A stretch of 64,000 nucleotides of DNA. Source: Maylandia zebra (taxonomy: Eukaryota > Chordata > Actinopteri > Cichliformes > Cichlidae). The stretch lies in contig NC_135185.1 of the NCBI RefSeq assembly GCF_041146795.1, positions 9,078,529-9,142,528 on the forward strand, read 5' to 3'. Positions 1-64,000 of the stretch are shown here, piece by piece. Numbering within the stretch: position 1 is the first letter of the stretch; each line of letters starts with the position of its first letter. The translations under genes and the position numbers were made by a program. Below the pieces are notes generated by a model. It searched no databases, was not told where the DNA came from, and saw only the letters and a list, made by a program, of their open reading frames with translations.

Positions 1-89
1 ATGATCACAGACGGGTTTATGTCAAAGTTAATTTAGAAAGCTGTTTTTAAACTACTTCAAGTTTTTTACTGGCAGCAAATAATCACATC

Positions 90-2050
90 TGTTGTCCTCT
101 GGGCTCAAAAATGACCCCGTTTGCTTTGACTGTTTATAAAAGCAACAAGTATAAAATATCATCCATCTCTGTGTTTCAAGGTTTTATTCAACTTTATTCC
201 AACTCATTGCCTGACAGTTTTCTATATTTTGGCATGGTAGGAACACCAGGGCATGAGTCTGAGTGAAGGCAAACTTTCATGAGGACAAAGGCGTGTCCAT
301 ATTTGACCCAAGTGCAGGAGGAAGCTCAGGTTCATTCCTCTGCACTGGTCCCATCATGGACAGCTTTCTTTCTGCAGTTGCAGGCCAAGGGGCATATACA
401 GTAAACAAGCTGTTACTGGTGATTGTTTTCTTTTGGAAACCTGCAATGTTAGGGACAACTCGCGTGTCCTGACTGCAGGACAGACGGTTTGCCATCGTAC
501 ACGAGCATGTTCCATGTACAGCTGGACCTGCATCACATGCTGCTCATGTTTTTGTCTCATAGCTCCCTGGTTTACTTGGATGTTCTGTTGGACAGAGTCC
601 TCTGAAGGGGACTTGGTGCTCATACAGTCACATCAGTACCAGGATCTTACATCACAGCAGGAGAAACACCCACTTGTTCCATACACCTCATGGGAGCACG
701 TTTGTGTCATGAACGACGATCATCTATTGTGTCTTTATCAAGAAATTATGTCCTTTTTGTGCTTCTATGATTAATCTTGTGTCAGCATGAAAACTTCTCT
801 ACCAGACTCAGGATGTCATAAACTGGCCGTAGCGACTCTACTGGATGCACGGCAGTAAGAATCAACACACCCACATATGCCTACAGCTGCATTCGGTCCA
901 TTTTTCTTCCTCTCTTGTTGTCCCTCCTTGTTCATCATTGAGTTGGCTGTAGAGCAGGTCATCTGCTAATTGGATGGTTATTGGTTCAATCTCTGTGTGC
1001 TCTAGTCTGGAGTTCTTACCAAGGTGTCCTTGGGCAAGTTACTGAACCCCAACTTGGTCTCTGATGCATCCATTGGCATGTGAACGTTAAAAAGCAGAAT
1101 ACACTGTGTATAATGCTTTCAGTACTCGAGTAGAAAAGCCACTGAAGGAGTATGGGACCTGGCACATGTGCTTGGACTGTGGTAGATCATCTTTCTCTGA
1201 GGCACATGAGAGAGTCAGGCATCGTCTGTCACTGGGAAGGTTAGAAGACCAGATCAGTGTTTCCTCACGTTACTGCAAATATTCCTCTGTCTCAGCTGAT
1301 TCCTCTTTCCTGCTTGATTCTTTGTCTTCATCATAATTGAAATGGATGATGTGTAGTCCTCTGACACATCTTCTATTTCAGTTTCACATTCTGAAAATTC
1401 AAGAAACTTCAAGAAGCCCAGTCACTTTCTCTCCAAGCTCCTCAGACTACCATGTCCTGGATGCCTGAGAACCTACTTGAACATAGTTCAGATTCTTCAT
1501 CACTTTTCTTCACTTCATAGCCTTCTTCCACTTCTGCAGGTGGCTGATGTGCTTTTTCAGAGAAAGGGTAGCATGTGCTCTAAATATTGACAATATTTTC
1601 TATATCTTCTAACCCTGGATCTTCCTGAACATTGATTCTCCCTCCTCATTATACTAGAGGACAATATGTGCTTTGTCCTACTGGTCATTGCTTTGCACAA
1701 CATGGTAAAAAAAAGTATGCTCATCAAAGTATGCAAATCTCCAGTGCAATGGAGGCTTGTGAGCATACTTTCTGTGTATGTATTATTGTAGAGTCTACCT
1801 TACAATATGAAGCACTTTGATGCGGCTGTTGTTGTGATTCGGTGCTGTATAAATAAAATTTCATTGAATATAGAGCACCTGCCTCCTCATTGTGCTGCCT
1901 GTTGTTGTTGTTGTGGTTGTTATGACCAGTGCTTGACCCCACACATCAGTGATCCAAGATCAAAGATGTATGAAAGCAGTATGTTGTGAAAATACGGCTC
2001 TTTGCAACACTTTGTACTTTGGGGTCATTTTTGTCCTACGAGGACCACCA
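90..2050 (-). mobile_element. piggyBac-like DNA transposon remnant
   Basis: The ends carry matching inverted motifs: GTTGTCCTC followed by CAAAAATGACCCC near 90-120, and the reverse complement near 2021-2050. This GTTGTCCTC/GACCCC terminus resembles piggyBac elements that are abundant in fish (recalled, not searched). The inside has no long open frame. The minus strand around 1340-1560 is acidic and could be the N-terminus of a decayed transposase. A TTAA target was not clearly found. A SINE scrap lies at about 940-1090. Confidence 0.45.
940..1095 (+). repeat. tRNA-derived SINE fragment
   Basis: The fragment has a degraded tRNA-like head (TTGGTTCAATC, a B-box-like motif) followed by CCTTGGGCAAG, a body motif shared with the fuller SINE at 26956-27288. 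It is decayed and truncated, and lies inside the piggyBac-like remnant. Confidence 0.4.
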
Positions 2051-2336
2051 ATGTTATAAAATCCAATAAAAATCCCATAAATAAATCAAATTACTTAAAA
2101 CTTATTCCAATCATGCATAGCATAGTAATGAATAACGTCTGTTATTTTCAGACCATTTGATGAATAAAAAACACATTTTTGATAGCAAAAGATTTCTTTA
2201 GAGGACAAAAATGACCCAAAAACAACACCAAACCCCCCAAAATATGACTATCCAGAGTTGGGACCAGGAAGCAGAGTTGCAGTCTTACACGCCTCTCTGC
2301 AGCTTCTCTCCTCCTGCTAACCCCCAAAACCCATCT

Positions 2337-2876
2337 CCATAGTATGGAAGCCCGTTTCCGCCACTTAAAAAAAAAAAAGATCCATAACTCAAAATTTCGA
2401 GTTGCTTTTCTCAAAATTTTGAGTTAATAAATCGAAATTTCGAGTTAGCACTGCCAATCAGTAATCTACGTGAATGATGTCATTTCCTTGTTACCTGGAA
2501 GCTGAAGCCCTCAGCTACAAATGCTACAGCTAAGCTACCGGTATTACATCCAGTCGTGAATGCACAGATTGCTGAGTGTTTTCAGCCTGGCTTCACAAAT
2601 GATGAAATCCCTGTGTTATTAGCTGAATCACATGGTGTTACTATCAGCAAACGTACTCGCGAAAGCGCCAATTTGTTGGGATCCGTTTTTGAGAGCGCGT
2701 TCCTCTGCACCATATGCTTCCGGGTAACAAGAAAGCGACCTCATTCACGTATATTTTTGATTGGGAGAGCTAACTCGAAATTTTGAGAAAAGTAACTCGA
2801 AATTTTGAGTTATGGATACTAGCTGTTTTTGTTTTTGTTTTTTTATTCAGTGGCGGAAACGGGCTTCCATACCATA
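2337..2876. mobile_element. Foldback MITE with long terminal inverted repeats
   Basis: The ends mirror each other. 'TATGGAAGCCCGTTTCCGCC' on the left (from about 2342) is repeated as its reverse complement ending about 2876. The symmetry continues inward through CGAGTTA/TAACTCG blocks to about 2510 and 2720, so the inverted repeats are about 150-170 bp. The centre contains a short open frame at 2556-2786. It encodes an HTH-like start (FTNDEIPVLLAESHGV) resembling the N-terminus of integrase-core DNA transposases in fish, so this may be a deletion derivative of such an element. Confidence 0.6.
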
Positions 2877-3010
2877 GAGACTGTGTCAGCTCCCAAACAG
2901 ACGAAAAACAAACTAAAAACCAGCAACAAACAACTTAAACATAAACACAAAGAAAGAACAATACAGTATCCACATCTGAACCAAAGAGTAAAACAGTGAA
3001 ATGTGGATGA

Positions 3011-3250
<240 letters not shown>

Positions 3251-3704
3251 AACTAGCCTGCAAATTCTTGCACAGTGGGAAACAAAAGTGAGGCGACCGT
3301 TGTTGTGATTCTGCGCTGTGTGAATAACACTGAATTGGGACCAGTGATGGACATGCAGTTGTTCCCCTAAACCCAAACAATCACGAGCTTCCTCCACCAG
3401 CTGGAAGCTCCGAGGCTGAAACTAGAACAACAATTGAGGAGTTTTTCCTGTTCTCCCTTCAGGAGCTCAGTCTGAGTTCGTTTTTCTCCTCGTCTTTCCT
3501 CATATTGTGTATTTCCATCATTCTTCCTCTCTGACCGGTCTTCTTTATGTGATGTTTGCATAATGTACGGTCTGAAGGGTAAGGTGGCGCTGGAACGCCG
3601 ACACCTTAACCCGGTTTCCTTCGGGATCAATAAAGTTGAATGAAATGAAATCTCTCTGAACTCTGATGTGAAATCATTCCCTGCAGGACGAACGGATGCT
3701 GCAC

Positions 3705-6700
3705 CTGGTGAGGAGCTGAGCTGCTGCAGCGACTTCAGTCCACCCCGCAGAGCTGCAAACAACACGCCCACCCGGCAGCGTCACTCTGCACATGAACAGC
3801 TGATCAGCTGACTCACCTTCAGCGTCAGCGCTCAGCTCCTCCAGACGGGCGCCCAGTCGAGCCTCCAGCTCCAACATGTCAGGCGTCAGAGACGAGGCGT
3901 TGGAGGCCGGAAACTCTGCAAAGTGTCGACATGCAACATTAAACGCTCAGGTGGGCGGGGACAAAATGAAATTTTAGTCGGAAAACAATAGCGCCCCCGG
4001 TGGTGATGGTTTAAACATTCAGCGTCAATTATAAAAATCACCTTTAAAAATCTCAGACGGGAGCTTTTTATTAATTTTTTTAAATTTATGTTTGATTAGT
4101 TTTCTTATTTATACAACATGTACAACAAATTCAATTTAATCACCGTGAGGGGGAAAGCAAAACCAAAGCGAACAACAACAGAAGAGACAAACGGACCAAA
4201 ACAAGACCAAACAAAACACAAGAACAAACAAACAAACCAAGAAATACAATGACATTATACAAAATCGGACCTCCCATTTTGTACATATTTCAACCATTTC
4301 AACCAATATTCTTCAAATGAGTCCGCCTGGCACTTTAGCCTAAAAGTTAGTCTTTCTATAACAAAAATATTATATATCACATCAATCCATCCATCTATGG
4401 TAGGAATATCCTCTTTAATCCAAAGGCGAGTTATGGCCTTTTTGCAAGCTACCGACAGCACACTGAACAAATACTTATCCGGTTTGCATAGATTAAGACT
4501 CTCTAGGTTGCAATGCAAAATGAAATTGTATTTTCTTTTGGAAGATTGTTTCCATGACCTTGTCCTTATGTATTTCCTTCCAAAATGGAACCACACGGGG
4601 ACCTTCCCAAAAAATGTGGAAATGATTTGATGTTGCATGTCCACAATGCCTCCAGCATGTTGTATTCTGAGATTTTTGGGCTGGGGTAATAAAATAACGA
4701 AATACATTCTTCCAGCTGAATTCCCTCCACGAGGGGGAGCTTGTTACTGACCACTGCTCCTGTTAGGAATAGATTGCTCTCCGTTTCCCATCTTCCTTTA
4801 ACATATCTTGTATCATGACCCCATAGATTGATCAGTGAACAATATAATTTGGAAATAATTTTTTGATAGGGTGCATCTCTATATGCATTCTCGAATATAT
4901 TTATAATCTCTTCATTCCCAGTCGATAACTGAGAATTTTTTAGCTTTTTATTCAGGAAGTCCCTCAGTTGCAAATATCTAAATAAAGATCTTGATTTTGC
5001 AACCCGAATTTTTTCTTAAGGTCTTGGAAACTCATCACTTTTCCATTTTTCAACAAGGTACTGTATGTGGTGAGACCTTTATTTGCCCATGTTTTGAATG
5101 TCGAGTCGATCTTGCTAGGCAAAAATTCTGGGTCATATGCAAACCATTTAAGGAATCCGGCCCTCTGGTTTAATTGGTACTTTTTAAGTACTCTTTCCCA
5201 TATTTTTATTGAACTTACTATCCAAGGGTTGCCCGGGTCTCCCAGGAGTCGTAACTCTGAAGGATCTCCTATCAGTGCCCCGACAGGAAAATTACCTCCC
5301 AAGGACAATTCCACTTCCTTCCATCTTGAACAGTATCCAGGTTTACACCAGCCCACCAGATTTCTTATTTGTGTTGCCCTGTAGTAGTCCTGTAGGCAAG
5401 GGAAGCCTAATCCTCCTTTATCTTTGGGAAGCTGAAGTGTTTTGAACTTAACTCTTGGCTTTTTACCCTGATTTTATCTGTTTTGATTTTATATACTGTT
5501 TTGTTTGTTTGTTAATTAGTTAAGCTTAAATTTCAAAACTTACATTAACTATCTACTGTTCTGATTTTATCTATTTTGATTTTACATACTGTTTTGTTTG
5601 TTTGCTTGTTTGTTAAGTGGGTTAGAGCTCTGGGTAGCTCCCCAGCTGGGTCTAGAGAGTATTTTAAATTCAGGGAATTTAAAATAGAAAGTAGCTCGTC
5701 CACAGAAGGACTGGTAGCTCCCCTTACGATAAGGGTTCAGATCGCGCGAACAGGTGTGAAATGTGTGTGTTTAGTTAGTTAGTTTGTTTGCTTGTTTTAA
5801 TCAATTTTAAATCATACTTTTTATTTGTTTTTGTTTCTAATGTCTCTGTAAAGCACTTTGAATCACCTTGTTGTTGAATTGTGCTATACAAATAAATTTG
5901 CCTTGCCTTGCCCATATAAATCTTGAGAGGGTCCTATCCCACTCTACAAAGTATCTATCAGGGTTTTCTATAGAAACAGACTGGAATAAGTTTAATATCT
6001 TTGGGAGCATATTCATTTTTATGATGTCCACTCTAGAAGAGATGCTTAGATAAGGGATTAATGACCATCTGCTAATATCTAGCATGATATCTTTTTTAAG
6101 TAGGGAGTAGTTGATTTCTTCCAAACTGGTTATATCCATTGATAAATTTATGCCCAGATATTTGATAGTTCTTTTGTCCCAGCTTAGTTTGTATTTGTTG
6201 AGCAGGATGGGGGGGGGGGGGGGGGGGGCTATAAAAGCTACTAAGAACTTGTGTTTTTTGTATATTCAATTTATATCCCAAGTATAGCCCATACTCCTTT
6301 AACACTGACATGAGCTCCATAAGTGATTCGGTAGGTTTTGATAAGTAAACCAAAATATCATCTGCAAACAAGGCCAATTTCTGCTCACTTCCAGCGATAT
6401 TAATCCCTTTTACGTTACCATTCTGCCTAATCCTTTGAGCCAATGGCTCTATAAAAATAGCAAATAAGAGTGGACTCAGTGGGCATCCCTGTCTTGTGGA
6501 CCTTTCAAGCTTAAAAGCATCTGAAAGTTCACCATTAATCTTTATTTTTGCAGCTGGGCTATTATACAAGGCCCTCAATATAGTGATGATGGACCCATTA
6601 AACCCAAATCTAAGCATTGCTTGGAATAAAAATTCCCATCTCAAGGAGTCGAAAGCTTTTTCAGCAACTAGACTCAATAATATAGCTGGTATTTTATTTA

Positions 6701-9700
6701 AATTAATATGTCTAATAATTTGCAGAGTTCTCTTAACACTATCATGGGTTTGGCGCGACCTAACAAATCCAGTTTGATCTAGGTTTATTATCCTTGGGAT
6801 GATCCCTTCAAGTCTCCGTGCTATGATTGACGTAAACAATTTGTAATCTACATTTAATACACTTATTGGCCTGTAGTTGGAGCATTCTAGTTTGTCTTTA
6901 TCAGAGCTTTATCGGGAGCTTTTTAAAGGTGATTTTTTAAGCCGACCCTCGAGTCAGCAGGACAGGAAGCGAATCTGACCTGAGATCTGCTGCCTCAGCT
7001 CCTCCATCAGACTCTCGGTGTTACACAGTCTGGCCGCCAACACTGAAAACGAGCAAACACACACAGGAAGTTTACACACAACTGCTTGACAAAATAAAAT
7101 GGTGGAGACTTTTAGTCTGAAATTTTTCTGAGGAAGTACAACTGAATGTCAGTGTGAGCAGCGCCCCCCAGTGGCCACACAGCGTCACCAGTCAGTAGAA
7201 ACACAACTTCCTGTTTTTCATCATAAGTCTGGCTCACAGCCACAGACTGTATATAAAAGATGTACACCCTTTATGTCCATCTTTAAATACCGTCAGTGGG
7301 ACTTCCTGCTTCAAAGAAAAGTTGGTTAATCTATGAAATTAGAACTAAGTCACCAAACAGTGAGTGCTTGATGATGATGATGACCTGCGTTCTTCCTCCT
7401 CAGCTGCTCCACGGTGCTCTCGCTCGCCCTCAGTCTCGTCTGCAGGAACGGCAGCTCCGCCGCCAGAGCTGCAGACACAGCAGTAACCCAGTGTAAGGTC
7501 CACAAACCTGCGAGCCGCTGCTCAGGTGACGACGAGGGTCCGAGACTCACCCGAATTCTTCTTCTTCAGGTCGTCCGTCGAGCGCTCGCTGCTGTTCAGC
7601 CTGGACTGAAGTGTCGACACGTCGGCGGCTCGAGCTGAGGGACGACACAGGACATCAGAACCACCTCGGACTTAGAGGCCGAAGAATCTGATCCAGGACC
7701 GAACCCAGGCCAGGTTCGGTCCTGGATCCATATATGTTAAAAAATCAAAAACGATTTTCAATTTTTTTGTAGTTTATTGCACTTTTTTGCAATTTATGTA
7801 ATTACTATGCACTTAATGAATACATATTATTAAAATCTGGGCTATAATGGTTGTATTGATGTATAGCAACTTGAAATGCTCCCAAAAATGGCTCCACAGC
7901 ATGTAAAAATATAATATAAGCTCTGGCGGACTTGGTTCTATGGTAGTTCTTAAAGGGTTAAATGCTTACATATACACACACACAGTTACTGTCCCTCCTA
8001 GGGATGGGTATCGTTTAGGTTTTATCCGATACCGGTGCCAAACTGGTACTTTTGAAACTGTGCCGGTGCTCAAACGGTGCTCAAAGAATGGAGGACACAA
8101 AATTGGTCCAAAAACCTCTCATGTTCAGCTGTTTTTTGTAAAAAGATAACAATGTTAGCCTTTTCTGCAGCTGTGGGGCATATATGGCATCACTCTTGGC
8201 TGGAAGCAGTGCTTAAACAATGGAAAAAACACACAAACTTTGTCCAAAATCCTCTCATGTTTAACTGTTTTCCACTTTTTCTTTGGTCATTTTAGCCTTT
8301 TTGGCCAGGGTGAAGGGAGTATCTGCCATCAAACAAGAAGACAGCTGCATGTAGCTATGATGATGTTTGCTAGTTCACCTTACATGCATTAATTTAATAA
8401 TAATGGATTGGATTTACATAGCGCTTTTCAAGGCACCCAAAGCGCTTTACAATGCCACTATTCATTCACTCTCGCATTCACACACTGGTGGAGGCAGCTA
8501 CGGTTGTAGCCACAGCTGCCCTGGGGCAGACTGACAGAAGCGAGGCTGCCATATCACGCCATCGGTCCCTCTGGCCAACACCAGTAGGCGGTAGGGTAAA
8601 GTGTCTTGCCCAAGGACACAACGACCAGGACAGAGAGCCCGGGGATCGAACCGGCGACCTTCCAGTTACAGATACGCTTCCCAACCCCCTGAGCCACGGT
8701 CGCCCCAACAACGTGGTTAGCCTACGCAACATAAATTACACACGAACAACATTAAGCTACTCCCGCAGAGAAGAACGGCTGCTGCTGCCATCGTCATCCT
8801 CATCATTTCTGCTACACTGACAGGGCTAGGGGCCAGGACTCTCCTCTTCTGGTTTTTGGGGGATGTTGCTAGCTCCGGGTCCGTTAACAGGCAACCCAAC
8901 CGCAGTAGATGTGCTCGGTGTGAGGTCTCGCAGCAAGCTATCAAATACGGCGCATTTTTCGGCTTTTAAAAAAAAACGCTATGCGTCGCCAGGTGTTTCA
9001 TCGGATTCAAGGTGTTACCTCCTTTGCACAGTATCACCTTAAAGCACTTGTTGCTGCTGAGTTTGCATCTTTTGCTGTGAAGTACAGCCAGACTTTTGAC
9101 CGCTTCGCCTTGGGCATTTTTAATCTGTAGCTCTGCTCTAAAAGAACGTACGTACCTGGACCCGCCTACTATCCTCGGAAACGTAAAATGATTGTGTCAC
9201 AGCTCAGGAAAATAAAGCACCGAAATGTGCGCTGCTTTTCGGTCTGGTTACTACCGTTTATGTCAGAACCGGTGCCGTCATGGCACCGGATACCGGTACC
9301 CATCCCTAGTCCCTCCACACATACAACTCGGTTCTGCTTGTCACTACCCGATCCGTACCGGAAACCTGATCGGTACCCCGCATGCGCGAAAGGTGTCTAC
9401 TTCCAGTCGAAGCATTTTACGATAGTTACGGGTCAGAGTATCTGTTAAGATGTTAAGAATAACAAGTATCTCTTAAAATGTTTCCGATAATGAAACATTT
9501 AATATAATGTAGACAAAAACAAATAAAAAGATAGCGACAGATCAGAACTCCCGATCCGTACCGCGCATGTGCAGGGGTTTTCTTCTTCTTCTGTTCGTTT
9601 AATGGCAGTGTACTCCCCAGTGTACGAGGATACTGCCCCCTGCTGACCGAGTGAATGAACCCTATTGTAAACTGAATTGGCGTCATTACAAACGTGTGTT

Positions 9701-12700
9701 AAATTTGATTTAGTGATAGTCGAGTGTGTTTATGCTTGTCTGTGTGGAAAGGATTGTTGGAATAGTGATGATAATGTCCGCTATCACTGTCAGTTGCCAG
9801 TAAACACTTCATCTGGCTGCTGAATCTTCACGTGACACATTACAAAGTCTGTATTATTAACTCTGTCATTAGGCACCATTCTTCTTGTTTTATGGCGCTT
9901 TTGTTTTTTACTTATTTGTCCCCACCCCCTCAGGTTTGACCTCTCATTCATTTAATTTTCTTTTAGTCTTAAATTAAACAAACAACATATGAAACAAAAG
10001 TAAAGCAAAACAAACCAAGCATGCAGAAATCAAAACAAGAAATAAGCAAGCCCCACCACAGTACAGTTTCTTTCATATGAAAAAGACAGAATGTGTAAAT
10101 TTGCAGATTCACAAGTTATGGAAAAACAAACAAACAAAAAGAACAACACCACCATTACCAGCAACAGCACCGTCCTGGGTTAACCCCGTTTTCTTCATTC
10201 TTGTACTCATTTAAAATTAGGTTTTTATATTTTAAACTGTTTTATGTTTTTACTTTCTTTTATTTCTTCAGTTAGACTGTTCCATAATTTAACTCCTGCA
10301 ATTGAGATAGACATCGTTTTTAAAGTCGTTCTAGCACTTTGTATTTTTAAATTCCACTTCCCTCTTAAGTTATACCCACCGTCTCTTTCTATGAACCATT
10401 TACAGATTTCTTTTGGAAGCAATTTATTTCTTACTTTATACATTATTTGCGCTGTTTTAAGCTTCACCAATTCTTGGAATTTAAAAGCTTGCATTTTGAC
10501 AAAGAGTGCATTTGTATGGTCCCTGTACCCACATTATTATTAATCTAATGGCCCTTTTCTGTATTATAGTTATTGTTAGTGTGTTACTTTTGTATGTTTA
10601 CCCAGACCTCGACACAGTAGCTCATATATGGCAGTAGTAAAGCACAGTATAACATATGTTCTGATCCAACATGTGCTTTGCTTTCCCCACGACGGCCCCG
10701 TGCCAGTTTCCCCCGAACATCAGTGCTGTGTGGCTTCCAGCTCGTGGTCAATGATCACCCCAAGATATTTTATTTCATTGACTCTTTCTAAACATACATT
10801 GTCAACACATATTTCTACACTGATGTTTTTCTTTTGGTTTCCAAACAACATAAATCTGGTTTTATCGAGATTCAATGATAATTTATTTATATCAAACCAC
10901 TTCTTTAATATCGTTAATTCCTGTGTGATCATCTCCAAAACCTGTGGCAATTCCACACCTGAACACTGTAATATTTGCAGATGACACAAATATACTAACT
11001 TTAACATCTCCGATACTCTGCAGATATCATTTAAGTACATAATAAACATTTTTGGACCCAGTACTGAACCTTGAGGTACTCCACAAGCTATATCCATCAA
11101 ATTAGATTTATATTCATTTATTTGTACATATTGTTGCCTATTCTCTACATGGATTTTTACCCAGTCCAAAACCACTCCCCTAAACCCGTACTTTTCCAGT
11201 TTGTTATTAGAATTTCATGATTAACAGCATCAAACGCCTTCTTTAGATCTAAGAAAACGAGTGCGTACCTCTTATTATCCACACGTTCTGTCATCTCTTC
11301 CATTAAATCTATCAGTGCCAAAGCTGTTGACCTGTTGATCTGAACCCATACTCACCATCTGTCATTAATTCATGTTTTTCCACAAAACTGCCAAATCTTT
11401 TTATGAAGAGTTTTCCAGTATCTTAGAGAACTGGGAGAGTATTGACACTGGTCTATAGTTTGTAAAGTGATGCCTTTCACCAGTTTTGTAAATGGGAATA
11501 ACTTTAGCAAAACCGCTGTTTGAAACGACAAGTTGAACATATATTTTAATGGTTTTACAACACCATCAATCTTTACTGTTACCATATCAATATCAGTCCA
11601 GTCTGTACTGGTTTTGTTCTCTATGTCATGAATCTCTTTCTCTTCCACTGCGCTTAAAAACATTGAGCTTCTATTGCTTTCAGTATTTTCACCAGTGTCC
11701 CATCAACCTTTATTTCTTCTGCCAGTTTTGGACCTATGTTTACGAAGAATTCATTAAAGCCATTTACTATCTCTTCCATGTTATTAATACTTCTTGTCCC
11801 TCTATAAAGTACCCATCGTTATTCCCTGATCCATCTTTGATTACACTGTTTAATACGTTCCAGATATCTCTTGTGTTATCTTTATTGTGTTCCAACCTTT
11901 TAATGAAATACTCTGTTTTACAGGATCTCATTATATTAGTTCATTTATTTTTGTAAGTTTTTACTTCCTTTCAGTTTCCATGGTTCTCTTTTTTATCAAT
12001 GCTCGATATAGGGGATTCTTTTTTTGCTGGTATTTTGTAGTCCTCCGTGGTCTTCCTGCATAGTTGTTTTCCTGTTGATTTCAATTACTGGACAGTTTTT
12101 ATCAAGTAACGTGTTAAATGTTCTCAAGAATCCTTTGTAAGCTTTATTAACTTCGACCCCCCCGCTCTAACACGAAGCTCTCAACCTACAGCTCCAGCTT
12201 TGCCTCTTCTGCCTCTTGTTATGCGACAGCCTCTAGTGATTAATACACGAACAGGTTCCTGCTGTTTAGGCTCAAAACAGTTTGATGTTTTTCGCCTACC
12301 TGAGGACAGCAGGACTCACCTGTGCTACACCAGCTAAACTCACTGCACCACCTCTCAGTCTGAGGAGCAGCTATGACACTTAATGTGACGGAGGAGGCCT
12401 CACCTTTGCTTTGCTCCTCCAGCTCCTCCACCCTCTCCCTCAGCTCCTCCGCCTGTCGAAGCGCTTCCTCCTTCAGTCCCTCCAGGCTCCGTCTCTGCTG
12501 CTCGGCCAGCACCTCTCCATCCCTCAGCCAGCTCTCCACCCTCCTCAGGATCTGACGCCGGCCCACCTCCTCCGCCTTCAGGCTCAGCACCAGCTCCTTC
12601 AGCCCTCGCAGTTCATCCCAGAGGATGGGGAGGGCCTGGGAGATGACCGCCGGCGGGGGGACAGAAGCCTCCGACTGGCCCCGACTGACAGAGCAGCAGA

Positions 12701-12734
12701 GCAGCAGAAACAGAGCAGCAGACCTTCTCGCCAT
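3705..12734 (-). CDS. Secreted coiled-coil protein, probable C1q-domain family (3' end outside window)
   Basis: Six exons are visible on the minus strand: 12404-12734, 7551-7634, 7385-7468, 6980-7042, 3817-3915 and 3705-3752 (236 codons plus one base). Exon 1 starts at ATG 12734 with a signal peptide (MARRSAALFLLLCC...) and then a long heptad-rich helix ending EELRERVEELEEQSK. Later exons encode short helical units such as LQSRLNSSERSTDDLKKKN and LQTRLRASESTVEQLRRKN. All visible introns are phase 1, so the exons are modular. Exons 2 and 3 are both 84 bp and alike, suggesting duplication. Exon 5 has an N-A-S glycosylation sequon. Fish C1q-like proteins have this build before a C-terminal C1q domain, but no C1q exon was found before the window edge, so the family is inferred. 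The donor of exon 3 (GTCATC) is not a typical one. Confidence 0.65.
4061..6912 (-). mobile_element. L1-type LINE, 5'-truncated, with nested SINE
   Basis: Minus-strand frames encode a reverse transcriptase: LARRLE-like start, DQTGFVRSRQTHDSVKR, RQGCPLSPLLFAIFIEPLAQ and the catalytic box FADDILVY (6096-6839). C-terminal ORF2 pieces follow at 5837-6139, 4964-5356, 4566-4973 and 4255-4707. It is broken by several frame changes. A 13-bp direct repeat CGGGAGCTTTTTA flanks it at 4048-4060 and 6913-6925, consistent with a target-site duplication. It lies in an intron of the coiled-coil gene and runs in the same direction. A G-run lies at about 6212-6229. Confidence 0.8.
5450..5918 (+). repeat. SINE-like element with LINE tail, nested in the L1
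   Basis: The insert separates the L1 ORF2 pieces. Its plus strand ends with AAAGCACTTTGAATCACC...TGTGCTATACAAATAAA followed by TTGCC repeats, the usual tail of fish L2-mobilised elements. Since it interrupts the L1 it is younger than it. The head is not a clear tRNA. Confidence 0.55.
7999..9308 (+). mobile_element. hAT-type MITE with 8-bp target duplication
   Basis: The termini are TAGGGATGGGTATCG and its near inverse ending CCCATCCCTA, flanked by the perfect 8-bp repeat GTCCCTCC (7991-7998 and 9309-9316). The 8-bp duplication and the terminal motif fit hAT. No transposase was seen. It holds a SINE at 8398-8706. A second copy in the opposite orientation is at 29927-30877. Confidence 0.85.
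8398..8706 (-). repeat. tRNA-headed SINE inserted in the hAT MITE
   Basis: On the minus strand it begins GGGGCGACCGTGGCTCAG with a B box GGTTCGATCCC. It continues with CTTGGGCAAGACACTT and ends AAAGCGCTTTGGG...AAAAGCGCTATGTAAATCC. The related MITE at 29927-30877 lacks it, which gives the insertion point directly. Near-identical family members are at 16653-16965 and, shortened, at 52093-52265. Confidence 0.85.
9339..9898 (+). mobile_element. Partial copy of inverted-repeat DNA transposon 'E'
   Basis: It starts TGTCACTACCCGATCCGTACC and matches the left and middle parts of the element found twice at 26846-28978. The right end is missing, apparently lost where the following LINE begins. I use 'E' only as a label here. 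No coding capacity was seen. Confidence 0.7.
9905..12140 (-). mobile_element. Non-LTR retrotransposon (LINE) remnant with reverse transcriptase
   Basis: Minus-strand frames at 10720-11175 encode ACGVPQGSVLGPKMFIMYLN and then WFDINKLSLNLDKTRFMLFG, typical of Jockey/CR1-group reverse transcriptases. A C-terminal piece (KLWNSLTEEIKESKNI) lies at 10225-10494 and upstream pieces run to about 12140. Several frame breaks are present and the 5' end is lost. I could not settle the clade. It lies in intron 1 of the coiled-coil gene in the same orientation. Confidence 0.7.
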
Positions 12735-13218
12735 TGTCCTCCACCTGCAGAAATCCTTCAGCACAAGGACGAGGGGGTGGAGTCTCCCCACAAACACGAT
12801 TCAAAACAAACAAGCAGAAAACACAAAACTGCAGTTTGTAAAAGTGGGTGTTATTAACAAGAATAATAAGAGCGAAAGCAGAGCAGCTTCACCCGCTTCC
12901 TCCTGAACCCTGCGCTCCATAAGCAGCTTACCCAAAGAAGAAAGGCTGCTTGCACTCACTTGGCATCCAGTAATCATTCGCCTCACAATAAAAAGGCTTT
13001 TCAGACCTTTCTCAGTCACGGCTTCCCACATGCTCCAACCCAGATAATCATGCAAAGAATTCCAAGTGTGAAAAAAAGAACTGTGGTTCACCTTCAGCCT
13101 TTATGAATCCGAGCACTGTTTCAACAGCTACGCTCTCACGTCCTCCTGCGCGTCAGAAAACAGCTGACAGCTGCAATAACTGCTCACTGAGCCATAATAA
13201 CTCAACGGTACCAGGGTG

Positions 13219-13365
13219 GGTAACCGGAGTAACGTTGAACCCGAGGGCAGGTAACCGGAGTAACGTTGAACCCGAGGGCAGGTAACCGGAATAACGTTGA
13301 ACCCGAGGGCGGGTAACCGGAATAACGTTGAACCTGAGGGCGGGTAACCGGAATAACTTTAACCT
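13219..13365 (+). repeat. Minisatellite, about 31-bp unit, about 4.7 copies
   Basis: The unit GGTAACCGGAGTAACGTTGA plus ACCCGAGGGCA is repeated head to tail with few changes (GAG/GAA, CCC/CCT). It lies just upstream of the coiled-coil gene and downstream of atg14. Confidence 0.9.
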
Positions 13366-14579
13366 AGCATCCAAACGACAGCGGCCCTTACAACTCAAAA
13401 TCGCAGCTCAGCTCAGGTGTGTGCACGTTGTGTGATTTGCAAAATAAAGTGCAGCTGACAGGAATCGTGTTAAAACCTGATCTGTCGCTGCTCAGGGATT
13501 CATCCACATCAGTAAGAGTGTAAATGAATACAGACAAAAGAGCTCTCCATCAAAAAGAGAATGAAAGAGAGGCAGTCAAAGGAGAGAGCAGGGGTCAGTT
13601 AAAGTGTAGTTTAAATAAGGTTTAGTTTGTACTTACACCTGCTGAGACTGAAGGCTGCATGGTGCTCTCAGGGACACAGAAAGCAGATCTGGGGTCAGAT
13701 TCATCTGATACTGGCTAGAAATAAAATAAGAACTGTTTAGTACACTCACAACGAAAGAAAACGAACACATGTAAACTCCGCGTCAGGGAAGGTAAACCTT
13801 CACTACAAGCACACCTGAAGGAAGCCCAGGTGGGTCAGGAGGACCGTGGTAACGGATGGTTGCACTCATTACAGTCACTCTGTACAGTTCACGATCCTGC
13901 AGGTGGGCGTCAGCAGCATGCAGTGAAGTAAACCTGCAGATGTGACGAATGCCTGTTGGATGAATGAACGGCACCACACATCCCAAAACATTTTCATTAA
14001 CTTTGACTGTAACAAGCTTTGTTGGCCCCGGGCCGGCCCTGTTGTTCCGTCTCCACCCGTTTTGTTTTTCCACCAACCGTGCTGCTCGCCTGGTCTGACC
14101 TGTGCCACGAACACTATGCAGCCTGGGATCCCTGTGACATCACTGGAACTGCTCAGTCGTGTGAAATCATCACCTGTCCATGCTCACCTTGTGCTTGCTG
14201 TGACAGCCTAATAAACAGACCCATCAGCTGGAGCCGTCCAATCAGACAGCCTGAGCTCAGGTGTTCACACCTGCAGAGCACAAGCAGCAGACGCTGACGT
14301 CCCGCCAGCATCGGCGGGTGAAGTCTTTAAATCTATCAACACAGCACGCCGTGGCGTGAATCGTGCGGTTACTGTGGAGATGCTGTGAGTCCTCACACAC
14401 ACGGCTATTACAGGTGTACACTCACCTGTGCTTCAATCCACCTGCAGGCACAGGTGAAGCTGCCTGTACAGCATGTGGATGTCAGCACCTCCTGTGGCCC
14501 ATGGACCCTGAGGTTAAAGGTCAACGCACGCACACTCTATTAAAAACTCAACTTCAGATTCAAAAAGCAGAAACAGGAT
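13366..14579. other. Intergenic stretch between the coiled-coil gene and atg14
   Basis: I see no convincing coding exon here. A possible splice donor on the minus strand near 13630-13640 could belong to a non-coding 5' exon of the coiled-coil gene, but nothing fixes it. The rest is unique-looking sequence. Confidence 0.4.
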
Positions 14580-15309
14580 TTTATTTCAAACGTCACACAA
14601 ACTGAAACACTTCAAATAAAACATGTTCGTCCATAAACCGCCATCATCATCAATCCCACTTCAGAGTCACCAGCTCAGCGAAAAAGCGTGAGGCGGCTCG
14701 GTCTAGGTTTGATTCCAGCTGCTCTGTGATGGCAGCTCGATTTTCTAAACTGGAGCCAATCAGAAGAGACAATGATGCACGCTCCGCCCACAGGAAGAAA
14801 CTTTTTTTTTTGAATGAGGCTGAAAATGTACAAGAAAAACTGAAAATAGTGTTTTAATAAAAATGAGTCAGGCTTGGAGTGGCCTCGGCGCCGGAGCACA
14901 ATCCTCCAATCAGAGCGCATGTTGACCTCGTGGCATCCTGCAGTCTGCTGAATGCGAGCGCTTCCAGTTTCTCATCACGACCTTAAAGGTCACAAAGGAC
15001 ACGTCAGGTCACCGTGACGCCGACACGTTGGAGACTGAGCCACGCCTGTGCGTGGAGCTTACTGCAGAGAATTTATTGCAAAAGAGCTCCGCCCCTCCAG
15101 ACTGCAACAACCTCGTCCAATCAGAGACTGAGCGGCTCCGCGATACGACCTCACAGTAGGAGAAAAAAAGTTAAACCAATCAAATCAGCAGTGACGCGTC
15201 AGCAGGACCTCTCAGCTCCTCAAACAGTACGTTTCTATTTGCAGAGTCTGAAGCGCTGATGGTGACCTCTGACCCCTGAGATCCAAACAAGCCCCAGGAC
15301 TCCGCAGGG
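14580..15309 (-). other. Probable atg14 3' UTR with polyadenylation signal
   Basis: A minus-strand AATAAA occurs at 14580-14585, about 725 bp beyond the atg14 stop. No better signal was noticed nearer the stop, so this is inferred to be the transcript end. Confidence 0.5.
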
Positions 15310-18300
15310 TCAGCGCTGGCCGGTGTAGGTTCTGAGCCAGGAGCTGACTGAGGCGGCGGCAGACGAGATCATCCCTCCGGTGTTGGCGGCGGGCTGCGAG
15401 ACCTGCAGGGCACTCTGGGAAAGATCCATGGACTGCAGGAGGACAGAGGAGGAAGAGGAGAGGTTAGAGGTCACGAGGCGGAGCCCCGTAACTCTTCTGC
15501 ACTGATGTCTGACCTATGGAGGTCAAAGTGACTCCTCCCCTCAGGCGCCCCCGCCCGCTGCTGCTCTAAGCGCGAGTCGTCCTTCACACCGAGTTAATAA
15601 CCGATCGATAATAAGGGTTACGGATCTAAATGATCGAGCAGCTCGGCACAAACGCCTCAGGTGTGTTTACCTGTGAGGGGATATCACAGAACCGCGGGCT
15701 GGGCACCGTCTCCCAGTCCGTCCCCAGGTCTGTCTCGTCGTCCGTCACCGCTTCGTCTCCGCTCTCCTCCGCCGGCCCCTCCGCCTCCGGCTCCACGAAC
15801 TCCATGGACTCCTCCAGGTCGGCGCACACCTCGAACGGACCCGTCCTGAAGCACACGGGTAAACACTGCGTCACTCTCAATCAGCAGATCGCACCCACAT
15901 TTTCCTGAAATCAAACACTTCACCCCCTCACCTGCCCAGGCTGTCGTTGTCAGGGGCAACCAGAAACACGATGTTCCTCAGGGTGTGATGGAGGTGGAGC
16001 TTCTCGCTGTCAACGTGCTGAACACAGAGAAAGGGGGTGAGAGGCGGGAACACAGATGGATCAATCAATCAGAATCAGTCCTGCTGCGTCTCAGAGTCCT
16101 CTCGACACAGAAGACGGACAAACAAACAGCGTGCGAGTCTCACCTGAGAGAAGCACAGGTGGAGCACGTTGGTGTTGAGCTTGCTCAGAGCTCGGGTGAA
16201 GCGGTAGCGGCTCAGATTGTCTCCGCAGAACTCGCTGAGAAAACAAACAGCACAGAGCGAAGATTAAAGATGGACGCCGCGACATCGGCGAAATCGACCT
16301 ACCGCTGAGTGGCGCCACTTTTCAAACGTTCCCACCTGTTGCAGAGCTTCTTGGGCAGGTTGACGTCCAGCATGTGGGACAAGATGGTGACGAGCTGCGT
16401 GGTGTAGCAGAGGGCGGCGCTGATGGTGTGAGCCGGGTTAATGTGGTCCAGCTCTGTGGCAAAAGGAGGTCAAAGGTCAGGACAGGGTCACCTGAAACCT
16501 TTTCAAATGAAAGTTTTCTGAGCACCCACATAAAAATACTCATTATTAAAAAAATTACAAGTAAATTAAGTATTTTAAAATAATTTTAAAATAAAAACAG
16601 ACGAGTTATAATAACCATGATTTATATTATTATTATTATTATTATTATTATTGGGCGATCGTGGCTCAAGAGTTGGCAGTTCGTCGGAAGGTTAATCGGA
16701 AGGTTGCCGGTTCGAGCCCCGGCTCGGACAGTCTCGGTCGTTGTGTCCCTGGGCAAGACACTTCACCTACCGCCTGCTGGTGTTGGCCAGAGGGGCCGAT
16801 GGCGCAATATGGCAGCCTCGCCTCTGTCAGTCTGCCCCAGGGCAGCTGTGGCTACAACTGTAGCTGCCTCCACCAGTGTGTGAATGTGAGAGTGAATGAA
16901 TAGTGGAATTGTAAAGCGCTTTGAGGGCCTCGAAAAGCGCTATATAAATGCAATCCATCATCATCATCATAACAACAACATCATCATCAGATAAATACAA
17001 GAACAAACTTCTGGCTGAGAAGAAATCTGAACTCAGGGAAAAAATGAGATCAGTTATCAGTACGACCACTAAAGCTCCGCCTCCTCACTCTTCACCTGGG
17101 CCCTGATTGGTGCTCTTCTCCTCCACCCAGCTGTAGTAAGCGGAGCAGTCTCCGTTGCTGGGCAGGGCCACAGGGGGCCCCGTGATGCTGATGCTTGTCT
17201 CTCCGTTCTGGTCGTCCCAGATCCAGCGTCCCGACAGGTAGGTGGTCCTCCGGGCCTCGGCCAGCTCGCTCACCGTGCTCGAGGTCAGCGGGTCGCACTC
17301 AGCCAGGACGTCCGCGGGGTCTCTAATAGATACACGTAGGGGCAGAGAGTGGGATGACAACACGTTTGCTCCATCAGTCCCATCAGAGCGGTTCCTGAAA
17401 CTCAGAAGGCTCCACCCCCTACCTGCTGCCCAGTTTCTCCTCCTGCATGGGGAAGATGTGGGTGGTAAGGTCGCGGATGTGCTCCCGCCGCAGTGCGGCG
17501 AGCTGGCTCAGTCGGCTCTGCAGGTCTCGACTGCGTTTCTCCATCAGCTCACCGAGGCGCCGGTTGTGGCGCTCGATCTTGTCGCGTTTCTCACCGTGGC
17601 GAACGGCCCGGCGCTGCAGCCGCTGGACGTCCTCCTGACACCTGGAGAGGCGCTCATTATCTGCGGCAGGAGGGGCAAACGGGTCACGCGACAGCTCACG
17701 AACCGTGTCAGTTTTAAACCTGCTGACTCTCACCGTGCCTCGCCTCCTCGTTGCCCCAGGCAACCGCCTCCTTTAGCTGCTCCACCTTCATCTTACACGA
17801 CATGATCTTCCATTTCTGAGGACAACACACAGATACATCAATTTCTTCCGAACTGGCTTTTAATCAGATTTGAACTTTAATCTGAATGTTCACATTTTTA
17901 TTTATGCAAACAAGTTAAAACATCTGAATTTATTTCTCTCGTTTCTGCCTCTCAGCTCTCGGCCGATGTTTGGAGGTCAGAGGTGCCACACAGATGCACC
18001 TGACGTGCTCTCGGAGAGGATGGGAGGAGCTACAGCGCATTAAAAACTGCAGGTGAGCTCACTGAAGGTAACATTACAGAGCAGAGGAGCGATAAGGAGG
18101 CAGCCACGTGCCTGAACGCACACCTATGCAGCTGTGAACTCACCATCTCGTCAGCCAGCAGCTTCCTGTTCATGGCCTGCACAACGCTGTGAGGACAGAA
18201 GATGTCACAGGTTATCGCCACAGCTGCTGTTACCAAAAAAAACACAAACATCTGCAACACCTGCACAGGTGCTGCCTCAAACAGCTTCACTCGCCCTCCC

Positions 18301-21300
18301 TCAGTCCACAGCCGTTTGTGACATCACCTGTACCTGTGAGCAGCAGGTTTTACCTCTGCTGCAGCTGCTCCTTCTCCCCCTTCAGCTTCTTCAGCCGCTC
18401 AAGCTTCTCAGTGTACCTGCAGACAAACAGCAGATGAGTTCACCTGCAGTAGATAAAGCCTCACACCTGAGAGGATTTTACAGTTTCAGAACCAGAAGCT
18501 TGTGGGGATAGGTTAATTGATAAATCCAAATTGCCACTAGGTGTGAATGTGCAAGTGAATGTGAGTGCGAATGGTTGTATGTCCCTGTGTGTTGGCCCTG
18601 CGACAGACTGGCGACCTGTCCAGGGTGTACCCCGCCTCTCGCCCTATGACAGCTGGGATAGGCTCCAGCGCCCCCCACGACCCTGAAAAGGATAAGCGGA
18701 AGCGAATGGATGAATGGATGGAGAACCAGAAGCCAGCAGAACCAGACAGTCTGATTAAACCCAGCACACCTCTGCAACAGCTGCAGTAACAAAGAGAAGG
18801 GGGGCCTGAGGTCATCTCACTGACTCCAGCCTGGGAAACGTCTAACCGGAGCATATGACCTCACTCCAGGGCTCGCAAAATCGCTAGCCCGACGTCCCGG
18901 GGCTAGCGATTTTTCCAGTCGGGCTACCAAAATCTCTCTCTGCCCTGCCCGTCGGGCTATCATAGGAAGGAAAAATATATGTCAATGCTTTTGCATTCTT
19001 TCGGAAATGTAGCTGGGTAATTATGTCATTGGCATCGGTGAGCCACTGTCAATATGTGACATATTGAAGTCGCGTTTGAATTTGCGCTTGTTTTTTGCTT
19101 TCACTTTGCAATCGAGCGAACTGTGTATAGAGAGCGACAGCACTGATTGGTGAGTGGTGATAATTTCGCACCAATTCCTCTGACATCGTCTTATCAATCG
19201 TTAGCTTACTATGCAAACATGACAAGTGAAATCTCACGCAGCAAGCTTAAACATGTGAGAGGTTGATCGCGCAGAGAATCGCTGAGCGTTATGTGAGTGC
19301 GTGTGTAAAAGCAGCAGATATACACTGAACAAAAATATAAACGCAACACTTTTGTTTTTGCTCCCATTCCCCATGGGATGGACGTAGAGACCTAAAATTC
19401 ATTCCAGATACACAATATAACCATCCCTCCCAAACAGTGGTCACAAATCAGTCCAAATGTGTGGTAGTGGACACATCTGCTATATTGAGATAATCCATCC
19501 CACCTCACAGGTGTGCCACATCAGGATGCTGATCTGACATCATGAGTAGTGCACAGGTGTACCTCAGACTGCCCACAACAAAAGGCCACCCTGGAATGTG
19601 CAGTTTTTTGCGCTATTGGGGGTCTGGGGACCCAGAACCGGTCAGTATCTGGTGTGACCACCATTTGCCTCATGCAGTGCAACACATCGTCGCATGGAGT
19701 CTATCAGATTGTCAATTGTGGCCTGTGGAATGTTGGTCCACTCCTCTTCAATGGCTGTGCGAGGTTGTTGGATATTCGTGGGAACTGGTACACGCTGTCG
19801 TATACGCCGGTCAAGCACATCCCGAACATGCTCAATGGGTGACATGTCCGGTGAGTATGCTGGCCATGCAAGAACTGGGACATTCTCAGTTGCCATCTGC
19901 CCTGAACAATGTGAACCATGATTCATCCGTGAAGCGCACACCTCTCCAACGTGCCAGACGCCATCGAATGTGAGCATTTGCCCACACAAGTCTGTTACGG
20001 CGACGAGCTGGAGTCAGGTCAAGACCCCAATGAGGACGACGGGCATGCAGTTGAGCGTCCCTGAGACGGTTTCTGACAGTTTGTGCAGAAATTGTTTGGT
20101 TGTGCAAACCAATTGTTCCAGCAGCTGTCTGGGTGGCTGGTCTCAGACGATCTTGGAGGTGAACCTGCTTGATGTGGAGGTCCTGGGCTGGTGTGGTTAC
20201 ACGAGGTCTGCGGTTGTGAGGCCGGTTGGATGTGCTGCCATATTCTCTGAAACGCCTGTGGAGACGGCTTATGGTTGAGAAATGAACATTCAATGCACGG
20301 GCGACAGATCTGGTTGACATTCCTGCTGTCAGCATGGCAATTGCACGCTCCCTCATTGCTTGTGGCATCTGTGGCATTTTGCTGTGAGACAAAACTGCAC
20401 ATTCCAGGGTGGCCTTTTGTTGTGGGCAGTCTGAGGTACACCTGTGCACTACTCATGATGTCAGATCAGCATCCTGATGTGGCACACCTGTGAGGTGGGG
20501 TGGATTATCTCAATATAGCAGATGTGCCCACTACCACACATTTGGACTGATTTGTGACCACTGTTTGGGAGGGATGGTTATATTGTGTATCTGGAATGAA
20601 TTTTAGGTCTCTACGTCCATCCCATGGGGAATGGGAGCAGTAACAAAGGTGTTGCGTTTATATTTTTGTTCAGTGTATATTTTAGTTCTGCTGAGCCAAA
20701 TAAGACAGGTCAAGGTGAAGAAGTAACAGCCAAAGAAAAGCTTACCACAAAACGGAAAAGTTATGACAAATCAGACTATAAGGCAAAAAGAAAGTGCAGC
20801 TTTATGGTTTCATGGACAAAATAATTTCTGTGGCTGCAACATGACGAGCTAAATAACCAGAGCTGCACATAAGTGGTCCGCAGGTGCGCATTCAGAATCA
20901 GAATACTTTATTGATCCCTGGGGGAAATTTTTTGTTACAGTGCTCCGTTATAAACAAACATTAACAAGACAGACAATACGCTAACTAAGAATAGTACAAT
21001 ATATACATATATACACGCACACATAAAGTCACTTATTAATAAATAGCTGAGAAAGAAACATGTGTAGCTATAGCAGTAAACAGTGTGTTGGGTGGAGGAG
21101 TTGTACAGGGAGCCACAGGCAGGAATGATTTCCTGTGTCGTTCAGTGGTGCATTATGGGTAATCTCAGTCTCTCACTGAGCGTGCTCCTGTGACTGACCA
21201 GCATGTCATGGAGAGGGTGGGAGGTGTTATCCAACATTGTCTTTATCTTGGACAGCATCCGCCTCTCCGACACACCTTGAGGGAGTCCAGCTCCATCCCC

Positions 21301-23087
21301 ACAACATTACTGGCCTTACAGATCAGTTTATCGAGTCTGTTGGCATCTGCGACCCTCAGCCTTGGTGCAGAATGTGCCGTGAAAATCCCACTCTAGCGGA
21401 CAAAAACACTGCCTTTTATATGGACGCAAACGCGCGTTGCAACTTCTTATCTGGTGCGCGTCTTTTATTTTGACAGCGAATGCGAACATGTGGACCGCTT
21501 ATGTGCATCCGTGTAAACAACATAATGTTCTGCCGAGTGTGTTGTTGGTTTTCCCTCGATTTCTGAGTCGACAAGCGCCTTTGTTACTGGGACCAGTCAT
21601 TTTAAGAAAGGCCCCCATTAGAACCCATGAGAAATGCATTATTGCTCAGTCTGCAATATCTTTCCCGGAACAAACACCAATTGCAAATAGAACAGCGTAC
21701 TATGTTGCAAAGAGTGAACTACCACTGGCAAAATTTAGCAGTCTTTGCAAACTTCAAAAAGCAAATGGCCTAGATCTTGGTTCCACTTGTCTCTTACCCG
21801 TGACTTCAGTGGAAATTTCAAATTCAGGATCTGACACAGACTGATTCATGTCCTACACAGTTCTTACAAGTTCATAGAAATTTCTGTTCAATTAGAACCA
21901 AGTATTTGAGTTGATGATTGTAATTTTTATACAATGTTGTGTTTGTGTGAATTTGTGTTTCAACAATTTTTTGATTAATGGTTTGTTTCCGTTACAATAT
22001 TATACTTTAATGTATAATATTGTAACGGAAACAAAACATCAATCAAAAAATTGCTCTTTTTTTATTCGGGCTACTTAAATTTATTTTGGGCTACCAAAAA
22101 CTGAAGAGTCCCTGCCCGAAGGGCTACCAGGGATTTTGAACTTTTGCGAGCCCTGCACTGTAACACAGCAGCTAGCCACCAGGCTAACAATACCAGAGCA
22201 GGTCAACACACGATAACCTGAGACCTAGCAGACTTACAAAACTGAGCTAACCGGCCAAATAAAGCTTAAGAAGGCTAACCGAGGCTAATCTAGCTGAGCT
22301 AACAGTAACAAATGTTGATACAAAGGCTAACCGAGCTAACAGGCTACCTGAAAGTTACTTAGCTAACCACCGTTAGCTGCTAATGCTAAGCGCCGTTTTC
22401 AGGTTAGTTTACACCTTTTTAAAGACGAGACGGTGCGACTGTGGAGTATTAGCGTGTCACACCTCCGGTCATTACACCGTAACTTCTGACGTTTGAGAAA
22501 ATAAAGAAGAGTTTCTGATTTTAACAATAATCGCGCTTCGATTTAGCTGAAACACCTGTTTCACCACAGCAGTGTTATTTGGGCTCCAGGCTTCGGCTAA
22601 TGTCCCCACCAACAGAGCAGTCAGACAAAGAAAGCCGTAAAAAAGCGTTTTTTTAAGACGCAGTCGGTGCTCACAACGACGCCGAACGGCACCGACAGCT
22701 CCCGTTAACCCCAGGCGAAACGGAGCAGCTCCCCGGTGCTGCGTGTCCGCAGAGGAACGTAGGAACGGGAAACTTTGAGCGTGCGTCGGTGGAATTCGGC
22801 TCCGGTGTTTACCTCTCTGTGTTCCTGCCGTCGAAGTACACAAAGTCTCCGGCCTGCACGCAGCGAGCGCAGGTAAGCCTGCGGCGGGAGGTGCTGCACA
22901 GAGGGCAGCGCTCCACGGCTACGTACAGCCCCTCCGCGTCGTCCACGGACTCCAGCATAACGCAGCCTTGCGCGGAATGGGCCGAGCAGCCCTGCGCGGA
23001 ATGGGCCGAGGCCGGCAGTGGAGGGCGCGGTGACGGCCGGGCCGCAGAGGCTGGAGCGGGCCGGGCCGGGCTGGCGGAGGACGCCAT
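15310..23087 (-). CDS. atg14: ATG14/Barkor, autophagy PI3K complex subunit
   Basis: Eleven minus-strand exons: 22813-23087, 18354-18416, 18144-18186, 17734-17815, 17423-17660, 17096-17322, 16336-16453, 16144-16234, 15932-16017, 15671-15845 and 15310-15432. They total 1521 nt, or 506 aa (human 492). ATG14 targets the Beclin 1-VPS34-VPS15 lipid kinase complex to the ER to start autophagosome formation. Identity rests on close matches to human along the whole length: [17 protein letters not shown], the paired CxxC motifs (C61/C64 and C73/C76) needed for ER targeting, a central coiled coil (about 92-230), [10 protein letters not shown] and YYSWVEEK. At the C-terminus is the BATS amphipathic helix ([20 protein letters not shown]) that senses curved PI3P membranes. 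Intron 1 (4.4 kb) is swollen by transposons. The start sits in a GC-rich stretch (22680-23160), a likely promoter. The N-terminus has an 8-residue tandem repeat (see findings). Confidence 0.97.
16618..16652 (+). repeat. (TTA)n microsatellite
   Basis: About ten ATT/TTA triplets lie in the atg14 intron between exons 6 and 7, immediately before a SINE head. Confidence 0.9.
16653..16965 (+). repeat. tRNA-headed SINE, full length
   Basis: It begins GGGCGATCGTGGCTCAAG and has a B box GGTTCGAGCCCC. It continues with CTGGGCAAGACACTTCACC and ends AAAGCGCTTTGAGGG...CGCTATATAAATGCAATCC with a CAT-repeat tail. It is the most complete member of this family in the window and lies in an atg14 intron, antisense to the gene. 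Confidence 0.85.
18505..18725 (+). repeat. SINE 3' half (cichlid/percomorph type)
   Basis: It contains GCGACAGACTGGCGACCTGT, then CAGGGTGTACCCCGCCTCTC, and ends GATAAGCGGAAGCGAATGG with ATGGATG repeats. This is the well-known 3' body of AFC/TILA-like fish SINEs. The tRNA head is missing. It lies at the start of atg14 intron 1. Confidence 0.7.
19323..20675 (-). mobile_element. Tc1-like transposon, internally deleted
   Basis: It starts CACTGAACAAAAATATAAAC at a TA target and ends with the inverse (TA at 19321-19322 and 20676-20677). The terminal inverted repeats are about 280 bp. Minus-strand frames encode the paired-type HTH ([18 protein letters not shown], then [13 protein letters not shown]), the first catalytic Asp block ([14 protein letters not shown]) and the last block ([19 protein letters not shown]). 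The middle, including the expected second catalytic Asp (DNARPH-like), is missing. The copy is therefore non-autonomous, though its ends look well preserved. Confidence 0.9.
20889..21362 (-). mobile_element. Rex1-like LINE 3' fragment
   Basis: The plus strand shows CAGAATACTTTATTGATCCC, so the minus strand ends with the usual Rex1 3' tail (GGGATCAATAAAGTATTCTG). Upstream minus-strand sequence is from the ORF end and 3' UTR. It is inserted between the two transposase pieces of the hAT element. A shorter copy of the same tail lies at 27831-28028. Confidence 0.75.
21961..22053. repeat. Near-perfect 44-bp-arm hairpin
   Basis: The left arm ends TTACAATATTATAC, followed by a 6-bp loop TTTAAT and then the mirrored arm GTATAATATTGTAA. 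The match runs outward for about 44 bp with very few mismatches. It sits in the right part of the hAT remnant. Confidence 0.85.
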
Positions 23088-23291
23088 GCTAGCTGCGCTG
23101 TCTGCGGCTCCGCGAAGGTCGGCCTGCCGCTAACGTCTCATAGTTTAGAGCCAACGCACAGCTGTAACCCGAGGACAGACCGCCACTTCCTCTTTCTAAC
23201 AGCGTGACGGGTTTGTTTATCTGATGGCGTCACGGGTGGGCGGGGTCAGGCATACGTCACCATAAAAACATGGGAGGTTGTTAAAAGTAAT

Positions 23292-23480
23292 TCTGCTCAC
23301 AGAGCTCAACGTGAGCGACTCATCAGGTGATCGGAGAGTTGGTGGTTCGATTCCTGGCTTCCACATCTGCATGCCAAATATCCTTATAGAGGATACGAAC
23401 CCCGGGTCACTCTCTGATGCTCCGTCGGAGTGTGGATGTTGTACAAAGCACCGAGTGCTGCATAAGAATCAGTCCATTTA
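23292..23480 (+). repeat. SINE fragment
   Basis: It contains the tRNA-like B box GGTTCGATTCC and the body motif CATGCCAAATATCCTT, shared with the SINE at 26956-27288. It is decayed and lies just upstream of atg14. Confidence 0.5.
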
Positions 23481-23564
23481 TTCTGTGAAGTTTTCATGAA
23501 CTCTGCAGCCCCCACGGAGATTTAAACACGAGCCTCCCATTGGGTCATTACTAGGTCATTACTG

Positions 23565-24115
23565 CAGGGATTAATAGGTTTAACAATTTCTATGACTCTG
23601 TGGTGGCCTCAGCCATCTTTTATGGTGTGGTCTACTGGGGCGGCAGCATCTCTGCCGGGGACAGGAAGAGACTGAACAGGCTGATCAGAAGGGCCAGCTC
23701 TGTTCTAGGATGGCCTCTGGACCCAGTGGAGGTGGTGAGTGACAGGAGAACGGTGGCTAAGCTTTCATTCCTGTTGGACAACATCTCCCAGCCCATGCAG
23801 GAGACTGACAGCACTGAGCAGCTCCTTCAGTGGCTGCAGCACCCACGGTGACTCTACAACAAAGACTCCAACTGATCAAACACATCCACACATGTGCAAT
23901 ACTCTTTTCTGACAAAGTTGCATTTTTACTCAGTTGTTTAAAGCACTTGAATTTATTTATTTTTATCCTATTGTATATTTTATTCTATTCTGTACAGTTG
24001 TGTATAGTATATTATTCTTATTGTATTCCAGTGTTCTTTAATTTTTGCTATACAACTTTGCACTGTCCACTTTTTGCTGTGACAAAACAAATTTCCCACG
24101 TGTGGGACTAAAAGT
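23565..24115 (+). mobile_element. Rex1-like LINE 3' end
   Basis: The plus frame at 23600-23851 encodes VASAIFYGVVYWGGSISAGD and then LNRLIRRASSVLGWPLDPVE, the C-terminal end of Rex1-type ORF2. A short 3' UTR follows, ending about 24115. It is heavily 5' truncated. Confidence 0.75.
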
Positions 24116-25062
24116 TTCTTTTCTTATCGTAACTGGGAACAGCCGAAAAGCTCCCAAACTCAGTTTCATCATAACAACAATTAACTCACAAAAAAAGTCA
24201 GCTTCAGTGAACAGGTGAGGATCTCAGAGAGGAGCACTCTCAGATGTCTTAAAAAAAAAAACCCCAAAAAAAATAAATAAAAACCTGTGGGGCGACATGT
24301 GCTGTGACTGTGGGAAATTAGAAGGATCCAATTATTGGTGCTCTTCGAGCAAACAAAATCACGAGTGAAACGTGGAAGGACAGAAGTGAACCATCATCTC
24401 CGATCGTCTCCAGGCTGGGAAAGGTTGCGTGGGCTGATGAGCTCCTGGCCGAGGTAACTCGTGCCTCAAGTCTACAGCGCAGGTTATGATCCAATCAGGT
24501 TTTAGTTCAGCCACATCATATGACCTACAAAGTTATTCGTCTGTGGGGTTTAGTTTACAGATGACAGACAAATGAAACGATACCACAGCAGTGCACGCCG
24601 TCCTCACAGCTACAGGTGGGCCAATGAACTGTCAGCGTGAGACTGAGGGTTTGTTGCTGCTGCGTGTTTGTCCAGGATCGTCAAAGACTCGAACCTGAGC
24701 CCAGTTCACAAAACGAAGGCCGTCTCTGAATGTCTGATCAGTCAGGTGAAGGCCTGCCCTTCAGAATAAAACCGCTGTAATGTTTTTCAGAATAAAAGTT
24801 TGAAAGCCATCTTGAAAGGTTATGAAGAGCAGTTTGTTGGAATAACGTAATCCAGATGAGACTGTCTTTTTGTATCTGGTGTGTTTCCCACAATTACAGA
24901 AGCTCAGGTGTGAAAAGCTCAGTATTAAATTTGGGGTTTTGAGTGACACCTTCTTCCAAACTGTTCCTGCGCTCCAGCTTCAACCGCTCAGTAAAGATGG
25001 TTTTAAGGGCCGTACAACGTACACAGAAACCTTGATTATTTTCAACAGCTGATGTCTCCACA
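24116..25062. other. Intergenic stretch between tbpl2 3' end and atg14 promoter
   Basis: It has an A-rich run at 24250-24282 and AATAAA-like motifs on the plus strand near 24766 and 24793. I see no coding exon or recognisable element. Confidence 0.4.
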
Positions 25063-25260
25063 TTTATTCACTCAGTGGAAATGTGTGTATGAAAACACTG
25101 AAGTCACATGACTCTTAGAAAACAGATTCTCAGGATGGTGAACTCTTGAGCACAGACTAAAACATATCCCATCCCATAACTCTGCAGAGCGACTCAAAGT
25201 AAAACATATTTAGCCCAAATATCGAATCAGATATGTACACAGGAACAGGAAGTGCCGCTC
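25063..25260 (-). other. Probable tbpl2 3' UTR and polyadenylation signal
   Basis: A minus-strand AATAAA at 25063-25068 lies about 190 bp beyond the tbpl2 stop codon. Confidence 0.6.
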
Positions 25261-28200
25261 TCACTGCTTCCTGAAGCCCTTCAGGATTGGATAAATGTTC
25301 TCGAACGCTTCGTAGATCTCGGCTCGCTCTTTGGCTCCTGGAAGGCAACAGCTCGGTGATTAGCACGGTGTCATTCGGTCCCATTTCATGATTATAAGAG
25401 TCACATTTCTGAGACATTTTCAAAATAAAATACAGCATGGATAGAAAGCAGCCGGTGTTACGTCATCATTTAGTCATGTTTCTACAGTTTTTTTTTTTGC
25501 AGGAAGTCGTTTTTTTAAGATCAGATCCACATTTTGGACTTAGCAACAAATTGAAGACACGACAGATTTTCAGTTTACTTTGTATTTCAAAGATATTTTA
25601 AAGATCATATCATTTTCTTTAAATAGGATCGTTTTGGCCTCTTAATTGGATAGAGACAGTGGGCACAGAGCACAGGTCGGACTTGAAACCCAGCCGCTAC
25701 TTTGTGGCCACGCCCCTCGCCGGTAAAGGTGAGCTGGTGCCCTTTAAGATCATGTGACTGCAGTCATTTTGTAAATGAAAGGCCTGTTTGCAGATCTGTG
25801 TTGAACGACAGACTTAATAATGATTTCATACGAAGAAGAGTTTTGTCTGTAATCTGGTGACAGATCAGTGCTGAAGCTTCAGTTTGTGTCTGTGCTGATG
25901 AACTCGGACGTGTGGAGGCGATTACCCGTCAGAACCACCTTCCCCGACACAAAGATGAGCAGGACGATTCGAGGCTTCACCATCCGGTAGATAAGTCCCG
26001 GAAACAGCTCCGGCTCGTAACTGTGGAGGGAATGCAGCGCCGGTCTGAGGAGCGCTTTAAATCAAGGTTAAACACCACGGGGATCAGGTGCGCTTCTTAC
26101 CTGCTGAACTGCTGGTGGGTCAGAACCAGTCCTTCCAGTCTGATAGGGAAGCACACGTCACAGCTGGCCACCATGTTCTGGATCTTGAACTCCAGGAAGC
26201 GGGCGGGGAAACCGAGTTTCTGCACCACCCGGGCGTACTTCCGGGCCGCCAGGCGCGACTGCTCCTCACTGCACGTGCTCAGACACAGACGTGAGGGAGA
26301 TTACGCTTTAACACAGCATGCTGCTCACACCTGAACCATCTGCGTGATGGACTGACCTCTTGGCTCCTGTGCACACCATCTTCCCAGAGCTGAAGATCAG
26401 AGCTGTTGTTCGTGGCTCGCGGATCCTCATGATGACCGCAGCGAAGCGCTGAAATGACACGAGAGCGATGAACCCCGCTGAATGGCGTGGGATTCAGATC
26501 AGAATTTTCAGCGATGTCAGTACCTTTGGGTTGTACTCTGCGTTTCGGGCCTGCAGGGCGATGAACTTCAGATCCAGCGGACAGCCCAGATTCACCGTGG
26601 AGACGATGTTCCTGCACAGGAAGCAAAGCAGGAAGTGAAGGTTAACCCGTGCCCCATGTCTGAAACCCACCACTCACACGACAGTTCGGACGCCTGCGAG
26701 CAAGATTAGTTTAAAGGCACCTTTTGTTATTATCACCACCAGGGGGCGGCGTTTCACCTGTGGGCGCTGCCTCGGTGCTCTGTCACAGCAGTTATTTCTT
26801 CACTTCCTGCTGTACTCAGGACTTTACAGTCATGAGCTTTAACCTTGTCACTACCCGATCCGTACCGGAAACCCGATCGGTACCCCGCATGAGCGAAAGG
26901 TGTCTACTTCCGGTCGAAGCATTTTACGATAGTTACAGGTCAGAGTATCTGTTAAGGGTGGCTGTAGCTCAGGTGGCAGAGCAGGTCAGCCACTAATCAG
27001 AAGGTCAGTGGTTCGATCCCAGGCTGCACCCTGGCTGCATGCCAAATATCCTTGGGCAAGATACTAACCCCGTGTTTGCCTACTGGTGGTGGTCAGATGG
27101 CCCGGTGGCGCCTGTGTCCGGCAGCCTCGCCTCTGTCAGTGTGCCCCAGGGCAGCTGTGGCTACAATGTAGCTTGCTATCTCCAGTGTGTGAATGTGTGT
27201 GTGAATGGGTGGATGACTGAATGTAGTGTAAAGCGCTTTGGGGTCCTATGGAAAAAGCGCTATACAAATGCAGGCCATTTACCATTTAAGATGTTAAGAA
27301 TAACAAGTATCTCTTAAAATGTTTCCGATAATGAAACATTTAATATAATGTAGACAAAAACAAAAAAATAAAAAGATAGTGACAGATCGGGACTCCCAAT
27401 CCTTACTGCGCATGTGCAAAGTCGGACCGTACAAATCGGGTCTACCCTGTCACTACCCGATCCGTACCGGAAACCCGATCGGTACCCCGCATGCGCAAAT
27501 CTTACGTCACTTCCTCTCTTTGCCAACATTGCGACATTCAATATATTTGAATGATACGGTTAGCGCCCAGTTAGCTCCTAGCATTTCTCAACAGCTCTGC
27601 CTCCTTTTCGACTACCGGGACATTTAAACAATGGATAATCCGTATCCGCAACAAATTTTTGCTTTTTTCCTCAACAGAGAGCGTTCCCCGATTGAACAAC
27701 AGCGCCGTAAAATAAGAAGAATGGCGCCTAATGACAGAGTTAATAATACAGACTTTATAATATGTCACGTGAAGATTCAGCAGCCAGATGAAGTGTTTAC
27801 TGGCAACTGACAGTGATAGCGGACATTAACAGAATCAGAATACTTTATTGATCCCTGGGGGAAATTATTTTTTGTTACAGTGCTCCATTATAAACCAACA
27901 TTAAGACAAGACAGACAATACACTAACTAAGAATAGTACAATATATACATATATATACATACATAAGTCACTCATAAATAAATAGCTGAAAAAGAAACAT
28001 GTGTAGTTATAGCAGCAAACAGTGTGTTAAGGGTTCATTCGCTCAGTCAGCAGGTGGCGGTATCCTCGTACACTGGGAGTACACTGCCATTAAACGGTAC
28101 GGATCGGGTAGACACGATTTGCACGGTCCGACTTTGCACATGCGCAGTAAGGATTGGGAGTCCCGATCTGTCACTATCTTTTTATTTTTTTGTTTTTGTC

Positions 28201-31200
28201 TACATTATATTAAATGTTTCATTATCGGAAACATTTTAAGAGATACTTGTTATTCTTAACATCTTAACAGATACTCTGACCTGTAACTATCGTAAAATGC
28301 TTCGACCGGAAGTAGACACCTTTCGCGCATGCGGGGTACCGATCGGGTTTCCGGTACGGATCAGGTAGTGACATACCTGATCCGTACCGTGCATGTGCAG
28401 GGGTTTTCTTCTTCTTCTGTTCGTTTAATGGCAGTGTACTCCCCAGTGTACGAGGATACCGCCACCTGCTGACTGAGCGAATGAACCCTATTGTAAACTG
28501 AATTAGCGTCATTACAAACGTGTGTTAAATGTGATTTAGTGATAATCGAATGTGTTTAAGCTTGTCTGTGTGGAGAGGATTGTTGGAAAAGTGATGATAA
28601 TGTCCGCTATCACTGTCAATTGCCAGTAAACACTTCATCTGGCTGCTGAATCTTCGCGTGACATATTATAAAGTCTGTATTATTAACTCTGTCATTAGGC
28701 ACCATTCTTCTTATTTTACGGCGCTGTTGTTCAGTCGGGGGACGCTCTCTGTTGAGGAGAAAAGCAAAAATTTGTTGCGGATACGGATTATCCATTGTTT
28801 AAATGTCCCGGTAGTCGAAAAGGAGGCAGAGCTGTTGAGAAATGCTAGGAGCTAACTGGGCGCTAACCGTATCATTCAAATATATTGAATGTCGCAATGT
28901 TGGCAAAGAGAGGAAGTGACGTAAGATGTGCGCATGCGGGGTACTGATCGGGTTTCCGGTACGGATCGGGTAGTGACAAACCTCAGACTGTTTTTCTCTT
29001 CCAGTTGTCATCAGACCAGGTGTGGATTAATGACATCACAGCCACACCTTTCTGATCCAGATTGTATTATTGCACAACTGGTTTTCAAAGCAATCCTGTT
29101 AATCATTTACTGCACTAAAATTCTGCTTTTTTGACCGCGTCACTGGAAAGAAAAACACAGCGCACCTATGCAGGTCACCCTCAGTTCTGATTGGCTGTCT
29201 CCTGGAAGCCTTCCGAGGTGCTGGGATTATGGGGAGTTTTAATACTGTATGAGAACACCAGATGAAGAACGGCTTCCGTGTTGTTCAGCAGTGACTTACT
29301 GTAACTGCGGGATGATTCCTGACCTCTCTGTCACAGGTGTCACGGGGGTCATAGGGGTCATGGGGGTCATGGGATAGAAGGGGGAGGCCCTGGTCCCCGC
29401 TCCTGATGTGGACGCCTCCTGTGTGCCCTCGGTGGTTGTGGATTCCTGGGAGTTGTGGTCCACACCAACACCGCTGTCCTGAGACACGTCCAGAGCTGCA
29501 GACCCGCCTTCCTCTCCTGGAATAACATGGCGTACAGGTGAGACACTAATGTCACTGGCTGCTAGGTCGTACACACCCACTGTCTGCTGATGTCATACCT
29601 GATACGTCATGTCTCGGTTCCTCCTGTGTGCTAAGTTCATCGGGAAGGAAACTGAGGTCAAGCTCATCACCGGCCTCACCGCTCACTCCAGACTTCTCTG
29701 ATGGGTAGGCGGGGTCCTGTGCCAATTGGGAGGGGTCCTGTGGAATGAGGGCAGGGCTTTGAAGACCAAGCCCCTCCCCCAGCATAAAGCCAGAGTCCTA
29801 CAGGAGAAAGAAGCCTGAATAAGAGTTTGATTATACATTTGTGTTTGAGTAATGCCACCTGTACCATCTGTCATTTTTTCCAGGTTCATCTCTTATTTAA
29901 TTACCACCAGTTTCATTAATGATTACTAGGGATGGGTAAAGGTATCCGGTGCCATGACCAGACCGAAAAGCAGCACATTTCGGTGCTTTATTTCGGTGCT
30001 TTTTTTTTTCCTGAGCTGTGATACACTTCTAGCCAATCATTTTACGTTTCCGAGGATAATAGGCGGGTCCAGGTACGTACGTTCTTTTAGAGCAGAGCTA
30101 CAGATTAAAAATGCCCAAGGTGAAGCAGTCAAAAGTCTGGCTGTACTTCACAGCAAAATAAGCAAACTCAGCAGCCTGCAACAAGTGCTTTAAGCTGATA
30201 CTGTGATACTGTCAAAGGAGGTAACACCTCGAATCTGACAAAACACCTGGCGACGCATAGCGTTTTTTTTTAAAGCTGAGAAATGCGCCATATTTGATAG
30301 CTTGCTGCAAGACCTCACACCAAGCACATCTACTGCGGGTGTAGCCGTAGCCCTGCCAGTGTAGCAGAAATGATGACGGATGATGATGGCAGCAGCAGCC
30401 GTTCTTCTCTGCGTGAGTAGCTTAATGTTGTTCGTGTGTAATTTACATTGAGTAGGCTAACCACGTTATTACATTAATGCATGTAAGGTGAACTAGCAAA
30501 CACCGTCGTAGTTACATGCGGCTGTCTACTTGTTTGATAGCAGATGCTCCCTTCACCCTGGCCCAAAAGGCTAAAATGACCAAAGAAAAAGTGGAAAACA
30601 ATTAAACATGAGAGGTTTTTGGACAAAGTTTGTGTTTTTTTCCCCATTGTTTAAGCACTGCTTTCAGCCAAGAGTGATGCCATATATGCCCCATAGCTGC
30701 AGAAAAGGCTAACATTGTTATCTTTTTTACAAAAAAAAAAAAAAAAAAAAAAACACACAGCTGAACACGAGGTTTTTGGACCAATTGTGTGTTCTCCATT
30801 CTTTAAGCACCGGCACCGTTTCAAAAGTACCGGTTTGGCACCGGTATCGGATAAAACCTAAACGATACCCATCCCTAATGATTACATTTACTGATTTGTT
30901 CTCAGATGACTCGCACTAGTTTTTTGATAGTTGTGCAGCTCCTGTTCACTTTGAATGGGTTTGCACGTAAGGGTGACGTTCTTCCTCTCAGTTCAGGACT
31001 GTCTGCAGGATTTTGAACACACATTAACACTTTTCACAGATCTGAGATGTGAGCCGAACGAGCACAGACGGGAAACAGTCATTCAGTACAGAAGCTCAGA
31101 GGACCCAGAGCTGGCCTTCAGTACCAAATCTACACTCGACTGCTGGTTTACTTCATGTTTCATGGCTTTCGTTTTTACAGATGTGCGCTGAAGATCGGCT

Positions 31201-31384
31201 ACTCTGGCTTTCACTGCACATTTTCTGTTTTAATGAGCAGAACAAACTTTTTTTAGAGGCTCAGGCGGAGGACTGAAGACCAGAGAGAGTCCAGACTCAC
31301 CCAAACCTGCTGACATCACCTCTTTCTCACACTCACGTTTGCAATGGAGTCTTCAAAGTAACGCTCCAAAGCTGACTCGTCCAT
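25261..31384 (-). CDS. tbpl2: TATA-box-binding protein-like 2 (TRF3)
   Basis: Eight minus-strand exons: 31337-31384, 29599-29797, 29300-29516, 26524-26611, 26357-26448, 26101-26268, 25926-26020 and 25261-25337. They total 984 nt, or 327 aa. The product is a TBP paralogue used in oocyte/germline and early embryonic transcription. The N-terminus [16 protein letters not shown] then [14 protein letters not shown] is acidic and unlike TBP's glutamine-rich one, which separates it from [19 protein letters not shown] tract leads into the saddle core (about residue 145 to the end), with its two direct repeats: [15 protein letters not shown]...[21 protein letters not shown] and [17 protein letters not shown]...[20 protein letters not shown], ending [11 protein letters not shown]-contacting Phe/Val positions look conserved. 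Synteny with atg14 also fits. Intron 3 holds a 2.1-kb nested transposon and intron 1 a MITE. Confidence 0.97.
26956..27288 (+). repeat. tRNA-headed SINE inside element E
   Basis: The head is GGTGGCTGTAGCTCAGGTGG with a B box GGTTCGATCCC. The body has CTTGGGCAAGATACTAACCCC and CAGGGCAGCTGTGGCTACAA, and the end is AAAGCGCTTTGGGGTCC...GCGCTATACAAATG. It interrupts the motif CTGTTAAGATGTTAAG, which is continuous in the copies at 9339 and 28373. Confidence 0.85.
27448..28373 (-). mobile_element. Element 'E', inner inverted copy
   Basis: This is a reverse-oriented copy of the same family, bounded by TGTCACTACCCGATCC and its inverse, with 5-bp flanks TACCC/TACCT (4 of 5 match). A Rex1 tail of about 200 bp at 27831-28028 replaces part of its middle. 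It sits inside the outer copy, so the family inserted into itself. Confidence 0.75.
27831..28028 (-). mobile_element. Rex1 LINE 3' tail
   Basis: It has the same tail as 20889-21362, starting AGAATCAGAATACTTTATTG on the plus strand and ending near CAGTGTGTT. It is inserted in the inner copy of element E. Confidence 0.75.
29927..30877 (-). mobile_element. hAT-type MITE, second copy
   Basis: This is the inverted partner of 7999-9308. Its ends are TAGGGATGGGTA and CCCATCCCTA with the perfect 8-bp target duplication ATGATTAC (29919-29926 and 30878-30885). It lacks the SINE present in the other copy and has an A-run of about 23 at 30730-30752. It lies in tbpl2 intron 1. Confidence 0.85.
30886..31336. 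other. tbpl2 intron 1, 5' part
   Basis: This is unique-looking sequence between the MITE and exon 1. I see nothing recognisable in it. Confidence 0.4.
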
Positions 31385-31849
31385 GACGCCACAGCATTTG
31401 ACCTGATCCAGGTAACCATCGACAGCCTGATCCAGACCGGATCTCAGCACAGGTGCGTCCAATCAAGCACTCAGCTGCTGACAGCTTCCTGTTTGCTGCT
31501 CAGACTCAAACAGGCTCAGCTCCCAGGATAACAGCATTCACAGGCTGCTCCTGTCTGTCAAATTATCATGTTTATTTTCACCTGTGGGGGGTGGAGCCTC
31601 ACACACAAACTTCCTTTTTGTTTCCTCTCACTTTTCTGCTTCTCCACTGATTTTTCTGATGAAGCAGAAAAAAAGAGAAGACACCCCCGACAGTGATGCA
31701 TATTTCACTTCATTTTTGAATAAAGGTTTAAAGAAGATCACGTGGTGTTTCACTACTCTGCTGGGGGTCGTGCACATGCTCCCACCCAGTGGCACTCCTA
31801 GCCCCCCCCCGAAACCCTCAAATTTCTTGATATTCACTTATAATCCCCT

Positions 31850-32470
31850 CTGTTAGTCCCTGATATTTATAATTGAGTGATCTCTGTATATTAGTGCTAT
31901 TGCTTACATGTGTAAAATCTGTAACATAATGTATTGTTTGGAGTTTACTCTGTTACTGTTGCTATTTTTACCATTTCTTCTTGGAGCAACTGTAACACAT
32001 CATTTCCTTAGGGATTAATAAAGTATTCTGATTCTGATTGTTTCAGGATGACCTGTTATTATCCAGTCACACATCTGCTTACCTGCATCTGTTGCTCGTT
32101 TCTCCGCCTCTTCTTTTCTCTTTTTTTTCTAAACTGAGCTCCTGATGGCTTTGAACTTTTCTTGTCCATCTTACATTGGTTTAATTTTGCACTCCAGTAT
32201 GAACACCCATCATTGTGTGTGAGACTTTAAATCATCAAACTGTAAATTATAAATTTTAAATTGTTATTGATCCCTTTACCCCGAGTCATAAAGTGTATGT
32301 TTATTTTCTTACTCCTCTTATATTTATTGTTTGTTTACTTGCACTGCTGTAACTGGAGCCTCGTCGTCTCGTCTCTCTGGACTGTCTGTAGCGGAGATGA
32401 CAATAAAGTTTACTTTGACTTCAGCAGCGAGCAGGCGCACCGAGGAAAAACATCGGTGCAAATGATAAGT
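31850..32470 (+). repeat. Two LINE 3'-tail fragments
   Basis: The motif TTAGGGATTAATAAAGTATTC at about 32008-32028 ends a Rex1-like tail. A second tail-like stretch with TTACTTGCACTGCTGTAACT and AATAAAGTTTACTTTGACTT lies at about 32330-32425. No open frame is preserved. Confidence 0.45.
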
Positions 32471-32740
32471 CTGCATCATGATGTCTGGTGTTTTCATGTT
32501 TGTTGGTTTGTTTTTATTTTGTTTTATATTTGGCCTGGTTTGAATCCTATTTGCATGAACGATGCTTTTCTGTGGCTACCTCTACAGTTCCTCTTCTACT
32601 TTTTCTTGCCTATGGTGTGCCACAAGGTTCAGTTTTGGGGCCTTTATTGTTCTTGCTGTATTTACTTCCTCTTCAGCACTTATTGAGGACTTTTAAGGAC
32701 ATTTCTTATCACTGCTATGCCGATGATATTCAGTTATATA

Positions 32741-34357
32741 CAGTGTTGGGACTAACGTGTTAAGTAACACGTTACAGTAACTACATTATTATTGTGGTAA
32801 CGAGCACGGTAACTAGTTATTAAGCCAAAACCAGGAACACGTTACTCGTTACTGGGATTTAGATAGGCTCGTTATTCGTTACTTCGTGTGGTGGCTATCG
32901 CATTAGCATTAGCATTAGCAAGTGGTGGAGGCCAGCAGGTGGATGAGGGAAAAGGGAGGCAAGAGGAGAGACCCGAGGGATTCAGAGAAAATATTACGCG
33001 TTTCTTATTGAGGTAAAAAGGAACAGTTTGTCCCGGACTTCAGCTACAATGAAAAAGACACAAAGCTGGAGTTATACTGTGTCTTTGCTGCACAGCTGCC
33101 TCTTCTCCTCCTGTTCTCTCCCCTCCCTCTCCTGTTTCTACTTCAATCATGAAACTGATCAATGATCAGCTGATCGGCTTTTCTCTCTTGTTTGTTTATC
33201 GCCCACTTTGCGCCAGAAAGAGGAAACCAGCGGATGTCGCGCTAAACAACAGCAGCACTTTTAAGCTTGATCAGCTGTTGTTAGAATTTATTTAATATTA
33301 ATTTCTAGTATCAGCTGATGTTTGCTGGAGCCACAGCTGTAAACCTGCTGGTCATGATATCGGTTTGGTTATGTGATGAGAGGGAAACATGAAGATGAAA
33401 CCAGGAGACGTCTTTACTGAATCATCAGAGCTGAACAGGTGATGGAGAAACAGGTTTACCTTTTAGGTGACATGAATGAGTTGAAGTTATGAACTGTTTC
33501 TGAGAGACAAATAACACCAGGATCCTTTTCTTTGTAGCTGACAGCTGGTAACTGTGCAGGGGCGGGTCTAGCAAAGTTTTGCCAGGGGGCCAGGTAGGGC
33601 ATTAACAGGGAAAGGGGGGCACAAAGAAATACTTTCTTATTCTCATTTAAAATGTCTCGCTCTTAATAAATAATTATCTGAATCTTACAACAAACAAGGT
33701 TCAAGGTTCTTTATTTGTCACCTTGAACCGATTGATAGATTGATGCATATATACCATCAGAACAGTGTACATCACTGTCACAACAGTGTTTGATTTCATT
33801 CAAAGGCTTTATGATTTTTCCTATAATGGCGGCCGGTCTCTAGTCAAAACGCCCGGGACTATTTTTTGTCCCAGTCCAGCCCTGTATGCAGCTCATCTGC
33901 AGTCTGGTGTTGCCTACATCTTCCTATTCAGAAGGCAGAATTTCTGAGTTCTGAGTACAATCAAAAGCACCACGACTGCAGTTTTTGTGTTGGATGTAAA
34001 AAGCGCACATGACGCTGTGACGTAGGCTAGAATCATGGCGGCGGTCAACGATGGTCCAGGCGTGGGATTTCTCTCGTGGAAATATGAACATTATCTTTTC
34101 CTTTCTGTTGGTAGGTGGCACAGTGCACTGTGGCAGGATAGTGCTAACATGTAAGCTACAAGACTGGCAGTCTGGCTGGGTATCCAGTTACGGAGGCAAC
34201 ACATTAACAAGAGAATTCTGAGTAAAACCAAAGTTACTTTCCCTAGTAACTAGTTACTCTGAAAGTAACAAGTAACTTAAAGTAACAGAGTTACTTTTGA
34301 TAGAAGTAACTAGTAATGTAACTAAGTTACTAATTTAAAGTAACTTACCCAACACTG
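32741..34357. mobile_element. hAT-type element with 8-bp target duplication
   Basis: The termini are CAGTGTTGGG and CCCAACACTG, with GTTATATA duplicated at 32733-32740 and 34358-34365. The subterminal sequence is rich in GTTACT/AGTAAC repeats. No transposase was seen. It interrupts the L2 reverse transcriptase right after YADDIQLY. Confidence 0.85.
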
Positions 34358-34545
34358 GTTATATATCTCCTTTAAGCCCCAAGATGCTTCCAAGCTACAG
34401 ATTTTGCATAAGTGCATAGACTCCATTAGATGTTGGATGGCTGGAAACTTTCTTCAACTAAATGAGGAGAAGACTGAAGTCCTTGTTTGTGCTTCTAAAA
34501 ATTTGTACCTAGAGTTATGGAAAACTTGGGTCCACTTGCTACATT

Positions 34546-35825
34546 TGAATAGAATAGAATTCAACTTTATTGTCATTGTACATGCACGGGTACAGGGCAA
34601 CGAAATGCAGTTTGCATCCATCCAGAAGTGCTTTAGTGATATAGATATATTACAATATATATTAGCAATAATATAGATATGTAAGTATATTACAGAAATG
34701 GGTCTATTATGGTATGTTATAATGTACACGGTATGAAGTATGTTGTGAATATTCTATAACTATAAGTATGTACAGGCTATGAACAGGATATAAATATGAA
34801 AAACTATACAGAATATGAAATAAATAACTTTGCAGAAATCTGAGATATACAGTTATACAGAAATGGGAACTATGCAAGTCGTAAACAGTTGTAGGGTTAA
34901 AAATTATCGTATGTACAGAAAGATTATTTACACAGCTATACAGTAGTGCAGTTAAGATAAGTGAGGGTGTGGATAATTTCTACAGAGGCTATATAAAGTG
35001 CTAGTGGTTGTGAGTGGTGGTTCAGTCCATGTTATTATTGTGTGTTTGAGGGTACAGTTGTCCATTGTGGGTGTGTGTATGTTCAGTCCATGTGTTAACG
35101 TGGGTCAGATGTCAGGAGGCAGAGTTCAGGAGTCTGACAGCTGTGGGGAAGAAGCTGTTCCGGTACCTGGTGGTCTTAGTCCGGAGGCTCCTGTAGCGCC
35201 TCCCAGAGGGCAGGAGGGTGAAGAGTCCATGTGATGGGTGACTGGGGTCTTTGATGATTTTCCCAGCCCTTTTCAGACACCGCTTCCTGTAGATGTCTTT
35301 TATGGCAGGAAGTGGTGCTCCGGCGATGCGCTGGGCAGTTATCACGACCCTCTGCAACGCCTTCCGGTCCGAGGCAGAGCAGTTCCCGTACCAGACTGTT
35401 ATACAGTTGGTCAGGATGCTCTCGATGGTGCAGCAATAGAAGTTCACCAGGATGTCTGAGGACAGGTGGTTCTTCCTCAAAGTCCTCAAGAAGAAGAGGC
35501 GCTGGTGAGCCTTCTTGACCAGCTTGGAGCAGTTGGTCGTCCAGATGAGATCCTCGGAGATGTGGACTCCCAGGAACTTGAAGCTGCTCACACGCTCCAC
35601 AGCGGTCCCCTTAATGTGGATGGGTGGATGTGGGTCAGCATTTCTCCTGTAGTCCACGATGAGCTCCTTGGTCTTCTCGGTGTTAAGCAGCAGGTTGTTT
35701 GTGTCGCACCACTCAGCCAGACGATCCACCTCCTCCCTGTAGGCGGCCTCATCGTTGTCACTGATGAGGCCAATCACCGTGGTGTCATCTGCAAACTTAA
35801 TGATGGTGTTGGTTGCTAAACCTTC
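34546..35825 (-). mobile_element. Rex1-type LINE, 5'-truncated
   Basis: The minus frame (35112-35849) encodes the reverse transcriptase end, IIKFADDTTVIGLISDNDE, then AEWCDTNNLLLNTEKTKELI, and the C-terminal ALQRVVITAQRIAGAPLPAI. It ends with LLPSGRRYRSLRTKTTRYRN. A 3' UTR extends to 34546, where the plus strand reads AATTCAACTTTATTGTCATT. The frame is long and open, so it is fairly young. It is inserted antisense in the L2. Confidence 0.85.
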
Positions 35826-36509
35826 TATCAGGAGCCTTGGTGTTACCATTGACTCAGCTCTGACTTTGGACGCTCATGTAAAATCTCTGGTTCGCTCCTG
35901 TATTTATCACTTGAGAAACATTGCTAAGCTGAGTCATATTGTATCGTGCTCCGAATTGGAAGTTGTCATTCATGCATTTGTTTCATCTCGTCCGGATTAT
36001 TCTAATTCTTTGTTTACTTGTTTATGTAAAGCCTCTTTGGAGCGTCTGCAAGTCGTTCAGAACGCTGCTGCAAAGCTTCTGACCAAGTCCTCCAAGTCCT
36101 CCCATGTCACACCCCTGCTGATCCAGCTGCACTGGCTCCCCGTTAAATTCAGAATCCACTTTAAGGTTTTGACCTTGACTTTCAGGGCTCTGCATGGACA
36201 AGCACCAACATATATAAGTGAACTTTTACATCCATACATTCCCAGCAGGTCCCTGAGGTCATGTGACTAGGGCTTGCTGGCTGAAAACACACAAGGCTGA
36301 AAACAAAAGGCGACTTTTGTGACTGTGGCCCCCAGACTGTGGAACTGTCTCCCTTTGAGCCTGAGATCTGTGGACTCAGTGGTCGCTTTTAAAAAACAGC
36401 TAAAAACTCATCTTTTTAAACTTGCTTTTGGTTGATTTTTATGTTTTAGCTTCTGTGAAGCACTTTGTGATTTTTATCTTGAAAGGTGCTATATAAATAA
36501 AATTGTACA

Positions 36510-37163
36510 TACTTATTTTGCGAGTTGGTTATTAGGCGCTGCTCCAGCCACCCAGAGAACCCCCCGCCGCCTCGCCCTCTCCTCCCTGCAGCGGGCGCTC
36601 CTCGCAACCGGAGGGCACCCTTACTCCCAGCAAAAGGCCGTAAGAACACCGATGGGTGCCATTCCCAAAATTCGCTGGCATGACGTCGGGGCAGCATCAG
36701 TACGAGCAACTTTTTTTGGCCGATGCCCGTGATGCCGCCCTGGGCAAATGCCCATGTGGCCCATAAGAGAAACCGCTACTGCTCCCACCTGACAATAAAG
36801 TGTCTCAGGCAGCGAGCCTCAGCCTGAGCCACGGAGCAGCAGCTGGGACTGAATATTTTATGCCTGATTATTATCTGGATCATGATCAGCGGATTTATCG
36901 GCGCTCTGGATCAATAACTGCTTATGTGCTGCTGCAGTCCCTCCTCCCGCCAGCAGGGGGAATCCTGCTCTCACATCAAACAGCGCAGGAACCCTCAATC
37001 TCTGCGCATGCTCACCGGAAGTAAACAAATCAGCATGGCAGCACGCTGCTTGGAAAGAAGCGATCGGCAGTATTGATGATAAACGTATCGATACAGTTAT
37101 TGTCGCTGCTGAGGGGAGGAGTTGATCATCGATCAACTGATGGTTTAATCAGTCAGCTGCAGG
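36510..37163. other. jmjd7 upstream region with a repeat scrap
   Basis: A GC-rich stretch at 36540-36780 resembles the end of a fish DNA transposon (GCCGCCCTGGGCAAATGCCC). The rest up to 37163 may hold the jmjd7 promoter, but no TATA box or CpG island is obvious. Confidence 0.35.
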
Positions 37164-40551
<3,388 letters not shown>

Positions 40552-40939
40552 CATCACAGCGACAGTGCCACATGGCCAATGAAGTTTTGTTTCTGTGGTG
40601 TTTGCAGGTCAAAGTTGGTCAGAAAATACATTTGACTAAAGCTCCTCTCCTTCATCGTTGGAGTCGTCATCAGCAGCCCAGCCATGGTTTCCCACGATTC
40701 TTTATTCACTTTGAGAATAAAATTTATTGTTCTGTCACTGAAAACTTCATCAATAACGTTCACCTGGCGTGGATTGATTCCACTTCCTGTTAGTGCCTTT
40801 GAACGAGCTGCGGATCAATAAAAATAAAAGTCAAACTTTCTCTTTGTGAATTTAACATTTGAATTACTGACAGTTTCTTTCCCTGAACGGCCGCTGCCTG
40901 CGGAGGTCGAGAAGTTAACGAAGGAAGGACCGACACAGA

Positions 40940-41821
40940 CAGGAAACAATGAAAAAAGCTCTTTATTAAAGCACAGAAAAACGGAGCAGACAAACGACAC
41001 ACTCTAAAACTCTCAATCACCGACTCCACGCTCAAGGCCTCGATTCATCAATGATTATCAATCAGCTGATCGCACAGGAAACAAACACTCAAATGTAAAC
41101 AAACAAGGTGCACAGAGAGGTCGTCGACCCCTGAAGCTCCACCCACTCACCCATCTCTCAGCCTCCATCAGTCAGGTGATCATCAGGAACCTCTGCATCT
41201 CAGAATCAAAAAGATGAAGCTTAATCAATAAGCCAATCAGCTGATCGATCAGTAAGAGGGTCAGATAAACCTGCAGAAAGTTCAGGAAGCCAAATTTTAT
41301 TTTAAACAAGTCAAAACAAGGACCCGCCCACAATTATTCCTGAACAGCTGATTGATCAGCTGGGCCAATCAATCAGACATAATGATGATCAATAAACTTC
41401 TTCTACTGTGATAAAACAAAGTTTCTTTAAAAACTGGCGCATGACCTCAGAGGGAACATTGACCATGCAGCTGTTTTAGGCTCCGCCCCTGAGGGAGGGA
41501 GGTGGAAGAAAAGTTTAGCCATCCTGATTGGTGCAGACGTGGAGGTGTCGGGTGGATTTCCGTCATGGTTACAGACGTCCGACTAATAAAGTTTCATCTG
41601 TTTTAAGAAATATATATTTATAAGTTTCTGACAACAGGAAACGGGACAAGGGGGCGAGACGCGTGATGACCACCTGCTCTGCTCCCACCAGACGCTGCTC
41701 AGACGGACAGCTGCTGAGTCATATTTTTACTTTTCATCGCTTTGATGCTGCTATCAGATAACTCTGTGTGCCCTTATTTTGAAAGTTCAGCTGTTGCTAA
41801 CCAGTTAGACCCACCCCTTCC

Positions 41822-41861
<40 letters not shown>

Positions 41862-42523
41862 AATTATCGGGTCATACATCTCTGCAAAAACATGAAGCAG
41901 TCTACTTAGCTTCTGTTTTCAAATTAAAAGTTGAAGGAAACCCACGGTTAGGACATTTTTTTTCTGTTGGTGATCGTGATCAATAAAGTTCAGGATTTCA
42001 GGCCTTTTGACCAATCAATCCCTCTGAGATGCAAATTGTTTTTGTTATTATTTTGCATTATTTTGGAGGTACGGCTCCTGTTTATAAAAATAAATGAATA
42101 AAGGCTGAATCTGAATAAATATTATCGATAACTCAGCCTCATCAATACGATGATCAGGAACCAGCCAGTGAGGAAGAGTCCTGGCTGAGACTCCTCCTCC
42201 AAACCTGATCACTGATCAGTGAGTGATATCGATCTGCAGATCAGGCTGTGGGGGGGAGGGGTGAGCAGCAGGCGGCGCCGCAAGGCCAGCGCTCCGTCAG
42301 ACGCAGGGAGATGCTCAAACATCTAATCGATCAGCAATCAATAATCAGAATCAGTCACTACGTCTGCCGGAGCACCGATCTTTAACCTAAACATCATCCA
42401 GCTTAAAGTTCCATGGCTTTTTGATTTGTGGGCGTGGTATCCTGCGTGAAAGCGTTCTGATTGGACGCTGCTGACATCACACACAAAGAGCACAAACAGC
42501 CTCTGCCCGGCACACACTCACAA
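40940..42523 (-). other. Probable fbxo34 3' UTR
   Basis: A minus-strand AATAAA at 40962-40967 lies about 1.55 kb past the fbxo34 stop and close to the jmjd7 3' end, so the two genes converge. The interval has no reading frame of note. It holds a long A-run (about 34) at 41827-41860 and many TGATCA/ATCAAT-rich stretches. Confidence 0.5.
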
Positions 42524-44425
42524 TCAGTCGTCATGGTTACTCCTGCGGTAGATGGGCACATTAATGCTGTGGAACGCCGGGACCCAGCGGTTGTCATGGA
42601 GACCCACATTGCAGCCAGGCGTGTCCCTGCGGGCGCCATGGCAGCACATCCAGTACCCTGGGCCATACGGCAACGCCTGGCAGTACGGCTTGTGGTGCCA
42701 GCGGCACAGCGACACATCGCCGCGCCCGTAACGCTTCTTGCACTGCTTGCAGGTATCATCACGGTAACGGGGGTCTGACACCCACAGCGAGTCAGCGGGC
42801 CGCACGCCGTAGTTCTCGATGATGAACTTGAAGTAACTGCAGGCGCACTTGAGCGCGGCAAGGCTCTGCGTCGGCAGCAGTAGGAAGATCTTGACGAGCA
42901 GGTGGTGCGGCAGCGCTGTCAGGTACGGCTGCGGCTCCAGCAGCTGCTGCAGCCGCTGACGCTTCTCAAGGAAGTCCTGCGACGCCGACGCACGCCACAC
43001 CAGAGGCGCCGAGGCAGGGTTGCTAACTACGCCAGCATCCTCAGTTCCGCTCCTCCTAGTCTTCTCTGATTGGCTGTCAGTACTGCAGGGGGAGGGCTTA
43101 AAAGGTTGAAGCACATAGGTGGCTCTGTGGCATGGGGGGTGGTGTGCCGAGTGTGTGGGGGAGGGGGTGGAGTCTTCGCATTTCTCAGGTGTTGGAGACA
43201 AAAACAATAAGCCAGGCACAGGCTCCTCCTCCTCAGAGGGCGGGGCCTTAAGGTGAGTCTCTGTTACAGTGCGCTCCCTCTCCACACCTGCAGCCTCCTC
43301 CGACTTGACCAGCTCACCTGAAAGGGGCGTGGTCAAAGCTGAGGCCGGAAGACAGCCGACTGGTTCCCTGCTCAGACACTGAGCTGCAGGTGATGATGGT
43401 GACGCAGGCTGGCTGGGGGTGGAGCTGTGACCTGTGGCAGCGGCGAGCAGCACACGCCCCGCTGTCCTCCGCAGGCTGTTGCTACGTGACAGGTTGCCCT
43501 CTGCCCGCCGCCTAAGACATTTAGACTCTAGTCTCGCCACCATATCTGACACTCTGATGCTTTCTGGCTCCTCCCCCCTGTGCTCCGAGCCGTCCCTGAG
43601 CTTGGTGGGCGGGGCTCTGGAGAGCATGATAGTGGTGCAGCTCCTCTGGAGAGCGAGCAAAGGTTTGGAGTCCAGCTGCTGCTCACTTACTCTCTGCTCC
43701 AGAAACGCCACCATGTCCACCACTGACACTTTCAGATCCGCCTCCTCTGCTGTCCCCAGTTCGCCACCACACTGCTGACCGGAGTTCGGGCGCTGCGGAG
43801 CAGGTCTGAGGTCACAAGCACTCTGGTCTTGCTGAAGGTTTTGGGTGTTTCCGGACCGGCGGCGCCGTTTGGCGGTACAGTTTTCATCCCAGCTGCCCTT
43901 TGCCTTCACGGCTCGTGACAGCCCCGTCCCAACGCTGTAGTTGGTGCATGGTGCCGGCGCCCTGTCCCTGCTGTTCGCAGCACACTCGCCACCTCCGGCA
44001 CTATCTTCTCGTCCCCTCTCTGAAACAAAGATGGCGATCTTCTCACGGACGTGTCCGGGTTTGATGACGGTCCAGACATCCAGCGGCGTGTCGGCATCCT
44101 CAGCGGCAGTCTGGAACAGTTTGGGCGTGTTGTTCTCGCAGCCTGGCGGCAGCAGTGGGATGTGCTGCAGGGTGGTGCCGGACTGCGTCTTGAGGCAGAG
44201 CGACGTCATGCTGCTTGTGATGGCGTTTGCTGGGCATCGCAGCGTGTTGGCGGAGATTACACTGAATGGGAAGCGGCTGCTGCTGCCATGGTTACCAGTG
44301 TACGTCCTGAGCAGCCCCCCCTGCTGGCTCACAAACAGACTGCTCCGCTGCGTCCCCGTCTGAACGCCGGACGCATCGAGACGCAGCTCTGAACGCACGA
44401 GCTTCGGGTAAGACTTCAGGTGCAT
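42524..44425 (-). CDS. fbxo34: F-box only protein 34
   Basis: Single coding exon of 633 aa (human about 711), with start MHLKSYPKL as in human MHLKPYWKL. A splice acceptor (CCCACAG) lies just upstream, about 44439-44445, so the 5' UTR is spliced. FBXO34 is a substrate-recruiting F-box protein expected to act in an SCF ubiquitin ligase with SKP1; its substrates are little known. The N-terminal two thirds are low-complexity and Ser/Pro-rich with conserved islands (PLDVWTVIKPGHVREKIAIF, VVDMVAFLEQR, RVSDMVARLESKCL). The F-box is at about residues 500-540 (LTALPHHLLVKIFLLLPTQ). The Cys-rich C-terminus (DTCKQCKKRY, SLCRWHHKPYCQALPYGPGY, WMCC) is the hallmark shared with FBXO46. The upstream in-frame MGFNHVTS start lies in the intron and was rejected. 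Confidence 0.96.
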   Translation of the reverse strand: MHLKSYPKLVRSELRLDASGVQTGTQRSSLFVSQQGGLLRTYTGNHGSSSRFPFSVISANTLRCPANAITSSMTSLCLKTQSGTTLQHIPLLPPGCENNTPKLFQTAAEDADTPLDVWTVIKPGHVREKIAIFVSERGREDSAGGGECAANSRDRAPAPCTNYSVGTGLSRAVKAKGSWDENCTAKRRRRSGNTQNLQQDQSACDLRPAPQRPNSGQQCGGELGTAEEADLKVSVVDMVAFLEQRVSEQQLDSKPLLALQRSCTTIMLSRAPPTKLRDGSEHRGEEPESIRVSDMVARLESKCLRRRAEGNLSRSNSLRRTAGRVLLAAATGHSSTPSQPASPSSPAAQCLSREPVGCLPASALTTPLSGELVKSEEAAGVERERTVTETHLKAPPSEEEEPVPGLLFLSPTPEKCEDSTPSPTHSAHHPPCHRATYVLQPFKPSPCSTDSQSEKTRRSGTEDAGVVSNPASAPLVWRASASQDFLEKRQRLQQLLEPQPYLTALPHHLLVKIFLLLPTQSLAALKCACSYFKFIIENYGVRPADSLWVSDPRYRDDTCKQCKKRYGRGDVSLCRWHHKPYCQALPYGPGYWMCCHGARRDTPGCNVGLHDNRWVPAFHSINVPIYRRSNHDD

Positions 44426-44445
44426 GAAGGTCCTGTGGGGAGACA

Positions 44446-46041
44446 GAGAGGTCACATGATTAAAACCCAACCGAGATATTGACTTATCAAAATAAAAGAC
44501 CCCAGGAAATTATCGACATGTTTGGCATTCAGATTTTCAAAATAAAAGTCAGATAGAGGTGTTTCCTGTGGGTGCGTCTCAGATCAGAGCAGGTCAGACT
44601 CTCTCCGAGGTGATTCTGAGATATTTCATCACCCGATCGTGGTGTAAACATTTCAACACGAGATCACGTCAGAGCTGATCTGAGGTCAGGCTTCCTCTCC
44701 TCCTCATGAAGAACGCCTTATTAGTCCGAGGGAGGGCCACACTGGTTTTACTGGAACACTTTACCTCTGCTCGTAAAACTGGGATGTGGAGGAGGCCCAT
44801 GGACTTCCTGTTACTCAGGTGAAGGCGGCACCTTTTTGCCTCAGTAATGAACAAACTCATGTGTGTTTATGGTCAGCGCCCTGACAGACTGCAGCTCCTC
44901 TCGCGTCCACCGGGGGCTGCTGTAACTCTCCTCCTTCAAGCGAATAAGAAAAGCTTGTTGCTTATGTTTGGTGGTGGGGGACAGCTGATATGAAAGGGGG
45001 GGGGGGGGGGGGGGGGGGGGAGTCAGTTGCAGAGACCAAAAACACACATGTTCAGCTCCCTTTGATGTGCACACTGCCTCACTGTGGGCGTCACAGGAAC
45101 TGCAGGTTTAAACCGGATAATTTGGATTTGTTTGTTCTTCGTTCTTCACTTGCCCTCCTCATGTTTCTTGACCACATGTACCGAGCATGTGCAGAAACGC
45201 ATGTTTTTAACGTTTTGGGTGGTGGATGCCATCATGACGAAGGCTCGGTGAAGCAGCATTACCTCAGCGCTCGGCTGGGCCCGAGCCCGCAGACACGCCC
45301 GCACAGATGTGGAGGAAACCACGACAGCTTCATGCTCTCGGCTATCAGTCGCATGGACTCGCATGTGTGTGACGTGTTCAGGACACTGATTATGTTAATG
45401 ATCGGTTATTGATTGGAGAGGACAAAACGATCTGTGCGCTCAGACACAGACAGAGTGAGAAACTTTGACTCTAATTTTGTCTGAATGTGTTTAATGAGTC
45501 ATTTTACTTCACAGGGACTTTTTTTTTTTAACCTCCTAGGACCTGCGTCCACATATGTGGACATCACATTTTGGGTTATTTAGACTAAAATACTCAATTT
45601 TGCTCTACAAGGGCCTGATATCCACTTACAAGGACATTATACTGCCACTGTTCTATCAACATTTTAAACGAATATCCTCATATGTGCCTCTGATTTTTCT
45701 TAGAAACAAAAATCAGGTTAAAAAAAAACAAAAAACAAACAAACCTTGTAATTCTTTGTTTTTACATTTATCGGGTCCCAATGAGCCCAAATATCAAAAA
45801 GAAATTAAAAATTAATTAATTAAATTTTAAAGTTAATTTAATGAGGATTTTTTTCTTTTTCAGTGATTTTATTCTGTTCATTTCATTTTTTGTGTTTATT
45901 GAACATTCGGGATAAATAAAGTCAATCTCACCCGGCGCTGATCATTACTTGTTTTCAGTGAAGCCATGTCACCTGGCCAACAGTCACATGACCGGCAGAG
46001 TTCCCTGTCACGCCTGCGTCTCAGCCGTTCAGGGTGAGACA
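44446..46041. other. fbxo34 intron, proximal part
   Basis: It contains a long G-run (about 44996-45020) and A/T-rich sequence with AATAAA-like motifs. I see no exon and no clear transposon. Confidence 0.45.
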
Positions 46042-47078
46042 CAGGGTTTTAATAGTTTTGCAATTTTAATTAGTTTTTATTTTGATTTAGTTTTGACTTC
46101 AGATTTTCAATTTTATATCAGTTTTAACCAATTGTTTGCTAGTTTAGTTTTTATTTTTTGAAAATCCTTAATTTCAGTTTAGTTTTGATTAGTTTCAGTT
46201 ATAGTTTTAGTTGTTTGCAATAATTAAGTGTAACAAAATCCCAGTTTCATCATATCAGTCATTCTCTTCTGCTTATCCTTGGGTATGTTGCTATTCCAGC
46301 TACCATACCCTGCACCCTGCACAGGTCGCCTGTCTGTCGCAGGGCTAACACGCAGAGACAGACAACTCACATTCCCACCTATGGGTTCTTTAAATAAATA
46401 AATAAATAAATACATAAAGGCAGATGAACAACCATTGATACCAGGCAACTATAAAATGTATATCTTGGCCCCAATGAGACTATTAACTCTTGCAGCACCG
46501 GGTGTTCGTAATTTTGGTTCAAGTGAATTGATAAACTTTTTGAAGGCAATTGACTCACATAGTTATGTAGATATCCCCGTCCTGTTGTCTCGGGATGCAT
46601 CACGCTGCCTTGCCTGGGGTTAGCTTCTGTTTTCTGGGGATGAGGGTTGAGTGTGCTCCCTTACCTTCTCAAGGTAAGCTAGGTTAGTCTTCTTGTGTGA
46701 GCTTTTCAAGTGCACTTTAAGGTTTGTGGGATTTTTCCCTTTAGAAATGTCCCTCATAATTTGTCTCTTTCCACTACAAGACACTTGCTTTATCCAAAAC
46801 ACAGTCATACTCAAAGTAATCCCAAATTGGACTCTGGCGCTTTCTCCTGACTTTTCCTGACACGATTCTGCACGTGGACAGAGCAGCAACACAGAAACAC
46901 TGGAAACTAAACTTCATTTTCACCCTTGACTATTGTAGGACACGCACACATCAATGAAAACTAAACACATTTTTGCTATAAATTCAGTTCATTTTAGTTA
47001 GTTTTCCTTTTTTTGTTTTTATTTCCGTTAACGAAAATGTTTTTTCACTTCTAGTTTTCGTTAACGATAATAACCTTG
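46042..47078 (-). mobile_element. hAT element with BED-finger fragment
   Basis: The ends are CAGGGTTTTAATAG and the near inverse GATAATAACCTTG. Subterminal GTTAACGAAAA/TTTTAGTT blocks are present, and the 8-bp flanks GTGAGACA/GTGAGACT match at 7 of 8 positions (46034-46041 and 47079-47086). The minus frame at 46620-46892 contains GKNPTNLKVHLKSSHKK, a BED zinc finger typical of the N-terminus of hAT transposases. The rest of the transposase is missing. A reverse SINE body lies at about 46255-46380. Confidence 0.7.
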
Positions 47079-47089
47079 GTGAGACTAGA

Positions 47090-49030
47090 CAGATTAAAGG
47101 AGCGCCATCAGGTTTACAGCTGTGAGTGAAGGAGGACCTTCCTGCTCCCCGACGGCCGTGTCAGGTTCTTTCTGGGAGAACATAGTCTTCCTCGGGCTCA
47201 GCTGAGGGAACACCGAGGTGTTCCCAGGCCAGCTGAGAGACATTATGTGTCCAACGCGTCCTCCCAGTAGGACATGTCTGAACCCCTCAGCTGGACTCAT
47301 CTCTGAACTGAACCCGCACAGGTGACGAGACAACGCCCGCATTCATGAATTTAAAGCAGGATTTTAATACTGCAGCAGCAGCATCGCCGTAAGAACAGCT
47401 TTCCCAGCAGATAAAAGCTGTTTTAAAGCCCATTATGAATAAAGTTGGCTTGGATAAACCCTGCAAATACCAGCCGGGCCGTGCAGACAGCTCCGTGTGA
47501 AGTGTCCCGCGTGCACAGAGCTTATACAACCTTGTGAAGCTTACAGAGGCAGGACGCACTCAGAGCTCTGGGTTTGCAGGATGACCTCAGTGATGATGTA
47601 ACCCGTGAAAAAGGTGTGTTTGTACGAACACATCACAGTTACACAACCGTGCTCAGAAACAAAAAGCCCGTTTGAACACAGTAGCAGTGAAGTCGGCTCT
47701 CATCCAATCAGATGCGGATCCACAGCGAGACGAGCTAAGGTTTCTGAGCGAGAGGAGTTTGGTTTCCAGGCCGTCGGCACTGCGCCTGAGAACAATTAGG
47801 ATTACACAAACCGCAGCAGGGCGGCCAATCAGAGCCAGGTATAAAACACACTGGGAGCACACGGAGGTCAGAGGTCACACGCATGCAGCGAGGGATGAGG
47901 CACAGCTGTGTCATCAGCAGCGTTTCTGAGGTATTCATGTCCTGGTCAGCTCTTTAGATTCAAAACAGCCGCCCAGTGGTGTTTCAAGATGGCTGCCGAG
48001 GTGGTGATGTGAACAAACTGATCCAGAATCAGAACCCGGAGCTCTGATCTGTCGCACAGCATCTTGGGAGTTGTATTCATGTGTTTCTCTGCATCACTTT
48101 TACACAATGCTAACTGTGTTTACCTCCACTCTGTGTGCTGATTGGCCGGTGGTGGTGCTGGGGGGCGTGGTACTGGTTTGAGTGACAGCTCCGCTGATCC
48201 TTCAGCTTCACATTTCTCAGACGTTCGCCTTGACTCCTCCCACACAGGAAGCTAAACCAGGCGCTGTTTCTCCTGCGCCAAGGTCTCCAAAGGAGTCAGG
48301 ATGTGACCGCACACACACACACACCCTGCAGGAAAAAACAAGCACACACCAACACATCAGTGACTCACACACACACACACACACCTGAGGTCACGGCCCA
48401 GGTGTATAATCCTCACACCGTAAGCAGCTTCATAATCATCAATATCTTCAAAATGAAATGAAAACATGTTCTACAACAGCTGGATCAGACATGCAGACTC
48501 AGACTGGGAGGACTGGGAGTGAACCAGCAGGGCCAGAAGTCAGTTTACGACACGCGGAGCAGCAGCGAGCTCACAGCCTGCAGGAAAAGCTCACCGTTCA
48601 TCAGACAAACCTGCAGCTTGCGTCTATAGTGAGACACCAGCTCATGATACCTGACAGCCAATCAGCTGCCAGCTCTGTCCTCTCTGTCTATATAAGGAGC
48701 CGGTCACAGTGTGTTCAGTACACACACAGGCGCACAAACACAAGAGTGCGCACTGGTGTGCGTTTGTGCTGTTGAAGCAGGAAACTGTAAATATTTCAAA
48801 ATAAAAGCTGACAGTTTAGTGACCAGCCGTTTCTCCTCACAGCTTCATAGCTGATTAATTCCCGCCACGTCTCCCAGCTGAGACGATCTGCAGGTGCTTC
48901 CTGCTCCCACAACAGGAAGAGTTCAGGAGAAACCTGAATGACATGGACCTGCTCACCTGCACAGGTGTGACAGGACTGCAGGTGTCCTGTAGCCTCACGT
49001 TTTCACCCCTTTCTGCTCAACACGTAAAAA
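47090..49030. other. fbxo34 intron, middle part
   Basis: No exon is recognised. Short (CA)n runs lie at about 48311-48325 and 48366-48385. A TATA-like TCTATATAAGGAGCCGG on the plus strand near 48688-48704 resembles a core promoter, but no gene follows it that I can identify. Confidence 0.4.
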
Positions 49031-49033
49031 AAG

Positions 49034-49255
49034 GACGGCAGGGATAGCTCAGTAGGTAGAGTGGGGGGCCCATGATCGGAAGGTGGGGGGTTTGATTCCC
49101 CTGAAGAGCTACCCTGAGGCATCCCTGAGCGAGGTACCATCTCTACACACTGCTCCCTGGGCGCCCAATGGCTGCCCACTGCTTCACTGAGTGAATGGGC
49201 TAAATGCAGAGAGGAATTTCCCCACGGGGATTAATAAAGTACACTTTGTTCTTTT
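49034..49255 (+). repeat. tRNA-headed SINE, second family
   Basis: The head is CAGGGATAGCTCAGTAGGTA with a B-box-like GGTTTGATTCCCC. The tail is GGAATTTCCCCACGGGGATT followed by AATAAAGT. The 3' tail resembles Rex1 LINE tails, so this family may use that machinery. Confidence 0.7.
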
Positions 49256-50389
49256 TCTTTCTTGACTCTGTTCCTTCAAGCGTCAAAGATTATGATAAGA
49301 AATGATTACCGATCAGCTGATTGATTAACCACACACACACCGAGGAGCCCGAGCGGGGGATGGAGTGGAGGCATTTCCCTCCTCCCTCTCCTGAAACCAC
49401 CTCCTGCTGCTGGATCTGCAGCTTCCTTCTCTTTTGTTTGACGTGAACCAGTCAGAGACATCCTGATCAGGATCAATACACAAGCCGAGTCAGTCTAAAC
49501 AGGGATCATTTCAAAGCTTTGTTAATGCTAATGAGCCAGATGCTGACTCTGATTAAAGAACAGACAGCGAGCTTATGCTGGAGCACTGCAGGCCTCATTA
49601 TTTACTGTGTTAACAGGAGATTATTGATTGTTTGGGGATTTTACGATGATACTGAAGTTTTTATATTCCACCTTCCCCTGATGGAACACTGATCCAGCAG
49701 CCTGAGGCCGTCAGGTCTGATCTGACACGGGCGAAAGTAAAGATAAACAAACACCAACATCTGCCTATGGTTTCATCTCTAAGACATGCTGCCGTCCACC
49801 GAGTGGCGTTCTAACTGTGTCCCAGCCTGTCCGACGCCTGTTCCCTTCAGGGTGAGCAGGAGCACTCAAGCACGTGACCTCATTTACATTTGTAACATTC
49901 ATGATAATAATCTGTATGACATCTCCACAAAAAGTTGATTAGAATCCAAATAAATTGTTTCACACTGAAGATCTGTAACTCTGCAGTGTCCTGAGCCTTC
50001 AAATTAAAAGCTTCTTTAGATCAGTGATTAATCATTAGCATCTTTAGTGCTGAGTCACTGATCAGGAGCCTAAAACATTCTGTACAAATGACAGAGGTCT
50101 GTGTTTCAGGCCACTGATTCTTCTATTTACTTAACCAGGAAACCCCTGAGACTAAAGTCCATTTACAGCCAAGAAAGCACCACATTAACAGGTTATATGA
50201 GTGGTCAGGTTTAACACAAGCAGAGGAGGGAGCTGCTGAGGAACAAGGTCCTGATGGCTTCTCCAGCAGAGGCTCAAAGTCCTGTGAAGACCCCGAGGAT
50301 CCTGAAGAGGAGCGAGTATCACAAAAACTGTGTTCACTCACATGCTGTGATCTCCACGGGCTGAAGACAGAGACACCAGCTGATAACGT

Positions 50390-50440
<51 letters not shown>

Positions 50441-50560
50441 GTTTGTGGGCTCTGACTCATCTCAGGGTGTGACAGAGTTTAGAGGAATGTGTGTTTCTAA
50501 AGTGATTTTATAATCATCATGAGGACATTAGACCCTGTGGGAGCTCAGTCTCAGATCAGA
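49256..50560. other. fbxo34 intron, distal part, with (CA)n
   Basis: A (CA)n microsatellite of about 44 bp lies at 50393-50436. The long frame across it on the minus strand is an artefact. I see nothing else. Confidence 0.5.
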
Positions 50561-51330
50561 CCGGGGCAGACTCGGGCCAAACCGACCGCCAGCTGCTGAG
50601 TCTGCACTCCGAGGCTAACAGCTAGCAGCTAACAGCCTGTAAACTTCCCACCCTCCTGGGCCTCCGCCCTGCTAACGGCGAACATTAATCGGTAACCCAG
50701 CTGGGAGCGGCTTGGAGCTCCGCCACACCCGCAGCCACACTCGGTAAACAAAGTGTCCTGCACAAGTGCGCTGTTTACAAACAAACAACCGAGCTACACG
50801 AAAACAAACTTCGCTGCCGCAGCGCTAGTTAGCATGCTACTAGCTGCAGCCGCTCGCTCTCATTAAACACCTGGCTAACTAGCTAGCGTCTGCAGCTAAC
50901 TAGCGGGGAGCAGAGGAGGACGGAGCGGCACGTCGATACTCCAGAGGACACGGAGGAAGTTTGAGGAGACGCTGCGGGTGGAGATCGGATCGTTTCCACC
51001 CCCACACCGACACCCAGCAGCGGCCCCGAGCCGCGGACTCTCGGAGAGGAGAGGCCGCGGGTCGCACTGACCTGAAGGAGGAAGCTGAGTCCGTCCACTG
51101 GGGAGCTCCGCTGGCAGCGACCGCAGACGGTGCAGTCCTCCGGTCCGGGGTGTCCTGACTGTCCGTAGCCCAGCTGCTGTCGGTGTCTTCGCTTCGCCGG
51201 TGCGTGGACCCACTTTTAAACTGTTTAACGCTTAAACGCAGCACGGAGGTGCGCGCTCCTCACCTAACTACATAGTAAAGCTCCCGATCGAGCACGCGCA
51301 CGTCAACCTGCGGCTGTGCGTAATGACGTA
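50560..51330 (-). promoter_or_regulatory. CpG-rich probable fbxo34 promoter and first exon
   Basis: CpG density and GC content rise sharply against the surroundings, especially at 50880-51260. fbxo34 needs a spliced 5' UTR exon, and this is the nearest island upstream in its orientation. A donor inside the island cannot be fixed by eye. Repeated GCTAGC/AGCTAAC motifs lie at 50610-50890. Confidence 0.5.
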
Positions 51331-51399
51331 GCAGTCCTAGCCTGAGCATCAACAACATGTAGGTTCGGTTTTGGCGACACCCAGAGGGCCGACACGCTT

Positions 51400-51545
51400 C
51401 ATCAGTATGGACGATGATGGCTCAACGGCACGAAGGCAAGAAGGTCCCGGGTTTGAATCCGAGCAGGGTTCCAGGTCTGTGCTAAGCACCTCACAAGAAC
51501 GGACTTTACACTTTACGTGTTGAGACTGAAAAGCCACGGAGTTCA
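51400..51545 (+). repeat. SINE tRNA-head fragment
   Basis: GGCACGAAGGCAAGAAGGTC followed by CCGGGTTTGAATCCGAG matches the head of the AFC/TILA-like SINE family whose body lies at 18505-18725. Confidence 0.5.
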
Positions 51546-52092
51546 CCCGAAATAACCCAAAAGACTAAAGGTGTACATCCACAGAGACAGCAGGTCAGCT
51601 GATCACAGCCTGCACACCAACACAATCCTCTGCAGCTCTCAGTAGAAATGATCGTTAGTTTGATTGTTTTCCCCACACGGAATCATTACACTGATCTTCG
51701 GGTTCCCCACCCACTGACTCCACAGTCCACTGTGCACAGTCTGTTTAGGTGTGGAGGGAAGTCACACTGTGTAATCTTGACAACAGAAACTCGTTATTTT
51801 TTAATTCTCTGTCAGTGCGGGTTCCTACATAACAGATTCAAACTGAGTTCATACAGAATTACATTGGATTAATATTTGCATTTTCATGTACTAATTTTGT
51901 TTCATACAGCACGAGGTTCAGTTTCCTTTGTAACTGTAGACTTGTCCTTCAAGGAGCTACTTGTTACTTTCCTATGCTGAGTATACTTCAGAGCAGTACT
52001 TTTTCACTTTTACTTCAGTGAAAAAGTTGCTTCAGTACTTCAACTTTTACTGGAGTATTTTTAATCAGAATGTCTTTATTGTCATTGCTGCA

Positions 52093-52265
52093 GGTACGAG
52101 AGCAATCGTGGCTCAAAGAGTTTGCAGTTCGTCTTGTAACCTGAAGGTTGCCGGTTCGAGCCATGACTCGGACAGTCTCGCTGGTTGTGTCCTTGGACAA
52201 GACACTTCACCTACCGCCTGCTTTGAGGGCCCCGAAAGCGCTATATAAATGCAATCCCTTATTAT
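52093..52265 (+). repeat. SINE with internal deletion
   Basis: It has the same head and tail as 16653-16965 (ATCGTGGCTCAAAGAG, GGTTGCCGGTTCGAG, GCGCTATATAAATGCAATCC) but lacks the central part after CACCTACCGCCTGCT. Confidence 0.75.
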
Positions 52266-52489
52266 TATTAAAAGCGGTTTCCAATCAGTGCATCATCCAT
52301 AAAAACATTTTAAAAAATCTTTATGTATTAGAAGTAAAGAGAGTCTGTACTTTTGCCACCTCTGTGAATGACTCAGGTAAACTCTTCCTCAGAGTTACTG
52401 GCTGTGCTGACACGCTAACTTTAAAGTAATTCTATATTTTTTCGAGTGTATGTAGGAGAACTAGGGACACATTTGTTCCTGAATGTAGC

Positions 52490-53705
52490 TCTGACAGTCC
52501 GTCATAGATTTCTTTCTTTGTTTGCATGTTTTCCCACGTGTCTGCACGGCTTCTCTCCGGCTACCTCCAACAGTCAGTTCCACACTGCTGGTCAGTGTTT
52601 GTCAAGTTACTTGAAAGAAGTAATCAGTAACTAATTACTGATTACTTCCCCAAAAAAGTAATCCAGTTACTTTACTGATTACTTATTTTCTAAAGTAATT
52701 AATTACTTAGTTACTTTTTAAAAACACGATTTACAACCTGAAGAGGTGATAAAGCGATAGATCTTTCAGCCCAGTTCTACTTTTTCTACATAATCCATCA
52801 TACAAAATGTAATCAAATGGAAAAGTCTCTTTTTTTAACTTGTTTTATCAGTTTTAATCTTTTAACTTTATGCATCAAGCAAAAATTTAATTATATGCAA
52901 CATTCTCTGAGTTGAATAAATTAGTTTAACATTTAAACCTATTTTCTGCACATTCCAGCACATAAAATAAAATATTTTTTATGTTTACACTCACTCTTTC
53001 AAATAGATGCAAGTAAAACACAGCAGAACATAAATAAAGTCAAAGACTCAGTGGTCCTGTTGCTCTATTTTCATCTGTAAAGCAGGACTGCTGTAGGCGG
53101 AGGTTTGCCCTGATGCAGGTGTGCCGCGGTCAGTTGAAGAATCCGCGAGTTTTTCTGTGAGTTTCCCATTACGTCGTAGCGCACTCGGTGCCTGCTTGGA
53201 AGTTTAGGGGGTTTTTCGCTGTAAAAAGAAGTTTTCTTCCCACGCACGATGGACGCTAACGTTTTTGTCACTTTTTATGGAATCAAACTCAAAGTAAGGT
53301 CAGTACTTCCACGCTTTAAACGCTGCATGCTCATACTCTCTCCCACAATCGATATATGATCCACTGTTGATCTGCACACAGCTGTTGTCACTAACGGCGC
53401 ACTCGCTTACGTCACTGTCGTGAGACATTCTCGCAAAAAAAATCACAGTTTTAGTAACGCAGTAACGCAGCGTTCCTACGGGAAAGTAACGGTAATCTAA
53501 TTACCGTTTTTGCAATAGTAATCCCTTACTTTACTCGTTACTCGAAAAAAGTAATCAGATTACAGATTGCAGTAACGCGGCCCATCTCTGCTGCTGGTAG
53601 GTGTGAATATGAATACCCACGGCGAACCCCGCTTCTCACCTTATGGGGTCGAGGATGGGCTCCAGGCCCCCTGAATTGGATAAGCTGAAGTAAATGGATG
53701 GAAGA
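52490..53705 (+). repeat. AFC/TILA-like SINE split by a hAT element
   Basis: The left part (TTTGCATGTTTTCCCACGTG, then GGCTTCTCTCCGGCTACCTC) ends at 52592. The right part (GGTGTGAATATGAATACCCA ... GGATGGGCTCCAGGCCCCC) resumes after 53598 and ends ATGGATGG. The hAT element at 52593-53590 sits between them. Confidence 0.65.
52593..53590. mobile_element. hAT-type element with 8-bp target duplication
   Basis: It is flanked by CTGCTGGT at 52585-52592 and 53591-53598. The ends are CAGTGTTTG (degraded) and CCCATCTCTG, and the subterminal sequence is dense in AGTTACT/AGTAATC motifs. It is 998 bp and non-coding. Confidence 0.8.
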
Positions 53706-53896
53706 AAAATGAATTTATTTAAATGTGAATCCAAAACCTTTGCTTGTCACTAAGCTGCCAGGCTCTGAAGCCATGATGCCATTCTTCCTCTCTGTAGTTG
53801 TTATGAAGGGGAAACGTCTCTGGACCAGTTTCTTACATTAGGCTGTAAACATGTTTATTTTAACATGGGAATCTGAAGGGACGACTCACCGCTGGA

Positions 53897-54869
53897 CAGT
53901 GTTGGGGAGTAACGGAATACATGTACCGCCGTTACGTATTTAAAATACAAAATATGAGTAACTGTATTCCCTTACAGTTACCGTTTAAACAGGTGGTATT
54001 CAGAATACAGTTACTTTGTTGAAATAAATGGATTACACTGCGGTACTTTCCTGTTACATTTTGTCGTGGGTCAGGACTGTTTGGGTTTTGTTTGACAGCT
54101 ACATGCTGTTGTTCCAGGCGGCAGCGTTACGGTTGCCATGGTTACAGGGTGACGCTCACTCTCTCTCTGCGACTGTGTGTTTCCTGGGTGAGAGAGCGCA
54201 TTTAGTTGTTGTTGTGCTAAGCTAACAGGCAGAATGCTACAAGCATAGCTCTAAAGAATGTAGCATCATGGGCAGTGTAGTCCGTGCTGCAGGGAGAATG
54301 GACTGCCATACACGTTATGTGTCTGTGAGCGCGAGGAGGGAGAAAAAGGGGAGTGGAAAGGTACGAGTTGTCATCGAGCAAAAACGGGAGCTGGAAGCAT
54401 GTAAATATAATAATAACCACTGCAGCCAAGAAGAGTGCCTGACGAGCCCAGTTGTAAGTAAGCTATTAAGACTCGACTGTACACCGTGTTCGTGTTTTCC
54501 TCCGAAAACAATAAGTTCCGTTGGAGCAGTCTTTCAACGCCTCTCTCTGTGTCTCGCAAGAAAAGTTGACCCACACAACAAAGTAAAGCTATTTTTCGGC
54601 TACGAGCCGACAGGGACCCCGCCGTATTAGTCAGAGGTCCCTTTACTACAGTTCGGAGTCGCGGACCTTCAGTAATAGTAATAAATCACACAGCAATAGT
54701 ACATTCACGTTGTTGTAAAAAGCATGATAATATATTAAGTAATCCAAAGTATTCAGAATACGTTACTGTCATTGAGTAATGTAACGGAATACGTTACAGA
54801 ATACATTTTGGGGCATGTATTCTGTATTCTGTAATGGAATACATTTTAAAAGTAACCTTCCCAACACTG
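53897..54869. mobile_element. hAT-type element with 8-bp target duplication
   Basis: The ends CAGTGTTGGGG and CCCAACACTG are flanked by CCGCTGGA (53889-53896 and 54870-54877). Subterminal GGAATAC/GTATTC repeats are present. The terminus is the same family as 32741-34357 but the inside differs. No transposase was seen. Confidence 0.85.
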
Positions 54870-54879
54870 CCGCTGGAGC

Positions 54880-55086
54880 CCCTGCTGGACATTAGAGGAA
54901 CTGCAGGCTGAACGTTTCTGTCAGGTGATAAATAAAACTGGGTATCATCCGCACAGCAATGAAAAATATGCAGTGTTTTCTAAAAGTGTTGTTCCCAGAA
55001 CATAACCCCGTGGAGCTTCGTGAATAGCTGTTATGTGTAAAAAAACATTCCTTGTTTACGTGAACAAACTTAAGCAAGAGGAGGAA
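54880..55086 (-). mobile_element. L2 LINE fragment, left of the LTR element
   Basis: On the minus strand a reverse transcriptase box (ADDTQFYLSPD-like) reads near 54900-54960. A matching upstream L2 piece lies right of the LTR element at about 59640-59760 (SVTRDRLMASDSRDVSAAFN). Together they suggest that the LTR element landed in an old L2 copy. Confidence 0.55.
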
Positions 55087-55640
55087 TGTTATGACCCAGG
55101 GTCATTATTTGCGGTACGGTGTTGTTATTGTTTGTATTTGTATTCAGTGTTGCTTGTTTCCAGGTGGAGGCCACCCATTGGTGGAGGAAGGAAAGAGGCC
55201 AGCTACAAAAGGGGTTGGACTGGGTCGGCGAGCAGACTTCCTGGTTTCCCGTGAGCTGTGTGTCTGGGGACCGTCGTGGTGTGTGACTGCACGGGGCTGC
55301 AATATTAATGCTGAAAAAGGGGTTGTACCTGGGCTTGGTAGCTGTAGGGGTGGAAAGCCGTTTTCTTTTATTCTCCTCTTTTCTCCTGTTTCGGGTAGGG
55401 AGACAGGTTAGAGAATTGTATTTTGTTTTGGGATCGTGGGAGGTAAGTTAGCTCTGTTTTTCTTTCTAGTGTGTTTTGTTTGTTGTTTTGGCATCGCCCA
55501 CCCTGAAGCTCGCTACCTGTTCAGTAAATAAATTAACCAACTCTCGTCATTCTGCCGTGGTGTGATTTTTTTTGTCGTTATTATGTATCGGGTTTATCTT
55601 TTTGTTGTGTTGCACCCCGGCTTCGGGCCGGTGTGTAACA
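55087..55640 (+). repeat. 5' LTR
   Basis: This is the 554-bp direct repeat partner of 58974-59527. It contains a TATA-like TACAAAAGG near 55203 and AATAAA near 55526, plausible promoter and polyadenylation elements of the family. Confidence 0.95.
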
Positions 55641-55756
55641 TAAATGGGGGCTCGTCCGTTTGAGGGATTTCGGGGTCGTTTGTGTGTAGTGGGGTTCGTG
55701 TGGGTGTGTGGGGGTTTTTTTGTGTTTTTGGGGGTTGTTTGTGTGGGTGGCCGCGG

Positions 55757-56857
55757 ATGGAGTTTGATGTGGATAAGTTTGCCGAGGCGCCTTCCTTGCA
55801 GCAGTTGAGTCGGTGTCGGAGGGAGGATTTGCTGCTTATTGCGGGCCGTTTTGATGTGCGAGCGCCGGCGGGGGTGAAAAAGGATGATTTGCAACAGCTT
55901 GTCACGGTGGCTTTGAGCGAGCGGGGTTTGCTGTCGAGCGTGCCGCTTGTTGGTGGGACGGGCGGGGCGGCTATGGAGCCGTTGGCTCCGTTGTCTGTTC
56001 CTCCTGTGGCCGCCCCCTCTGTGGCTCCTCCTGCTCCGGTGGTGGGGTCGTCGGCGGAGGAGCTCCAGTTGTTGCTCCGCATTAAGGAGGTGGAGTTGAG
56101 TAGTCACCGGTTGGAGGTAGAAGCGATGCATTTGAGGGTGAGGGCGTTGGAGTTGGAGCGCGGACCTCCACCGCGTGCCCCTGACTCTACGCCGCCCACG
56201 CCTGCGCCCTCTGTGCTCCCTGCGCCGCCGGTGCCTGGTCCCGCCCCGGCTCTCCGTCAGGATTTTGATGTTGGGAGGCACATTAAATTGGTGCCGCCCT
56301 TTTGTGAATCAGAGGTGGAGTCGTTTTTTCCTGCTTTTGAGCGTGTGGCTGCCGCGTTAAAGTGGCCGGAGGAGGTCTGGGTTTTGCTGTTGCAGTGTCG
56401 GCTGGTGGGTAGGGCTCAGGAGGTGTGGGCTAGCCTGTCAGCATCTGAGAGCTTAGATTATGGTGTGGTTAAGGCTGCCGTATTGCGTGCTTTTGAGTTG
56501 GTGCCTGAAGCGTACCGTCAGAGGTTTCGGCAGTGTGTGAGGGGGGGGGATCAGACTTATGTGGAGTTTGCGCGCGAGAAGGGTTTGCTCTTTGATCGGT
56601 GGTGCCAGGCTAGTGAGGTTAAGGAGTTTGCACAGTTGAAGGAGTTGATGTTATTGGAGGATTTCAAGGGGTGTCTGCCGGAGCGGGTGGTTGTTTATTT
56701 GAACGAGCAGAAGGTCGTTTCCCTCGCGAAAGCGGCGGTTCTGGCAGATGAGTTTGCTTTGACGCACAAGAGGGGTTTTTCCCCTCCATTACGTCGGGGT
56801 TCTAGAGTTTTGCCGGAGGTGGGGGGGGGGGCGTTCTCCCCCGCTCTCGCGGCGTAG
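55757..56857 (+). mobile_element. gag-like region of the LTR element (fossil)
   Basis: The translation begins MEFDVDKFAEAPSLQQLSRC and has a Pro-rich linker. A capsid-like helical part follows (KLVPPFCESEVESFFPAFER, WVLLLQCRLVGRAQEVWASL), resembling gag of fish Gypsy-type elements. It is read as a fossil part of the element at 55087-59527. Confidence 0.8.
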
Positions 56858-56864
56858 CCCTACG

Positions 56865-57596
56865 GTGGCTGCTGGGGACCGCCGATGTTTTTTTTGTCAT
56901 GAGCTCGGTCATCTCGTTGCTTCTTGTCCCGTGCTGAGGGCGAGGGAGGGGGCGCGGGCCGACATTTCGGGGGGGGCCGTGCAGTGTTGCTCCGCGGTAA
57001 CCCGCCCTAGCTTAATGCCGGTTGGCGTCGTTCCGCGGGGGATAGATGAGGTGTTTCGACCGTTTGTTTCGACGGGGTTTTTATCGTTGTCTGGTGATGC
57101 GGGGGACCGGGTTCCGATCACCATCTTGAGGGATACAGGGGCGAAGCATTCGGTGGCGCGGCATGGAGTCGTGCCTTTCTCTCAGCAGTCGTACTGTGGT
57201 TCTGATTTGCTGGTGTGGGGTATCAAGGTGAGTCTTTTACGCATGCCTCTCCATACGGTTACTTTGACCTCGTCCTTCGTATCGGGCGCTGTGCGGGTGG
57301 GGGTTCGAGATCAGCTGCCAATTGAAGGCATTGATCTTGTTTTGGGAAATGACTTGGCCGGGGGAAAAGTGTTTCCGGCTATGCCGGAAGTTATTGAGTG
57401 TCCTACTTCGGATCGGTTATGCCAATTCCCGTCGGAGCTGGGTGACCCCACAGTTTATCCGGCATGTGTGGTTACTCGTGCTCAAGCTCGTCGCTTGGGT
57501 GGTGAGGTGGACATATCCGAAATGTTTCCGGACGGCTCTGAGCCGCATGATAGTTCTGTTCCGGGGGTAGATGGTGGGACGGCGAAGGTTTTTAGT
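56865..57596 (+). mobile_element. Zinc-knuckle and protease-like part of the LTR element (fossil)
   Basis: A CCHC knuckle (CFFCHELGHLVASC) lies at about 56886-56927 and an aspartic-protease-like ILRDTGAKHSVAR at about 57126-57164. The same frame continues without interruption into the hirip3 sequence at 57597. Confidence 0.8.
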
Positions 57597-58865
57597 ATGG
57601 TGTCGGAGAAGGAGGCAGCAGGTATCCGCAGGTTTGTGTGTGGTCAACTCCGTGACGAGGCAGACCTGAGCACGCTGACCTTGGGAATTTTAAAAAAGAG
57701 ATATCAGACACACAACAAATGTGACTCATTAAGGCCAGAAGTAAAAACTTTCATGAAACAGGTGGTGCAAGAGGAACTGATGAAAATGCAGGATAATGAT
57801 GAAAGTGACTCAGAGACTAAGAAGCTCCAGAACAAAAGGAAAAGAGAAAATGGAAATGACGAGGTCATGAGTGAGAGTGAAGATGAATCCTGGGCAAAGA
57901 AATCACAAAATAATCATTCAAGCTCATCATCAGAATCTGAGTTTCAAGAGGACAACAAAACAGAAAGTAAGGAAAGCAGCAATGATGAAGAAAATGCCAA
58001 ATCTCAAGCTGATGGTGAAGAGCCAGAGGTGAAAAAATCACAACAAAAGAGAAATGAAAATCGTCAAATTGACAGTGACGAGTCTTCTGATGAGGAACTC
58101 AGTGAGGAAAGCAACTGCAGTGACAGTCCAAAGAAAATGGTGAGAATGAACGTTGAGACAGTAACCAGCAGTAAAGATGAAGGAAGGAGAACACCACTGA
58201 GTGATGCAGGAAACGAATCAGATGGAGACTGCAAGTCAGAAACGAGTGACAAAATTAGGAGCGACGAGTCTTCTGACAGTGAAAAAGAAGATACAAAAGT
58301 GGAAGAGAAAACCAGTGACCCAGACTCAGTTTCATCACTACCTTCTTTGGAAGATGAAAAAGAAAATAAGACTGATAAAACAAATGATAAAAAGATGAAG
58401 AAGAGTGTGAAGAAAGATGAGAGCACCAGAAAACCAAAGTCTGATGACAAATCGGTGGCGAGGCTTGAACGTTATATTGCCCTCTGCGGCGTGAGGAGAA
58501 ATTACAAGAAGCTGCTGGAGGACTGCCGCTCCCAGGTGGCTGTTCTGAAGAAGGAGCTTGAAGAGCTTGGTGTACATGGTCAGCCAACTATTCAGAAATG
58601 GAAAAAGGTCAGAATGAAGAGAGAGCAAGCTCAAGAACTGGCTGCTCTTGATGTCAACAACATCATTACCACACAAGGTCGACCTACACGCAGGGGTGCC
58701 TCAGCAAGTCAGAAACAACAGGACTGTCCGTCCTCTGAATATCAGCGCACTCTAAACTCGGAATCAGACAGTGATCAGGAAAACAATACCCACAGAGGTC
58801 GCAGGAAAATGTCCGAATGGGCCAACCTGCAGAGGATCATCAGTGATGACACAGACAGTGACTGA
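57597..58865 (+). CDS. hirip3: Captured retrocopy of HIRIP3 (HIRA-interacting protein 3)
   Basis: This is a 422-codon intronless coding sequence with its own start (MVSEKEAAGIRRFVCGQLRD). The N-terminal domain (DLSTLTLGILKKRYQTHNKC, FMKQVVQEELMKMQ) matches human HIRIP3. The middle is a long acidic, Ser/Glu/Lys-rich disordered tract with many SDESS/SSDEE casein-kinase-2-like sites. The conserved C-terminus (about 287-422) has ARLERYIALCGVRRNYKKLL and the CHZ motif (ALDVNNIITTQGRPTRR), ending NLQRIISDDTDSD. HIRIP3 is an H2A-H2B histone chaperone that binds HIRA. The absence of introns and a sharp shift from G-rich to A-rich sequence at the junction show that it came from a processed transcript. 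It is continuous in frame with the protease-like segment, so the product could be a fusion or could start internally. Whether it is expressed is unknown. The parent hirip3 gene is not in this window. Confidence 0.93.
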   Translation: MVSEKEAAGIRRFVCGQLRDEADLSTLTLGILKKRYQTHNKCDSLRPEVKTFMKQVVQEELMKMQDNDESDSETKKLQNKRKRENGNDEVMSESEDESWAKKSQNNHSSSSSESEFQEDNKTESKESSNDEENAKSQADGEEPEVKKSQQKRNENRQIDSDESSDEELSEESNCSDSPKKMVRMNVETVTSSKDEGRRTPLSDAGNESDGDCKSETSDKIRSDESSDSEKEDTKVEEKTSDPDSVSSLPSLEDEKENKTDKTNDKKMKKSVKKDESTRKPKSDDKSVARLERYIALCGVRRNYKKLLEDCRSQVAVLKKELEELGVHGQPTIQKWKKVRMKREQAQELAALDVNNIITTQGRPTRRGASASQKQQDCPSSEYQRTLNSESDSDQENNTHRGRRKMSEWANLQRIISDDTDSD

Positions 58866-58973
58866 TGAGTCTGGTTTCCCCCTAGGAAGTGTTCGATTTG
58901 TTTGTTTGTTTTAATGTTTTTGATACTAGGTCTAGCATCTCTCTAATGAGATGCTTGATTTTAGGTGGGGGGG

Positions 58974-59527
58974 TGTTATGACCCAGGGTCATTATTTGCG
59001 GTACGGTGTTGTTATTGTTTGTATTTGTATTCAGTGTTGCTTGTTTCCAGGTGGAGGCCACCCATTGGTGGAGGAAGGAAAGAGGCCAGCTACAAAAGGG
59101 GTTGGACTGGGTCGGCGAGCAGACTTCCTGGTTTCCCGTGAGCTGTGTGTCTGGGGACCGTCGTGGTGTGTGACTGCACGGGGCTGCAATATTAATGCTG
59201 AAAAAGGGGTTGTACCTGGGCTTGGTAGCTGTAGGGGTGGGAAGCCGTTTTCTTTTATTCTCCTCTTTTCTCCTGTTTCGGGTAGGGAGACAGGTTAGAG
59301 AATTGTATTTTGTTTTGGGATCGTGGGAGGTAAGTTAGCTCTGTTTTTCTTTCTAGTGTGTTTTGTTTGTTGTTTTGGCATCGCCCACCCTGAAGCTCGC
59401 TACCTGTTCAGTAAATAAATTAACCAACTCTCGTCATTCTGCCGTGGTGTGATTTTTTTTGTCGTTATTATGTATCGGGTTTATCTTTTTGTTGTGTTGC
59501 ACCCCGGCTTTGGGCCGGTGTGTAACA
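58974..59527 (+). repeat. 3' LTR
   Basis: It has the same length as the 5' LTR and is nearly identical to it. It is followed by the target duplication AGGAA (59528-59532). Confidence 0.95.
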
Positions 59528-59532
59528 AGGAA

Positions 59533-59894
59533 ACAAAAAAGTGTCAGACTTTTTTCTCAGAATTCTGATTTTGAAAAAAATACGTCCACACTTTTTTTTT
59601 TCCAGTGGCCCTGATCCTCGTCCCTATAAACTGGAAGATTCAGCCACTCCAGTGCTTCCTGTAACACCAACGCTGTGTTGGAGTCTCTGTTTGAAGCTGC
59701 ATTAAATGCTGCACTGACATCTCTGCTGTCAGAGGCCATAAGACGGTCTCTGGTAACGCTCACTCACTCCTCTCCAAAGGCCCCCAGCTGTTTTAAAACT
59801 CCTGTTTGAAGAGTTTGTCGTGGTTTAACTAGGCTCATCATTTTCAGGCATCCAGGCAGGACAGAAATAAGCACAAAACCCAGAATATGAAGTC
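59533..59894 (-). mobile_element. L2 LINE fragment and short spacer
   Basis: The minus frame near 59640-59760 (RDRLMASDSRDVSAAFNAAS) is a decayed L2 palm region like that at 38840-39110. The spacer to the lgals3 3' end has nothing else. Confidence 0.6.
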
Positions 59895-60015
59895 TTTATT
59901 CATTAGACACCTGAACAGAAACATGTGGAAGAATCAAAGCATCTGCTGATGATCACCTTCAAACATTCACTGATAATTTCCTCCTGACTGATCTCTGCTG
60001 GGTCAGCAGCCTGTC
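59895..60015 (-). other. lgals3 3' UTR with polyadenylation signal
   Basis: A minus-strand AATAAA at 59895-59900 lies about 115 bp after the stop codon. Confidence 0.7.
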
Positions 60016-62871
60016 TCAGGGCAACATCTCCAAGTTGACCCTGGACAGCGTGAGGTCGTAGTAGATGTTGAGTCTCTTGATGTCTCTCAGGTTGGTGATA
60101 CGATGCTTGAAGTCCAGCATGTGAGAGTTGTTGACAGCTACCTTTAACTCCGTGTTGGTGCACAGGATCTTGATCTGGAAGAGAAACATGAGAGACTGTT
60201 GTTGGTGTCATCTCCGCCTCACAGAAATCAAACTGAGGATTTTTTTTTAAGCTGTCTGACCTCAAAATTCTGCCCCGGCACAAACGGGAAGTGCTGCAGC
60301 TCCCTCTCCTCTTTGCCCCACTTTTCACCGATGCAGCTGTTTCTGATAATCACCTTCTTGCCGCCCTCGTTGAAGCGAGGGTTGAAGTGGAAGGCGATGT
60401 CACGAGCTGTGGCCAGGTCCACCGTGATCCTGATGAATCACAGAGACCTCAGTGAATTACTGACTCTATTAGAGCTTCTCCTCCATCAGGATCTGATTAT
60501 CTGGATCAATCGTTTCTCTTTTTGGCCAATGTTAATGCGGCGTTAAGCGAAGCAAGTCTGATTTTGCTTCACTGAAACAAGCAAACGAATGCAAACAAAT
60601 GAAAGTGTAGCTGATGCCTGACCTCGCTCATCCTTGTTAAGGTGAACGAGACACCAGCTGTCCTCACATCTCTCGTTGTTTTTTAATCATGTGTTCACAG
60701 CAAACATGAAGGTTTTGTGTGATTATACCTAAAGTTTGTCCAATGAGGTGACATGAGTGCGTTACTACGGGTAACAGCTCACTGTCTTCTTCTACTGCCC
60801 TGCTTTCATTACTGTTACTCAGTAATGACTGGATTTAACCACTGTCAGTTTATCGCTCTGTGCTTCCTGTTTACTCTGCTCTACACCCGCCCGCTCGCTT
60901 CGTTAGTCTGACCTCTGCTCTCTCGTCACTATGTGACATCACAGCATTCGTACTGACTTGTCAGCATTGGGTTTGATAGTTCCAGCGATGGTGATCAGCA
61001 GCTTGTCGTACACTCCTTGAGGCAGAGGCATATTGAAGGGAACCGTCTGTCAAGAAGAAAACAGCTGTTTACTACATCTGTCCTTCTGCCTGTCCTCTGT
61101 TTCCGTCTCTGTTTGGCTCACCAGATTCTGCTGGGGTGCAACAGGAGGAGTGGGTCCAGGTCCGGGTGAAGGGCCTGGACCTGGACCCCAAGGTCCGCTG
61201 GGCTGGCTGGGGCCTTGGGGCCAGGTAGGGTTAGCAGGCTGACCTCCAGGCCAGGCTGGAGCAGTGGAACCTCCGGGCCAGGTGGGCTGGTTGGGCTGAC
61301 CTGAGGTTTCAGTGGAGGCAAAAGTCATTTCCACAAACATTCACCTGTTTATTTAACCTGCGAACATCCACCTGGGCACCACAGGCTAACGTCCACACAT
61401 AACCCCAGATGGAAGCTGCGAACGGCAATGGCAAAATAACTGTAGGAGACTGTTTGACAGGTGACACCCCACCCTAACCTTAGACAGGTAGAAGGTGACC
61501 TGGTGGATGTAAAGAGGCTGCTATTAATGAGGCCTCGTGAAGACTGAAGTCCCTTCAGAGACGTGACTGTCAGAGGTCAGTAAAAGTCTCATTTCTCTAC
61601 AGCGGAGGGTTGGGCTTGTGCTTGGGTTGATCAAGTCAAGTCAGGTGGCTTCATTGTCATTTCAACCATGTGCAGAGTGAAAGGTGTGAAACTCACCGTC
61701 AGATTTTCAAACCTCTTACCTGGCCACGCGGGTGCATTGGGCTGTCCGGGCCAGAGACCTCCTCCTGCTTGGTTGTTTCCACCACCGGGCCAGAGACCTC
61801 CTCCTGCTGCTGACTGGGTGGTGCCACCATCAAGAGCGTCTGAGAGCTGCAGACACCCAGAAGCAAAGAAACCCTGAGCTCGTTTTGTCCTCGGGACGGT
61901 TTCTGACTGAGCACAGTCCCTGAAACACGCAGGGCTAAGGTGCTTCCTTCATTGCCTCCTTTAGCAGAGGGGACATTGGAGCATCCTCTATGAGAGGAAA
62001 GGAGGTCATTCCATCCCATAATTCATAGCAGTGCACCGTCAGACAAGGACTGAGGTCACGAAAGTGTTATTAATGGGGTGTTTTTCATTTCATGCCGTTA
62101 TTGTTTCACCTGTTTCTGTGAGAGGGAAATCATTTCAGTTTCAAAAACTTTTAGTCTAAATGTCCACAGAGTCAGGATTTGTACTCTTCAGCCTTCTTCT
62201 TCATCACTTCTGCAGATTCTGAGCCAAATCCTGCCTCACAGGTCTTAGCCGACTGACCACAGATTCTGGATGGGATTAAGATCTGAGGAGTCTGTCTCTG
62301 CCAACAGTCTCCTCCCAGTGCTTTAAACAGTAAAGACCCGAAAACAGTAGGAAATAACTTCAACAACCACACTATGAGCAGGTGCTAGGTGATACCGGGA
62401 AGGAAGAACTGCATTTTAACAGGAAGAAGCCTGTGCTGGAAAATGCTGGACTTTGTCAAACTGCTCTGGGATCACTGGGAGAAGAAGTCGAGGATGAATT
62501 CCACCGAGGGCTGCAGAGGTTATGAACAGGAAGAGTCAACACTTCACAATAAAAGTTTGTAAAACATATGAAACAGTGACTACTCTTCAGTCCGCCACAG
62601 AGACAATGTGTCTGAAACACGAGCTGAGACGCTGCCAAAGCTTTGCTACGACCCCACGTCAGTGGTCCAGCTTCACCTCACCGCAGCAGCGCCCGCAACG
62701 CCAGAGGGACACGTTTAAGAGACGCTGTCTGACCTTCAGGCCAGAAGTGGCCGTCTGAAGTACCGAGTGCAACTGAACGCACCACGGTTCACACTGAGGG
62801 TGTGTTCAGTGACAGACTCTTCTGGAATGTTCTGTATGAACTGGCTCTAAAGAAGGAATAATAACGCCCTG

Positions 62872-62952
<81 letters not shown>

Positions 62953-63411
62953 CCCCATTCAGCTATCTTAGTGAGGACCTTCATTGACATAATGCTTTCC
63001 AGAGCCCCCACCCTAACCATTAAAGATGAATGCCTGACCCTGACCCGTACCCTAACCTAATTGTAACCCTGACACTAAAACCACATTTTGAGCCTCAAAA
63101 ACACTTCAAACTTGTGAGGACCGGGTTGTGTGTGTCACAAGTGCCTGTTGGTTCTCACAAGTATAGTAGTATGCATGTATCGTTCCTCACAAAGATAGCT
63201 AGACAGGAACACGCACGGACACACACACACAAGTTTGAGTTTTTCGTTTAGATAATCAGCTGCTGCCTCGTGACCACATTAACAGGACCGTGCTGCACGT
63301 TCCACCTAATGTAACCGAAGCATTGATAAAACCTGAAAGCTGCACATCAGGAAACATCCAGGTGAAAGTTTGTGAGAGAAGATGAAAGAGAAGAAAGTGA
63401 CTCACGTCCAT
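60016..63411 (-). CDS. lgals3: Galectin-3
   Basis: Six coding exons on the minus strand: 63406-63411 (Met-Asp only), 61720-61846, 61122-61300, 60958-61046, 60261-60429 and 60016-60174. They total 729 nt, or 242 aa (human 250). Galectin-3 is a chimera-type beta-galactoside lectin, cytosolic, nuclear and secreted without a signal peptide. Residues 1-105 form the self-associating Pro/Gly/Trp-rich tail (LSDALDGG, repeated GGGLWPG and WPGG units). The lectin domain starts [20 protein letters not shown]. The sugar-contacting set is complete: H148, N150, R152, N164, W171, E174 and R176 (HFNPRF, VIIRNS, WGKEER), each ten lower than in human. It ends [10 protein letters not shown] non-coding first exon must lie upstream, since an acceptor precedes 63420. 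It may be in the GC-richer sequence near 63560-63640. Confidence 0.96.
61847..63405 (-). other. lgals3 intron with long (CA)n
   Basis: This intron separates the two-codon first coding exon from the repeat exon. It holds a (CA)n microsatellite of about 78 bp at 62874-62951. No transposon or exon is evident in the rest. Confidence 0.7.
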
Positions 63412-63429
63412 TCTGCTCTTCTGCAACCT

Positions 63430-64000
63430 GAAACACACAGACAGGAAGAAGCATTAAAACCAGAAGAAGAAGAAAATGAGGTCTGAGGGTGTGGTGGTGC
63501 GAGTCGTGACACGGAGCGCAAACAACATGACAAAAAGCTGAAAGTGATACACAAACTGCAAAAAAACGCCGCCCTCATCACCATCCTCCCCTCTCTCCTC
63601 TCTGCTCGCGCTCACAGCAGGCGCTACACTCAGGTTTTGGTTTTTGGGGATTCGGCCCTTTAAGGCTCAGCTGCAGCTCGTTTGGAGTCCCTGAACTCGA
63701 CCTTTGAACCGTGTTCGTGTCGTTTACATGGATCCCAGAAACAGACAAACTAACAAACCTTCACATTTAAACTTGTTTAAACATAGCCAGCTGACCTCAG
63801 AGTGGCTTCTGAATGCTGAATTTCTGAATGCAGAAATACGACATGATCAGAAATCAGTGAAAAGCAGCTGCTGCGTTAGTCACAAGGGGGCACCACAGCT
63901 AGCAGAGCAGCATGTCACATGATCTTGTCTCCTCCTGGTCTCAAACTGGGAACAGAACCACATCACCCAGTTTACGTTCTCTGAAGTCATCTGGAAGTTA
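63430..64000 (-). promoter_or_regulatory. lgals3 5' flank, probable promoter region
   Basis: It should contain the non-coding first exon and promoter of lgals3. A modest CpG-containing stretch lies at 63560-63640. No TATA box is certain. Confidence 0.35.

What the first reader, a model, noticed from the sequence alone, without database searches (positions are those of the whole stretch)
57597..58865. A host histone-chaperone gene (hirip3) captured inside an LTR retrotransposon
Seen: between two matching LTRs lies an uninterrupted, intronless 422-codon frame with both the conserved N-terminus and the CHZ C-terminus of HIRIP3. Known: HIRIP3 is an H2A-H2B chaperone and HIRA partner, and retroviruses are known to capture cellular mRNAs, but full host-gene capture by a fish LTR retrotransposon is rare. 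Inferred: an element RNA recombined with processed hirip3 mRNA during reverse transcription. A chromatin factor on a mobile element could affect host silencing or histone supply.
Basis: partly seen in the sequence, partly recalled or inferred. Interest (0 to 1): 0.95.

Follow-up and report, generated by a model that had tools for sequence, protein, structure and literature searches.

The report
Jumping gene carrying a histone chaperone
In this cichlid-like fish genome a virus-like jumping element carries the complete spliced coding sequence of a host histone-chaperone gene (HIRIP3) in place of its own replication genes, and this chimera sits at five separate places in the genome.

Summary
Confirmed and extended. 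Window 55087-59527 is a complete LTR element: two 554-bp LTRs (2 differences), a 5-bp target-site duplication, SCAN-type gag, zinc knuckle and protease, then the full intronless HIRIP3 frame (57597-58865) plus 61 nt of its 3'UTR. The window's genome holds five such elements on five large contigs, each with a 4-5-bp target-site duplication. It also holds the 8-exon parental hirip3 and pol-bearing relatives of the element. Comparing element, gene and chimera puts the 5' junction at 57596|57597, where element and hirip3 mRNA agree at 15 of 17 positions in one reading frame; integrase, reverse transcriptase and RNase H were replaced. A Haplochromis burtoni protein record has the same protease-HIRIP3 junction. 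Best reading: template switching during reverse transcription, then spread in trans. The cargo frame is open in four of five copies, yet it changed at residues otherwise almost invariant; it looks like a mostly unconstrained passenger, though pairwise dN/dS is below 1 and a function is not excluded. The kind of event is known (LTR-mediated retroposition, crocodilian ERVs, maize Bs1). This cargo in an LTR element was not found in the literature searches made.

The parts
55082..55086 (.). 5' target-site duplication AGGAA
   Evidence: same 5 bases at 59528-59532
55087..55640 (+). 5' LTR, TGTTAT...GTAACA
   Evidence: 552/554 identical to the 3' LTR
55645..55658 (+). candidate primer-binding site (looks complementary to the 3' end of tRNA-Pro; recalled, not tested)
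   Evidence: the 25 nt after the LTR are identical in all five copies; the genome pattern search for a tRNA did not complete
55757..56857 (+). gag frame with SCAN domain; in this copy in a frame other than that of the zinc knuckle
   Evidence: Pfam SCAN E 8.8e-14; ATG position; stop
56763..58862 (+). 700-codon stop-to-stop frame: zinc knuckle, protease, HIRIP3
   Evidence: stops at 56760 and 58863
56883..56933 (+). CCHC zinc knuckle
   Evidence: Pfam Lin-28A-like_zf-CCHC_2 E 2e-4 and zf-CCHC E 0.053, both below cut-off; motif read directly
57040..57596 (+). retropepsin-like protease (DTGAKHS motif at about 57132) and spacer; start approximate; last element-derived coding sequence
   Evidence: homology to SCAN-gag proteins of fish elements; no Pfam protease match; ends exactly at the junction
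57597..58865 (+). captured HIRIP3 coding sequence, start codon to stop codon, no introns
58866..58926 (+). captured 61 nt of hirip3 3'UTR
   Evidence: aligns to the parental locus up to 58926, then stops
58927..58973 (+). element 3' tail with polypurine tract (58964-58973)
   Evidence: 47/47 identical to the tails of relatives L044, L045 and L046, 97.9% to L048
58974..59527 (+). 3' LTR (AATAAA at 59414)
59528..59532 (.). 3' target-site duplication AGGAA

Best explanation
A non-autonomous Ty3/gypsy-type LTR retrotransposon family (relatives with integrase before reverse transcriptase, the Gmr1-like order) carries a complete host HIRIP3 coding sequence. Shown: the structure, both junctions, the parental gene, pol-bearing relatives, and five copies with target-site duplications. 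Inferred: spliced hirip3 mRNA was co-packaged with element RNA; reverse transcriptase, copying minus strand from the 3' end, switched from the element tail into the hirip3 3'UTR with almost no homology (58926|58927), copied to the start codon, and switched back to element RNA within a 17-nt similarity (57596|57597). This replaced IN-RT-RH and joined HIRIP3 in frame to the protease. Also inferred: this happened once, in the cichlid lineage leading to haplochromines; the chimera then multiplied with reverse transcriptase and integrase supplied in trans by pol-bearing relatives; and HIRIP3 is mostly a passenger under relaxed constraint.
For: Five complete LTR-gag-PR-hirip3-LTR elements on five contigs, LTR pairs differing at 1-2 sites plus 0-1 gap column, TSDs AGGAA, GCAG, TGTC, ATGC, TATGG (read from the flanks printed). 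Their ten LTRs plus three solo LTRs form one clade (98/93) in a tree of 30 of the 41 LTR matches. Parental hirip3: 8 coding exons, GT-AG, intact 422 aa (the exon-6 end was corrected). 5' junction: element TTAGTGTGGTGTCGGAG against mRNA TTAGGATGGTGTCGGAG; same chimeric junction in 4 of 4 other copies; uninterrupted element sequence there in 6 of 6 relatives compared. 3' junction the same in 4 of 4 other copies. Relatives carry H2C2, rve and p58_C, then RT and RNase H (pieces of L046; p58_C before RNase H in L045). AT skew goes from -0.22 to +0.35 across the junction. H. burtoni P0003 has the same protease-HIRIP3 junction. Element-type proteins share residues at 184, 189, 198 and 205 against all four cichlid proteins taken as native, which argues for one capture. 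Changes at sites at least 95% conserved in 112 outgroup proteins: 8 of 38 in element-type copies, 0 of 21 in native cichlid proteins, Fisher p 0.041; at 90%: 11 of 38 against 0 of 21, p 0.005; at 80%: 21 of 38 against 5 of 21, p 0.029.
Against: Pairwise dN/dS of parent against the five copies is 0.29-0.41 (NG86), and 0.41-0.63 with a transition bias of 3-4 for the three copies tested (P 0.005-0.026 for two of them, 0.063-0.096 for the third). So either the parental branch carries most synonymous change or the cargo has been partly constrained inside the element. The hirip3 frame is open in 4 of 5 copies while gag-PR is disrupted in 5 of 5; 1 of 11 disabling lesions lies in hirip3 (P 0.027 by length alone, although lesions at the same run are not independent); all 8 gag-PR frame shifts sit at homopolymer runs, of which hirip3 has fewer (7 against 18; p 0.10). 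Trans-mobilisation is inferred; no transcript or event was seen. No pol-bearing element fell in the hirip3 LTR clade (30 of 41 matches in the tree), so the direct parent element was not seen. The three solo LTRs may come from hirip3-bearing or from pol-bearing members.
Confidence: 0.9

Rival explanations
1. The cargo is functional for the element: the HIRIP3 part of the polyprotein (or HIRIP3 made from its own start codon) binds H2A-H2B and helps the element reach or enter chromatin, so selection keeps its frame open.
For: Frame open in 4 of 5 copies; the indels seen in hirip3 are multiples of three; pairwise dN/dS below 1; continuous frame with protease in the window copy; two subfamilies are recorded. 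HIRIP3 binds H2A/H2B through its CHZ region (PMC10854748, passages read).
Against: Changes at near-invariant residues (K291E and C335W in the window subfamily; G413R in the window copy; T28I and K54E in the other subfamily) and a 3-residue loss upstream of the CHZ motif; among the five copies 12 non-synonymous (one a stop) to 6 synonymous changes, not different from neutral (P 0.12-0.33); copies are young, so an open frame needs no selection.
Confidence: 0.12
2. The hirip3 copies became useful to the host (extra HIRIP3 supply or a dominant variant), and the host keeps the open frames.
For: Element-type proteins are named HIRIP3-like or histone chaperone domain-containing in public cichlid records; an LTR could drive transcription (general knowledge).
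Against: Five near-identical young copies at unrelated sites with differing disruptions look like transposition, not host retention; changes at conserved sites; no expression data.
Confidence: 0.04
3. A LINE-made processed copy of hirip3 inserted into an element that already existed, and the composite later moved.
For: Copy is intronless.
Against: No poly(A) and no duplication seen at the insert ends, 5' end exactly at the start codon within a 17-nt similarity, about 3.4 kb of IN-RT-RH replaced between the junctions.
Confidence: 0.03
4. Assembly or gene-prediction artefact joining hirip3 to a repeat.
For: Only one assembly was seen at DNA level; no reads were available.
Against: Five loci with separate TSDs and an independently recorded protein from H. 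burtoni with the same junction.
Confidence: 0.01

Closest known systems
LTR-mediated retroposition in metazoans (Tan et al. 2016, Genome Res; known here only through reviews PMC5408686 and PMC8232201, passages read; the paper itself is not held)
   Same: Host mRNA joined into an LTR element by template switching at microsimilarity; intronless, LTR-flanked
   Different: [quoted passage not shown] here the whole coding sequence is carried, in frame with protease, and the chimera itself is present in five complete copies
Crocodilian endogenous retroviruses with captured KIT-ligand and nectin3 mRNA (PMC4299795, passages read, including parts of the abstract)
   Same: Multi-copy LTR elements carrying a host coding sequence, capture older than species splits; purifying selection is reported there
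   Different: Retroviruses; cargo replaces env or nothing and is a ligand or cell-adhesion protein; here an element without env has lost integrase and reverse transcriptase, and the cargo is a nuclear histone chaperone
Maize Bs1 retrotransposon (named in PMC5408686; details recalled)
   Same: LTR element carrying host coding sequence
   Different: Plant element with copies of three genes; here one complete gene in a fish
Acutely transforming retroviruses with gag-onc fusions (recalled)
   Same: gag kept, pol replaced by a host coding sequence, propagation needs a helper
   Different: Here an inherited retrotransposon, no env, no known growth-promoting cargo
Gmr1-like Ty3/gypsy elements (name and domain order recalled)
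   Same: SCAN-type gag in the window and integrase upstream of reverse transcriptase in relatives
   Different: This derivative has lost integrase, reverse transcriptase and RNase H

Membership tests
LTR retrotransposon | Two LTRs with TG...CA ends and target-site duplication | tested here: met
LTR retrotransposon | Primer-binding site and polypurine tract | tested here: inconclusive
   polypurine tract and candidate PBS present in 5 of 5 copies; tRNA match not tested
Autonomous Ty3/gypsy element | Encodes integrase, reverse transcriptase and RNase H | tested here: not met
   Pfam on the three internal frames shows only SCAN, zinc-knuckle-type and CHZ or Nup matches; the region is replaced by hirip3
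Gmr1-like Ty3/gypsy lineage | Integrase upstream of reverse transcriptase | tested here: met
   met in the relative L046: H2C2 and rve, then p58_C, then RVT_1 and RNase H; lost in the window element itself
Gmr1-like Ty3/gypsy lineage | Reverse-transcriptase phylogeny within the lineage | not tested
   no tree of RT was built
LTR-mediated capture of host mRNA | Intronless copy of a multi-exon gene | tested here: met
   8 coding exons in the parent, none of its introns in the copies
LTR-mediated capture of host mRNA | No poly(A) or own target-site duplication around the insert | tested here: met
   junction comparison
LTR-mediated capture of host mRNA | Sequence similarity at a junction | tested here: met
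   15 of 17 positions at the 5' junction; about 1 nt at the 3' junction
HIRIP3 | Orthologous N-terminus and C-terminal CHZ region | tested here: met
   93% identity to H. burtoni HIRIP3 over full length; Pfam CHZ only E 0.015, below cut-off
HIRIP3 | Binds H2A-H2B | not testable with these tools
   conserved residues upstream of the CHZ motif are changed
Retrovirus | env gene | tested here: not met
   gag, protease, hirip3 and tail fill the window element; relatives were not searched for env

The most novel reading that the evidence does not exclude
The element uses its captured histone chaperone: a Gag-protease-HIRIP3 product, or HIRIP3 released from it, binds H2A-H2B and helps the non-autonomous element's complex dock on or open chromatin, or shields new copies from silencing, and this helped the chimera spread among haplochromine cichlids.
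Probability: 0.1. Interest if true: 0.9.

Novelty: new member of a known kind. Interest (0 to 1): 0.66.

Why it matters
It is a clean, datable case of a vertebrate retrotransposon that captured a complete nuclear regulator and then multiplied as a chimera. Donor gene, pol-bearing relatives, both breakpoints and several daughter copies are all visible in one genome, which makes the template-switch model directly readable. It places an H2A-H2B chaperone on a mobile element in what looks like a young fish radiation, where insertion polymorphism and expression can be tested. It also warns annotators: several cichlid database entries named HIRIP3-like appear to be transposon cargo.

Tried and rejected
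A later-inserted retrocopy and an assembly artefact were rejected on junctions, TSDs and copy number. Viral contigs gave nothing. A gag protein search (7996 candidates scored, best 120 of 314 listed) gave 59% identity at best, and a zinc-knuckle-protease search gave, besides P0003, 63% at best over 56% of the query, so no near-identical pol-bearing relative appears among the protein records listed. Selection on the cargo was tested several ways, with mixed results. Frame preservation as proof of function was rejected because the gag-PR frame shifts lie at homopolymer runs and the copies are young. The primer tRNA was not identified (unanswered; ARAGORN found none in the window, or L009). A first parental coding model used a wrong exon-6 end, corrected. 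A first script counting gag-PR disruptions failed and was redone. The exact-text search for the 3' junction missed L012 and L013; one search showed the same junction there. The LTR script printed TSD True for two of five because it tested only 5 bp. Structure prediction was not run. The count masked mispredicted stretches of P0005-P0008 by hand; the unmasked table is, where P0008, taken as native, shows 3 apparent conserved-site changes inside such a stretch. The 12:6 and parent-copy tallies were typed. P0002 and P0006-P0008 were taken as native proteins from their residues and, for P0006-P0008, apparent intron read-through; their loci were not seen.

Full report
WHAT IS IN THE WINDOW. It lies in a complete LTR element. 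The LTRs 55087-55640 and 58974-59527 are 554 bp, begin TG, end CA and agree at 552 of 554 positions. AGGAA flanks the element on both sides. Between the LTRs are a candidate primer-binding site, a gag frame with a SCAN domain (Pfam E 8.8e-14), a zinc knuckle (below Pfam cut-off), a retropepsin-like protease (by homology and motif; no Pfam match), hirip3, and a polypurine tract. No integrase or reverse transcriptase is matched. Zinc knuckle, protease and HIRIP3 share one stop-to-stop frame of 700 codons; gag is in a different frame in this copy. In copy L010 gag, protease and hirip3 lie in one frame interrupted by a single stop codon. AT skew goes from -0.22 to +0.35 across the junction.

THE DONOR GENE. 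In the window's genome (G000, 962 Mb, 63 contigs; window at C19:9078529-9142528) the protein finds 13 stretches: five intronless full-length copies and eight exon-sized matches on C4. At C4 the gene has 8 coding exons with GT-AG borders and an intact 422-aa product (the end of exon 6 was corrected between these calls). The captured copy follows the exons without any intron.

THE PARENT ELEMENT. The LTR finds 41 matches, a lower bound (40 of 158 candidates scored). I fetched ten regions with related LTRs and compared them with the window's parts. L045 and L048 have LTRs, gag, protease, tail and about 2.8-3.4 kb of further coding sequence; L044 is shortened after the protease; L046 lacks most of gag; L047 and L050 lack more; L049 is an LTR split by an insert; L051, L052 and L053 show a single LTR. 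Pfam on pieces of L046 gives integrase H2C2 and rve, then p58_C, then RT and RNase H; pieces of L045 give p58_C upstream of RNase H; L048 was not run. Integrase upstream of RT is the order of Gmr1-like elements (name and order recalled). The 47-nt tail before the 3' LTR is identical in the window, L044, L045 and L046, and 97.9% in L048.

THE JUNCTIONS. At the 5' junction six of six relatives compared read TTTTTAGT-GTGGTGTCGGAGGA; the hirip3 gene reads GTTAGG-ATGGTGTCGGAGAA; the window and the four other copies read TTTTTAGT-ATGGTGTCGGAGAA. So the last element base is 57596 and the first hirip3 base is the A of ATG at 57597, within a 17-nt stretch where the two parents agree at 15 positions, including 11 in a row. 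Both parents read V-S-E there in the same frame, which is why the fusion stays in frame. At the 3' junction hirip3 3'UTR sequence ends at 58926 and element tail starts at 58927, with about one base of similarity; the four other copies have the same junction. There is no poly(A). This is what two template switches during minus-strand synthesis would leave (inference); a review describes template switching at microsimilarities for LTR-mediated retrocopies (PMC5408686, passages read).

SPREAD. All five copies are complete elements: C19 (window), C12, C9, C11, C3. Target-site duplications read from the printed flanks are AGGAA, GCAG, TGTC, ATGC and TATGG; the script's own 5-bp test was true for two of five because three are 4 bp. 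LTR pairs differ at 2, 2, 2, 1 and 1 sites, with one gap column in two pairs. At 3.5e-9 per site per year (a recalled cichlid rate) this is roughly 0.26-0.52 million years. Three LTRs at 99.5% identity, on C15, C5 and C2, have flanks GTGT, CTAC and ATAC on both sides and look like solo LTRs; they may stem from hirip3-bearing or pol-bearing members. In an LTR tree of 30 of the 41 matches these three and the ten LTRs of the five elements form one clade (98/93), next to the clade that holds L044, L045, L046 and L048 (the bootstrap had not settled). No pol-bearing element falls inside the hirip3 clade.

OTHER SPECIES. A 591-aa protein recorded from Haplochromis burtoni (P0003, cluster of 12 sequences) has the same protease-HIRIP3 junction. 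A Maylandia zebra model (P0005) ends in residues that match the window translated from 58875 on (14 residues matched by script; by eye its last residues run on across the 3' junction). P0001 and P0004 share the element-type residues. The element-type proteins fall into two subfamilies (window and P0005; P0001, P0003 and P0004) with shared residues at 184, 189, 198 and 205 against all four cichlid proteins taken as native (P0005 lacks 184 and 189). This fits one capture. Changes of haplochromine natives at 20, 193, 209 and 344 are absent from the copies, while an insert seen in Neolamprologus and Oreochromis is absent from copies and from haplochromine natives. So the capture probably lies on the branch to haplochromines, although allele sorting could mimic this.

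IS THE CARGO KEPT FOR A REASON? For: parent against the five copies gives dN/dS 0.29-0.41 (dS 0.068-0.077), and 0.41-0.63 with a transition bias of 3-4 for the three copies tested, significant for two of the three; hirip3 indels are multiples of three; the frame is open in 4 of 5 copies while gag-PR is disrupted in 5 of 5 (8 frame shifts and 2 stops against 1 stop in hirip3). Against: element-type copies changed at sites at least 95% conserved in 112 outgroup proteins in 8 of 38 events, native cichlid proteins in 0 of 21 (p 0.041; p 0.005 and 0.029 at thresholds of 90% and 80%), with K291E and C335W in all five copies here; among the five copies 12 changes are non-synonymous (one a stop) and 6 synonymous, not different from neutral (P 0.12-0.33); the gag-PR frame shifts all lie at homopolymer runs. 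Without outgroup DNA, synonymous changes cannot be assigned to the gene or the element branch, so dN/dS below 1 may come from the constrained parent gene. I judge passenger with relaxed constraint most likely.

COMPARISON WITH WHAT IS KNOWN. Capture of host mRNA by LTR elements is known: a review reports LTR-mediated retrocopies in zebrafish, chicken, mosquito and Drosophila, and maize Bs1 (PMC5408686, passages; also PMC8232201, passages), and crocodilian ERVs carry KIT-ligand and nectin3 (PMC4299795, passages). Searches listed nothing that, by title and start of abstract, concerns this element: HIRIP3 with retrotransposon (2 of 2 listed), gene capture in fish (20 of 35), LTR-mediated retroposition (10 of 20), Gmr1 with SCAN (9 of 9), cichlid retrogene with LTR (8 of 8), captured host mRNA with gag (2 of 2). 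That covers open-licence PMC papers only. HIRIP3 binds H2A/H2B through its CHZ region (PMC10854748, passages).

VERDICT. Observation confirmed; interpretation supported. It is a new member of a known kind, unusual in cargo, element type and number of copies.

Noticed in passing
window 58406-58436: The M. zebra relative P0005 carries, in place of this 30-nt stretch, residues that its reverse complement encodes: an in-frame micro-inversion of the kind template switching can produce (seen in the protein only).
   Followed up: partly
window 59903-61340, minus strand: Host sequence beside the element looks like a galectin-3-type gene (proline-glycine-tryptophan-rich repeats in the ORF at 61050-61340; no Pfam match; naming recalled).
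   Followed up: partly
window 42524-44470, minus strand: 648-aa frame with an F-box (Pfam E 1.7e-5).
   Followed up: no
window 6096-6839, 19886-20449 and 35112-35849, minus strand: Other mobile-element remnants: two reverse-transcriptase pieces (one of them below the Pfam cut-off) and a Tc1/mariner-like transposase N-terminus.
   Followed up: no
L049 (G000:C21:5752500-5756700): An LTR of the same family split by about 1.9 kb of other sequence.
   Followed up: no
public proteins P0001, P0003, P0004, P0005: Cichlid database entries named HIRIP3-like or histone chaperone domain-containing look like transposon cargo; P0005 appears to be spliced artificially past the hirip3 stop codon.
   Followed up: partly
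L010-L013 and window, gag-PR: Frame shifts of gag-PR in different copies sit at homopolymer runs (8 of 8) and vary in length between copies, as if slippage recurs there.
   Followed up: partly
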